In this document: piece after piece, positions 1-64,000 of the stretch
How the letters are laid out: each line of letters opens with the position of its first letter
Numbering within the stretch: position 1 is the stretch's first letter
Assembly: GCA_037447655.1 (NCBI GenBank)
Contig: JBBHKE010003430.1
Coordinates: 449,822 to 513,821 of the forward strand
DNA length: 64,000 nucleotides
Reading direction: 5' to 3'
Origin: Zygnema cylindricum
Taxonomy: Eukaryota; Streptophyta; Zygnematophyceae; Zygnematales; Zygnemataceae
Made by a program: the position numbers and the translations under genes
Notes under the pieces: model-generated
What the model was told of the DNA's origin: nothing
The model's input: only the letters and a program-made list of their open reading frames with translations
The model's database searches: none

Positions 1-1368
1 ATAACATTAGACAAGCGCAACGTTGTGGAAATGAATTAAATTTTGTACAAAGACTCCCCTTTCATGACGTTTGTTTGAACAAAATTAATGTAAAGTGGCT
101 AACACTAATTGAAAAGGTTCCCAAATAAGTTAAAAAAATCAAACAAACAAACAAATAACTAGGTTTTTTTTTGTTCCCAAATTATAGTTGTATATCAGCA
201 AGAAATTTATCACGATAACACCAATACCGATAGTTATTGGTTATCGAACGGTCAAGGTTCTCGATATATCGCTATGAGAACAACAAATTCTTTATCAACG
301 ATAACTGGAAAAATATAGTACAGTATATAATAGTACTTCATAACACAGTGTATTATATTTATCACTGTGTAAAGCGTGGCATGCCACATGTAACAATTTG
401 TTTCGTACGTTGTGTAACGAACTAACGACGGTTCAGTATGACGATATAGACCGTACAATTGTATGACATGAACCGTACAATTATCGCCGATAGTTATCGA
501 CATCAGTGATGTCGCGATAAAAAACCGAAATTATCAGTTTTTTATCGGCAATAACACCAGTTTTGATATATCGTGGCAATATATCGATTATCGACAAGCA
601 AAAAAAAAGGTACATATCGATTATTGGCAAAACCCTGCCGATACACAACACTACAAATTATTGAATGTTATTTTTATAGGACCAAAATTTGCCAAAAAAG
701 AATTGGCAAAAAATCCTAAAAAGCAACATAAACCATAGAATACCCAAAAAACTATAAGAAAATAAAAAAAAACTACATATTACTTAAATTCCTTTAGGAC
801 CCTAAACAATCTCTAAAACCCTAAACATTTTATAAACTAAAAAAAGACACCCTAATAATGGTAAAAATAGTGTCATTAACGCTAACAAAAATTATTGCAG
901 AAGTGTAGTTTTCATAGGTCTTTTAATGTTCAAAAACAAGAAAATTTGATATAAGATGAAACATTTGTAAACTCTATGTACTTTTGTAGCATTGTAGATA
1001 TCATATTTTTTTTTGATGATGTAAACATTGTTTTTGTTTGTGACATTGTGAGGGATTAAACGTCATTAATTGTGGCACTTTGACCTATTTCTTCTTTGTT
1101 TCACATTATTATCCTTTCCATCTCTTATTAACAGATGCAAGCCATAAATAGTGAAAAAAAAAGTTAGAGCCCTTTCTTATCATACCAAAATTGTCGTGTT
1201 TTATTTAAGGATGAAAAAGAGGGAGAGTCGACAACCAAAGTCTTTTGCTTCAACCCAAATATGTTATTAGAGATATATAACCTTTGAAGTTTTCTTTTTC
1301 AACATGCATAGAACAAAAAAAATAAAAAATTGACATGTATAATCACTTGCAAAAACTATTCAAATATT
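1..1368. other. AT-rich flank without genes
   Basis: No coding region, RNA gene or recognisable LTR is visible. The stretch is AT-rich with many A-runs. ORFs here are under 85 codons, lack recognisable motifs and lie in the TATCG-rich part. It ends where LTR A begins. The five bases before that LTR (ATATT, 1364-1368) would be the left target duplication of element A, but the partner copy is lost. Confidence 0.6.
190..640. repeat. TATCG-rich repeat-like segment
   Basis: Short motifs such as ATCGATA, TTATCG and GATATATCG recur in both orientations over about 450 bp, and ATAACACCA occurs twice. This looks like the subterminal region of an unclassified non-autonomous element. I could not define ends, terminal inverted repeats or a target duplication. 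Confidence 0.3.
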
Positions 1369-2372
1369 AGTAGAAATAAATGATTCTTATGGTATTTTCT
1401 AGGTCTAATAAAAAAAAAAAACAAGCTATGTAAGTTAGTTCAACCTAACTCATAATCTCTCTCTAGTCCCCATACTTGTTCTAGTCACTAAAGACTAGGG
1501 GGAGGGGTGGAGCCATGGTTGAGGAGAGGATAAGGTAAGAAGATAAGAGAGACAAAGTCACTATTTACCAAAAATGTGAGTCCAACAAGACTCGAACCTT
1601 TAACCGGCAGAGCTAGGCATAGCCGTTCGCTCTAACCTGTTAATCGTAGGAGATCGCTGGAGTATATAGGGTTTGATAATAACATAACGATGTCACTGTA
1701 CAAAAAGTCATTTAACTGGTTATATGAACTTAATGTAGAGTAGTTACAGTTGTACGATACCTCTTACGAAACAAATGTACCAGACATTTGTTTGGATGGC
1801 TAACATTGAAAGTCGGTTTACATCAGACGGTTCACATTCAAGCTGACATTGCGGAATGACCAAATTGGCAGTTTGCGATCGTAACGTCACCGTATGACAC
1901 GTGGCACACTCTCATTGTTTAGCGAAATCCCCGTAGGACATCAGAATAAGTGAAGTGTCGACAGGCGTCTGCCCCTTAGCCTCGTCGTACAATGCTAGTA
2001 CAAAAAGTACTACAGCTTGTGTACCTTACTGTACGATACAATCATCAGATTAGTTAGGCACATCATTAATTAAGGGTTTATAGAGGTGATTTACGACTTA
2101 GGAAAGTCCGAGGAAACCGCCTCTCTCCTAGTGAGTTGGTAAACAAAAGGCCAACTTTGACCTAAAATAACTAACTGCTCACTTGAGCAAATTCAAAGAT
2201 TTCTTTTGATTCTAGCTTAAGGGAGTCAAGCCCTCACACAGGTGCGGCTAGACAGATTTGTTAGGGTTTAGACTGTTGATTATTGTTGTGCAAAGTAGGA
2301 AATCTGTTTTTATCCCAGAGGGCTTCTTATAGTTTGCCAATTCCCATGGTCAATGGCGACCATACAATCACA
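1369..2372 (+). repeat. 5' LTR of copia A
   Basis: About 1.0 kb. The first base is mutated (AGTAGAAAT for TGTAGAAAT) and it ends in CA directly before the primer site. It pairs with the truncated 3' LTR at 51361. An antisense tRNA-like stretch (about 1590-1655, with a GGTTCGAGTC box on the minus strand) is present, as in the other LTR families here. Confidence 0.8.
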
Positions 2373-2387
2373 AGTTATGGGCCCACC
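2373..2387 (+). promoter_or_regulatory. Primer-binding site of copia A (tRNA-iMet internal type)
   Basis: AGTTATGGGCCCACC directly follows the LTR. Apart from the first base it is the reverse complement of the anticodon stem-loop of plant initiator tRNA-Met (GGUGGGCCCAUAACC). The ATG inside it (2377-2379) is also the gag start codon. Drosophila copia is known to prime with a 5' half of tRNA-iMet. Use here is inferred from the match and position. Confidence 0.75.
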
Positions 2388-2418
2388 CTCTAGGGTACCC
2401 GTATTGAACGAAACATGG
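2377..2418 (+). pseudogene. Gag N-terminus of copia A, first piece
   Basis: Fourteen codons, MGPPSRVPVLNETW, correspond to the conserved copia-family gag start (MGPPSRVP-F-NGT) seen in the other elements. The frame breaks at 2419, where LTR B begins. It resumes at 25528 with FIQWETIIKG, which aligns to FIYWEAMMIG of the B copies. The codon at the join, TGG on the left, reads TGA in the right target-site copy. Confidence 0.75.
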
Positions 2419-4064
2419 TGTTGAAATAAGTAGTTTTTGGTATTTTCTAGGTCTAAAATAATTAGCGGAAACAGATAAAGAAAATGCAGGCAACATGCCT
2501 CCATCTCTTCTCTCTTGCCCCCATACTTGTTTGTAACAGGGTTACAGGGTTTAGAACTTAGTGGCTAGAAAGTAGGCTGCTATAGTTGCGGTTGCAGAGC
2601 GGCGCAGCTGCGACTACAGATGAGCGCATCATAGCAGCATAGCAACTTAGTAGAATAATGTAGCGCAGCATAGCAACGCAGCGTAGCAGTATAGCAACGC
2701 CGCAGAATGTAGATTTTTCCATATAGTTCTAGAAGAATATTGTGGATATATCTCGGTTGACCACGAAGGTCCACGTGAACATTTGTACAGTATTGGTTTG
2801 ACTTGCAGTTAGTTAGTTTAAATAGCGAGACAGACGTAGTACGAGACAGACTCTTTGAGTAAACCTCCGCAGCGAGCGCAGAACATTGTAATCCTCTCTT
2901 GAGTAATAAAGCGCAACCTTGTCTGTCAAAAAAAAAAAAAAACCGAGATCTATCTACAATATTCTTCTAGAACTGTATGGAAAAATCTACATTCTGCGGC
3001 GTTGCTATACTGCTACGCTGCGTTGCTATGCTGCGCTATATTATTCTACTAAGTTGCTATGCTGCTATGTTGCTCTCATCTGTAATCGCAGCTGCGCTGC
3101 TCTGCAACCGCAACTATAGCAGCCTACTTTCTAGCCACTAAGTACTCAACCCTTTAACCCTGTTACATTGTTGTAGTCACTGAAGGAGAGAGAGAGCGAT
3201 GGAGATAAGGCTGCCTCAGCTCCATAGGAAGGACTAAAGAGTGACTTAAGTCACTCTCAACAAAAGGTTGAGTCTGGCAGGACTTGAACCCCCGACAGGT
3301 AGAGCGCGGCGTAGCCGTTAGCTCTAACCAGTGTGTCGTAGAAGTCCGTTAGGAGATATATGGTTTGATAAGTATTTAATCTATTGTATAATACTGAAAC
3401 CATTTAACTGCAATATGCACGAATCAACATAGAACTTGTAAAGGTTCAGTGCGAACATCATTTCGCACGAAACAAATGAATCGGACATTTGTTTCAACGA
3501 TCGACATTTAATGTCGGATTTAATCCGACGGGGAACATCATCGCCGAGATCGCGGAATGGTCATTTTGGCTTTTATCGACGTGGCATGACTTGGCGCCGC
3601 GTGGAACGATGACATTTGGTCGCGGGAATTCCGGAGAATATACGAAAGAGTGGAAAAGTGACACGTGTCCACTTAGTAGCCTTGTCGTACACCGACCGTA
3701 CAGAGAGGACATCGGCCGTAGTACCTTTTCTGTACTTTATAGTTATATAATTGGTTCGTACTTCAGTAGATAGGGTTTGTGAGAGAGATTTATGACTTAT
3801 GAAATTTTGGTAGGTAGTCACCTCTCTCTCTAAGAGAGCTTTATATAAATTAACATTTTTGCCGGCTCATAACTTATCGGCTGGTTCGCCGTTTTCAGTG
3901 ATTCTTTTTGCTACGCACTCAACGGAGTCCACGCTGCACAAAGGTGCAGTCAATCTGTCATTTTGCCTTCATGGACAGTAGTGGTTGTGGCTTGAAGTGG
4001 GTTAGTTAAATACTATCTAGAGGCTTCTTGTATTCTGTGGTCCAATGGAGGACACATAATTGCA
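2419..4064 (+). repeat. 5' LTR of copia B, split by a foldback element
   Basis: Starts TGTTGAAATAAGTAG and ends TTGCA before the primer site at 4065-4079. That site reads GGTTATAAGCCCACC, with two G-to-A changes relative to the intact form; these also destroy the gag ATG. The 636-bp foldback at 2532-3167 interrupts it. The antisense tRNA-like module lies near 3271-3340 (minus strand GGTTCAAGTCC). Confidence 0.85.
2532..3167. mobile_element. 636-bp foldback element with an internal poly(A) junction
   Basis: Inserted in LTR B with a TTGTT duplication (2527-2531 and 3168-3172). The ends are TGTAACAGGGTTA and its exact inverse. The terminal inverted repeats are about 225 bp each (2532-2760 and 2940-3167) and strongly similar. 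The unshared middle (about 2770-2927) ends AATAAA, then about 13 bases, then about 14 A residues that abut the inner end of the right arm. The middle looks like a polyadenylated transcript 3' end. TG...CA ends with a 5-bp duplication are LTR-like, whereas long inverted arms are foldback-like. The class is unresolved. The short ORFs in the arms are repeat by-products. Confidence 0.75.
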
Positions 4065-4065
4065 G

Positions 4066-5150
4066 GTTATAAGCCCACCCTCTAGGGTGCCCACCTTCAA
4101 TGGATCTGGGTTTATTTATTGGGAAGCCATGATGATAGGAGCTTTGTGCGAAAAACGATACCGGGGTATCGTCAGTGGACAAGTGACACGTCCACCTTCG
4201 GGAACTCCACCAGGATTTGGAGGAGTAAGGTTTCCTGCAGCAACGGCTGCCTTAGCAGTGGAGGCAGATGATGGGGACAGCAATGTGTCCGAAAAGGGGA
4301 AAGGGAAGGAGACACCCCTTACTCCTATTGCCACAGTACCAGGAGAGGCGACCGTGAAGACCACGGAGAACGATACTCAAATGTGGGAGGATGTAAACAT
4401 GGTTGCCAAGAACTTCATTCTGAGGCACCTCACTCAAGCTTTGGCCACCCCTCATCTTCACATTTACAAGGCCGAGGAGTTGTGGGTGAGTTTGGTGGAG
4501 ATTTATAGACCGGGGACTATTCAGGAGCTCCAGTTGGGTGAGCAAAAGCTAGTGAGTTACAGTTACAAAGGAGGAAAGATGTTAGATTACTGTAATGATC
4601 TTTCTTTTTTGTATATGGAGATGGATTGTGCCGGGTGGACAGGTACAATAAAAATGAAAGTTAACACCCTTATCATGAAGTTACCAAATGAGTAGGAGAA
4701 CATAGTGTACCGAGTATAGGAAATGCCTAATAGTTCATGGAAATGGAACACAGTGGTCAAAATGATACTTGTGCAGGAAAACACAATGGAGATTAGGAGA
4801 GGAGGAAAGAGCATTCAAGCTTTAGCAACTAGAGGGGACCGATGGGGGAAGGACCTGAAGAAACCGTACAAAGGGGAAAAATATCATTTTGGAGGACCGA
4901 GGCCCCTAGAGGGTCTTTATCCTTTTTGCAAAAAGCCGAGACACTTCATCGCAGATTGTGTCAAGCTGTTGGAGCCAAGGCTCCCAGAGAACCGTGGAGG
5001 GGGTTCTTCCGGAGGGAAGAAAAAGGCACTTGTGGTTACAAAAGTGACAGGAGAAATGGAGGATGAGTCTTCTGAGGAGGATGGGGAGCTTGTTCTTGAC
5101 GAGAGTCTTGAGGAGAAGGAGACCCCTCAGAGACAGAAGTGTGCTATTTG
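4066..5150 (+). pseudogene. Gag, first B copy
   Basis: Copia-type capsid protein that would package the RNA in particles. The expected start ATG at 4069 is ATA. The reading frame holds PPSRVPTFNG and continues to a stop at 4696 (TAG). It resumes in another frame with SSWKWNTVV-ILVQENTMEIRRGGKS and an acidic linker. The zinc knuckle near 4920-4962 reads Y-x2-C-x4-H-x4-C, so its first Cys is lost. Nearly identical to the copy at 7809-8895. Interrupted by at least one stop and frameshifts. Confidence 0.8.
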
Positions 5151-5412
5151 GAGCAATTTGGGAAGCTCCACAAGAAGGATGGATCATCGACTCAGGTGCA
5201 TCCATGCATATGTGTCATGATCAGGAACTCTTCACTAAGCTAAGAAAGGTTCTTACTATAGAGATAGAGTACGGGGATGGGAGAGTGGTTACTATTGATC
5301 TAGTGGGGTCAGTAGATCTGAAAGTCTTAGTTGAGGGTAAGACTTCTATACTTACATTCTCAGATGTACTCTACATTCCTCAGATTTGTCTCTACGTCTG
5401 TGTTAGATGACA
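5151..5412 (+). pseudogene. Aspartic protease region, first B copy
   Basis: The motif WIIDSGASMHMC (DSGA at 5189-5200) marks the copia pol protease, which processes the polyprotein. It is followed by IEYGDGRVV, GSVDLKV and VLYIPQ. Just after VLYIPQ about 13 bases of the usual LSKNLIS stretch are missing, which shifts the frame before LDDK. The identical deletion is in the second copy (9143-9156), consistent with recent copying between them. Confidence 0.8.
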
Positions 5413-6767
5413 AAGAGTTTGATACCTTTACTAGAAAGGGAGTTTTTACAGCTAAGTATGGGGATGAAGTTCACTTCACGGTAGATAAGGGTAGCCAACG
5501 AATGTTAAGGCTTAACCTGAGTAATGAAAAGAAAAATGCTTACTATGTTGGTCTTCTTAAGGTGATGATTTGGCATAAGCGGTTGGGGCATGTGCATTTT
5601 GATAGGTTGAGGGAAATGAAAAAGCTTGGGGTAGTAGAAGGCATTCAGTTTGGGGATAATTAAATGATGGATGATTGTAGTGGCTGTGCTCAAGGTAAGG
5701 CTCACAAACTTCCCTTTCCTAAAGCCGCATTATATAGAGGTGAGAAAGTACTACATTTGGTCGACACAAATATTTGGGGACCTGCAAAAGTACCTTCGAT
5801 TAGAGGAATGAGGTTTATGTTGACAATAACCGATGACTGGTCTAGATACTCTAGAGTTTGTTTTTTAAAAACAAAGTCTGAAACGTCAACGTACATCAAA
5901 GAATATAAAGCATGGAGTGAGAAGTTACATGAAACCCCCATTAAGAGAATAAGAAGTGATAATGGGGGGGAATATACCTCTAACCAGTTTGAGGAATATC
6001 TGAGAGGTGAGGGAGTGCAGCACCAAAAAACTGTACCATATAACCAGGAACAAAATGGGGTAGCTGAGAGGTTGAATCAAACCCTAGGAGATAGTGCATG
6101 CAGTATGTTGGTCGACAAGAAAATAGGAAAGAGATTTTAAGCAGAGGCAATGAACTGTGCCAACTACTCTAAGAATAGAGTCCTTACCTCAACTGTAAGG
6201 GGAGTGACACCTTATGAGAGATGGGTTGGAAGGGAAACCAGATATCTCACACCTTAAAGTGTTCGGTAGCCAAGTTTACAGTTTTGACACAGATAGGAAA
6301 AACTGGAAACTAGATGCTGAGGGAAAACTTGGATACTTTGTGGGATATGATGAAGATGTTAAGGGGTATAGAGTCTATGACTTAGCAAAGAAAGATATAA
6401 TTTTGGTCAAACACTTAGTTGTCATGGATGAAGGAAAGTCATTTGATCCCTTCAAATATACAAAGAAGATAAAAATCAGATTCGAGTCTGAAAGTGAGGA
6501 GAACTCGGTCGTTCCCGAAAAAGACATGAGTGAAACCGTGATTGCAGATTCAGGGGAGATCCGAGATACACAAGACTCACCGGAAACCTCACATACTCCT
6601 ATGAACCTCTAGGAGATAGAAGAAGGGGGACGAGAACCGGCTTCCGTAGACAAGGGAGCCGATGAGACAGTGAGGAGAAATCTAAGACTTCCATCCATTC
6701 CAGCTTCGGATTTTGAGGGAGGGAGAAAAAGCAGCAAAAGGATATAGGAAAAACAGGCCGCTCATAA
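5413..6767 (+). pseudogene. Integrase region, first B copy, truncated
   Basis: Copia integrase: zinc-binding part WHKRLGHVHFD...CSGCAQGK (about 5571-5695); catalytic core with DTNIWGP in place of HTDIWGP (first catalytic Asp reads Asn), RSDNGGEY (second Asp) and GVAERLNQTL (Glu). The C-terminal part follows (FGSQVYSFD, GYRVYDL, HLVVMDEGKSFDPF). There are stops near 5661 and 6138 and further breaks. The sequence stops at the linker before RT, where LTR 6768-7807 starts, so no RT follows this copy. Confidence 0.8.
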
Positions 6768-7807
6768 TGTAGAAACTAATGGTTTTTAAGTATTTTCTAG
6801 GTCTGAAAAAAAATATAGAAGCGAGGCAGTCTGTCTCTAACTTCTCTCTCCAACTCTCAAACTTGTCGCAGTCACTGAGAAATTGGAGAGGAAGCTAGAG
6901 CCATGGCTACCAAGGCTATCCTGAGGTTTACGAGAAATTTATATTAGTTCAGGTATATTTATTTAAAAGGTATGTGCCGGCGGCAGGAATTGATCCTTGT
7001 ACCTACCAGCCGGCAGACAGGACATAGCCGGTAGCCTTAGCCGTTAAGTCTAGGAGTCATGATACGTAGTATATAGTTTGATAGTTATTTAAATAGGTAT
7101 ACCTACGATTATTCATTTAACTATAATAGATTACGGGATACATAGATCCGGTAATATATAAAGTCCGGATTACGGTACGGACTATAAATCAATACCGCGC
7201 ATTTGTTTCGTAAATGAAACAAATACCGCACATGTATTGATTACGGCTACGATTAAATTAGATTCTAAATCGGACGGCCGCAATTAGCGCCGAGATCGCG
7301 GAGGAAGTTTTCGGCGGTTTGTGGCCATCGCCACATCGGATGACGCATGGCGAAATTTCGTTGGATCGTGGAATCCCTGGAGATTATGGCATCGAATCCG
7401 GATATAACATGTGTCGACATTTAGGCCTTGTCGTACAATGTCCGTACCTAAAGTACACCGGCAGCTGTACTTTTGCGTACGGAACTCAATTTTGATTGGT
7501 TCCGTACATCAGTAGATAGAGTCTGTGAGAGAGATAGGACTTAGAAAAATTAGGAGATAGAACCCTCTCTCCCAGAGAGCTTCTGTACAAAAGGTCAACT
7601 TTGACCCTCCATAACTTACTCGGCTGGTTCGCCGTTTTAAGTGATTCTTTTTGCTACGCACTCAACGGAGTCCACGCTGCACAAAGGTGCAGTCAATCTG
7701 TCATTTTGCCTTCATGGACAGTAGTGGTTGTGGCTTGAACTGGGTTAGTTAAATACTATCTAGAGGCTTCTTGTATTATGTGGTCCAATGGAGGACACAT
7801 AATTGCA
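6768..7807 (+). repeat. Chimeric LTR (F-type 5' part, B-type 3' part)
   Basis: From 6768 (TGTAGAAACTAATGG) to about 7617 it matches the solo LTR at 29937-30983 (reverse). From about 7611 to 7807 it matches the last 200 bp of LTR B (3868-4064). The switch lies at a shared CATAACTTA. It ends TTGCA before primer site 7808-7822. This join creates the tandem duplication of B internal sequence. An antisense tRNA-like box (GGATCAATTCC on the minus strand) lies near 6990. Confidence 0.75.
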
Positions 7808-8895
7808 GGTTATAAGCCCACCCTCTAGGGTACCCACCTTCAATGGATATGGGTTCATTTATTGGGAAGCCATGATGATAGGAGCTTTGTGCGAAAAACG
7901 ATACTGGGGTATCGTCAGTGGACAAGTGAAACGTCCACCTTCGGGAACTCCACCAGGATTTGGAGGAGTAAGGTTTCCTGCAGCAACGGCTGCCTTAGCA
8001 GTGGAGGCAGATGATGGGGACAGCAATGTGTCCGAAAAGGGGAAAGGGAAGGAGACACCCCTTACTCCTATTGCCACAGTACCAGGAGAGGCGACCGTGA
8101 AGACCACGGAGAACGATACTCAAATGTGGGAGGATGTAAACATGGTTGCCAAGAACTTCATTCTGAGGCACCTCACTCAAGCTTTGGCCACCCCTCATCT
8201 TCACATTTACAAGGCCGAGGAGTTGTGGGTGAGTTTGGTGGAGATTTATAGACCGGGGACTATTCAGGAGCTCCAGTTGGGTGAGCAAAAGCTAGTGAGT
8301 TACAGTTACAAAGGAGGAAAGATGTTAGATTACTGTAATGATCTTTCTTTTTTGTATATGGAGATGGATTGTGCCGGGTGGACAGGTACAATAAAAATGA
8401 AAGTTAACACCCTTATCATGAAGTTACCAAATGAGTAGGAGAACATAGTGTACCGAGTATAGGAAATGCCTAATAGTTCATGGAAATGGAACACAGTGGT
8501 CAAAATGATACTTGTGCAGGAAAACACAATGGAGATTAGGAGAGGAGGAAAGAGCATTCAAGCTTTAGCAACTAGAGGGGACCGATGGGGGAAGGACCTG
8601 AAGAAACCGTACAAAGGGGAAAAATATCATTTTGGAGGACCGAGGCCCCTAGAGGGTCTTTATCCTTTTTGCAAAAAGCCGAGACACTTCATCGCAGATT
8701 GTGTCAAGCTGTTGGAGCCAAGGCTCCCAGAGAACCGTGGAGGGGGTTCTTCCGGAGGGAAGAAAAAGGCACTTGTGGTTACAAAAGTGACAGGAGAAAT
8801 GGAGGATGAGTCTTCTGAGGAGGATGGGGAGCTTGTTCTTGACGAGAGTCTTGAGGAGAAGGAGACCCCTCAGAGACAGAAGTGTGCTATTTGGA
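7808..8895 (+). pseudogene. Gag, second B copy
   Basis: Almost base-for-base the same as 4065-5150 (offset 3743). The ORF 7803-8438 differs from 4060-4695 by three residues, and downstream I saw no difference. It shares the ATG-to-ATA start, the TAG at the same codon and the degenerate knuckle. Such shared defects mean that one is a recent copy of the other rather than independent decay. Confidence 0.8.
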
Positions 8896-9165
8896 GCAAT
8901 TTGGGAAGCTCCACAAGAAGGATGGATCATCGACTCAGGTGCATCCATGCATATGTGTCATGATCAGGAACTCTTCACTAAGCTAAGAAAGGTTCTTACT
9001 ATAGAGATAGAGTACGGGGATGGGAGAGTGGTTACTATTGATCTAGTGGGGTCAGTAGATCTGAAAGTCTTAGTTGAGGGTAAGACTTCTATACTTACAT
9101 TCTCAGATGTACTCTACATTCCTCAGATTTGTCTCTACGTCTGTGTTAGATGACAAAGGTCAGAA
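8896..9165 (+). pseudogene. Protease region, second B copy
   Basis: Same sequence as 5153-5412, including DSGA and the missing LSKN bases. It breaks exactly after the codons for LDDK, where an LTR remnant replaces the next 100 or so bases. Confidence 0.8.
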
Positions 9166-9292
9166 TATTTGTGTGCCTGGGCGGCGCTTATTCAGCGGGA
9201 AAGTAGAAGGGGCAAATATTATCCTAGAGGCTTTACATAGGCTGCTCATTCTGTGGGTCAATGGAGACCACAGAATTTCAAAAAGAAAAATG
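9166..9292 (+). repeat. LTR 3'-end scar inside protease/integrase
   Basis: The bases from about GTCAGAATATTTGTG to GACCACAGAATTTCA resemble the last 120 bp of a copia LTR (compare the solo LTR at 15529-15650 in reverse: cctggg..., tagaggctt, aatggagg-cac). It replaces the EFDTFTRKGVF segment present in the first copy. Probably a decayed solo LTR whose deletion took flanking integrase codons. Confidence 0.65.
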
Positions 9293-10532
9293 CTTACTAT
9301 GTTGGTCTTCCTAAGGTGATGATTTGGCATAAGCGGTTGGGGCATGTGCATTTTGATAGGTTGAAGGAAATGAAAATGCTTGGGGTAGTAGAAGGCATTC
9401 AGTTTGGGGATAATGAAATGATGGATGATTGTAGTGGCTGTGCTCAAGGTAAGGCTCACAAACTTCCCTTTCCCAAAGCTGCCACATATAGAGGTGAGAA
9501 AGTATTAGACTTGGTCCACAGAGATATTTGGGGAACTGCAAAAGTACCTTCCGTAAGAGGAAAGAGGTTTATGATGACAATAACCGATGACTGGTCTAGA
9601 TACTCTAGAGTCTACTTTCTAAAAACAAAGTCTGAAGCATCAACTTACTTTAAAGAATATAAAGCCTGAAGTGAGAAGTTGCATGAAACCCCCATTAAGA
9701 GGATAAGGAGTGATAATGGGGGAGAATATACCTCTAACCAGTTTGAGGAATATCTAAGAGATGAGGGAGTGCACCACTAGAAAATTGTACCATATAACCT
9801 TGAAACAAAATGGGGTAGCTGAAAGGTTGAATCGAACACTAAGAGATAGTGCATGCAGTATGTTGGCCGACAAGAAAATAGGAAAGAGATTTTGGGCAGA
9901 AGCAATGAACCGTGCGAATTACATTAACAATACAGTCCTTACCTCAACTGTAAAGGGAGTGACACCTTATGAGAGATGGGTTGGAAGGAAACCAGATATC
10001 TCACACCTTAAAGTATTCGGTAGGCAAGTTTAGAGTCTTGACATGGATAGGAAAAACTGGATCTAAGGGAAAACCTGGATACTTTGTGGGATATGATGAG
10101 GATTTCAAGGGATATAGAGTCTATGACTTAGCAAAGAAAGATATCATTCTGGTCAAACACCTAGTTGTCATGGATGAAGGTAAGTCATTTGACCCATTTC
10201 AAATATACAAAGAAGATAAAATTAGATTTGAGTCCGAGAGTGAGGAGAACTCGGTCGTTCCCAAAAAGGACATGAATTAAACCGTGATTGCAGATTCAAG
10301 GGAGATCCGAGATACAACAGACTTACCGGAAATCTCACATACTCCTATGGACTTCGAGGAGATAGAAGAAGTGGGACCAGAACCGGCTCCTATGGACAGG
10401 GGAGCCGATGAGACAGTGAGGAGAAATCCAAGACTTCCATCCATTCAAGCTTCGGAGTTTGAGGGAGGAAGGAGCAGCAAAATGATACAAGAAAACAGGC
10501 CACTCATAAGGTTACTAAGCTATCTCACCTAG
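9293..10532 (+). pseudogene. Integrase and linker, second B copy
   Basis: WHKRLGHVHFD and CSGCAQGK, then HRDIWGTA (first Asp kept), RSDNGGEY and GVAERLNRTL, GRKPDISHLKVFG, GYRVYDL, HLVVMDEGKSFDPF, and the linker RRNPRLPSI. Stops near 9667 and 9778, frameshifts near 9800, 10030 and 10190. It is clearly more diverged from 5520-6767 than the preceding gag/protease stretch is from its partner. It continues into RT, unlike the first copy. Confidence 0.8.
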
Positions 10533-11545
10533 ATGAGCCTCAGTCTTACTCAGAGGCAGTAAATAGTTTTGAGAAAGAAAGGTGGATTAGAGCCATAAAT
10601 GATGAGATGGCTTCGATCATGGAAGCAAATACTTGGGAGCTAACGGATTGTCCTCCAAACAAAATACCTATTGGGTGTAAATGGGTATTTAAACTAAAAT
10701 TGAACCCAGATAATACCATTGAGAGATATAAGGCTCGATTGGTAGCGAAAGGGTTTACCCAAAAGGAGGGGATTGACTATGAGGAGGCCTTTGCTCCAGT
10801 TGTTCGGTTCCCATCAGTAAGGATTCTCCTCAGTCTAGCTGCAGCGGAAGACATGGAAATGCACTAGATGGACATTAAGACAACTTTTCTTAATCGTGAG
10901 TTAGAGGAAGAAATTTTCACGAGGCAATCCGAGGGGTTCGTCAAGGCAGGAGAGAAGAGCAAAGACTGCAAGCTCATAAAGTCCTTATATGGACTGAAGC
11001 TGGCTCCTCGATAGTGGAATAAAAAACTAGATGAGTTCTCACTAGTCTGGGATATATCCAGATCAACTATGTTCATTCTATCTATATGTTTGAAGATGAG
11101 AATGGTGTCATTTTTATTGCAATTTATGTGGATGATTTGCTTGTATTGAGTAAGTTTTTGGAGAAGATCAATAGGCTAAAGAAAGATCTTAGGGGCAGAT
11201 TTGATATGAAGGATTAGGTGAGGCAAAATATATTTTGGGGATCGAAATGGAGAGAGATAGGGGGAAAAGGATTATCAGATTTACTCAGAAAGAAGCAATA
11301 GGTAATATGCGTGAAAAATTCCAGATGGAAAAGGCTAACTGTTGGACCACTCCCATAGACTTGAACAAAGTAAGTGATGGGAGTGTAGAAGGAGGAATGA
11401 TGATCTTAGATGATCAGATGAGTCCAGAGGAGAGAGAGTTTATGAAGTCTATCCCTTATTGACATGTGGTAGGAAGTTTGATCTATTTTATAAATTGTAC
11501 CAGGCCAAACATAGCGGCAGTAGTAGGAGTCCTCAGTAGGAGTCT
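10533..11545 (+). pseudogene. Reverse transcriptase of copia B
   Basis: RT with [56 protein letters not shown] and an intact YVDD (about 11125-11136, AIYVDDLLVLS). A TAG at 10865, a stop near 11012 and frameshifts interrupt it. The sequence ends in VVGVLSRSL at the AGTCT target site of element C. The missing RNase H half lies at 19389-19934. Confidence 0.85.
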
Positions 11546-12538
11546 TGCAACTCTGAGACCTCCATAGGTACTCAGAGTACGCAGCTTGCTAGAAGCCTCT
11601 AGGATAACCTCAGTTCTTTAAGCTTTGTCTGAATATTGCTGACACCCTGACAGAATACAGACTGACCAAATTGCACCCCTTGGAAAGGACTGACTCCTCT
11701 GAGTCTGCCACAAAAATAATCCTTGAATTTGCTCCCTTGAGCAGTTAATTATCAATGGTCAAAGCTGACCCTTTTATACAAGAGCTCTCTAAGAGAGAGG
11801 CGACTACCTCTAATTTTCTAAGTCCTAAACCCCTCTCTAAACCCCCTCTTACTGATGTACGGAGCCAATCAATTGAGTGTACAGTCCAGAAAGGTACTTG
11901 GTCCGTCTTACTTTCTGTACGGCCATTGTACGACATGGCGAGAAAGACGTCGCCTGCCATATCCGGGTTCGCCATAGTGTGTCCCGGAGACGCCGTTATC
12001 CAATGTCATGCTGCCACGTGTCACCTGTTATGGTTATGACCACAAACCTCCAAATGAACCATTCCGCGATGCCCACTTCTTTCTCCGTCGTTAGATTGAT
12101 GTCGGCCTTAATTTATAGCCGTTTAAAATACAAGTACTACACTTTTGGTGTAATTCTATTTTAACTGTGTCTGTGTGATTGTGGTTAGTTTGTCAGTAAA
12201 TCGAACTTCTATATTTCGTCATCTTTAAGTAGTTATCGTACCCTATATACTTCACCATCGGTCTTAGACTACAGGGCAAGACTAACAACTACTTTGACGG
12301 ATGGTAGGTACCAGGATCAAATCCTGGGTCTGTCAATTCTTTAGGTAAGTTTGCCAAGGATCTGCCTTCTGACTCAAGAAGGAGCATAGGCAGCCATGGC
12401 TCTAGCTTCCTCTCCAGCCTTCAGTGACTACGACAAGTATAGGGGCTAGAGAGAGAAGTTAGAAGCAGGCTGCCTCTGCTTTTTCATGCTTCTATTTAAA
12501 TCATTTAAATAACATAGGAAATACCTTTAATTTCAACA
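11546..12538 (-). repeat. 3' LTR of copia C
   Basis: Begins TGCAACTCTGAG on the + strand and ends TTTCAACA. A pyrimidine run (12539-12553) next to its right end is the polypurine tract on the minus strand, the expected plus-strand primer. The tRNA-like module, on the + strand and so antisense to C, lies at about 12270-12345. Confidence 0.85.
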
Positions 12539-12561
12539 CTCCCATTATTTCCTAGTCACTT

Positions 12562-14520
12562 TTAATTTTGTGTCCACATCTTTCTGTGCAAAAAAATTAA
12601 TTTAGGAGAAGGTACAGGCTTAGTCATCATGTCTGCCACCATCTCACTGTCTGGTCTGTATTCTAGACTTATTATTTTGTTCTCCACCTTTTCCCTAACA
12701 AAGCTAGCTCTGATGTCCATGTGTTTTGCTTTAAAATGATGTTTGGGATTAGCAGCAATTGCAATTGTTGCTTGATTATCACAGAATATTTTCTGAATTC
12801 CACTCTTAAGATGCCCCAATTCACCAAGCAAGGATTTGACCCACATCAATTCTTTCACTGCAGAGCAAGATGCCATATATTATGCCTCCCTGGTAGACTG
12901 AGCAATGACCTTTTGTTGCTTACTGCTCCGGCAACAAGCACCATTCCCCACATATAACACATATCCAGATGTACATCTTCTCATCGGAGAATCCCCATAG
13001 CTAGCATCACTCCCAGTGGTGATGTCAGTGTTTTCCCAACCCAGATGCAGCCATAGATCCCTAGGTCCAATGAGATATCTGAGGACCCTTTTTGCTGCTT
13101 CCCAATCTATTTTGGTAGGAGCATTCAGACTCCTACTTAGCACTCCTACAGCTGCTGCCAAATCCGGTCTGGTACAATTCATAAAATATATCAGACTGCC
13201 CACTACCTGTCTGTATGGAATAGTCTGCATAAACTTCTTTTCTTCTGGACCTAGTTCATCATCTAGAATTAGGATGTCTCCTTCCTCACTCCCCTCACTT
13301 CCCTTCTTTAGATCCATGGGAGTCGTGCAATTGTTGGCTTTGTTCATCTGAAATTTTTCCAGCATGTTTCCAATTGCCTCTTTCTGAGTTAGTATAATTA
13401 TCCTCTTTTTCATATCTCTCTGTACTTCTATTCCCAGAATATATCTAGCCTCCCCCATATCTTTCATTTCGAATTTTCCCTTTAGATCTGTTTTTAGTTT
13501 GTTAATTTTCTTTAATGAGTTACTTAGAACAAGAAGATCATTAACGTAAATTGCAATGAATATGACGCCTTCCTCATCTTCAAAAACATAAATTGAATGG
13601 TCTGAACTGATGCGAAAGTATCCCAGACTAGTAAGGAACTCATCAAGTTTCTTGTTCCATTGTCTGGGCGCCTGTTTCAAACCATAGAGAGATTTGATCA
13701 GCCGACATACCTTACTTTCTTCTCCTTGTTCCACGAATCCTTCCGGGTGTCGCATGAAGATCTCCTCCTCTAGTTCTCCTTGTAGGAACGCTATCTTTAT
13801 GTCCATCTGGTGTACTTCCATGTCTTCTACAGCTGCTAGACTAAGAAGTATTCGGACCGAGGGAAATCTGACGACCGGAGCGAAGGTTTCTTCGTAGTCT
13901 ATTCCCTCTTTCTGAGTAAAACCTTTCGCCACTAACCGAGCCTTATACCGCTCAATTGTATTGTCCGGATTCAGTTTTAGTTTGAAAACCCACTTACATC
14001 CAATTGGTTTTCTATCTGGTGGACAGTCCACCAGCTCCCATGTATCAGCCGCCATGATTGAAGCCATTTCTTCATTGATGGCCGTCTTCCACCGGTTTCT
14101 TTCCGGACAGTTCATTGCCTCTTCATATGTTTGAGGTTCATCCGGGTGAGATAGTTTAGTTACCTTGTTATTAGCTTGTTTCTCTTGAAGCCTTTTGCTG
14201 TTTTTTCTCCCTCCCTCAACATCTGCGGCTGGAATAGATGGTTCTCGTGGATTCTTTCGATTCACCACGGCTTCTCCCCTGTCCCTCAAATCTATATCCG
14301 TTTCCACCATGTCTTCCGCTTGTGTCATTGGTGTTTCCAAGTTCAAGTCTTTCTCTGTCTGTTTTGAATATGCGAGGATATCATCCGAACCTGCAAGAGT
14401 ATCATCTTCTTGAAAACCATGATAGTTAGGGAGATGAACATCATCAGAATTGTCTGACTCAAATCTGATTCTGAGTGACTTTGAGGATTTAAAGGGATCT
14501 ATTGACTTCCCTTTATCCAT
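12562..14520 (-). CDS. RT-RNase H of copia C, one internal stop
   Basis: Copies RNA into DNA and removes the RNA strand. The 546-codon ORF (14520-12880) holds the linker, then RT motifs [48 protein letters not shown], and AIYVNDLLVLS, in which the YVDD reads YVND (second Asp position changed by one G-to-A). RNase H follows: GSDASYGDSPMRRCTSGY, then a TAA at 12877-12879 where STREAEYMA would continue. The remaining 104 codons include FCDNQATIAIAANPKHHFKAKH and VADMMTKP. Same frame on both sides of the stop. This is the best-preserved ORF in the window. Confidence 0.9.
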
Positions 14521-15528
14521 AGCTACTAGATGTTTTACTAAAATTATATCTTCTCTTTAGATCATATACTCTATACCCTTTTATATCCTCATCATATCCT
14601 AGCAAGTATCCGGGTTTCCCTTTAAGATCTAGTTTCCAGTTTGATTTATCTGTATCTAAACTGAAGACTTTACTACCGAAAACCTTTAAGTGAGATAGAT
14701 CTGGTTTTCGGCCGGTCCATTTCTCATATGGAGTTTGGCCTTTCACCGCCAAAGTTAGAACTCTGTTTCTCAAATAATTAGCACAATTCATAGCTTCTGC
14801 CCAAAATCTTTTTCCTATCATTTTATCTGACAACATACTCCGGGCACTATCATTTAGTGTCATATTCAATCTCTCGGCAACACCAGTTGTTTTGGGTTTT
14901 CTCGAACTGTCTTTTGATGTTGAACACCATCCTCCCTTAAGAACTCCTCAAATTGATTGGAGGTATATTCCCCTCCATTGTCACTTCTTACTCTCTTTAT
15001 TGAGGTCTCGTGAAGTTTCTCGACCCTTGCCTTATATTGTTTGAAATACTACGGAGTTTCTGATTTATTTTTCAGAAAGTATACTCGGGAGTACCGGGAC
15101 CAATTATCAGTAATGGTTAGCATAAATCTTTTGCCTGCAAGTGATGGCACTCTCGCCGGTCCCCAAATGTCCGTGTGTACCAAATCAAGAAATTTTTCTC
15201 TTTTATAAGTTGCTTCGTTTGGGAATGGTAATCTGTGTGCTTTACCTTGAGCACACCCACTGCAATCACTCACATTATCATTTTCCCCAAAGTGTATCCC
15301 TTCAACTACTCCCAATTTTTTCATTTCTTTTAACTTTTTTACATTCATATGCCAAAGTCTGTTATGCCACAACATAATATCATTGATACTAGCATAGTAA
15401 AAATTGAGTTTTTCATTACTTAAAGCAAGCCTGAACATTCCTTGACTACCTTTCTCAAGAGTGAAGTACAATTCTTCCTCAAAGCTACCTGTAAAGACTC
15501 CTTTTCTAGTGCTAGTTTCAAATCCTTT
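14513..15528 (-). pseudogene. Integrase of copia C
   Basis: GFETSTRKGVFTG, then the zinc-binding part WHNRLWHMN...CSGCAQGKAHRLPF, catalytic core HTDIWGPA (Asp) and RSDNGGEY (Asp). Frameshifts and stops fall before the catalytic Glu region. The C-terminal part (14869-14513) has GRKPDLSHLKVFGSKVFSLD and GYRVYDL. The N-terminal join to the protease is occupied by the solo LTR at 15529. Confidence 0.8.
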
Positions 15529-16495
15529 TGTAATTCTATGACCTCCATTGGTACACCGAATGTCAAGCTTATGTGAAGCTTCTAGGATAGTATATACACT
15601 TTTGACTTTGACAATGAATAAGTCCCACCCTGGGACGCAAAATCTCTGACCAACTACACCCCTGTGAAGCTTGGACTCCCCTGAGTCTGCAGCAAAAAGA
15701 ATCACTGAATTTGCTCACCTAAGCATTAAGTTATGGCTGACCAAAGTTGGTTTATAAATACAAGTGCACTCTGGGAGAGAGGCTGGAAAACCAAAAATAT
15801 TCTAAGTCCTAAGCTACCTCTCTAAGCCTACTACTAAGGTACTTCGACCAATCATAAGATTGTAAAGTACAAGAAGGTACAGGTACCGCTGTACTTCTTG
15901 TACGGCCATAGTACGGCATGGCCGTTCCGCTGACGCGTGTCAGTTCCGGAGCCGTAGTTGCTCCTCCCGTGATATCCGCTACCCAACCATATGTTGCCAC
16001 GTGTCATCCACCGACATCTGGTCCGCAAACCGTCAAACGGCTATTCCGACATTCCGGCTCCACTGTGAGCCGTTCGATCAGATCTAAACATTTGATTTCG
16101 TCCGTCGAAAATTAAATGTTAATTCGTATATTTCTTGCGGTCCCGATTTCGTGCGGACCGGTATGTTTCCATGCATAAATCGTCCCGTAATTAGTTAAAT
16201 GAAATGTCCGGCGCGGTATAGCTTTAAATAAATATCGCGCCATATTGATTTATCGATTTCTTCAAGACTTACCGGATAAAGCGCGCGGCTAGTCCGTACA
16301 GTGATCATCCAGAGGTCACTGGATGAAGTCCCACAAGGGGCAGTTATATTTTGCAGAAAAACTGTACCGGATCATCTGCCTGTCTCCTTTAGCTGCAGCA
16401 AGCAGCCATGGCTGTCTGCAGGTCCTCAGTGACTACGACAAGTATGAGGGCTTAGTAAGTCCACAAGAAAGACTACAAAACACCTATATTTTCAA
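15529..16495 (-). repeat. Solo LTR in the LDDK codons of element C
   Basis: Minus-oriented copia-type LTR, TGTAATTCTATGACC at the left and TATTTTCAA at the right, with the usual inner blocks (CAGCCATGG, cagtgactacgacaagt). It separates STFVLDDK of the protease from GFETSTRKG of integrase. The right terminal bases are altered and no clean 5-bp duplication is visible, so it is older than the SMART insertion or has lost its ends. Confidence 0.7.
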
Positions 16496-16963
16496 CTTAT
16501 CATCTAATACAAACGTAGAGATAAGATTTTTGTTTATCCCCGGAATAAATAATACATTGGAGAACGAAACTATTGAGGTTTTTCCCTCCACTACAACCTT
16601 CAGATCTACCGATCCTACATAAGTATTGGTCACTACCCTCCCATCCCCATATTCAATCTCTACTGTAGGGATCTTTCTCAGCTTAGTAAACAGATGCTTA
16701 TCTTTGCACATGTGCATGGATGCACCTGAATCCACAATCTATCCTCCTTCACCTTTCAGTCCACCGAAAGCACATTTCTGCTTTCGTGGAATTTCGACTT
16801 CCGTTTTTGCCTCCAACTCCTCATCCAAGACAAGTTCGTCGTCCTCCTCATCGAATTCCTCCACGAGTACCTGTGTGACAAGTGCCTTTTTCTTCCCTCG
16901 TGTTTGACCCTCGGTCTGCCCCTCCTTTATCCGAAGCTCGGTCAATTTGGTACATTCTGCCAT
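16496..16963 (-). pseudogene. Protease of copia C
   Basis: An acidic linker (EEFDEEDDELVLDEELE), then DSGASMHMC (DSGA from about 16732), EIEYGDGRVV, GSVDLKVVVEGKTS and LISTFVLDDK, where the solo LTR interrupts. One or two bases are lost at the linker/protease junction (the frame changes at 16735-16745). Confidence 0.8.
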
Positions 16964-17905
16964 TTAATGCCCGGGTTTCTTACAGAAATGACATAGTCCT
17001 TTTGATCCCCTTGTTCCGGATTCATCAGATTGATTTTTCAGGTCTCCCCCTCCATGGCTTCCAAGGGGTTTCCGTAAATCTTTGTTTCGTCAACTTGCTC
17101 CAGCCGCTAAGTCTTGTCCATTCTTAACTCCCCTCCGGATTTCGATTGTATTCTCTCGGACGAGAATCATACCAACGACTAAATTCCATATCCACCTAGA
17201 GTCTGGTAGATCTTGTACACGGTTTACAATGTTCTCATACTCATTGGGTTATTCATGAGTAAGCAGTGTACCTTTGCCTTCTCGGTTTCCACTTTTCTAG
17301 CACACTTTAACTCCATGAAGAGTATAGCCAACTCATTGCAGAAATCGAGCATCTTCTCTCCTTTGTGAAAGTATCCATTGATCCTTTGGTCTGCTAGCTT
17401 CTGTTTGTGAATAGTACCGCTACGGTACATCTTTATAAGCGCATCCCACAGATCGGATGCCCTTTCCACCTGCAAATGAGGACCTACGAGTCCTTGTGTG
17501 AGATGACGGAGGACAAAATGCTTGGCTGCCATGTTGTTGTAGTCCCAGGTATCGATATCATTCTCCTCATTCCTCGGAATAGGAGACATGAAAGTAGATT
17601 CGGTTGCTATAGATGTGGATTTCTCTTTTTCTTTTCCTTTTTCCATCACGATGCTTTCTCCGTCTTCTGATTCCTCTGATAACGGTGGATCTGGTTTCCT
17701 ACCAAATCTGCTTCCTCCAAACCCTGGAGGAATAGCAGGACCGGATGGGCGCTTCACTCGCCCACTCACTATTCCCCAAAATCTTTTCTCATATAGGGCT
17801 CTGTTGGATTGGCACGTGAAGCCGGTCCAATACGGGGTAGAATATGGAAATATCCATACTCGAGCGCCCGTAATAAATGGGTACAGACCCGCCAGTCTCA
17901 ACAAC

Positions 17906-17977
17906 GAGCTGGTGGCACAGTGGTAGTGCGTTCGCAGCTGAAGTGAAAGGTCCCAGGTTCGAACCCTGGCCGGCTCA
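17906..17977 (+). ncRNA. tRNA-like sequence in the SMART 5' LTR
   Basis: 72 nt fold by eye into a cloverleaf. Acceptor GAGCTGG pairs with CCGGCTC, with discriminator A. D stem GCAC/GTGC, anticodon stem TTCGC/GTGAA with loop AGCTGAA (CTG at the anticodon position, but G instead of U at position 33), and T arm CCAGG-TTCGAAC-CCTGG perfect. The B box GGTTCGAACCC is intact. Probably tRNA-derived and possibly a Pol III promoter rather than a working tRNA, because position 33 is wrong. Confidence 0.7.
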
Positions 17978-18191
17978 ATTTTCCCAAGTGTCGGACATGC
18001 CGAATCCCGAATTTCTAGGAAATCTAACATGGTATCGGAGCCAGCGGGATTGCGGATGGTTTGACCGGCTTTCCCGTGAGGGGGGGTGTTGGATTGGCAC
18101 GTGAAGCCTGTCCTATACGGGGTAGAATATGGAAATATCCATACTCGAGCCGCCCGTAATAAATGGGTACGGACTCGCCAGTCTCAACAAC

Positions 18192-18263
18192 AAGCTGGTG
18201 GCACAGTGGTAGTGCGTTCGCAGCTGAAGTGAAAGGTCCCAGGTTCGAACCCTGGCCAGCTCA
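18192..18263 (+). ncRNA. tRNA-like sequence in the SMART 3' LTR
   Basis: Same 72-nt fold as 17906-17977. The first acceptor base is A instead of G (one mismatch), while the fifth acceptor pair becomes T-A because GGC reads AGC on the 3' side. The T arm is unchanged. Confidence 0.65.
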
Positions 18264-18379
18264 ATTTTCCCAAGTGTGGGACATGCCGAATCCCGGATTT
18301 CTAGGAAATCTAACAGGCTCCTATCATCATACTCTCCTAATAGATGAACCCAGTCCCATTGAATATGGCCACCCTAGAG

Positions 18380-18394
18380 GGTGGGCCCATAACC
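18380..18394 (-). promoter_or_regulatory. Primer-binding site of copia C
   Basis: The + strand reads GGTGGGCCCATAACC, identical over 15 bases to the anticodon-arm part of plant initiator tRNA-Met. It directly abuts the LTR at 18395. On the coding strand the CAT anticodon complement is the gag ATG. This is the cleanest example of the site in the window (duplicated at 22915-22929). Confidence 0.8.
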
Positions 18395-19388
18395 TGCAAC
18401 TCTGAGACCTCCATAGGTACTCAGAGTAGGCAGCTTGCTAGGAAGCCTCTAGGATAACCTCAGTTCTTTAAGCTTTCTCTGAATATTGCTGACACCCTGA
18501 CAGAATACAGACCAACGAAACTGCACCCCTTGGAAAGGGCTGACTCCCTTGAGTCTGCCACAAAAACAATCCTTGAATTTGCTCCCCTGAGCAGTTAATT
18601 ATCAATGGTCGAAGCTGACCCTTTTATACAAGAGCTCTCTAAGAGAGAGGCGACTACCTCTAATTTTCTAAGTCCTAAACCCCTCTCTAAACCCCCTCTT
18701 ACTGATGTACGGAGCCAATCAATTGAGTGAACAGTACAAAAAGGTACTCGGTCGGAAGTACTTTCTGTACGGCCATAGTACGATATGGCCAGAAAGACGT
18801 CGCCTGCCATATCCGGGTTCGCCATAGTGTGTCCTGGAGACGCCGTTATCCAATGTCATACTGCCACGGGTCACCTGTTGTGGTTATAACCGCCAATCGC
18901 CAAATCAACCATTCCGCGATCCCGGCTTCTTTCTATGTCGTTAGATTGATGTCGGCCTTAATTTAGAGCCGTTTAAAATACAAGTACTACATTTCCGGTG
19001 TAATTCTATTTTAACTGTGTCTCTTTGATTGTGGTCAGCTTGTCAGTAAATCGAACATCTCTATTTCGTCATCTTTAAGTAGTTATCGTACCCCATATAC
19101 TTCAGCATTGGTCCTAGACTACAGGGCAAGACTAACGGCTACTTTGACGGATGGTAGGTACCGGGATCAAATCCTGGGTTCGTCAATTCTTTTGGTAAGT
19201 TTGCCAAGGATCTGCCTTCTGACTAAAGAAGGAGCATAGGCAGCCATGGCACTATCTTCCTCTCCAGCCTTCAGTGACTACGAAAATTATGGGGGCTAGA
19301 GAGAGAAGTTAGAAGCAGGCTGCCTCTGCTTTTTCCTGCTCCTATTTAAATCATTTAAATAACCTAGGAAATACCTTTAATTTCAACA
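18395..19388 (-). repeat. 5' LTR of copia C
   Basis: Partner of 11546-12538, ending TTTCAACA before AGTCT. It is repeated with the whole block at 22930-23923. It contains the tRNA-like module near 19120-19190 (GGGATCAAATCC). Confidence 0.85.
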
Positions 19389-19987
19389 AGTCTTAATGAT
19401 CCTTAGAAGAGAGATTGGGAGGCACCCAAGAGAGTCATGAGATATCAGGTAGGAACTAGAGAGTTATGGTTACATTTGGGAGGGGAGCACACTGATATCC
19501 TTAATTGGAGTGATGCCAGTAAAGGGGATGCACCTATGAGAAGATGCATTTCTGAATATGTTTCGTATGTGGGGGAAGGTGCTTGTTGTTGGAGCAGTAA
19601 GCAACAAAAGGTGGTTGCTCAGTCTACTATGGAGGCTGAGTGTATGGCCTCTTGTTCGGCTTTAAAAGAGTTGATGTGGGTCAAATCCTTGTTGCAAGAA
19701 TTGGGGTATATGAAGGAGGGATTGCATGAAGTTTTTTGTGATAATCAGGCTGCCATTGCCATTGAAGCCAATCCTAAACATCATTTCAAGGCTAAACATA
19801 TAGACATAAGATTAAGCTTCGTGAGGGAAAAAGTTGAAAATAAAATCATAAATCTTGTGTATAAATCCGATGAAGAAATGGTGGCTGACATGATGACCAA
19901 ACCTGTTTCCTCTCCAAAGTTAAAAATAATGTAGGAAAAAATGTGGATTAAAAGAAAAGTTAAAATTAGACTAGAAAATAAGGAGAG
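19389..19987 (+). pseudogene. RNase H of copia B (C-terminal half of pol)
   Basis: Continues B's pol after element C. NDP, then a stop (TAG) and KRDWEAPKRVMRY, WLHLGGEHTDILNWSDASKG, SSKQQKVVAQSTMEAE, VFCDNQAAIAIEANPKHHFK, and the end VADMMTKPVSSPKLKIM at 19934. From 19437 it is open for 165 codons. The purine tract CTAGAAAATAAGGAGAG (19971-19987) precedes the 3' LTR. Copied at 23924-24522. Confidence 0.85.
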
Positions 19988-20903
19988 TGTTGAAATAATT
20001 AGTTTTTGGTATTTTCTAGGTCTAAAATAATTAGCAGAAACAGATAAAGAAAATGCAGGCAACATGCCTCCATCTCTTCTCTCTTGCCCCCATACTTGTT
20101 GTAGTCACTGAAAGAGAAAGAGAGCGATGGAGCCATGGCTACCTAAGCTCCATAGGAAGGACTAAAGAGTGACTTAAGTCACTCTCAACAAAAGGTTGAG
20201 TCTGGCAGGACTCGAACCCTCGACCGGTTGAGCGCGGCGTAGCCGTTAGCTCTAACAAGTCTGTCGTAGAAGTCCTTTAGGAGATATAGGGTTTGATAAG
20301 TATTTAAACTGTTGCATAATACTGAAACCATTTAACTGCAATATGGACGAATGAACATAGAGCTTGTTAAGATTTAGTGCGAACATCATTTCGCACGAAA
20401 CAAATGAATCGGACATTTGTTTCAACGGTCGACATTTAATGTCGGATTTAATCCGACGGCGCACATCATCGCCGAGATCGCGGAATGGTCACTTTGGCTT
20501 TTATAGACGTGGCATGACCTGGCGCCGCGTGGAAGGATGACATTTGGTCGCGGGAATTTTGGAGAATATACGAACGAGTGGAAAAGTGACACGCGTCCAC
20601 TCAGTAGCCTTGTCGTACACTGGCCGTATAGAAAGGACATCGGCTGTAGTACCTTTTTTGTACTTTACAGTTATATGATTGGTTCGTACTTGAGAAGATA
20701 GGGGTTGTGAGATGAATTTAGGACTTAGGAAATTTTGGTAGGTAGTCACCTCTCTCTCTAAGAGAGCTTTGTATAAATTGGCATTTTTGGTGGCTCATAA
20801 GTTATCGGCTGGTTCACCGTTTTCAGTGATTCTTTTTGCTACGGACTCACGGGAGTCCACGCTCCAGAGGTGTGCAGTCAAACTGTCATTTTCCCTTCTT
20901 GGA
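19988..20903 (+). repeat. 3' LTR of copia B, first copy, truncated
   Basis: Identical by eye to 24523-25438 and then cut at 20903/20904, where the tandem array starts. The last 89 bases of the LTR are missing here. Confidence 0.85.
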
Positions 20904-22621
20904 GAGTAAGAAGGAATGGTAGAGGGATAGGCAAAGGATAGTGGCGGCTATCCGTTTCCAAGGGGAGGAGTAAGGAGAGGGAGATGGAGAGGGAAAGAGA
21001 CAGGAGAGGGACAGGAAAGGGCAAGGATCCTTCCTCCATCTGTGCTGAGCTGGCCACCACCTCCAGGACCGCAAGCCCTCTCCTCTCGTGTCGTCCGAAG
21101 CCTCCTCTTTCGCAAGTCGATCGTTCACCTAACACAACCTTGCACGGGATAAAAAAAAACAAACACAAGACAAGTGGTCAAAAAATCGAGGAGAGACCAA
21201 AAAAAAAAGATAAAGTTAGAAAGGGAAAGTGATATAGCAAAGGGAGAGAGTGGAAAAGGGAGAGGAAAAGGAGAGGGAAAGGAAGAGGAGGAAGGGTAGG
21301 AGAGAGGGCGAGGGAGAGGGAGAGCTAGAAGGAAATATGGAGGGTGAGGGAGAGTAAGAAGGAAAGATAGAGGGAGAGGGAAAGGATAGTGGCGGCTATC
21401 CGTTTCCAAGGGGAGGAGTAAGGAGAGGGATAGGGAGAGGGAAAGAGACGGGAGAGGGACAGGAAAGGGCAAGGATCCTTCCTCCATCTGTGCTGAGCTG
21501 GCCACCACCTCTAGGACCGCAAGCCCTCTCATCTCGTGTCATCCGAAGCCTCCTCTTTCGCAAGTCGATCGTTCACCTAACACAACCTTGCACGGGATAA
21601 AAAAAAAAACAAACACAAGACAGGTGGTCAGAAAATCGAGGAGAGACCAAAAAAAAAAAGATAAAGATAGAAAGGGAAAGTGATATAGCAAAGGGAGAGA
21701 GAGGAAAAGGGAGAGGAAAAGGAGAGGGAAAGGAAGAGGAGGAAGGGTAGGGGAGAGGGCGAGGGAGAGGGAGAGTTAGAAGGAAAGATGGAGGGTGAGG
21801 GAGAGTAAGAAGGAAAGATAGAGGGAGAGGGAAAGGATAGCCGCCACTATCCGTTTCCAAGGGGAGGAGTAAGGAGAGGGAGAGGGAGAGGGATAGAGAC
21901 AGGAGAGGGACAGGAAAGGGCAAGGAACCTTCCTCCATCTGTGCTGAGTTGGCCACCACCTCTAGAACCATAAGCTCTCTCCTCTCGTGTCATCCGAAGC
22001 CTCATCTTTCGCAAGTCGATCGTTCACCTAACAAAACCTTGCACGGGATAATAAAAAACATACACAAGACAAGTGTTCAGAAAATTGAGGAGAGACCAAA
22101 AAAAAAAAGATAAAGATAGAAAGGGAAAGTGATATAGCAAAGGGAGAGAAAGGAAAAGGGAGAGGAAAAGGAGAGGGAAAGGAAGAGGAGGAAGGGTAGG
22201 GGAGAGGGCGAGGGAGAGGGAGAGTTAAAAGGAAATATGGAGGGTGAGGGAGAGTAAGAAGGAATGGTAGAGGGATAGGCAAAGGATAGTGGCGGCTATC
22301 CGTTTCCAAGGGGAGGAGTAAGGAGAGGGAGATGGAGAGGGAAAGAGACAGGAGAGGGACAGGAAAGGGCAAGGATCATTCCTCCATCTGTGCTGAGCTA
22401 GCCACCACCTCCAGGACCGCAAGCCCTCTCCTCTCGTGTCGTCCGAAGCCTCCTCTTTCGCAAGTCGATCGTTCACCTAACACAACCTTGCACGGGATAA
22501 AAAAAAACAAACACAAGACAGGTGGTCAGAACATCGAGAAGAGACCAAAAAAAAAAAGATAAAGATAGAAAGGGAAAGTGATATAGCAAAGGGAGAGAGA
22601 GGAAAAGGGAGAGGAAAAGGA
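20904..22621. repeat. 449-bp tandem array, about 3.8 copies
   Basis: The landmark GTTCACCTAAC recurs at 21123, 21571, 22022 and 22471 (periods 448, 451, 449). Each unit has a purine-rich + strand (GGGAGAGGGA runs), a unique block with GTGCTGAGCTGGCCACCACC, and a run of A. A GGATAGTGGCGGCTATCC hairpin is present in units 1, 2 and 4. In unit 3 (about 21835-21852) the hairpin is replaced by its exact reverse complement. Long minus-strand ORFs here are by-products of the purine bias. Confidence 0.85.
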
Positions 22622-22850
22622 TGTTGGATTGGCACGTGAAGCCGGTCCAATACGGGGTAGAATATGGAAATATCCATACTCGAGCCGCCCGTAATAAATG
22701 GGTACGGACCCGCCAGTCTCAACATCGAGCTGGTGGCACAGTGGTAGTGCGTTCGCAGCTGAAGTGAAAGGTCCCAGGTTCGAACCCTGGCCGGCTCAAT
22801 TTTCCCAAGTGTGGGACATGCCGAATCCCGAATTTCTAGGAAATCTAACA
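22622..22850 (+). repeat. SMART LTR, third copy, with tRNA-like sequence
   Basis: 229 bp, TGTTGGATTGGC to AATCTAACA. It mixes variants of the two LTRs at 17802 and 18087. The right flank GGCTC is the same as after the complete SMART element, but the left flank is array sequence (AAAAGGA), so this is the end of a duplicated block and not an independent insertion. The tRNA-like part lies at 22727-22798 with an intact GAGCTGG/CCGGCTC acceptor. Confidence 0.8.
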
Positions 22851-23923
22851 GGCTCCTATCATCATACTCTCCTAATAGATGAACCCAGTCCCATTGAATA
22901 TGGCCACCCTAGAGGGTGGGCCCATAACCTGCAACTCTGAGACCTCCATAGGTACTCAGAGTAGGCAGCTTGCTAGGAAGCCTCTAGGATAACCTCAGTT
23001 CTTTAAGCTTTCTCTGAATATTGCTGACACCCTGACAGAATACAGACCAACGAAACTGCACCCCTTGGAAAGGGCTGACTCCCTTGAGTCTGCCACAAAA
23101 ACAATCCTTGAATTTGCTCCCCTGAGCAGTTAATTATCAATGGTCGAAGCTGACCCTTTTATACAAGAGCTCTCTAAGAGAGAGGCGACTACCTCTAATT
23201 TTCTAAGTCCTAAACCCCTCTCTAAACCCCCTCTTACTGATGTACGGAGCCAATCAATTGAGTGAACAGTACAAAAAGGTACTCGGTCGGAAGTACTTTC
23301 TGTACGGCCATAGTACGATATGGCCAGAAAGACGTCGCCTGCCATATCCGGGTTCGCCATAGTGTGTCCTGGAGACGCCGTTATCCAATGTCATACTGCC
23401 ACGGGTCACCTGTTGTGGTTATAACCGCCAATCGCCAAATCAACCATTCCGCGATCCCGGCTTCTTTCTATGTCGTTAGATTGATGTCGGCCTTAATTTA
23501 GAGCCGTTTAAAATACAAGTACTACATTTCCGGTGTAATTCTATTTTAACTGTGTCTCTTTGATTGTGGTCAGCTTGTCAGTAAATCGAACATCTCTATT
23601 TCGTCATCTTTAAGTAGTTATCGTACCCCATATACTTCAGCATTGGTCCTAGACTACAGGGCAAGACTAACGGCTACTTTGACGGATGGTAGGTACCGGG
23701 ATCAAATCCTGGGTTCGTCAATTCTTTTGGTAAGTTTGCCAAGGATCTGCCTTCTGACTAAAGAAGGAGCATAGGCAGCCATGGCACTATCTTCCTCTCC
23801 AGCCTTCAGTGACTACGAAAATTATGGGGGCTAGAGAGAGAAGTTAGAAGCAGGCTGCCTCTGCTTTTTCCTGCTCCTATTTAAATCATTTAAATAACCT
23901 AGGAAATACCTTTAATTTCAACA

Positions 23924-24522
23924 AGTCTTAATGATCCTTAGAAGAGAGATTGGGAGGCACCCAAGAGAGTCATGAGATATCAGGTAGGAACTAGAGAGTT
24001 ATGGTTACATTTGGGAGGGGAGCACACTGATATCCTTAATTGGAGTGATGCCAGTAAAGGGGATGCACCTATGAGAAGATGCATTTCTGAATATGTTTCG
24101 TATGTGGGGGAAGGTGCTTGTTGTTGGAGCAGTAAGCAACAAAAGGTGGTTGCTCAGTCTACTATGGAGGCTGAGTGTATGGCCTCTTGTTCGGCTTTAA
24201 AAGAGTTGATGTGGGTCAAATCCTTGTTGCAAGAATTGGGGTATATGAAGGAGGGATTGCATGAAGTTTTTTGTGATAATCAGGCTGCCATTGCCATTGA
24301 AGCCAATCCTAAACATCATTTCAAGGCTAAACATATAGACATAAGATTAAGCTTCGTGAGGGAAAAAGTTGAAAATAAAATCATAAATCTTGTGTATAAA
24401 TCCGATGAAGAAATGGTGGCTGACATGATGACCAAACCTGTTTCCTCTCCAAAGTTAAAAATAATGTAGGAAAAAATGTGGATTAAAAGAAAAGTTAAAA
24501 TTAGACTAGAAAATAAGGAGAG
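23924..24522 (+). pseudogene. RNase H of copia B, duplicated copy
   Basis: Same 165-codon reading frame (23972-24469) as 19437-19934, with FCDNQAAIAIEANPKHHFK and VADMMTKP. The purine tract lies before the LTR at 24523. Confidence 0.85.
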
Positions 24523-25527
24523 TGTTGAAATAATTAGTTTTTGGTATTTTCTAGGTCTAAAATAATTAGCAGAAACAGATAAAGAAAATGCAGGCAACAT
24601 GCCTCCATCTCTTCTCTCTTGCCCCCATACTTGTTGTAGTCACTGAAAGAGAAAGAGAGCGATGGAGCCATGGCTACCTAAGCTCCATAGGAAGGACTAA
24701 AGAGTGACTTAAGTCACTCTCAACAAAAGGTTGAGTCTGGCAGGACTCGAACCCTCGACCGGTTGAGCGCGGCGTAGCCGTTAGCTCTAACAAGTCTGTC
24801 GTAGAAGTCCTTTAGGAGATATAGGGTTTGATAAGTATTTAAACTGTTGCATAATACTGAAACCATTTAACTGCAATATGGACGAATGAACATAGAGCTT
24901 GTTAAGATTTAGTGCGAACATCATTTCGCACGAAACAAATGAATCGGACATTTGTTTCAACGGTCGACATTTAATGTCGGATTTAATCCGACGGCGCACA
25001 TCATCGCCGAGATCGCGGAATGGTCACTTTGGCTTTTATAGACGTGGCATGACCTGGCGCCGCGTGGAAGGATGACATTTGGTCGCGGGAATTTTGGAGA
25101 ATATACGAACGAGTGGAAAAGTGACACGCGTCCACTCAGTAGCCTTGTCGTACACTGGCCGTATAGAAAGGACATCGGCTGTAGTACCTTTTTTGTACTT
25201 TACAGTTATATGATTGGTTCGTACTTGAGAAGATAGGGGTTGTGAGATGAATTTAGGACTTAGGAAATTTTGGTAGGTAGTCACCTCTCTCTCTAAGAGA
25301 GCTTTGTATAAATTGGCATTTTTGGTGGCTCATAAGTTATCGGCTGGTTCACCGTTTTCAGTGATTCTTTTTGCTACGGACTCACGGGAGTCCACGCTCC
25401 AGAGGTGTGCAGTCAAACTGTCATTTTCCCTTCTTGGATAGTAATGGTTGTGGCTTGAAGTGGGTTAGTTAAATGGTATCTAGAGGCTTCTTGTATTTTG
25501 TGGTCCAATGGACGACACATAATTGCA
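24523..25527 (+). repeat. 3' LTR of copia B, complete copy
   Basis: 1005 bp, ends TTGCA followed by CATGA, the right target duplication of B. Equal in length to the 5' LTR without its foldback. Confidence 0.85.
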
Positions 25528-25634
25528 CATGATTTATCCAATGGGAAACTATCATCAAGGGTACACTTCATGAAAAACACTTATGGTAGATAGTGAGTGG
25601 TCGGGTGCAGAGGCCATCAAAAACACTAGGAGGT
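25528..25634 (+). pseudogene. Gag of copia A, second piece
   Basis: Reads FIQWETIIKGTLHEKHLW, a stop, then IVSGRVQRPSKTLGG. It continues the 14 codons at 2377-2418 in frame and is itself cut after GGA GGT by the gypsy block. It resumes at 47345 with GGT TCA CAT. Confidence 0.75.
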
Positions 25635-26997
25635 TGTCGTGCATGTAACAAAAGAGATGGTAAACATGTAACACAATAAACTGGAAGATAAATGATAAAG
25701 AAATAAACAAAAAAGTCATGAACATCTAAAAAAGCAAGTGAAAAAAAATCTTTACAAGCACCAAGCAACAAATAAACATATCACAAGAAAAATAAAGGTA
25801 GGGTGAGAGAGGAAGCTAGTAGACTTAGTTTATTATTAGGCCAACGGATAGCCACTAGGCTCCTTGGTCAGTTTATATTCCTTACAGGAGTTCAATAAAT
25901 AAAGATTTAACCTAATATCACAACACATAAACTATAAATGTAGCAAACTGCGAGCGACTATGAGATAACCAAAATTATTCCCGCACAAAACATATAGGGA
26001 AAGCGAACCCTAATCCACTACCACTGAGTAAACCACACAAGCGAACCCAAAACTGTCCAATCACAATCGAAGGTTCAACAACAGCCTGAGAAAGAAGGTT
26101 GAGCAGCAATCCACTTGTTAAGAATAGAGAAGAAGTGAAGGGAAACCGGTTAGGCCTCAGCGTGAGCCGCGTAGATTAAATTGCAAGGCATATTAAAAAG
26201 AAAGGTGAGTGCGGGCTAGGCAGCAGAACGCTTAATGACCAGAAAAAATAGTCGCTAAAACTATCCTGACAATTTCACAAAAAAATAATGAAAACATAGG
26301 TCAAATCTTCCAAAAGAGAAAGAAAGAAAGAATGAATTCCTGTGCTCTTGAAATTGTGCGCACAAAATTCACATAAAATTCACTAAGTAGAAAGTCTACA
26401 GCTGCGCGTCTAACCTACTGTACATACATGCGTTCTATGTAGTCGTTTGCACCTAGTTTAGATTTTGGCCAATAGGCGACCAGAATCATATGCCTTACCT
26501 TACAAAATCTACAGCCTAAGGATAAAAACCCTTCCTACGCTACATGTGAATAAGTGAGACATCGAAGGGTCCACGACTTAAAATTAACCAATTGTGTCGC
26601 CGTGTGCAGACTGAATCTGAATCATCTGTTCGTCTGCATCATTTGTGGCTGTAGATGCTCGTTCGAATTTGCGTTGGTCTTGATATATTTACAGGTTGGC
26701 GTTTCAGTTTGCCAATCGTACGTACGAAACTTAAACTTGATCGCGGAAATTCTGGCGCCTAACGAATAGAGGTTTAGATTAAAATCTTGATCGCGCGGTT
26801 CACGGCGCTTGACAATTTCGCGTACGGACTCTAATCTGTACGACCTGCCACCACCAAATCCTACTAAACTCAAATTAGTAAGGCGTTGGTCTTAAAGGGC
26901 TTGTTTTATGCGAGTAAGTACGATTAAGTGCAATTAAAATGCAATTTAAATGCGGTTAAAATGCGGTTAAAATGCGTCGACGTGTTACGACATGACA
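25635..26997 (-). repeat. 3' LTR of the gypsy element
   Basis: About 1363 bp, TGTCGTGCATG to CGACATGACA. The part from about 25841 to 26997 is shared with 40810-41879 plus 47261-47343 at the other end. The outer 208 bp (25635-25840) are not found in the 5' LTR but recur at 27000-27206. Confidence 0.7.
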
Positions 26998-26999
26998 AA

Positions 27000-27206
27000 T
27001 GTCGTGCATGTATCAAAAGAGATGGTAAACATGCAACACAATCAGCTGCAAGATAAATGATAAAGAAATAAGCGAGAAAGTCATGAACATCTCAAAAAAC
27101 AAGTGAAATTAACTCCGTACAAACAGCAAGCAAAAAATAAACATATCATAAGAAAAATAAAGGTAGGGTGAGAACGGAATCTAGGAGGCTCAGTTTATTA
27201 CCCCCC
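27000..27206 (-). repeat. Second copy of the 208-bp LTR terminal unit
   Basis: TGTCGTGCATGTATC to CAGTTTATTA, similar to 25635-25840. It lies between the complete LTR and a C-run (polypurine tract on the minus strand). A third relative is at 37380-37579. Whether it is a remnant of a second LTR or a small repeat is open. Confidence 0.6.
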
Positions 27207-27222
27207 CCATCTCTTTAGCCTC
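27207..27222 (-). promoter_or_regulatory. Probable polypurine tract of the gypsy element
   Basis: On the minus strand, AAAGAGATGGGGGGGG, 30 bases downstream of the integrase-PHD stop. Position and composition fit the plus-strand primer of an LTR retrotransposon, although the sequence after it is not the expected LTR start. Confidence 0.6.
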
Positions 27223-27249
27223 CTAAGAATTGGCCAATACGATTAGTAA

Positions 27250-28809
27250 CTCTTAGCAGCCGTGATAAAACCAATGACCGTCCGAAACCGTTGTTAAAAG
27301 AGGAACCAAACACTCCATGTGAAATTCGTGGTTGCAATGGTTGCATAGAAGCATTGATGTTTCTCCGTCGGCTCGGTTGCAAAGTGTGCATTTTATAGCC
27401 TCAGTGATAGGCATACACATAGGGTCCATGTCCTGGGAGAGATTCGGTAAATAACATGGAGCGTAGTTCTTCGAAACCTCACGAAAGGTTCGCGTATCTG
27501 CTCCTTGAAGTCGTAGCAGGCCATTCGTGTCAACTTCGATAATTGGAAGAATATGAGGTGAAACATCTATGTTCAAGGTATCGAAGGATTGGCGCCGTAA
27601 GTAGACATAATCTCCCACTCGATAAGGCTTTTGCTGGGGCCGGTAGTTGCCACTGCGTGTAGTGGCAAAGCGCAAAGTATCCTGGTGTTGGGCGATGTGC
27701 AAGTTGTCAAAAGCCATGGGCATCTCTCGGGCAAAAAACATCGCCCTGTTAGTAAGTTCTTCCAGAAAAACCCCGTCAGACAAAAAGGGAAGCGGGAAGC
27801 TTGCAGCTTTTTGGATATTCCTACCCAACAAGGGTTGACGCCCAAATAAGACATAGTATGGACTGAAATTAGCAAGGCTCGCCTGTACGGATATTCGATA
27901 TCCCATGGTAATGTAACCGTGGGACTCGTCCCAAACTGTAACATGTTTCTCCAAACAATGCTTGCGTAATACTCGCTTGAAGGTCTGAACTGCACGTTCT
28001 GCCAATCCATCAGTCTGTGGATGATCTCAGCTTGTTCGACGATGGTCTATGAGTGCGTCATCTAGCATTTCTTGGAATTCTCCGCAGAATTTAGTCCCTT
28101 GATCTGTGAGGACTTCGGCTGGAGTGGCGTATCTCATTAGGACATGTTCCTTAAAAGCGGCGGTGGTGAGCTTTGCAGTTTTATTTGGTAACGCTACTAC
28201 TTCAACCCATTTGCTAAATTTTCAATCATGATCATTATATATTGGTTCCCCTCCGGGATATGGAAAAGGGACCTACCAAATCGCACGACCAGCGGTAAAA
28301 TAATCCCTTGATGGGCAATGGTTGAATGGTAATCTGACGAATGCTAAAAGAGGTGTGCATACGATCACACATTGCACAATTGTGCAATACTGATGCGACA
28401 TCAGATTGCATCCTTGACCACCAATAGCTTGTCTACAGCAAGCTTAAGAGGTGCGCTTGGTCCCATAGTGACCCAGCTCGATGTGAATTTGTTCGATCAT
28501 TGAGAGGCGTTCAGTCGGGCGAGGCACGTGTTTGTGACTACCGTCTGTTAACAATCGAACTAGCGATCCACCTAACCACAAATAATTTTTAGCTCTTTTC
28601 TTTACTTGTTCCTCCTCCTCGGATGTAGTGCCTTGTCGGAAAGTTTGTGAGGAGAGGAAAAGTATTAGTGCCCCGTCTCGCCATGGATCTGGGGTAGAAG
28701 GGGAGTTGGGCAGCGAAGCTAAAGAATGTGTGATATAAAACCCTGCGGACATAGTAGCTAAGTCGTCATCAAAATCCTGCCAGACTCCATTGTCTGTGGT
28801 CCTTGGCAA
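27250..28809 (-). pseudogene. Gypsy integrase with C-terminal PHD-like finger
   Basis: Inserts the cDNA into the genome. The N-terminal zinc part includes HIELGHYGTKRTS, followed by the core: WSCDLVGPF (first Asp, about 28275), VLTDQGTKF (second Asp, about 28105) and GLAERAVQTFKR (Glu, about 28000). A 250-codon ORF follows (28005-27253) with FSPYYVLFGRQP and a YRVGDYVYLRR module like GPY/F-type C-termini. It ends in a Cys/His cluster: CTLC, 11 residues, CNHC, 4 residues, H-x2-C, then GHWFYHGC and a stop. This is the PHD pattern C4HC3 with one Cys replaced by Tyr (W-x-C reads W-F-Y). PHD fingers read histone tails, so a targeting role is plausible but inferred. Several stops lie upstream of 28005. 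Confidence 0.85.
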
Positions 28810-29165
28810 AGGATTTCAGGAAATGACGTCTGCATTCAAACTAAGTAATCCTGCACGGTGAATTATTTCCTCATCATATTCTTGTAAAATTAATGCCTCT
28901 CATGCTAATTTTCCTGACATTTTATCGTTCGTCATCAGCCAATGTAAGGGTTGATGGTCAGTTAGAAGTGTAAACGGTTTTCTGTAAAGGTAGTGACGAA
29001 AGTGTACAATCCCTCAAATTGCTGCCAAACATTCTACTTCATAACTACTGTAATTTGACTCCGCACGATTATTACTTTTGCTTGCGTAAGCGACCACGTA
29101 TTCATCTCCTGTTAGTTCTCGCTGAGTTAAGATGACCGCAATGCCAATCTTTCCAAAGTCTGTTA
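28810..29165 (-). pseudogene. Gypsy RNase H
   Basis: Translates in pieces as VAYASKSNNRAESNYSSYE, CLAAI, GIVHFRHYLYRKPFTLLTDH, QPLHWLMTNDKMSGKLA and ALILQEYDEEIIHRAG, the classic Ty3/gypsy RNase H. At least three stops interrupt it, the first right after the RT ORF. Confidence 0.85.
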
Positions 29166-31290
29166 GTAGTCAGAAAGGTAATTTGTGATTAGGAGGTCGG
29201 AGAATTAGAGCAATAGAGAGGGCATCTTTCAACTTATGGAACGCTGAAATTTGATTAGGTCCCCAAACAAAAATAACTTCTTTCTTGAGCAAATCGTTCA
29301 ATGGTGAAGCGATAGTGTTGAAACTAGGAACAAACCGTCGATAATATTTAGCTAATCCTAGGAATGCTCGAAGACTCGTGAGATCAACGGGGGTTGGTAG
29401 TTTGCTGATTGCCTCGGTTTTTGCTTCAAGTGGTGTGATTCCCTTGGAGGGAATGAAATGTCCAAGGTAAACCACACCCTCGGACCCAAAAATACATTTA
29501 GATGGATGACATTTTAATCCGACCTTTTTCAGTTCAGTTAGGACCCATTCAATATGAGCTACGTGATCATTAATTGTGGCAAAGGCGATAATCAAATCTT
29601 CAATATAACATCGTGCAAACCTGCAACCACCTAACACTAAATCCATTACTTTTTGAAAAATTGCGGGGGCGTTATTAAGTCCAAAAGGCATTACAGACCA
29701 TTCCCAACGACCATCACTACCCCAAAAGGCGGTTTTATACCTATCTTTCTCCTCTATTTCAATGTGGTTAAAACCTTGTCGTAAATCAAAAATACTGAAA
29801 TATTTAGCTCCTCCTACATGATCAAATATTTCTTCGGCTAATGGCATTAGGTGTCGATGTTATATAGTTCTAGCATTGAGTTCATGGTAATCACCGCACA
29901 TCCGCCGATCGGTAAAGTTTCCTTTGACATTTTTTCTGAAACTCTAAGACCTCCATAAGTCCTCAGAGTGGACAGCTTCCAAGAAGCCTCTAGGATAATC
30001 CTGACCCCTTTGTGTTTAAGCAAAAATAATTGCCACCCTGGCAGACAAAAACTCTGACCACCTTCACCCTTGTGAAGACAAGACTCCCCTGAGTCGATAG
30101 CAAAAAGAATCTCTGAATTTGCTCCCCTGAGCAGTAAGTTATGGAGGGTCAAAGTTGACCTTTTGTACAGAAGCTCTCTGGGAGAGAGGGTCCTATCTCC
30201 TAATTTTTCTAAGTCCTATCTCACTCACAGACTCTATCTACTGATGTACGGAACCAATCAGAATTCAGTTCCGTACGCAAAAGTACAGCAGCCGGTGTAC
30301 TTTAGGTACGGACATTGTACGACAAGGCCTAAATGTCGACACATGTCATATCTGGATTCGATGCCATAATCTCCGAGGATTCCACGATCCAACGATATTT
30401 TGCCACGCGTCATTCGATGTGGCGTTGGCCACAAACCGCCGAAAAATTCCTCCGCGATCTCGACGCTAATTTCGGCCGTCCGATTAGAATCTAATTTAAT
30501 CGTAGCCGTAATAAATACATGTGCGGTATTTGTTTCATTTACGAAACAAATGCGCGGTATTGATTTATAGTCCGTACCGTAATCCGTACTTTATATATTA
30601 CCGGATCTATGTATCGCGTAATCTATTATAGTTAAATGAATAATAGTACGTATACATATTAAAATAACTATCAAACTATATACTACGTATCATGACTCTT
30701 AGACTTAACGGCTAAGGCTACCGGCTATTCCTGTCTGCCGGCCGCCAGGTACAAGGATCAATTCCTGCCGCCGGCACATACCTTTTAAATAATAAAACCC
30801 GAACTAATATAAATTTCCCGTAAACCTCAGGATAGCCTAGGTAGCCATGGCTCTAGATTCCTCTCCAATTTCTCAGTGACTGCGACAAGTTTGAGAGTTG
30901 GAGAGAGAAGTTAGAGGTAGACTGCCTCAGCTTCTTTCTTTCTATTCAGACCTAGAAAATACTTAAAACCATTAATTTCTACATTTTCCGGGGCATGATA
31001 GTGGGTGCTGCAAAAGTAGAGTCCGACCGATAAATGAGGCTATCTTCCTCCAATTCAGCGGAGCCTTGGTCCACTAATTATGATTCCGTTTCGGATAAGC
31101 AGTGTTTCGGCTTGAAAATGGGACGATTGTCTTCGAGATCTATAGATATTTAATAGGTGGTATGGCGACCAAGATCATTCATAGAGAAAGAAAACGCGTC
31201 AATATTCCGGAGAATCACTTCGTTTAGTAGGCCATGTTCAGATTGAGAGAGATTAGAGCCAAATTTCCATTTAGGAGTTTTTGAACCTTT
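29166..31290 (-). pseudogene. Gypsy reverse transcriptase, split by a solo LTR
   Basis: The N-terminal part (31290-30984) has AFSFSMNDLGRHTTY, then in another frame IDLEDNRPIFKPKH, ELEEDSLIYRS and AAPTIMPRK. After the solo LTR come the C-VIT-NSMLEL remnants of the CGDYRALN region. The 225-codon ORF (29847-29170) then has FSIFDLRQGFNHIEI, KTAFWG, MPFGLNNAPAIFQ, CYIEDLIIAF, LGHFIPSKGI and AFLGLAKYYRRF. YxDD reads YIED, changing the first catalytic Asp to Glu. RT copies element RNA in particles. Confidence 0.9.
29937..30983 (-). repeat. Solo copia LTR (F type) inserted in gypsy RT
   Basis: 1047 bp, TGAAACTCTAAG to AATTTCTACA on the + strand, flanked by identical TTTTC (29932-29936 and 30984-30988). 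It matches 6768-7617 and 51642-51807 in reverse. The antisense tRNA-like module lies near 30740-30775. No internal copia sequence remains, so it arose by LTR-LTR recombination. Confidence 0.92.
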
Positions 31291-31689
31291 AATCGTCATC
31301 GCTTCCATGGCTTATGCAAAAGGTAGTTGTTCATCCACGATAAGTGACTGACCAGATGAGTAAACAACCGGTGTTTGTTGTAAGCTGTTTGTCTAATGGT
31401 GCCAGCTGCGAGTAAGAAAGGTTGCAGTCCAGTAAGGAGGTGTTGACATATGACTAGAGGGAGCAGATTGGGCAGCAGTATATGCTGGAATAGACCATGA
31501 CATGTGGCTAGGGTTCAAAAAATCGTAGATTGTGACATCTGGAGAAGGTTTTATAGGGGATTGAAAGAGGAAAAACTGAGAAGGTGTCCCTCTAAGGGTG
31601 ACAAGAGATCGTGTAGGTATGTGTTTTGAAATTGATGATGCACCCCCCCCCCTTGTTGGTTGAGATGGATGGGTTTGTGCCTAACGACG

Positions 31690-32914
31690 TGCTGCAAATC
31701 CGAGGCCTAAGACAAATGAGTGAGATTAAGGGTCCATGACACGACCTAAAAGGATGCAGCGCTATCGTTATGTGAGACCATGGGCAGCCGTAGTGTTGGG
31801 AAAGAAATGCATAAGGTGTTTTCGTTATGTGGCTGTAGGTTCATCTAGGCCGCCTGCGTGAATATTTTTTGAGCAGGCCATGCCCATCGCCAGAGAAAGC
31901 GTGAGAGTGTGGATAAGATACTAGAGTAGGGAGAAATTTGAGTGGTTGACTTGATACATTGATGTTGTAATTCAGCGGGTGATGAGGCTATAGACATGTT
32001 TGGACTTTGTGAAAAGGAAAAAGTGCAGTCTGAAAATGTGTAAAAGGGGGTCTGAAAAAAAGATTTCCTTCTCTAAGGCGACCAATATCAATCAAGGTGG
32101 TCCATTTAGATCAGACCCGATGAGCTAAGGACCCGTGACGAGCGGCATCAATGATAAGAGGAGGACCAATTAATGCTTCTATCCGCTTGTAATCAGCTAA
32201 CACTCTAGGTCGAGGATCCTTATAGGCTACCACGTTATCCAAAATATATTCCAATGGTCGATCGAAAGATTGCAAAAAATGCATGATACGAAGTAATTCA
32301 AAGAATAATTTAGTGCGCGGATTGGCTAAGGCGAGACCTTTGCCCGCTCGTGACATTCTTTGGCACTCCCAACCGGCAAAGAGAAGATTGATTGGTTCCA
32401 CATCGAGAAGGTGTTGATTGCCTATCAAACGAATATCTTGAGGTAAGGCTGTATGCATGTGAGCAAAGGCAGATTTAGGGAAAAGAAGTTGAAATTGGCC
32501 GTGTAAAAGATCACACTGATGTGTCAGAGCTTTCCGAGATAAATGGTCAGTGTCAACTGGGTGGTAGTGATTGATAAGTATTCCGTTGCGAAGGCATGAG
32601 AGTAGAGAGGTACCTATGCCTGCGAATACGTCTAGAATGACCAGACCATCTTGATGAGGTTTGACCTGAACTGGCTTCCAACTAATGGGAAGAAAACCGG
32701 AAGGGTCTACAAAAATGAGAGGAAGAGGTGGAACTCGCGATAATGGAATCTGAAGTGTGTGTTTGTAGATGTCATCAAACGCGCGAGAATCAATTATAAA
32801 ACCTGGATTATCCAAAAGTTCAGGCAAAGAGGGACTGTCAGACAGAATTTCCTCGGCGGATAGAGAATGAAAAATTTCAAATCCCACCGAATTTCCGGAA
32901 TATGCAGGGACAGA
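31690..32914 (-). pseudogene. C5 DNA methyltransferase encoded by the gypsy element
   Basis: Would transfer methyl groups from S-adenosylmethionine to cytosine in DNA. The 258-codon ORF (32887-32111) carries DVFAGIGTS at 86-94 (motif I, SAM binding), VDTD at 111 (motif II), AGWECQRMSRAGKG at 161-174 (motif IV, catalytic Cys165, Pro-Cys reads Glu-Cys), RTKLFFELLRI, YILDNV at 204-209 (motif VI, ENV reads DNV) and AHRV-RSKW (motif VIII), where a TGA interrupts. Further down, in a shifted frame (about 31860-31690), FFPNTTAAHGLT, RCILLGRVMDP and FVLGLGFAARR resemble motifs IX-X. Upstream it is in frame with the protease except for one TAA. Related retrotransposon methyltransferases are published for charophytes and dinoflagellates. 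A host gene is unlikely given its place between PR and RT. Confidence 0.85.
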
Positions 32915-33510
32915 TTAGGCTGCGTGAGCCATAATGGGTATGGGTTGGCGTTTTGAAAGTAGAGGGAGACAAATTTTCTTTTCCGGATAATTAGCAGGAC
33001 GGTAGGAAAAAGTCTGATTGTACATATCAACGCCGCCTCCTACTCTGAAAATCACATCTTGCCCCACTAAACACTCGTAATCACTACATTTCCGCAAAAT
33101 CACATTATGTACCATTTTGAAACCTAAAACACAGTGGATTTTTTCTAATGCACAAAACTGGTTCGGTAGTTCCCGTTGAGGTGAGTAATCGTGTGTTGGT
33201 GGACTGACGTTTATCAGCTGTCAGACCTAGTTTCAGTGCAAAAGATGACCCCAAAATAATTGGTTTTGCACCGGTGTCCATAAGTGGTAATCACGGTATG
33301 ACACCATTGACTGAAAATGCACCCTTCCCATTATCTAGAAAACTGAAGTGTGGGCCAAGTGAACAACGCTCGTCGGTAGAGATAGGCCTAAGAGCGTCAA
33401 GATTACGTTTTAGTTGCAAAGCATGTAATGCTACAGATGGGATGGATGTGATGGTAGATTTAGGGTTGGGAGAATCGGAAATCATGGTAGATAAAATGCA
33501 CAATCTTTCC
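32915..33510 (-). pseudogene. Gypsy aspartic protease
   Basis: The catalytic MDTGAKPIILG is at about 33284-33250 (DTGA 33279-33268), preceded in frame by FSVNGVIP and a TGA (33294-33292) where CGA would give Arg. Then ALKLGLTADKR follows; after a frameshift near 33115, YECLVGQDVIFRVGG and a tail reach MAHAA at 32915. The frame runs on into the methyltransferase after a single TAA, so PR and DNMT were one polyprotein segment. Confidence 0.8.
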
Positions 33511-33876
33511 TTAACCCTATTAATGTCCTAAATTGAGCGGTCAAGAATGGTGAGCGCTTTTGCCGTGATGGTGGAAGCTGTTTCGAGAAAATTGGTTGCA
33601 GTTTCTTTGGAAAATGATAACAAGAGACGCGTACTAGAGTGTTTACCCTCGCGAGTGTGATTAGCTGTCCCCTTTTCAAACATTGTTGCCCGCTTTTGGA
33701 TGGTTCGATCTTATAAACCTCGACCAGCTAGCGTGGGAAGGTGGAAAATTGTACGGGCCATACCAATTAGGTGAGTCGACAGTTTTATTTGAGCCATAAA
33801 GGCTGCAAACTCGTCTTTGATCATAGCGGCCATTTGAGTTTGCATTTCCTCTCTCTCTTATTTTCCCGGAGACACT

Positions 33877-35295
33877 TTAGGTGGAGAGTTTTTTTTCTGA
33901 CTCTTTAACTGGCTGGACTACTTTGGCAGATCTAGCCGGTATTCCACCATTTCGAATCTGATTTTGATATGAAAATTCAGGGTTTTTGATGTGACAACAA
34001 TACACAAAGTGGCCGGCCTGTTTGAACTGTGTACAAGTCCCAGATTTATCCAGACACATCTGAGCATAATGCCCGGTTTTGCCACATCGGAAACAAATCC
34101 TATTTGATGGTTGATTTGGTGGGGTTCCCATGGCTGGGACCCTTAGTGGCCGATTATTTGGCCCCAAGTTACAAGGATTTGGTGAATTGAAAGGGTTAGG
34201 TTCTTGTTGAGGGGCTTTTGGTCGATCGTGGCCCTCCCACCAACAATTTGTCATCTCGTATTCTACAACGTATTGAGCTGCCTGGTCGAAAGTAAATTTG
34301 AGACCGTATGTTTGGGTAAGATGGCTTTGAATAATTTCTTTGAGTAGAAAGGAAACTGTCAAACAAACTTCTGGAAAGCTTCAGCATCTAGTATTAGATA
34401 GGGTAACGGTTCCCGCAAGGTCTCCATGCTGGCTCGTAAAGCGGGGGCTGTTTCGCCCGGTTTACGCTCAAAATTCATTAATTCTCTTACTTGGTCAGGA
34501 TTTTGCATGCGATACTCCTCTTGTAACAAATTAAACATTACAGTGAGAGGATCTCGTAATGGTACAGTCATCCCAGGACAAGTTGGGACAACGGCTCGTG
34601 CTACAATGGCATATTGATGGGGAACATTTGTAACAGCAAGACAAAGAACATTGTCGTGTGCATCTAAGATCTCCGGAATAACAGCTTGATAAGGAATTTT
34701 TGCTTGACCTATGACCTCTGGTATACCAACAAACTGTGGAGAATATTCGGTCATCGCAAGTATGCCATCATACTTGCGGGAATATAAGGTAAGAGCGGAA
34801 CCGCGAAGGTAACGCCCGAGAAGGGATAAAGCGACCCGCGTGTCAAATCTATCTTGATAACGGAAAGCTATATCTCGCATTTCAGTATGGAATAACATTC
34901 GAAAATGAGATAAACTCATAGTTTCCTTCATTCATGAAAAAAACATAATTGAAGTTTACCGGTAGTGCCCTCCGATGTGGAGGCCATCGAAAGAGATGAG
35001 TTAGCCGAATTCAAAGCCTGAATCAGTGCTAACGGAGACCAAAAACAAAGGAAATCTGAATCGGGTTCCCTTTCGTTATCAACCTCTTCCACATATAGCG
35101 TGGATAGAATGGATGACAAAGATGACATGGTGGTTAAATGTGAAAGAGTAGAGTACGCTCTAGATTCAAATAAAGGACTTAACGTCAAAGGAACCGAATT
35201 TGATAAATTTGATTGATCAAAATTTGTTAAACGAAGGTTCCACCACTACGTGTAGATCCGTATGAGTAGTCAAGATTATCCCAATCAGTGGGCAT
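33877..35295 (-). pseudogene. Gypsy gag with zinc knuckles
   Basis: Probable start ATG at 35295 (MPTDWDNLDYSYGS). It continues after a frameshift through ESRAYSTLSHLT, then ORF 34931-34359 (FHTEMRDIAFRYQDRF, LLGRYLRGSALTLYS, EEYRMQNPDQVRELMNF) and ORF 34362-33877. Knuckle 1, CFRCGKTGHYAQMC, is intact (about 34095-34054). Knuckle 2 has F for its second Cys (CTQFKQAGHFVYCC). The three ORFs overlap by a few bases, which indicates single-base frameshifts. About 470 residues in all. The stretch 33511-33876 down to the protease is a linker without recognised motifs. Confidence 0.8.
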
Positions 35296-35977
35296 AAAAA
35301 TGACTGAGGTAAAAAAACTAATCCCCTAATGGATACGCCCTATACGAGGTGAAGTAAATGTCAAAATATACCACACACGTAAGCAACAATCTCAAAAATT
35401 CTCTTACAAGGCCACGATGGCCAGATCTAGTCAAGAAGTTGCTTTAACCGAAACCTTTACCCTGCAAACGAGTGGGCAAGGCCGAAGGGCCAGATCTATA
35501 AAGGCAGAAAATTGCTAAACAAGCACTCGGAGGCGCAGATCTAAAGCTCCACAAGCAGAAATGTTTTCTATAAAAGGCCACCAACGGCCAAATCTAACCA
35601 AAACATTCCACGCCAAACATACAACAAGAAAAACACAAGGCCACTCACGGCCAGATGGCAAGCCTAGAAAGCGTGTCAATACAGATGCTCAATACAATTA
35701 GGTCCGATTGGACCCAATCCACTCACGTACCCTCTAAACAATCAACAACTATCCTGACACGCGCCTGCACCCGCAAACTTACAAACCACACTTAGAAATC
35801 TTGTGATTGCCAAAGGTGAACTACGATTGTTTGTTGTCTCCACTCTTTGATGAGGTATGTCAGATGTGAAAAGTTGATGCCTCTGATCAACAAAGAGTTG
35901 GACAAGGAAACAAAAACCAAGTACCTAAGTTAGTGTAGTATATTTTTGGCCGAAAATTGGCCAATGAGATAATAATG
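35296..35977 (-). other. Gypsy leader with repeated GGCC hairpins
   Basis: No ORF with family motifs. Between 35408 and 35655 five similar segments each carry a GGCC-loop-GGCC hairpin and/or AGATCTA: hairpins at 35410, 35480, 35576 and 35639, plus a degenerate copy near 35530. Spacing is about 46-70 bp. Position between LTR and gag suggests a role in packaging or translation, which is inference. 35836-35977 resembles 40334-40470. Confidence 0.5.
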
Positions 35978-36926
35978 TAAACTACTCGACCAGATAGTTC
36001 CTAGTCCATTTAGTTTTCCCACCAAATTTCATATAATAATACCAAACCGAATAATCACAACACTCAGTCAAAGTTGCAGAAAAACAGCTTGCCAGAACTT
36101 TGATAAATATGACCAACTTCACGATGAAGCCCCAAGCAAACCAGACACACAATAGGTCTGAAAATTCGCCACAATATTTCCAATACAAATAGTAACAAAC
36201 ATGCAAAATATCAGATAATTCTGCCAATAAAACTGAGAGCAATTCTCAGATGAAAATCCCAAAAATGAGCAGAAACAGTTTCTGTCCAAAAAGTTCCTAA
36301 ATCTAGAAATGACTAAGTCCTACAAATATACACTACAGCTTACTAATAACTGTACGGAGGCATACTAGCCGTACGTAATCAATCAAATACCTCTATTAAT
36401 GTGAGTGTACCTAAGATCTACACTAATAATTAAATACACAGGACAAAACATTGTTAAATATTTACACGTCGTACGAATTCCGTCAAACGAATCAGGACCG
36501 TCCAAAATAAATATCATGTGATGGACGCGATTTCGCGTCCCTCACCAAACTGACGGCGCTGCCGTCCGTAGCTCCAATGGCGTCCAATTCATCACATGTT
36601 GACCGCCGCATTATGTTTCGTACGGCCGACGTACAATTTAAATCATTTCGAATGTTAATCATCGGATCGCTTCGCGATCCGCCGTCCATTTCTCCAACAC
36701 ATTCAGCACTTTCGTTTATGTTTCTTCGCGTCACTTGAAGTCCAATTCCGTACGTTCAATACTCTTAGTACTTAGTACGCAAGTTGCTATAGCTGCAATG
36801 TGACCAGCGCAGCATGGCAACACAATATCTTTTTCATACATGCTGCTATGTCTACGGTGTGACCAGCGCAGCATGGCAGCATAGCAATGTGATATAGAGA
36901 GGACTAAAGGTTTCCAAAAACCAACA
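35978..36926 (-). repeat. 3' LTR of the gag-only element
   Basis: Strongly similar to 39324-40264. It ends AAAAACCAACA next to the pyrimidine run CTCCCCCAAACC. It contains two AGCGCAGCATGGCA boxes at 36815-36890. Confidence 0.8.
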
Positions 36927-37379
36927 CTCCCCCAAACCTTTAGACTCTCTCAGCCACTAATTCCACATTCTTCCCTTCTCCCCTTTTGTTCAACTGGTAC
37001 CATTGCTTCCGCTAACGTTACCACTGCTTCAACTAATTTCGTACATCTCAAGCAATTAGTACCATGACTCCCCCAATTCGCAGATCCATTCGAACCGCCA
37101 CAGTAAATCAAGATAGCATTAGAATATTATACTGTACCCACGAAACATTTTGTATGCACGAAACAACACGCCCTCACGAAACTGACTTTTCAAAACAACA
37201 CTCCCCCGAAAATTTAGTTTCGTGCATCTGGAATGAAATATGCCGCGTGTTAAAAATAACTGTACCTTTCCGTACCTGCAAATTTCCTCCCTTTTTCCCT
37301 TTCGTTCAAACGTCACCGCTGCTTCCGCTGCGCTGCGTTGCTGCGTTGCGACGCGAACTGCTTTTGCCGATTCACCACT

Positions 37380-37579
37380 GTCGTGCATGTGTCTAATCAA
37401 ACTAAGAAACATGCAACCTAACCAGCTAGCGAGTAAAAAACGTGGAATAGACAACAACAAAGCACATCCCGAAGCAAAAAGAATAATAATACAAAGCTAA
37501 AATGAATATGACAATGGAAAAATGAGATAATAGGTGGAAAGGATAAAAGGTGAAAGGTGAGTAGGAAGCCGAGAGAGAG
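37380..37579. repeat. 200-bp insertion related to the gypsy LTR end
   Basis: GTCGTGCATGTGTC to GAGAGAG, flanked by TTCACCACT on both sides (37371-37379, 37580-37588), a 9-bp duplication. Related to 25635-25840 and 27000-27206. No terminal inverted repeat and no coding potential. Confidence 0.6.
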
Positions 37580-37797
37580 TTCACCACTGCTCCAGCTGCG
37601 TTAATGCTCCAGCTTCCTTCTGCCATTTCTTCCAAAAATGCGTCCTCTCCAAAAACCATTGCTACCGTTGCCTCTTCTTGAGTCTTCAAAAAGAAAAAAA
37701 AAAAACTTTCTTTTCAACTAATTTAAAGAAAAACAAAATGCAAAATTCAAAATTTTACATATATTACTGAATTTTAATGGTAGTCACCTCCGTAAAC

Positions 37798-39230
37798 TTA
37801 CTTTTCACGCCGTCTTCTTTTAACCACTTTCGGAACATGTTTTCTTCTACTAGTGATCTTTTGAGTCCTGCCTGTTTTCTTTGTTTTCTTAATGAAATTT
37901 TGTGATTTATGTAAGTTTACATCTTTGTCACCGTTTTCTACCCTTTTAATGTCATGAATTCTAATTCCTGCCTTTTTCTTCACTAATCTATTCTTTCGGC
38001 TTTCTTTTCCTATTTTTCCAATTTTTGCAGTTTTATTTCGTTTTCCAAAATTACAAACTCCCTCTCTTACCCCAATAATCTGAACATTTTTCCTCTCATC
38101 TTCTCTAAGGTCATTAAATTCCACATCCACATTATTTTTCTGTTCCACTATCACTTCCTCATCTTTTCCTCCCACTCCTTTTACTTCACTTAACTCTCCC
38201 TCTTGTAAGCATTTTTCACTCACCAATCTGTCACCAGAAAAAGTTTCAAAAACCGCGTCCTTTTCTGTCTCCTTTTCCTCCACACCATCTTCGGTGACAA
38301 TTAGTTTTCCCCCTCTCTCCTCGTTCTCCATATTTCCAAAAATGACGGTCGGCAAATAAACAAATTTCTCGAAAGAAGGTGTAACCCTTTTATCTTCACA
38401 ATATTTCCTTGGATCAGTAAATGCATTCTGTTGCCTTTGTATAGGGGGCTGAACTCGGTTGTTGTCCCACCCTTCTCTGAAATTTCCTGTGAGACATGCA
38501 CTTTTATATAGAGGACATACCCTGAAAGTATGTCCTACATCATTACAATAAAAACAATTTTCTACCTTACAACTTCTCTTATTTCTTTAAACTGTGATCT
38601 GACACCTTGAAAATTCCCCCTAATCTTTAAAGCCTCGTTATTGGCCTCTTCTTCTAAAACACACCTGATTGCTAATTGTAAGTTCCAATCATTTTTATCA
38701 ACATGTTTTAATCTATCTAAATCACACCTATATTCCTTAGGTAATCCTTTCAATAACAGAAAAGCCAGTTGAGCATTTGTAAAGTTTCCACCTGCAATCT
38801 CATTTTCTACAAACAATATTTGTAACCCAATACAGTAATTCATCATACTACCTCCATCATACTTATACTCAACTATTTTTGTGACACTACTCATCCAGTG
38901 ATACACGGAAGTCTTTTGATATCCACATTCTAAGCACTTCCATAACTCAGCCGCACTTTCCAGATCAAGGTAAGTCAATACAAATTCCTCATTCAAAGAT
39001 AGCTTGATAATCAGCATACACTCATTGTTCTTCTCCTCCCATCCAACCGATGATTCAACACATGTCCCGTCCACCACATCCATTAGCTTCCTCGACTTGA
39101 AGTAGCTCTCCATCATACTCCTCCAATAGTAATATGTAGAACCATCAAATATGGGCAGGGTTGATTCATCCAAAATGGGTAGCCATGGGCGTGGGCCCAT
39201 AACCTGTTGTCCATAGCCCTTTTCAGCCAT
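37798..39230 (-). pseudogene. Gag with basic tail, gag-only element
   Basis: Starts MAEKGYGQQVMGPRPWLPI at 39230. The first codons lie inside the LTR and the frame then crosses the primer site. Capsid part: YYWRSMMESYFKSRKLMDVV, ELWKCLECGYQ, LLLKGLPKEYRCDL. A frameshift near 38565 precedes the knuckle CFYCNDVGHTFRVC (intact C-x2-C-x4-H-x4-C). The last 185 codons (38355-37798) are acidic and then very rich in Lys/Arg, ending KRRRREK. The tail may bind nucleic acid (inference). Homologous to 55675-57292. Confidence 0.8.
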
Positions 39231-40264
39231 GAATGTACCCTCGGAAGCACCACAGACTACCTCAAAACAGCCTCCTTTGATTCCACTCAGAATTCTACAG
39301 AATAACCAAACCAAACTGAAACTACTCAACAAGATATTTCCTAGTCCACTTAGTATTCTCACCAAATTTCATATAATAATACAGAACCGAATAATCACAA
39401 CACTCAGTCAAAGTTGCAGAAAAACACCTTGCTAGAACTTTGATAAATATGACCAACTTCACAATGAGGCCCCAAGCAAACCAGACACACAATAGGTCTG
39501 CAAATTCGCCACAATATTTCCAATACAAAGAGTAACAAACATGCAAAATATCAGATAATTCTGCCAATAAAACTGAGAGAAATTCTCAGATGAAAATCCC
39601 AAAAATGAGCAGAAACAGTTTCTGTCCAAAAAGTTCCTAAGTCTATAAATGACTAAGTCCTACAAATATACACTAAAGCTTACTACTAACTGTACGGAGG
39701 CATACCAGCCGTACGTAATCAATCAACTACCTCTATTAGTGTGAGTGTGCCTAAGATCTACACTAATAATTAAATACACAGGACAAAACATTGTTAAATA
39801 TTTACACGTCGTACGAATTCCGTCAAACGAATCAGGACCGTCCAAAATAAATATCATGTGATGGACGCGATTTCGCGTCCCTCACCAAACTGACGGCGCT
39901 GCCGTCTGTAGCTCCGGTGGCGTCCAATTCATCACATGTTGACCGCCGCATTATGTTTCGTACGGCCGACGTACAATTTAAATCATTTCGAATGTTAATC
40001 ATCGGATCGCTTCGCGATCCGCCGTCCATTTCTCCAACACATTCACACTTTCGTTTATGTTTCTTCGCGTCACTTGAAGTCCAATTCCGTACGTTCAATA
40101 CTCTTAGTACTTAGTACGCAAGTTGCTATGGCTGCAATGTGACCAGCGCAGCATGGCAGCACAATATCTTTTTATACATGCTGCTATGTCTGCGGTGTGA
40201 CCAGCGCAGCATGGCAGCATAGCAATGTGATATAGAGAGGACTAAAGGTTTCCAAAAACCAACA
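39205..40264 (-). repeat. 5' LTR of the gag-only element
   Basis: TGTTGTCCATAGCCC to AAAAACCAACA. The gag ATG lies in its last 26 bases on the coding strand. It shares its 3' end with the LTRs at 57655-58945 and 61678-62971, but the bodies differ. Confidence 0.8.
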
Positions 40265-40809
40265 AACTGCGGTTGGTCGCTCCAACTGGAGTTTTGCAGA
40301 GCTCCCAAAAAAAACAAATCAGCTCCACTATCCCCACTCCTTGGTGAGGTATGTCACAATGTGAAGGATCGATGCCTCCAATCAACAAAGAGCTAACAAC
40401 AAAATCCCAAATACCCAAATTAGTGTAGTATATTTTTGGCCGAAAACTGGCCAAGGAGATAATTATGTCAACTAACAAACAAACAATAATTATAATTTCA
40501 ATACTAGTAATCAATTTTTTTTTTCATTCGTTTTTTTTTTTTCAAACAAACAAGTACAACTTAGAAGGATATTCCAAATTGCAAGGATCTATTATCAAAT
40601 CGCACACACACCCAAAAATAATGTCAAATCTAAATCGAATAAAATAGTGAAAATCTGACAATTTTAAACTGCAGAGAATATAGAAAATTGTCAATGTAAA
40701 ATTGCAGAAAATAGCATCACACTGATAATGTCGAATCGCATAAAATAGAGCAAGACTGATAATGTCAAATTACACGAAATAGAAAGTGCTGACAATTCCA
40801 AGAGCACAC
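40265..40809 (-). repeat. Gypsy leader part with degenerate 34-bp tandem repeat
   Basis: 40334-40470 resembles 35836-35977. From about 40620 to 40800 some five to six units of 33-36 bp recur (TGATAATGTCGAATCGCATAAAATAG and variants: TGACAATT, TGTCAATGT, TGATAATGTC). No gene. Confidence 0.5.
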
Positions 40810-43061
40810 GAATATTAAGCCAAAGGATAGCCACTAGGCTCCTTTGTCAGTTTATATTCCTTATGGAGTTCAATAAATAAAAATTTAACCTAATATCACA
40901 ACACATAAACTAAAAATGTAGCAAACTGCGAGCAAATCTGAGAAAACCAGATTAAGTCACACACAAAATATATAGGGAAAGCCAACCCTAATCCACTATT
41001 ACCCAGTAAACCACAAAAGCGAACCCAAAACTGTCCAATCACAATCGAAGGTTCAACAACAGCCTGAGAAAGAAAACTGAGCAACAATCCACTTGTGAAG
41101 GGAAACTAGTTAGGCCTCGGCGTGAGCCGCGTAGATTAAATTGGAAGGCAGATTACAAAAAAAGGTAAGTGCGGGCTAGACAGCAAAACGCTTAATGACC
41201 AGAAAAAATAGTCGCTAATACTATCTTGACAATTTCACAAGAAAATAATGAAAACAAAGGTCAAATCTTCGGAAAGAGAAAGAAAGAAAGAATGAATTCC
41301 TTTGCTCTTGAAATTGTGCGCACATAATTCACCTAAAATTCACTAAGTACAAAGTCTACAGCTGCTCGTCTAACCTACTATATATACATGCGTTCTATGT
41401 AGTCGTCTATGTCTAGTTTAGATTTTGGCCAATAGGCGACCAAAATCATATGCCTTACGTTACAAAATCTACAGCCTAAGGATAAAAACCCTTCCTACGC
41501 TATATGTGAATGCGTGAGACCTCCAAGGGTCCACGACTTAAAATTAACCAATTGCGTCGCCGTGTGTAGACTGAATCTTAATCGTCTGTTCGTCTGCATC
41601 ATTTGTGGCTATAGATGTGCGTTCGAATTCGCATTAGTCTTGATATATTTCCAGGTTGGCGTTTCGGTTCGCCAATCATACATACAAAACTTAAACTTGT
41701 TCGCGGAAATTCTGGCGCCTAACGAATAGAAATACGGACCCAAATCTTGATCGCGCGTTTCACGACCCTTGACAATTTCGCGTACCGACTCCAATCTGTA
41801 CGTCTTGCCACCACCAAATCCTACTAAACTCAAATAATTGAGGTGTTTGTCTTAAAGGGCCGGTTTTATGCGTGTAAGTCAAAACTCTATGTTCTCCATT
41901 GCCCACAGAAATCGTAGATCCAAAAGAAGCTAATCTAGACAATGCCGACTCTAAGTTGATATAAACCCAAATGACTCACCCCTTGACAATCAAAAACCCA
42001 TTATAGCTTCACCCCTGTGAAATAAGACTTTGTGTGTGCTTAGTTCCACCACAGAATGCAAAGTTAGAATATGAGTTTTGGACACATTCACCCACATTGA
42101 CTTTCGCTTAGAAATGCAGCCACCCTAGCAGGCAAAAACTCCACACGACTACATCCTTATGTAGCGTGGACTCCCTTAATCTGAAGCAAAAATAATCACT
42201 GAAAATGGTCAAGTAAATTGATAGTTATGAATGGTCAAAGATGACCTTTTGTACATGAGCTCTCTCGGAGAGAGGCCGCTACCTATTAAATTTTATAAAT
42301 CCTATCACTCTCTAAAACTCTATCTACTGACGTACGACACCAATCAAATTACTCTGGCGTACAGAAAAGTACATGTGGCGGTGTACTTTCTGTACGGCCA
42401 TCGTACGACATGGCCAAAATGTCGACACATGTCATATCCGAATTTGTTCTTGTAATCTCCGAAGTTGCTGCAATCCAACGTTGTCGTGCCACGTGTCACA
42501 TGACGTGGCACTGAGAGTAAAACGCCAAAAGTACATATTCCGTGATCGCGGCGCCTATCGTGGCTTTCTGATCAAAAACTGGATACAACTATAGCCGTTG
42601 AAAATATATACTCGCGGTATTTGTTTCATGTTCAAAAAAAATGCGAGGTATCCGTTTCATCTAATACATTAAAATCGTACAAAAATTGTATCTATGCATT
42701 ATGTATCTATATCCCGTTAAATGAACTAGTCTACGTGTGACAAAATAAATATTTATCAAACCTATTATATCCTACCACTAATTCTTGACTTATAGGTTAA
42801 GGCTACAGGCTAATTTGACGAACGGCAAGTACTTGCATCAAATCTTGGGTCTGTCAAACATTTTAGGTAACTCTATCAAGATTTGCCTTCCAGTCCTCTT
42901 TGGACAACCTAGGCAGCCATGGATCTAACTTCTCCTCAAGTCTTCAGTAACTACGACAAGTGTGGGGACTTGAGTGAAGAGTTAGAGGCAAGCTGTCAGT
43001 GTCTCCTCTTTTTGCTTTTATTTTACAATCTCTAGACCTAGAAAATACTTAAATTTCAACA

Positions 43062-43342
43062 CTCCCCTTATTTTCTAGTCTACTTACTTTCATCTCCCTT
43101 CAAAAACAACAAATACATTTATATATATTTTCCTTTCTTTTTTCCTTTTTTCTTCATAAAGCTTCAAGCGAATACCTTTATATTTAAGAAAGTGTATTAG
43201 ATGACCAAAAATAATTTCATCTTCTCGATCATATATTTTATTTTGCATACCACTTTTCATAAATTCGAGCAAAGATTTTATCCACCTCCTCCCCTTTTCA
43301 TCTAACCAAAATCCACTTTCCTTTTTGCATTTCCAACAGTCT
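43062..43342 (-). pseudogene. RNase H C-terminal remnant of copia H
   Basis: Reads WIKSLLEFMKSGMQNKIYDRE, aligned to ELMWVKSLLQELGYMKEG of the other elements, then decays. The polypurine tract (43062-43078, pyrimidines on +) precedes the LTR. Confidence 0.6.
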
Positions 43343-44524
43343 TGAAACTCTGTGTGCTCTATTGCCCACAGAAATCATAGATCCAAAAGAAGCTAATCTA
43401 GAAAGTACCGACTCCAACTTTATAAAAACCCAAATGATTAACCCTTTGACAATCAGAATCCTATTATAGATTCACCCCTGTAAAATAAGTCTTTCTGTGT
43501 GCTTAGTTCCATCATAGAATGCAAAGTTAGAATATGAGTTTTGGACACATTCACCCACTTTTACTTTCCCTTACAAATGAAACCACCCTGGCAGGCAAAA
43601 ACTCTGACCAACTACACCCTTGTGTAGCCTGGACTCTTTTGAGTCCGCTGCAAAAAGAATCACTGTAATTGGTCAATTGAATTGATAGTTATGAATGGTC
43701 AAAGATGACCTTTTGTACAAGAGCTCTATCGGAGAGAGGCTGCTACCTACTTAATTTTCTAAGTCCTATTCCCTCTCTAAAACTCTATCTATTGACGTAC
43801 GGCACCTATCAAATTACTATGTTGTATAGAAAAGTATAGGTGCTGATGTACTTTCTGTACGACCATCGTACAACATGGCCAAAATGTCGACACGTGTGAA
43901 AATCGGGATTTGTTCTCGTAATCTCCGGAGTTGCCGAAATCCAATGTCATCACGCCACGTGTCACCTAACGTGGCGATGACTGTTAAACTCCAAAAATAC
44001 CTCTTCCGTGATCGCGGCCCCTATCGTGGCCGTCCGATCAAAACCGGCAATAAATGTAGTCGTTGAAATTAGACGCGTGGTATTTGTTTTGCGGTCGAAA
44101 CAAATGCGCGATATCCGTTTCATAAAATACATTGAAACCGTACTCCGTACTATCTAAAATTGTATCCATGCACTACGTAATTATTCCTCGTTATACGAAT
44201 TAGTCTACGTGTAACTATATATATATTTATCAAACCTCATATACCCTAGCACTGGTCTTAGACCTAACGGACAAAGCTAACGGCTACTTTGACAGACCAC
44301 AGGTACCAGGATCAATTCCTAGGTCTGTCAATAATTTTAGTAAACCTATTTGTTTTCTGCTACCTGTCTCTTTATAAATCTTTAGGCAGCCATGACTTTA
44401 TCTCCCTACCCAGCCTTCAGTGACTACAACAAGTGTGGGGGCTTGGAGAAGGGAGTTAGAGGCAAATTGTCCTCTACCTTTTCCCTATCATAATACAGAC
44501 CTAGAAAATACTCAAATATCAACA
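43343..44524 (-). repeat. Solo LTR in the RNase H of copia H
   Basis: 1182 bp, TGAAACTCTGTGTGC to AAATATCAACA. The flanks AGTCT (43338-43342) and AGCCC (44525-44529) are a target duplication separated by two C/T transitions. It belongs to the same LTR family as element H itself. Confidence 0.75.
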
Positions 44525-46133
44525 AGCCCTATCCCTATTTGCAACACATACTCAGATGCTAGCCCTTTTACAGGCACACCTTTATAGAGAGCATCACTCC
44601 CATTAGTGATGTCAAAACCATTACCCCCCAAATTTATCCTTAAATCAAGAGTCCCCACTAAGTTCCTCGTAAATTCTTCATCTTCCGAACTCATATTTTT
44701 ATGCATGATTCTCACCCCATTTTCTGAACTTTCCTTACTCTCTCCCATGGAATTATTTCCAGTGTCACTTTCTAATTTTATTCCCAATGAATATTTCTCA
44801 TCCCCTAAACCTTTCATTAAATATTCCTCTTCTCCCCTATCTTTTAAAACCCCCCTGTAATTAATTCTCCCCTTTCCTCAGAATCCGTAAAAGTCTACCT
44901 TTCTGACCAGTTTTCTATTTCCAAAATATCTATGAAACTATCCTCAATATTTTGAACTCCCTCAAGTATCTCGTCTCTCTTTACTTCCCTTATACCTCCA
45001 AAAGCACATTGTTTCTTACGTGGAATTTTTGTGTGCTTTTCTCTCTTCTCTATACTACCGATGCGGAGAAGCTCCAACATATCTTCATCCTCTTTCTCCT
45101 CTTCCCTTTTCTTCCTCCTCATCCACATTCCAACTTCTAAGTTCTTCCATACAAGGGCATTCCTCTATATAATGACCCGGTTCCCTACAAAAGAACGAAA
45201 CCCCCTTTTTCAAAGCTCTCGTTTCTTTTCCTCTCCCTCTCTTTCTTCCAAAGTTCCGATAAGGTTTACCTTTGTTTTTCTTCCTCTCATCACGCTTTCG
45301 CTCGTCACCGCCGTTCCTTTAATCACGCTTCCGCAAATCACCACCAGCTGTAAATGCATTCACTCTATCACTTCCCCTACGAAGCTCCAAAGTGCTTTCC
45401 CTCACAAGAAATATCCCCATGGTAAAGCTCCAAGTCCATGAGGAGCCATCCATTGCCTGCATACGACAAATGATGTTTTCGTACTCATCTTAGAGATTTA
45501 TGAGTAGTGTATTAATCTTCCTCTCCTCAGATTCTACATATCCCGCACTAGCAAGCTCAACATATAGCGCAGCAAAATCATTGCAAAACTCTATCATGCT
45601 ACAGCCTTTATAAACATAGGCATCTATTTCTTCTTTTACTTATTGTTGCCTCTGAATAGTCTCACTCTTATAAATCTAAATTAGTGCTTCCCATATCTTT
45701 GAAGACTTTGTTAAATTTATAATAGTGATAGGTATGGACTTAGACACGTTTCTAAGTATGAGATGCTTTGTTATACTGTTTTTTATTCCCATCTTTTTTT
45801 GTCATTTTCTTAAGTTATAATCCCTACAACTGGTACTATAGCTGAGAGTCTAGCTCCCCTCACCATAGGTATCCCTTTTTCCTTCTCTCCTATTTCCCCA
45901 TCGCCGGCAAGGTTTTTCCCTTCACCTTCCGTTGCATCAGAACTTTGGTTGATATTCTGGGCAACCTCAGATGATTCTCCATAGTAAGCTCCTCCAAAGC
46001 CAGGTGGCGGACATCTCACTTGTCCCGAAACAATTCTCTATAAGTGCTTCTCGAAAAGCAACCCTTCCATTGTAAACTCCCAATAAGTGAAGTCTGTTCC
46101 ATCAAACATAGGCACACTAGATGGTGGGCCCGT
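44525..46133 (-). pseudogene. Gag and pol remnants of copia H
   Basis: The start codon in the primer site (46123-46137, GGTGGGCCCGTAACC on +) has become ACG. Gag N-terminus has CPPPGFGGAYYGE and an acidic stretch. Further down a knuckle with F for the first Cys (F-x2-C-x4-H-x4-C near 45160-45200) and the linker RKKQCAFGGI. Then GLGDEKYSLGI and the RNase H piece ITNGSDALYKGVPVKGLASE. Protease, integrase and most of RT are missing. Confidence 0.7.
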
Positions 46134-46137
46134 AACC

Positions 46138-47260
46138 TGAAACTCTTTGTGCTCCATTCCCCACATAAATTGCAGATCCGAAAAAAGCTAACCTAGATAG
46201 TGTCGACTCCAAGTTGATATAAATCCAAATGACTGACCAATTGACAGTCAGAAACCCATTATAGCTTCACCCCTGTGAAATAAGACTTTCTGTGTACTTA
46301 GACTTTCCCTGAGAAATGTAGCCACCCTGGCAGGCAAAAACTCTGACCCACTACATCCTTGTGTAGCTTGGACTCCCCTTAGTTTGCACAAAAATGAATC
46401 AGTGAAAATGGTCAAGTAATTGATAGTTATGAATGGTCAAAGATGACCTTTTGTACAAGATCTCTCTCGGAGAGAAGCCGCTACCTACTAAATTTTCTAA
46501 GTCCTATCACTCTCTAAAACTTTATCTACTGACGTACGGCACCAATCAAATTACTTAGGCGTACTGAAAAGTACATGTGCCGGTTTACTTTCTGTACGAC
46601 CATCGTACGACATGGCCAAAATGTCAACACATGTCATATCCGGATTTGTTCGCGTAATCTCCGGAGTTGCCGCAATTCAACGTTGTCACGCCACGTGTCA
46701 CATGACGTGGCGATGACAGTTAAAAGCCAAAAGTACATATTCCGTGATCGCGACACTTATCGTGGCTGTCCGATCAAAACCGGATACAACTATAGCCGTT
46801 GAAGATATACTCGCGGTATTTATTTCGTGTTTGAAACAAATGCGAGGTATCCGTTTCATATAATACATTAAAATCGTACAAAAAATGTATTTATGAATTA
46901 CGTATCTATATCCCGTTAAATGAACTAGTCTACGTGTGACAAAATAAATATTTATCAATTCTATTATATCCTACCACTAATCCTTGACTTATAGGTTAAG
47001 GCTATCGGCTAATTTGACGGACGGCAGGTACCCGGATCAAATCTCGGGTCCGTCAAACATTTTAGGTAACTCTATCAAGATTTACCTTCCTGTCCTCTTT
47101 GGACAGCCTAGGCAGCCATGGATCTAACTCCTCCTCAAGTCTTAATTGACTGCGATAAGTGTGGGGACTTGAGTGAAGAGGTAGAGGCAAGCTATCAGTG
47201 TCTCCTCTTTTGGCTTTTATTTTACAATCTCTAGACCTAGAAAATACTTGAATTTCAACA
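46138..47260 (-). repeat. 5' LTR of copia H
   Basis: TGAAACTCTTTGTGC to AATTTCAACA. The tRNA-like module lies near 47000-47060 (CCCGGATCAAATCTCGGGTCC). It abuts the primer site on its left. Confidence 0.8.
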
Positions 47261-47344
47261 TAAGTACGATTAAATGCAATTAAAATGCAATTAAAATGCG
47301 GTTAAAATGTGGTAAAAATGTGGCGACGTGATACGGCATGACAA

Positions 47345-48284
47345 GGTTCACATGGTTGCGGTGGAGTCTGATTCTTTGAAGGATCTAAACAAATGGAGGG
47401 GACAGAGGAGGATGACAAAGAAGGAAGTGTTGTAGATAAAGGAAAGGAGAAAGGAAATGAGACTCTCACTCTAATTCCACTATCCATTTCATCTAGGTCA
47501 ACTAAAAGAGCTGTAAAAACAGAGGCTAATGATGTAGAAATGTGGGACTACAACAATGAAGTAGCCAAACACCTCATCCAGAAGCATCTTACTGAAGAAG
47601 TGGCTACCCCCCATCTAATGGAAGTCAAGGTGGCAGATATCTTGACAGCTCTTGTTGATGTATACAAGAGCATTACAATTCAACAACATCAACAAGCAAA
47701 TCAAAAGATAAATTCATACAGTTATAAAGGGGGAAAATTGTTAGACTTATGTAGTGACTTGGCCGGACTGTTCTTAGAAATCGAAAGAGTTGGACGTCAG
47801 CAAACATAAAAATTAAAGGTGAACACATTAATCATAAATTACCGGATGATTACAAAAATGTAGTGAACCGAGTACACGAGTTGCTAGATCACATGTAGAT
47901 TTGGAACTCAGTGGTAGGTTTGATTCTTTTTTGGGAAAACACCATGGAGAATCGCATGGGAGGGAAGAGTGCAGACAGGCTTTGGCTGCAGAAATAGATT
48001 GGAGATATCAAGACTCTAAGAAACCTTACAAGAACTTTGGAGGAGGAGGTCACGGAAGTCAAGGAGAGGGATTAGTAAAGGGTTCCCCTAAAGGATTGTG
48101 TCGTTTTTGTAAGAAGCATGGTCACTACATGGTTGTTTGCAACCGACTGGCCAATCTGAGGAGCAAAAACGGATCTCAAAATCAAAATTCAGGTGAAAAG
48201 AAAAAGGAATTTGTTGCAACCCAAGTGCAAGAGGATCATGTGGAGGATCTAAATGAGGAGATCGATGATCTTTTTCTGAACTAA
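47345..48284 (+). pseudogene. Gag of copia A, third piece
   Basis: Joins GGT-TCA in frame to the end of piece two. Then GCGGV, a TGA, FFEGSKQMEG, VKTEANDVEMWDYNNEVAK, IQKHLTEEVATPHLM, INSYSYKGGKLLDLCSDLAG. The knuckle CRFCKKHGHYMVVC (48099-48140) is intact. Frameshifts lie near 47810 and 47890. It ends in an acidic linker at 48284. Confidence 0.8.
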
Positions 48285-48600
48285 CAGTTGGAGAAGAAAG
48301 GGACCGAATCATAAATTCCAAGAAAGCAAAAATGCGCCTTCAGTGGTATGAGAGAACGTGAGGAAGGATGGATCATTGATTCAGATGCATGTATGCATAT
48401 CTGTAGAGAAAAAAGGGTTGTTTGTTAAGTTTAGAAACATTCCGTCATTTGAGATAGAATATGGAGATGGGAGGGTTGTGACCACCACTTTAGTGGGATC
48501 CGTTGATCTGAAAGTCCAAGTAGAGGAAAAAAGTGTATATGGTAACCTTAATAAATGTTCTCTATATTCCTCGACTTAACAAAAATATCATATCTACCTC
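48285..48600 (+). pseudogene. Protease of copia A
   Basis: GWIIDSDACMHIC: the catalytic DSGA has become DSDA through one G-to-A. Then EIEYGDGRVVTTTLVGSVDL and a broken VLYIPRL. Inactive even apart from the frame breaks. Confidence 0.75.
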
Positions 48601-49970
48601 CGTGCTAGTAGATAAAGGTTTTGAAACTAACACACAATAGGTGTCTTTACTGCTATCTTTCAGGGAAGCATCTATTTTATAGTTGTGAAAGGAAGTCAAG
48701 GAATGTTTAGGTTGGTCATGATTAATGGAAAGAAAGGACTTATGTATTCATGTGTGAATGATATGATGATGTGGCACAAAAGACTTGGGGATGTGCATGC
48801 AAAAATGTTAAAAGAAATGAAGAAAAAGGGAGTGATAGAGGGAATGCATTTTGGAGATGATGAGATCTTAGGAGATTGCATCGGATGTGCTCAAGGAAAA
48901 ATACATAAGTTGCCTTTTCCAAAATTTGCCACCGATAGGGGACCTAAGGTACTATATCTAGTACACACTAACATTTGGGCAACTGCTATAATTCCCTCAC
49001 CAAAAAGAAAGAGGTATATGATGACTTTGACAGATGATTGGCCTAGATATTCAAAGGTTTACTATATCACCCACAAGTCAGAAACATCCAAATTTTTCAC
49101 AGAATATAAAGCGTGGAGTGAAAAGTTACATAGAACACCCATTAAGAGAATAAAAAGTGATATAGGGGGGGGAGGGGTATACCTCAAATCAGTCTGAAAA
49201 TAGTCAAAGGAGAGGGAATCGAACAACAAAAAAATGCTCCATAAAATCTAGAACAAAATGGGGTTGTAGAAAGACTAAACAAGACTTTAGGGGAGAGCGT
49301 AAGGTGCATGTTGAATGACAAGAAGATATGAAGACGTTTTTGGGCAGAGGCCATGAACTGTGCTAACTATCTCAAAAACAGAGTACTTACTTCACCTATA
49401 AAAGACAAAACATCATATGAGAGATGGACAGGCATAAAACCAGCTTCATCTCATCTTAAAGTCTTCGGTTGTCAAGTATACACCTTAGGCAATGACAAGT
49501 CAAAGTGGAAACTAGACTTTAAGGGAAAATAGGGATATCTATTGGAATATAACGATGACACAAATGGATACAAAGTTTATGATCTTGAGAGGAAAAATGT
49601 AATTTTGGTAAAACACTTAGTAGTAATGGATGAAGGGAAATCCATAGATCCATTGAAATACACAAAAACAGTGAGAATCAGGTTTGAAAATAAGCAAGAG
49701 GAGGTCATAAAAAGTGCTTCTACAGAAAATCTTCAAGTGGAAGAACCGGTGTTTGAGAAAGTTCATCAGAAAGATGAACAATTTTCTAATGATGTAATTC
49801 AAACTGAAACAAAAACATTGGAAGAAGAGGAAGAGGAAAGACATACGGATTCAACCGAAAGGGGAGACGAGGAAAAAAAAAGTCAAAATCCGAGATTGTC
49901 ATCAAACCGACTTCTGGGTTCAAGGGAGAACGAAGAACAGCAAAGTGATATAGGAGAGGCAGCTGAATAA
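48601..49970 (+). pseudogene. Integrase and linker of copia A
   Basis: MWHKRLGDVHAKMLKEMKKKG, CIGCAQGKIHKLPF, HTNIWATA (first Asp reads Asn), KSDIGGG (GGEY region broken), then frameshifts, GVVERLNKTL-like codons near 49262, and KHLVVMDEGKSIDP with an acidic linker to 49970. Confidence 0.75.
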
Positions 49971-51326
49971 CAAGGTCACTAAGCTTTCTCACCCAACTGA
50001 GCCACAAACATATCAAGAAGCTATAAACAGTTTGGAGAGAAAACGGTTGGTAAATGCTATTAATGAGGAGATGACTTCCATTATGGAGGCAAAAACATGG
50101 GAGTTGGTGCATTGCCCACTAAACAAAAAACCGATCGGATGTAAGTGCGTTTTCAAACTTAAGCTAAACTCGGACAATACTAGTGAGAGATATAAGGCCC
50201 GGCTAAAGGCTAAAAGGTAAACACAGAAAGAGGGTATTGACTATGAGGAGACCTTTGCTCTGGTAGTCAGATTCCTTTCAGTCCGGATCCTCCTAAGTTT
50301 GACAGCATCAAAAGATATAGAGGTTCACGAGATGGACCTACAAACAACTTTCCTCAATGGAGAACTCGAAGAGGATATCTTCATGAAACAGCCAGAGGGA
50401 TTTGTGGAAGTAGGTGAGGAAAGCAAGGTGTGCAGATTAATAAAATCAATGTATGGACTGAAACAGGCTCAACGGCAATGGAATAAGAAACAAGATGAAT
50501 TTTTGACCGGACTTGGATATACAAGGATCATCTCATATCACTCAATATACTTGTTTGAATTTGAGGAAGGTGTCATATTTATTGCATAATATGTTGATGA
50601 TCTACAGGTGTTAAGTCGGTCATTGAAAAGATCAATAAACTAAAGAAAGAATTGAGAGGTCACTGTGACATGAAGAATTTAGAAGAAGCTAAATATATCT
50701 TAGGGATTCAAATGGAAAGAGATTGGGAGAGAAGAATCATCAGATTAACACAGAAAGAGGCAATAGAAAATATATTGGAGAAATTCCAAATTGAGAAAGC
50801 CAACAGTTGCTTTACTCTAATGGAATTGAAAAAAATAAGTGATGGGAGCTTAGAGGGAGGTGTTGTAATCTTAGATGATCAGATGAGTAAAAAGGAGAAA
50901 GCATTTATGAGAGGTATTCCATAAAGACAGGTTGTTGGAAGTCTGATATAATTTATGAACTGCACTAGGCTTGATATTGGTGCTGCAGTTGGAATCTTCA
51001 GTAGAAGACTTAATGATCTTAGAAAGAGAGATTGGGAGGTAGCTAAGAGGGTCATGAGATTTCTGGTAGGAACCCGGGACTTATGGTTTATGAAAGATGG
51101 AGTTCAAAAGGTCTTTTGTGATAATCAAGCTGCAATTGCTATTGCACAAAACCCAAAACATCACTTTAAGGCCAAACATATGGACATAAGATTGAGTTTT
51201 GTAAGGGAAAAGGTGGAAAAAAAAGTGATCAATTTGGAATACAAGCCAGATGAAGAAATGGTAGCTGACATAATGACAAAGCATGTTCCCTCTCCCAAAT
51301 TAAAATTTTGTAGAGAAAGGTGAAGA
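49971..51326 (+). pseudogene. RT and RNase H of copia A
   Basis: EEMTSIMEAKTWELVHCPLNK, CKCVFKLKLNSDNT, FAL-VRFLSVRILL, TFLNGELEEDIFMKQPEGF and SMYGLKQAQRQWNK. YVDD is intact at about 50593 but preceded by a TAA. RNase H runs MNCTRLDIGAAVGIFSRRL to VGTRDLWF and then jumps in frame to MKDGVQKVFCDNQAAIA, skipping about 70 codons that include the SDAS and STxEAE motifs. Ends VADIMTKHVPSPKLKFC. Confidence 0.85.
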
Positions 51327-51345
51327 CTGAAACTGAAAGTTGACT

Positions 51346-51360
51346 AGAAAATAAGGGGAG
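51346..51360 (+). promoter_or_regulatory. Polypurine tract of copia A
   Basis: AGAAAATAAGGGGAG immediately before the LTR at 51361. Matches the tracts before the B LTR and, reversed, beside the C and H LTRs. Confidence 0.75.
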
Positions 51361-51641
51361 TGTAGAAATAAATGATTCTTAAGGTATTTTCTACGACTAA
51401 TAAACAAAAATATAACAGGCTAGATAAGTTAGTTCAACCTGACTCTTAATCTCTCTCTAATACCCATACTTGTTGTAGTCACTGAAGACTAGGGGGAGAG
51501 GGGGAGAGGTGTAGCCATGGTTGAGGAGAGGAGAAGGTAGGAATATAGGGGAGAGTAAGAGTGACAAATTCACTCTTTACTAAAAAGGTGAGTCCAGCAG
51601 GACTTGAACGTTTGTCTGGCAGAGCTAGGCGTAAACGTTCG
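51361..51641 (+). repeat. 3' LTR of copia A, truncated
   Basis: Matches 1369-1650. It stops inside the tRNA-like module, where another LTR (F type, TATAGAAATTAATGG) begins. Confidence 0.8.
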
Positions 51642-51807
51642 TATAGAAATTAATGGTTTTAAAGTATTTTCTAGGTCTGAATAGAAATAAAGAAGCCGAG
51701 GCAGTCTACCTCTAACTTCTCTCTCCAAACTCTCAAACTTGTCGCAGTCACTGAGAAATTGGAGAGGAAGCTAGAGCCATGGCTACCTAGGCTATCCTGA
51801 GGTTTAC
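51642..51807 (+). repeat. LTR F fragment up to the assembly gap
   Basis: First 166 bp of the F-type LTR (like 6768 and the reverse of 30983), with G-to-A in its TG end. It runs into the Ns. Confidence 0.75.
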
Positions 51808-51817
51808 NNNNNNNNNN
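51808..51817. other. Assembly gap (10 N)
   Basis: Ten unresolved bases. The sequence on the two sides belongs to different LTR families, so the true gap may be larger or the join arbitrary. Confidence 0.95.
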
Positions 51818-52704
51818 TATGGTGCGCATATAAAAGTTGCCGATATCAACATAGGCCAAAATGAATGGTCAAAGATGACCTTTTGTACATGAGCTCTCTC
51901 GGAGAGAGGCTGCTACCTACTAAATTTTCTAAGTCTTATCTCTCTCTAAAACTCTATCTATTGACGCACGACACCAATCAAATTACTGTGTCGTACAGAA
52001 AAGTACATGTGCTGGTGTACTTTTTTTACGGCCATCGTACGATATGGCCAAAATGTTGACACGTGTCATATCTGGATTTGTTCGCGTAATCTCTTGAGTT
52101 GCCCCAATCCAACGTTGTCGCTCCACATGTCACATGACGTGGGGATGACACTTAAATGCCAAAAATACATATTTTGTGATCTCGGCGCCTATCGTGGTCG
52201 TCGGATCAAAACCGGATACAACTATAGCCGTTGAAAATATACGCGTGGTATTTGTTTCGCGATCGAAACAAATGCGCGGTATCCATTTCATATAATACAT
52301 TAAATCGTACATTGTACTATTTAAAACTTTATCCATGCGTTACGTATTAATTTCCCGCTAAATGCACTAGTTTACGTGTAACAAATTAAATATTTGTCAA
52401 ACCCATCATATCCTACCACTAATCCTAGATTACTAGGTTAAAGCTTATGGATAATTTGACGGAAGGTAGGTACCTGGATCAAATCGTGGGTCCTTCAAAC
52501 CTTTTAGGTGACTCTATCAAAATTTGCCTTCTTGCCGTCTTTCTGGAAAGCCTTGGCAGCCATGGATCTAACTCCTCCTCAAGTCTTCAGTGACTGCGAC
52601 AAGTTTTGGGACTTGAGTGAAGAGTTAGAGGCAAGCTGTCAGTGTCTCCTCTTTGCCTTTTATTTTACAATCTCTAAAACCTAGAAAATACTTAAATTTC
52701 AACA
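51818..52704 (-). repeat. H-type LTR, left part lost at the gap
   Basis: From about 51860 it follows the H-family LTR (AATGGTCAAAGATGACC to AAATTTCAACA). 51818-51860 is unmatched. It sits next to the gag of fragment J. Confidence 0.7.
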
Positions 52705-54828
52705 TAGACCTGATGAGAATTACAACATAGTGTACCGAGTGCAGGAAATGGCTGACAAATCTTAGAAGTGGAATAGAATGGTTTGAATGATACTTGTGCG
52801 AAGAACACAATTGAGAATCAGATAGGAGGAAAGAGCAATCGAGCTCTAGCTACGAGAACAAACCCGTGGGGGAAGGATTCGAGGAAGCCGTAGAGCAACT
52901 TTAAAGGAGAGAGAGATCAGTTTAGAGGACCGAGGGACCCAAAGGGTCTTTGTCATTCAGTAAAAAGCTGTGACACTTCATAGTGGAGTGTACCAAGCTG
53001 TCAAAGCTGAGGCTCCAAGAGATCCGTGGAGGGAGTTTTTCCAGAGGGAAGGAAAAGGCACTTCTAGTCACACAAGTGAAAGGGGCGACCGAGGAAGACG
53101 AGTCCTCCAAAGAGGAGGATGGGGAGCTTCTTATTGAAGAGAATCTGGAAGAGAAGGAGATCCCTCGGAAACAGAAGTGTGCTCTTGGAGCCATTCGGGA
53201 AACTCCACAAGAAGGATGGATCATTGATTCAGGTGCATTCATGCATATGTGTCGTGACAGGCACCTCTTTACCAAGCTAAGAAAGATCCCTACTGTAGAG
53301 ATAGAGTATGGGGATGGGAGACTAGTTACTACAAATCTAGAGGGTTCGGTAGATCTAAAGGTCTTAGTGGAGGGTAAGACTTCTATACTCACCTTCTCAC
53401 ATGTACTTTACATTCCTCAACTGAGTAAAAATCTTATCTCTACCTATGAATTAGATGATAAGGAATTTGATACCTTCACTAGAAAAGGAGTCTTTACAAC
53501 TAATAATGGGGATGAATTCTACTTCACAGCAGATAAGGGTAGCTAAGGAATGTATAGGCTTAACCTATGTAAAGAAAAGAATAATGCTTACTATGTTGGT
53601 GTCCCAAACTTGATGATTAGGCATAAGCAGTTGGGGCATGTGCATTTTGATAGGCTGAGGGAAATGAAGAAGCTTGGTGTAGTTGAAGGCATTCAGTTTG
53701 GTTATAATGAAATGATGGATGATCGTAGTGGATGTGCCCAAGGTAAGACTCATAGACTCCCCTTTCTCAAAACTGCCACATATAGAGGTGAGAAAATACT
53801 AGATATGGTCCACACAGAAATCTGGGGACAGGCAAAAGAACCTTTGGTCGGAGGGAAGAGGTTTATGTTAACAATTCAAATGATTGGTCTAGATATTCTA
53901 GAGTCTACTTCTTAAAAACAAAGTGTGAAACACCAACTTACTTTAAAGAATATAAAGCCTGGAGTGAGAAGTTGAACGGAACCCCCATTAAGAGAATAAG
54001 GTGTGATAATGGGGGAAAATATACCTCTAACAAGTTTGACGAATACTTGAGGGATGAGGGAGTTGAGCATTAGAAAGATGTACCAAAAAATGTAGAACAA
54101 AATGGGGTAGCTGAGAGGTTGAACAGAACACTAGGAGATAGTGTATGTAGTATGTTGGCCGACAAGAAAATAAGAAAGTGATTTTAGGCAGAAGCCATGA
54201 ACTGTGCCAACTACATTAATTATAGAGTCCCTACCTCAGCCGTAAAAGGAATGACACCTTATGAGAGATGGGTTGGAAGGAAACCAGATGTCTCTCACCT
54301 TAAAGTCTTCGGTAGCCAAGTTTACAGTCTTGACACGAATAGGAAAAACTGGAAACTAGATGCTAAGGGAAAACCTGAGACTTTGTAGGATATGATGAGG
54401 ATGTCAAAGGATATAGAGTCTATGACTTGGCTAAACAAGATATCATGATGGTAAAACACCTAGTTGTCATGAATAAAGGGAAGTCATTTGATCCCTTCAA
54501 ATATACCGAGAAGATAAGAATCAATTTTGAGTCCGAAAGTGAGGAGGACTCAAATCTTCTCGTAAGGGACATAAGTGAAAAAGTGATTGAAGATTTAGGG
54601 GAGATTCAAGATAGGGGAGATATACCGAAATCTCCCCATATCCCTATGCACTCCAAAGAGATAAAGGAGGAGGTGCTGGAACAAGTTTTCATGGATAGGG
54701 GAGCCTATGAGACAACGAGGAGGAACCCGAGACTTCCCTCCATTCTAGCTTCGGAATTTGAGGGAGGACTAGCACCAAAAGGCAACAAGAGAAACATGCC
54801 GCTCACAAGGTAACTAAGCTGTCTCACC
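52705..54828 (+). pseudogene. Copia fragment J: gag end, protease, integrase
   Basis: Begins in mid-gag (NIVYRVQEMADKS), the knuckle is destroyed, then an acidic linker, IPRKQKCALGAI, GWIIDSGAFMHMC (DSGA at about 53226), IEYGDGRLV, LSKNLISTYELDDKEFDTFTR (uninterrupted here, unlike the copies hit by LTRs), KQLGHVHFDRLREMKK, CAQGKTHRLPF, HTEIWGQA (first Asp reads Glu), CDNGGKY, GVAERLNRTL, GRKPDVSHLKVFG and the linker RRNPRLPSI. Several stops. RT is missing because an LTR scrap follows. Confidence 0.8.
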
Positions 54829-54891
54829 TGAAATTTTATAGGCTCCATTGCCACACAGAATTTGCAGATCCAAAGAAGCTAATCTCGTCGT
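54829..54891 (-). repeat. 63-bp scrap of an H-type LTR end
   Basis: TGAAATTTTATAGGCTCC to AAGAAGCTAATCTC resembles the first 60 bases of 46138-46200. It is joined directly to the truncated gag-only LTR. Confidence 0.65.
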
Positions 54892-55674
54892 CCATCACGA
54901 AGATCTACTTTACATCTTACGACGATCCGTGAATTCGGAATTGACTAGTACGGACGCTTACAGTAATTTGGACGGACTCGCCAATTGCTGACTAAGCAAG
55001 TGGCACAATGTATGTACGGCCACTATCTCTAAATATCTGAAACAACATTAAATAGTATGTAGTGAATTAGTTTTTAGTGTTACATTATTGAAATAGGATA
55101 AAAGTTACAATTAGGGTTTTGGACGTACTTCCGGAATAGTAGACGTACCGTTGACGTATTGTGACTTCAGTAGGGTACAGTACTTAGTTACACGTGTAGT
55201 ACCTTGATTAGTGCAAGGCTCAGTAGATAGCTATGTGAGTATAAAATGTAGGACTTAGTTTATTTTTCAGCATCAACTGAGTTTATCAAAGTAATGGCAG
55301 ACTGTTTTTCTGCATCTTTGACCTGTCAATGTGATCACTCTAATTGATATCGTGATATGAAACTTTGTGTGGATGTTCTATGAAATAGAAACTATATAGT
55401 TGTGTAGTTTCACTCTGTTCTGATGTGTCTGTAGAATTCTGTGAGAGATTTACTTGGTTAGTTTGATAAGCTATCAATTGTTTTTGGGAAACTCTAGAGC
55501 TCATATCTTTTGGATTCTTTTGTGGACCAAGGTGTAACTTTGGGAGGTTATATTGTCAAGTACCTACTGCATAGTGGTGCAGTTTGAGGTGCTTTTGAAT
55601 AATGTGGAGTAATCTGTGTTGTCTGAAACATAGCTGTTTTGGGGTAGTCTGTGGGTGTTTTCCGTGAGTAATCG

Positions 55675-57292
55675 ATGGCTGAAATAGGCTATGGACAACA
55701 CGTTATGGACCCACGCCCATGGCTACCCATATTTGATGGATCTAACTATCACTACTTGAAGTGTGTGCTTGAGAGCTACTTCGAGATGATGGAGCTAATG
55801 GATGTGGTGGATGGAACCTTGGCCGAAACATCAAGTAGATGGGAGAAGAAGAACCGTGAGTGTCTAAGGGTTATCAAGAACTCCTTGACAGAGAAAATGG
55901 TAAGGACATACCTTAAGTTGAAAAGTGCAACTGAACTATGGAAATGTCTAGAATGTAGGTATTCGGAGACTTCTTTGTATCACTGGTTTAGTAGCGCCAC
56001 TAAACTTTTTGGATATAAGTATGTAGGCGGAAGCATGGTGGATTATTGTGCTCGTATAGAAAGATTATTTTCAGAAAATGTTTTGGCAAGAGGAAGCTTT
56101 ACAGATGCACAACAAGTTGTCTTGTTAATGAGAGGCTTACCTAGTGACTATACAGATGCATCAAATAGAATAGCTAAAATTGATAAAGGAAATTGGAACT
56201 TAAGCCAAGCAATCCGCATAGTGTTAGATGAAGAAGATTTGAATTTTTTTTTTGAAAGGAATATAGAGGCCTCTAAGTCTCAGTTTCAGAAAATTAGAAG
56301 TAATAGTGAGTCCGGAAACGGACTCAATAATTATTTTTACTATAATGATTTAGGACATACCTTCAGGGTATGTCCTTCATATAAAAGTGCATGTGTTATA
56401 GGAATTTTCAGAGATGGTTGGGACAACAACACAGTTCTACCCTCAACAAGGAGGGAACCAAGTGCTTTCATAAGTAAGGGACAAGCTTCAAGCGATGACA
56501 AAAGGCCTACACCTTCGGTCGACAAATATGTTTACTTGCCGAGTGTTTTTCAAAATATGGTGACAGAGGAAAGAAATGGGAGATTTGCTGCCACAGAAAA
56601 TGGAGTGGAGGAAGAAGTAACATAAAAAGGTTTTGTCTACTGTCAATGTTTCCGATGACATATTGGTGAGTGACACAAACTTACAAAAAGAAAGGCTTAC
56701 TACTGAAATAGCAAAAGTTGAAGGAAGTGAAGGGCATCCAAAAATGAAAGTGGAAGAAACTGAATATAGTGTGGTCACCAAAGATAGTGTGGAGAAAGAA
56801 GAGAGTGAAAAAGATTTAGTTTTTGTGACTCTCTCTTGTGATAGATTGGTGTGTGAAAATTACTTACAAGGGGGTGAGAATCTTGAAGAAAGAGGAGTAA
56901 AAGGAAGTGAAGAACACTTAAAATTGAATGCAGAATATTCTTTAAATATAGAACATACTGAACTGAAAACAGAACCGAAAGATAGACCGAGAAAAGATGA
57001 TAAGAAAATTAAAGTAAGGAATGAGAATGATGAGAGAGAAAATGGTGGATTGGCACAAGATGGGAAAAAACATAAAGTAAATAGAAATAGAATAGTATCA
57101 TTGAAGTGCAGAGGAATCAAAAAGAAAAACTTTAAGATAATAACTCTACAGGGGAGTGGTAAGACTACGGAAAAATACCAAAAATCAGTGAGAATGATCA
57201 CACTTTCTAAAGGTAATCGGGAGGCAAATTATGGAAAAAGCACAAAGACTATGAGGAGACCAAAATGTAATAAGAAAACAAGAAAAACATAG
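55675..57292 (+). pseudogene. Gag with basic tail, plus-strand copy
   Basis: The start ATG 55675 lies within the last 26 bases of the LTR: MAEIGYGQHVMDPRPWLPIF. Open for 316 codons: ELWKCLECRYSETSLYHWF, VVLLMRGLPSDY. The knuckle has lost its first two Cys (YFYYNDLGHTFRVC). After a frameshift near 56623 a further 219 codons (56633-57292) are Glu/Lys-rich and end in a strongly basic tract (KCNKKTRKT). No pol. Acts presumably as a particle protein, and needs RT and integrase from another element. Confidence 0.8.
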
Positions 57293-57654
57293 AGATTACG
57301 GAAGACCAACCGAGAAGAAACCGACCACACAAAAGACCGGAAAAGCTATTTTTGAGGTGGAAACATCGACACCTCCAAAGTGAAATATCATTGTTGAAAC
57401 GGGAGAAAAATTGGAGTCGCTGAAAGTCTAACAAAATCTTAGAGTTGCTGGTATATGTATGCTTAAAACTAACACATCCAAAACTTAGGAGGAGTGTTGT
57501 TTTTGTAAAGTTTTGGATGTTTAGTAGTGAAGGTTGTGGGAGGGAATTTCTGAACTTATAATATTTTTCTAAGTCCCTGCTTCGGTATGTATCTAAATTA
57601 CAGTAGACAGCTCTGTAGACTGAGTAAAGAACTGAGTCTAAAGTTTTAGGGGAG

Positions 57655-58945
57655 TGTTGTGATTTGAAAACTGTAGCACTCAGTAAACTGGTTAGTGAGA
57701 GAGGGATTAGTACTTAGAATAATTTTTGGTATACACACTTTAGTACTGACCCCTAATAGTGTTATAGTACTATAAGGACAAAAGAGTGTACTGTACTTCT
57801 ACAGGAACACGCGTCAGCAGATGAGGATTTTGCAAGTGTTATGGAAAGTCACCGACACTCAAATACACGTGTCTAACATTGAACGAGCGGATTCGCAAAA
57901 TCGAACAGGTGAAGTTTGGACCGGACATCCAATAAATTGACTGTACAGATTCAGAATAAAACGTTGATTCAAATCGTGTCGACGAACGTGATTCCCGCGG
58001 GACCACAAGTGACAAAGCTCGCCGTACGCACTTAGGTGCTTCGTACCGCACAACAACAGTCGGCAAGATTTATGTGAACCATGCTGACTAAGCGTAAATT
58101 TGAAATGGGACCACAGCTAATGATTTGGAGGCGTATCGTCCATCGCGAAGATCTACTTTACATCTTACGACGATCCGTGAATTCAGAATTGACTAGTACG
58201 GACGCTTACAATAATTTGGACGGACTCGCCAATTGCTGACTAAGCAAGTGGCACAATGTATGTACGGCCACTATCTCTAAATATCTAAAACAACATTAAA
58301 TTCTATGTAGTGAATTAGTTTTTAGTGTTACATTATTGAAATAGGATAAAAGTTACAATTAGGGTTTTGGACGTACTTCCGGTACACTAGACATACCGTT
58401 GACGTACTGTGACTTCAGTAGGGTACAGTACTTAGTTACACGTGTAGTACCTTGGTTAGTGCAAGGCTCAATAGATAGCTATGTGAGTCTAAAATGTAGG
58501 ACTTAGTTTATTTTCCAGCATCAGTTGAGTTTATCAAAGTAATGGCAGATTGTTTTTCTGCATCTTTGACCTGTCAGTGTGATCACTCTGATTGATATCT
58601 TGATATGAAACTTTATTTGGATGTTCTATAAAATAGAAACTATATGGTTGTGTAGTTTCACTCTGTTTGCTGTTTGTGTAGAATTTTGTGAGAGATTTAC
58701 TTCGTTAGTTTGATAAGCTGGCAACAATTTTTGGGAAATTCTGGAGCTCATATCTTTTCGATTCTTTTGTGGATCAGGCTGTAACTTTGGCAGGTTATAT
58801 TGTCGAGTACATACTACATACTAGGCAGTTTGAGGTGATTTTGTATATTGTGGAGTAATCTGTGTTGTCTGAAACATAGTTGTTTTGGGGTTGGCTGTGC
58901 GTGTGTCCCGTGAGTAATCCATGGCTGAAATAGGCTATGGACAAC
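57655..58945 (+). repeat. 3' LTR of the plus-strand gag-only element
   Basis: TGTTGTGATTTG to ATGGACAAC, 1291 bp. The right neighbour TCCTTTATCATCTAG is the LDDKG codons of copia K's protease. The final base of the LTR appears lost. Confidence 0.8.
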
Positions 58946-59250
58946 TCCTTTATCATCTAGCACAAAGGTACATATGAGGTTTTTGTTAAGTTGAGGTATA
59001 TAGAGTACATCTTTAAAGGTTACCATGTACACTTGTCCCTATACTTGGACTTTTACATCAACTGATTGTACTAAAATGGTGGTTACAATCCTTCCATCTC
59101 CAAATTTTATCTCGATAGAAGCAATCTTCCTAAGCTTCACAAACAACCTTTTTTCTCTACACATGTGCATAGATGCACCTGAATGAATGATCCATCCTTC
59201 CTCAGGTTCTCTTATATCCCTGAAGAAACACTTTTGCCTTCTACGAATTT
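58946..59250 (-). pseudogene. Protease of copia K, cut at LDDK
   Basis: GWIIHSGASMHMC (DSGA reads HSGA, at about 59184-59173), FGDGRIVTT, VLYIPQLNKNLICTFVLDDKG, where the gag-only LTR is inserted. Nothing of K's integrase or RT is present in the window. Confidence 0.75.
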
Positions 59251-60343
59251 CTGATTATGTCTCCTTCTTCTGAAATCGTTCGTTTAAAAGAAGGTTATCA
59301 ATCTCCTCGTTTAGATCCTCCACATAATCCTCTTCCACCAGAGTTGCCACAAATGCCTTTTTCTTTCCACCTGAATTGTGATTTTCAGATCTCTCGTTGC
59401 TCCTCAAATTGGCCAGTCGGTTACAATCAGCCATGTAGTGACCAGGCTTTTTGCAGAAGTGACATAGTCATTTTGGAGAACCCCTTGCCAATCCATATGC
59501 TTGACTTTCTCGACCTCCTCCTCCAAAGTTCTTGTAAGGTTTCTTAGAGTCTTGATTTCTCTAATCTGTCCTAGCAGCTAAGGCATGTGCACTCTTTCCA
59601 CCTCTGTGAATCTCCATGGTGTTTTCACGAACAAGGATCCTATCTACCACTGTGTTCCAAAGACACCTATTAGCTGATAACTCTTGTACTCGGTTCACTA
59701 TGTTCTCGCTATCATCCGGTAGTTTCATGATTGACGTGTTCACCTTTTCTTTTTCACTCAACTATCGTCTAACACTTTTTAGTTCCACGAAGAGTCAGGC
59801 TAAGTCATTGCAAAATCCAATATTTTTCCCCCTTTGTGAAGGTATGAGTTGATCCTTTGATTAGCTAGTTGTTGCTGTTGAATTGTACTACTCTTGTATA
59901 CATTAACAAGAGCTTCCCAGTTGTCTGCTATTTTGACTACCATTAGATGAGGGGAAGCTACTCCTTTAGTGAGGTGCCTAAGGATATGATATTAGGCTAC
60001 TTCATTGTTGTAGCTCTAGATCTCTGCGTCATTTGTCTCAGCTTTGACTGTCCATGTAGTTGACCCAGATGCAATGACTAGAGCGATCGGAGTAAGAGTC
60101 TCCTTTCCCTTCTTTTTTCTTTTATCAACGACATTGCCTTCTTTTTCACTCTCTTCCGCCTCCTCTTTTTGTTCAGGTCCCCCAAAAGAATCAAAGTGGA
60201 CCTCCATACATTTTTGATGGCCTCCTCACCCTTCCACTTACTATCCCGCATAAGTGCTTCTCATGAAGCGCACCCTTGATCATGGTTTCCCTATAGATAA
60301 ACCATGTTCTATTGAATACGAGCACTCTAGAGGGTGGGCCCAT
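59251..60343 (-). pseudogene. Gag of copia K
   Basis: Begins in the primer site (60333-60347, GGTGGGCCCATAACC on +, exact). Then ETMIKGALHEKHL, IVSGRVRRPSKMYGGP, acidic EEAEESEKEGN, AETNDAEI-SYNNEVA, SYLHKGGK, KLPDDSENIVNRVQELSAN, ILVRENTMEIHRGGKSAHAL, and the intact knuckle CHFCKKPGHYMADC (59469-59428). Five or more stops and frameshifts. Confidence 0.75.
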
Positions 60344-60347
60344 AACC

Positions 60348-60959
60348 TATAACGTTGTGGTCGCCATTGAACCACAGAATTAGCAGCCTAATAGAAGCCC
60401 TCAAGGATAAAATCAGCTTTTCTATTTTGCTTAAAAATAGGAAACACTCAAAACTCCAACAAAGCTAACCAACCTCAGCCTGTGAGGGCTTGACTCCCCT
60501 AAGTCAGACGTAAAAAAAATATCCAGAAATGCTCAACTGAACAGTTAATTATCTTGGGTCAAATTTGCCCTTATATATACAAGAACATAGGGAGAGAGGC
60601 GGCTACCTCACAATTTCATAAGTCCTAAAACCCCTCTCTAAACCTCTACTACTGATGTATCTAGCCAATCAAATGACTATATCGTACAATAAGGTACACC
60701 AGCCGCATTACTTTTTGTACGGTCAGTGTACGACGTGGCTGAGGGGCAGATGCCTTTCAACTCCTCACTCGTTTTGATGCCTTCCGGGAATTCCTTTGAA
60801 CAATGAGAGTGTGCCACGTGTCATTTGGTGACGTTATATCTGCAAACCGCCAAATTGGTCATTTTGCAATGTCGGCTTTCATGGGAGCCGTTCGTTGTAG
60901 ACCGGCTTTCGTCGTCGACCGTTCAAAAACAAATGTCCGATACATTTGTTTCGTGTGAG
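60348..60959 (-). repeat. 5' LTR of copia K, truncated
   Basis: TATAACGTTGTGG (TG mutated to TA) onward. Interrupted at 60960 by LTR M before its end. It resembles LTR A by its 3' end (ATGGCGACCA). Confidence 0.7.
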
Positions 60960-63326
60960 TGTGGAAACTAAAGTTTTTGTTTGTATTTTCTTGGTTTAAA
61001 ACATGTAAAGATAAAGAGCATAAAAGAAGCAGAGGCATTCTGCCTCTATTTCCTCTCTCCAACTCCCACACTTGTCGCTATCACTGAAGGTTGGAGAGGA
61101 AGCTAGAGCCATGGCTGCCCATGCAGTCCAAAGAGAGACATGTAGTAATTTGGTAGGTTTACCAAAAGGAACTTGACGGACCTAGGATTTGATATTAGTA
61201 CTTGTCGTCCGTTAACTCAAGCACTAGTCGGTAGCTCAAGCAGTAGTCGATAGCTTTATCCTATTAGTTTAGAATCAGTGATGAGGTATATAGGGTTTCA
61301 TAAATATTTATAGACATAAATGTAGAGGATATCATTTAACGGCGCAAACAGTCTTTCGACATAGATACAGTTTTTGTAAACGTAAGGTGTACGGTACTCC
61401 ACAAAACAAATACCGCGCATTTATTTCGACGTCGAAACAAATACCACGCATTTATTTTCGACGTCTAAAATTAAAAGCCGATCTTGATCGAACGGTCAAG
61501 ATAGATGCCGCGATCGCAAAATGGGCACTTTGGCGGTTTTCGATCATCGCTACGTCAATTACAACGTGGCACAATCACATTGGCTTGCGGCATCTCCGGA
61601 GAATACGGGATTGAATCCGGATATGGCAGGCATCGACATTTTGGCCATGCCGTACGATGGCCGTACAGAAAGTACATTGTTGTCCATAGCCTATTTCAGC
61701 CATGGATTACTCACGGAAAACACCCATAGACTACACCAAAACAACTGTGTTTCAGACAACACATATTACTCCACAATATATAAAAGCACCTCAAACTGCA
61801 CTAGTATGCAGTATGTACTCGACAATATAACCCGCCAAAGTTATAGCCTGATCCACAAAAGAATCTTAAAGATATGAGCTCCAGAGTTTCCCAAAAATAG
61901 CTGACAGCTTATCAAACTACCCAAGTAAATCTCTCACATAATTCTACACAAATAGCAAAACAGAATGAAACTACACAACCATATAATTTCTATATCATAG
62001 AACATCCACACAAAGTTTCATATCAAGATATCAATTAGAGTGATCACACTGACACGTCAAAGATGCAGAAAAACAGGCTGTCGTTACTTTGATAAACTCA
62101 GCTGATGCTGGAAATAAACTATCTCCTACATTTTATACTCACATAGCAATTTACTGAGCCTTACACTAATCAAGGTACTACACGTGTAGCTAAGTACTGT
62201 ACCCTAATAAAGTCACTGTACGTCAACGGTACGTCTACTGTAATGGAAGTACGTCCAAAACCATAATTGTAACCTTTATCCTATTTCAATAATGTAACAC
62301 TAAAAACTAAATCACTGCATACATAATAATGTTTTTTTCAGATATTTACACATAGTGGCCGTACATACATTGTGCCACTTACTTGGTTAGCAATTGGCGA
62401 ATATGTCCAAATTACTGTAAGCGTCCGTACTAGTCAATTTCGAATTCACGGATCGTCGTCAGATATAAATTAGATCTTCGTGATAGACGACACGCGTCCA
62501 AATCATTAGCTGTGGTCCCATTTCAAATTGATGCTTAGTCACCATGGTTCACATAAGTCCAGCCGACTGTTGTTGTGCGGTACGAAGCACCTGAGTGCGT
62601 ACTGCGGGCTTTGTCCTTTGTGATCCCACGCGAATCGCGTCCGTTGACACGATTCGAATCAACGTTCTATACTGAATCAGTACAGTCAATTTACCAGATG
62701 TCCAGTCCAAACTTCATCCGTTCGATTTTGCGAATCCGCTCGTTCGATGTTGGACACGTGTATTTCAGTGTCGGCGGCTTTCCATAACACCTGCAAAATC
62801 CTCATCTGCTGACGCGTGTACCTGTAGAAGTACAGTACACTCTTTTTTCCTTATATTATTGAAACACTATTAGGGGTCAGTACTAAAGTGTGTATACCAA
62901 AAATTATTCTAAATACAAATCCCTCTCTCACTAGCCTATTTACTGAGTACTAAAGTTTTCAAATCACAACATACATCTCCACTTATACTTTTTTGTTCGA
63001 CACAATAATCTGATTGGTGTCATACTCTAGTAGTATAGGGTTTAGAGAGGGATTTAGGACTTAGAAAATTTGGTTAGTAAACCCCTCTCTCCCAAAGAGC
63101 TCTTGTACAAAAGGTCAACTTTGACCCTTCATAACATACAAGTCACGGGAGAAAATTCAGAGATTCTTTTTGCTATCGACTTAGGGGAGTCTTCTCTTCA
63201 AAAAGGTGAAGTTGGTGAGGTATTTTTTTGTCAGGGTGGCAGTTATTATTGTGAAAACACAAAGGGGTCAGGGTTATCCTAGGGGCTTACTGCTTATAGT
63301 GGGCCAATGGAGGTCTCAGAGTTGCA
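60960..63326 (+). repeat. LTR M (5' LTR of a further copia element)
   Basis: TGTGGAAACTAAAG to GAGTTGCA. Without the nested solo LTR it is about 1.07 kb. It carries CAGCCATGG-like and cactgaagg blocks and the tRNA-like remnant near 61180-61250. It inserted into LTR K. The other end of element M lies beyond the window. Confidence 0.75.
61678..62971 (-). repeat. Solo LTR of the gag-only family
   Basis: 1294 bp, TGTTGTCCATAGCC to AAATCACAACA, flanked by identical TACAT (61673-61677, 62972-62976). The matching flanks and full length make this the youngest-looking member of the family here. The gag start codons are included at its left end. Confidence 0.92.
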
Positions 63327-63341
63327 CGTTATGGGCCCACC
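63327..63341 (+). promoter_or_regulatory. Primer-binding site of copia M
   Basis: CGTTATGGGCCCACC, 14 of 15 bases as in the tRNA-iMet anticodon-arm site. The gag ATG is at 63331. Confidence 0.7.
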
Positions 63342-63701
63342 CTCTAAGGTACCCATATTAATGGAACATGCTTTATATATTGGGAAAATATGATGACACG
63401 CGCTCTATGTGAAAAGAAGCTTTGGGGGATAGTAAGTGGAAAAGTGAGGCGTCTATCCAGTTCAGCCGTACCTCTAGGGTTTCGGGGAGGAGATTTACAA
63501 GAAAAGCAGATCCAGCTCCACCGGAGGATTCGGAGGACGGGGAGAGCATTGTGATGGACAAAGGTAAAGATAAAGAAACAGTTACACTAATAGCAACACC
63601 TATCGCAACCGGTTCCGCGTTCATGTCACCTATTCCGAGAAATGAGAACAATGATGTAGATACTTGGGACTACAACAATATGGCGGCAAAACACTTAATT
63701 C
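63331..63701 (+). pseudogene. Gag N-terminus of copia M
   Basis: MGPPSKVPI, then one base missing so that FNGT reads out of frame, ALCEKKLWGIVSGKVRR, a second shift, RKADPAPPEDSEDGESIVMDKG, MSPIPRNENNDVDTWDYNN and MAAKHLIL, where foreign sequence starts. Closest to the gag of element C. Confidence 0.75.
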
Positions 63702-64000
63702 TGTTGTTCTTTGGTCTAAAATAGACCGCAGAAGCGACCCAAACTATCATGCAAAAAGCTAAGCCAAAAATAGGTCGACGAACAATCATTTGAAATGCAT
63801 CCTCCATTTAACATACAACAACATTTAGGGTTTCATGGAATAATCAACATAAATAAACCCTATGACAACATCTAAGGTTTGATGGAATAATCGACATAAA
63901 CAAACCCTAGGACAAATGCATAAACAATGCATATCAAACATATATAAAAACATAAATAAATAATAACACACAAATGCATCACACATAAACAAGAGTATAA
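63702..64000. other. Unclassified insertion start
   Basis: TGTTGTTCTTTGGTC follows M's gag abruptly. It may be the start of another LTR, but the window ends. Two near-identical 48-bp direct repeats (about 63823-63918, GGAATAATC-ACATAAA-AAACCCTA) are visible. No ORF. Confidence 0.35.

Follow-up and report, generated by a model that had tools for sequence, protein, structure and literature searches.

A decayed Ty3/Gypsy-type retrotransposon of Zygnema cylindricum with a divergent DNMT3-type methyltransferase in its Pol

The window analysed here, a 64,000-nucleotide stretch of Zygnema cylindricum DNA (contig JBBHKE010003430.1, positions 449,822 to 513,821), carries on its minus strand the remains of a Ty3/Gypsy-type element whose pol includes a cytosine-5 DNA methyltransferase (DNMT) between protease and reverse transcriptase (RT). 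We are very nearly certain of this identity, that is, of a genuine cytosine-5 DNA methyltransferase inside a Gypsy-type pol. The fuller reading, in which a dead Ty3/Gypsy-type copy with a Pol-borne DNMT3-type enzyme, a PHD-ended integrase and split repeats is taken together with the function proposed below, we hold to be probable.

The initial annotation had recognized the methyltransferase by its motifs, and a Pfam search agrees: the 267-codon ORF at 32114-32914 (minus strand) matches PF00145 with E=7e-6 and 26.1 bits, above the curated cut-off of 22. The first match of this ORF among solved structures is DNMT3A (E=3.7e-5). The motifs DVFAGIGT, VDTD, AGWECQRMS-AGKG, YILDNV and AHRV all lie within the ORF in the order first described. 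SKW, PTLVSYPHSHAF and LLGRVMDP come next, also in order, but they lie beyond a stop at 32111-32113 that cuts the DNMT short after AHRV, and LLGRVMDP is in another frame. The whole domain, placed by PF00145, by DNMT3A and by the relatives with an open DNMT L009, L011 and L015, occupies 31690-32914 (minus strand), of which 32114-32914 is open; open relatives have no stop at 32111-32113. As had been claimed, the DNMT continues the frame of the protease ORF, interrupted only by a stop at 32915-32917. It lies upstream of RT (RVT_1 2.4e-24, ORF 29170-29859), and this order is backed by open copies elsewhere in the genome, whose DNA matches are collinear with it.

What kind of methyltransferase is this? 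Motifs I, IV, VI, VIII and the C-terminal motifs stand in unrearranged order, as expected of a DNMT3-type enzyme. Pro-Cys is the usual state of motif IV in DNMTs; here no proline precedes the catalytic cysteine, and motif IV of the window copy (32351-32377, minus strand), AGWECQRMS in translation, has glutamate in its place, as does the rest of its family. Since the motif is Glu-Cys instead of Pro-Cys, we file the domain, on its sequence, as divergent DNMT3-type and not as canonical DNMT3. The catalytic domains of human DNMT3A/3B share the motif order and the fold, which is DNMT3-like in the prediction made here; they differ in having Pro-Cys, in being free-standing host enzymes and in sequence, at about 23% identity. 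Plant DRM2 is DNMT3-related but has a rearranged motif order. The circular rearrangement of DRM is absent from the Zygnema domain, which is collinear with DNMT3A, and the match of DRM2 chains to the 421-position profile is confined to positions 48-187, about a third of it.

Comparison with other copies at the DNA level, together with repeat searches, gives the order A1, leader, gag, protease, DNMT, RT, RNase H, integrase, PHD, B1, A2, B2 on the minus strand, to which the following features belong unless otherwise said. A1, the 5′ LTR-like repeat (40813-41879), is 88.9% identical to A2 over 1086 bp, its outer ~80 bp being unrecognizable. The leader is interrupted by a nested LTR element (35979-39618, no strand assigned) with terminal repeats at 35979-36278 and 39319-39618 that are 95% identical, and the leader matches of L014-L016 break off around it. 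By eye, this nested element has Copia-gag-like ORFs and is possibly a gag-only Copia derivative. The gag with a CCHC zinc knuckle (33880-34954; zf-CCHC 3.8e-4, at the cut-off of 20.8 bits) is collinear with L014/L016. The aspartic protease (32915-33300), which closes in the one in-frame stop, was recognized by eye from a DTGA motif; its ORF, 32915-33220, has no Pfam match. The RT (29170-29935) is interrupted at its start by a second insertion, a ~1.05 kb repeat (29936-30983, no strand assigned) that also occurs elsewhere in L018 and L001 with 85-91% identity; the L018 match continues across the site without the repeat. RNase H and the DDE integrase survive in degraded frames (27400-29170), collinear with L009 7511-9990, a region that matches RT_RNaseH, Integrase_H2C2 and rve. 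The integrase ends in a PHD finger (27268-27390; PF00628 3.9e-7), an addition to the initial annotation, and the PHD pattern is also found in L010, L011, L014-L017 and L020.

The repeats follow the plan A-coding-B-A-B, as in DIRS elements, with A alone at the 5′ end, A and B at the 3′ end, and a second B upstream. B1 (27000-27200) is 87.6% identical to B2; A2, the 3′ LTR-like repeat (25834-26999), matches A1 over 25834-26919 and begins with TGTCATG directly after B1; and B2 (25635-25835), the outer 3′ end of the element, ends in ...CACGACA. The B1-A2 joint consists of both outer ends placed end to end, plus two extra bases. Since A1 and A2 differ by 11%, and B1 and B2 by 12%, the window copy is old; with its stops, frameshifts and two nested insertions, it is also dead. 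Programmed readthrough at its protease/DNMT stop was considered and rejected, because the stop is missing from the relatives L018 and L033 and is thus decay.

The RT of the relative L009 is nearest to the Ty3 RT in the PDB (9e-79). In L009 and L012, Pfam gives the order RT-RNase H-integrase with a DDE (rve) integrase, the protease being recognized by the DTGA motif. The open frames of these two copies contain rve and Integrase_H2C2 and no tyrosine recombinase (PF00589), the enzyme that would mark a DIRS element. Two whole LTRs at the ends, the mark of a Ty3/Gypsy element, are also absent. As the LTRs are split, we use the name Ty3/Gypsy-type, which is also given to the published Klebsormidium element with its identical repeat plan.

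That published element, KnitGypsy-Dnmt3, is the closest known system. De Mendoza et al. 2018 (PMC5890265) describe its repeat arrangement as the "same as that of a DIRS" and its domains as those of Gypsy. The initial annotation had suggested membership in or kinship with the charophyte gypsy group, and the match of both domain plan and A-coding-B-A-B repeats to the description in PMC5890265 supports it. According to the available text of that article, both elements have a Dnmt3-type DNMT without the DRM rearrangement in a Gypsy Pol, a DIRS-type repeat arrangement, no introns, and purifying selection; neither a Glu-Cys motif nor a sister family with a candidate leaky stop (see below) is mentioned in that text, and a text search of it returned 0 occurrences of "PHD". 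No protein named as K. nitens was among the relatives returned by our protein searches. SymbioDIRS-Dnmt3 of dinoflagellates, as portrayed in the same text, likewise has a Dnmt3-type DNMT in Pol and A-coding-B-A-B repeats, but it has a tyrosine recombinase where the Zygnema element has a DDE integrase, and DIRS instead of Ty3/Gypsy domains (PMC5890265).

The window's own assembly (352.8 Mb, 2689 contigs) holds many relatives. A PF00145 search gave 123 scored matches among 782 candidates, about 85 of the 123 without a stop inside the match. From these matches 40 entries were fetched, representing 38 distinct loci, and 39 of them (37 distinct loci) are copies of the element; the remaining one, L007, is a host exon that we take to be chromomethylase-like. 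The copies form two families: family 1, that of the window, with 16 distinct loci, and family 2, with 22 entries at 21 loci. In 14 of the 39 entries (13 loci) the DNMT is complete with an open frame; in the others it is broken or covered only in part. Intact relatives, with open DNMTs in both families, are thus at hand in the same genome; some copies have open gag-PR-DNMT-RT-RH-IN frames, and in one family-1 locus the frame stays open for 2321 codons or more. The copies nearest to the window are L018 and L033 (89% each). A family-1 insertion on C829 looks recent: its A repeats (1388 bp) are 99.64% alike and its B repeats (190 bp) 99.5%, its outer ends are TG...CA, and AAGG can be read on both flanks. 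C449 has both kinds of repeat, 94% and 96% alike, and C1407 has B repeats 98% alike, its second A being outside the compared stretch; the B-A-B layout was not seen in C2577.

The copies decide whether Glu-Cys is decay, as the initial annotation doubted it was. It can be read in 15 of the 16 family-1 loci (13 with GWECQ, one with GSECQ, and one with a stop replacing the tryptophan; L029 gave no match), open copies among them, and it is a family trait. The parallel suggestion for DNV fails: this variant is peculiar to the window, the other readable family-1 loci having ENV, twice ENI, and once ENN, and the nearest copies, L018 and L033, having ENV at that place. Family 2, in the same genome and with the DNMT in the same Pol slot, has kept Pro-Cys, as GWPCQ, in all 22 entries. 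In a 36-row alignment, of which the window with its DNV is not a row, the catalytic cysteine (C115) and the glutamate of ENV (E157) are invariant and AHRxR..W is conserved to at least 90%.

Is the domain still selected for? Wherever it could be measured, in both families, dN/dS of the DNMT is 0.11-0.36. For family 1, dS was measurable in 4 of 15 pairs (dN/dS 0.16-0.32) and saturated in 11, with dN only 0.11-0.16; for family 2, 19 of 28 pairs gave 0.11-0.36, these pairs not being independent, since L006 and L013 come from one locus and L008 does not differ from L021. With the RT of the same copies as control, the DNMT value compares with that of RT as 0.16 vs. 0.07 in L009-L017 and as 0.13 vs. 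0.09 in L012-L013. In pairs with frame-broken copies, the DNMT gives 0.32-0.49 and RT 0.30, 0.36 and 1.14 (DNMT vs. RT, 0.34 vs. 0.30 and 0.49 vs. 0.36), the 1.14, from L014-L016, resting on almost no change. The DNMT in open copies is therefore under purifying selection, slightly weaker than that on RT. A DNMT-damaged lineage nevertheless seems to have multiplied, perhaps with help in trans, because L014 and L028 have what is apparently one common DNMT frameshift and yet differ at 26 of 953 DNMT positions. Some frameshifts may be assembly errors. The CpG observed/expected ratio is 0.87-1.05 in family-1 loci, 0.63-0.70 in family 2, and 0.69 in the whole window, so that a strong CpG-depletion signal of methylation is absent from the family-1 loci.

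Family 2 has a feature of its own. In 13 of its 22 entries (e.g., L001, L002, L003, L006 and L012) a conserved in-frame UAG CAA UUC stands between protease and DNMT; two others have a variant, two are out of frame, and five are without it. UAG CAA UUC resembles known leaky-stop contexts, and the family-2 UAG is a candidate for programmed readthrough, which would set the levels of DNMT-Pol. The open family-1 copies L009, L010, L011 and L017 have no stop at the matching place, and L015, also of family 1, has one stop near it.

Relatives extend beyond this genome. A profile search of proteins returned 136, and sources among the 120 listed include Dunaliella salina (P0061), Closterium (P0089) and Pelagomonas (P0095), the last of which may be contamination. 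In motif IV the residue before the cysteine is Glu in 91 of these 120, Pro in 8, Lys in 1 and Ala in 1, with 19 unreadable, counts drawn with a query built from Glu-Cys sequences, which favours Glu-Cys relatives. Two layouts occur. P0126 and P0089, and P0015 as judged by eye, have the DNMT after the protease, as in the window family; P0123, P0127 and P0131 have RT-RH-DNMT-IN-PHD, the DNMT of P0131 being below the Pfam cut-off. In P0123, P0127, P0128, P0129, P0131 and P0132 a tail of 317-419 residues follows the PHD pattern, and one of 169 in P0130; this tail of the second layout looks faintly methyltransferase-like by eye, and in P0123, P0127, P0128 and P0131 it has no Pfam match.

The DNMT tree was built with motif IV excluded from 57 rows, namely 44 relatives (those complete enough out of 131 with a detectable domain), nine copies from the genome and four outgroup rows. 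Family 1 joins P0015, P0024 and P0126 (100/99); the other 41 relatives, including every second-layout protein present, fall together (100/99); and family 2 stands apart. The four outgroup rows are all Pro-Cys, and the tree needs two changes between Pro and Glu, a count that leaves out P0130, which has GWPCE. A single Pro-to-Glu change is likely, and no more than likely because the branch uniting both Glu-Cys groups has support of only 90/42. An RT tree of 18 rows returns the same three groups, the order among them being without resolution. Both trees are compatible with a single capture after which the DNMT changed its place, or with two insertions that came out of one donor. The Closterium and Dunaliella relatives and the second layout suggest one old capture in green algae, the key branch being weak. 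We would give almost an even chance to the complete scenario, in which a PHD-bearing Gypsy element captured a DNMT3 once, in ancient times, and radiated in green algae, with one change from Pro-Cys to Glu-Cys, under selection, and two places in Pol.

As for a more remote source, scans of viral_contigs and genome_contigs gave no confirmed relative that would speak for a prokaryotic or viral origin, although remote relatives may have escaped a confirmation made with the window ORF. Phage Dcm-like enzymes match an open copy with E down to 2e-14 and less than 30% identity (best 10 of 117 records), and three phage enzymes stand with DNMT3A beyond one branch of the DNMT tree (100/99), whose root was set by us. 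The ultimate origin of the DNMT may be phage-like.

What might the enzyme do for the element? Since it would be made as part of Pol, we propose that the enzyme enters the particle along with RT and that it methylates newly made element cDNA either ahead of integration or as integration takes place, a role to which we give rather less than an even chance. The PHD finger would steer the integrase to a chromatin state, and the two together would present the host with a pre-marked copy, one that it tolerates or leaves unattacked. As in DIRS elements, both outer ends would be completed from the B1-A2 joint, serving as an internal template.

The proposal has three rivals. With glutamate instead of the usual proline beside the catalytic cysteine, DNMT activity may be altered or lost, and the Glu-Cys enzyme may have passed beyond DNA methylation, being kept as a cytosine- or nucleic-acid-binding module or as an RNA methylase acting on element RNA or the tRNA primer. 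In favour of this speak the Pro-Cys of the outgroup, the preponderance of Glu among relatives (91 of 101 readable among the 120 listed, with a query from Glu-Cys proteins) and the Klebsormidium domain, which gave no methylation in a yeast test that its authors grade, in the available text, as inconclusive (PMC5890265). The invariant catalytic cysteine and ENV glutamate, the conserved AHRxR..W, the predicted DNMT3-like fold and the Pro-Cys retained by family 2, its sister in this genome and in the same Pol slot, all weigh against it, and we think this rival unlikely, although it is the strongest of the three.

Less likely still, in our view, is a DNMT whose target is not its own cDNA but competing elements or the host chromatin surrounding the insertion site. 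PHD fingers commonly read histone tails, and one is encoded at the integrase end; the position of the DNMT upstream of RT in Pol would, however, point to the particle. The third rival, a chance fusion or assembly artefact with a host DNMT copy lodged between pieces of an element, could appeal to the broken state of the window copy, with its stops and nested insertions, but it is refuted by the recurrence of the order PR-DNMT-RT in loci on separate contigs, several of them in one frame, and by PR-DNMT in P0126 and P0089 from other sources; its probability is negligible.

Retrotransposon-embedded DNMT3s and DCM-encoding elements are mentioned, respectively, in the available text of a 2025 survey (PMC12344493) and of a 2019 opinion paper (PMC6338049). 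Within a partial literature search, no title or abstract opening reported a Glu-Cys motif or a DNMT and a PHD finger in one element. As far as searched, then, the conserved Glu-Cys variant, the DNMT-plus-PHD element, the presence of two families in one genome and the green-algal spread are new.

Some further observations concern the surroundings. In the window, 4060-11000 contains two Copia-type ORF sets (starts 4060 and 7803) that look near-identical and are likely a recent duplication. The ORFs 19407-19931 and 23942-24466, of equal length and with the same start, are Copia RNase H-like by eye and apparently a duplicated fragment. The genome has 27 exon matches to GRAS genes, which together with the chromomethylase-like exon indicate a streptophyte host, and the plant telomere pattern occurs in it only 4 times, on two contigs. 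In Zygnema cf. cylindricum SAG 698-1a, the PHD family is given, in the available text, as at least 9-fold larger (PMC9915684); this expansion could consist of integrase PHD fingers of such elements and not of host regulators.

Because DNA methylation in plants is aimed mainly at transposons, an element that brings along a methyltransferase reverses the familiar arms race. The breadth of the Glu-Cys clade raises the question whether a proline in front of the catalytic cysteine is truly required, and if the single-capture radiation is true, a functional, catalytically altered class of DNMT would exist in mobile elements only. With Glu-Cys and Pro-Cys families, open DNMTs of both and one fresh-looking family-1 insertion in a single genome, the role of element-borne methylation becomes testable in Zygnema.
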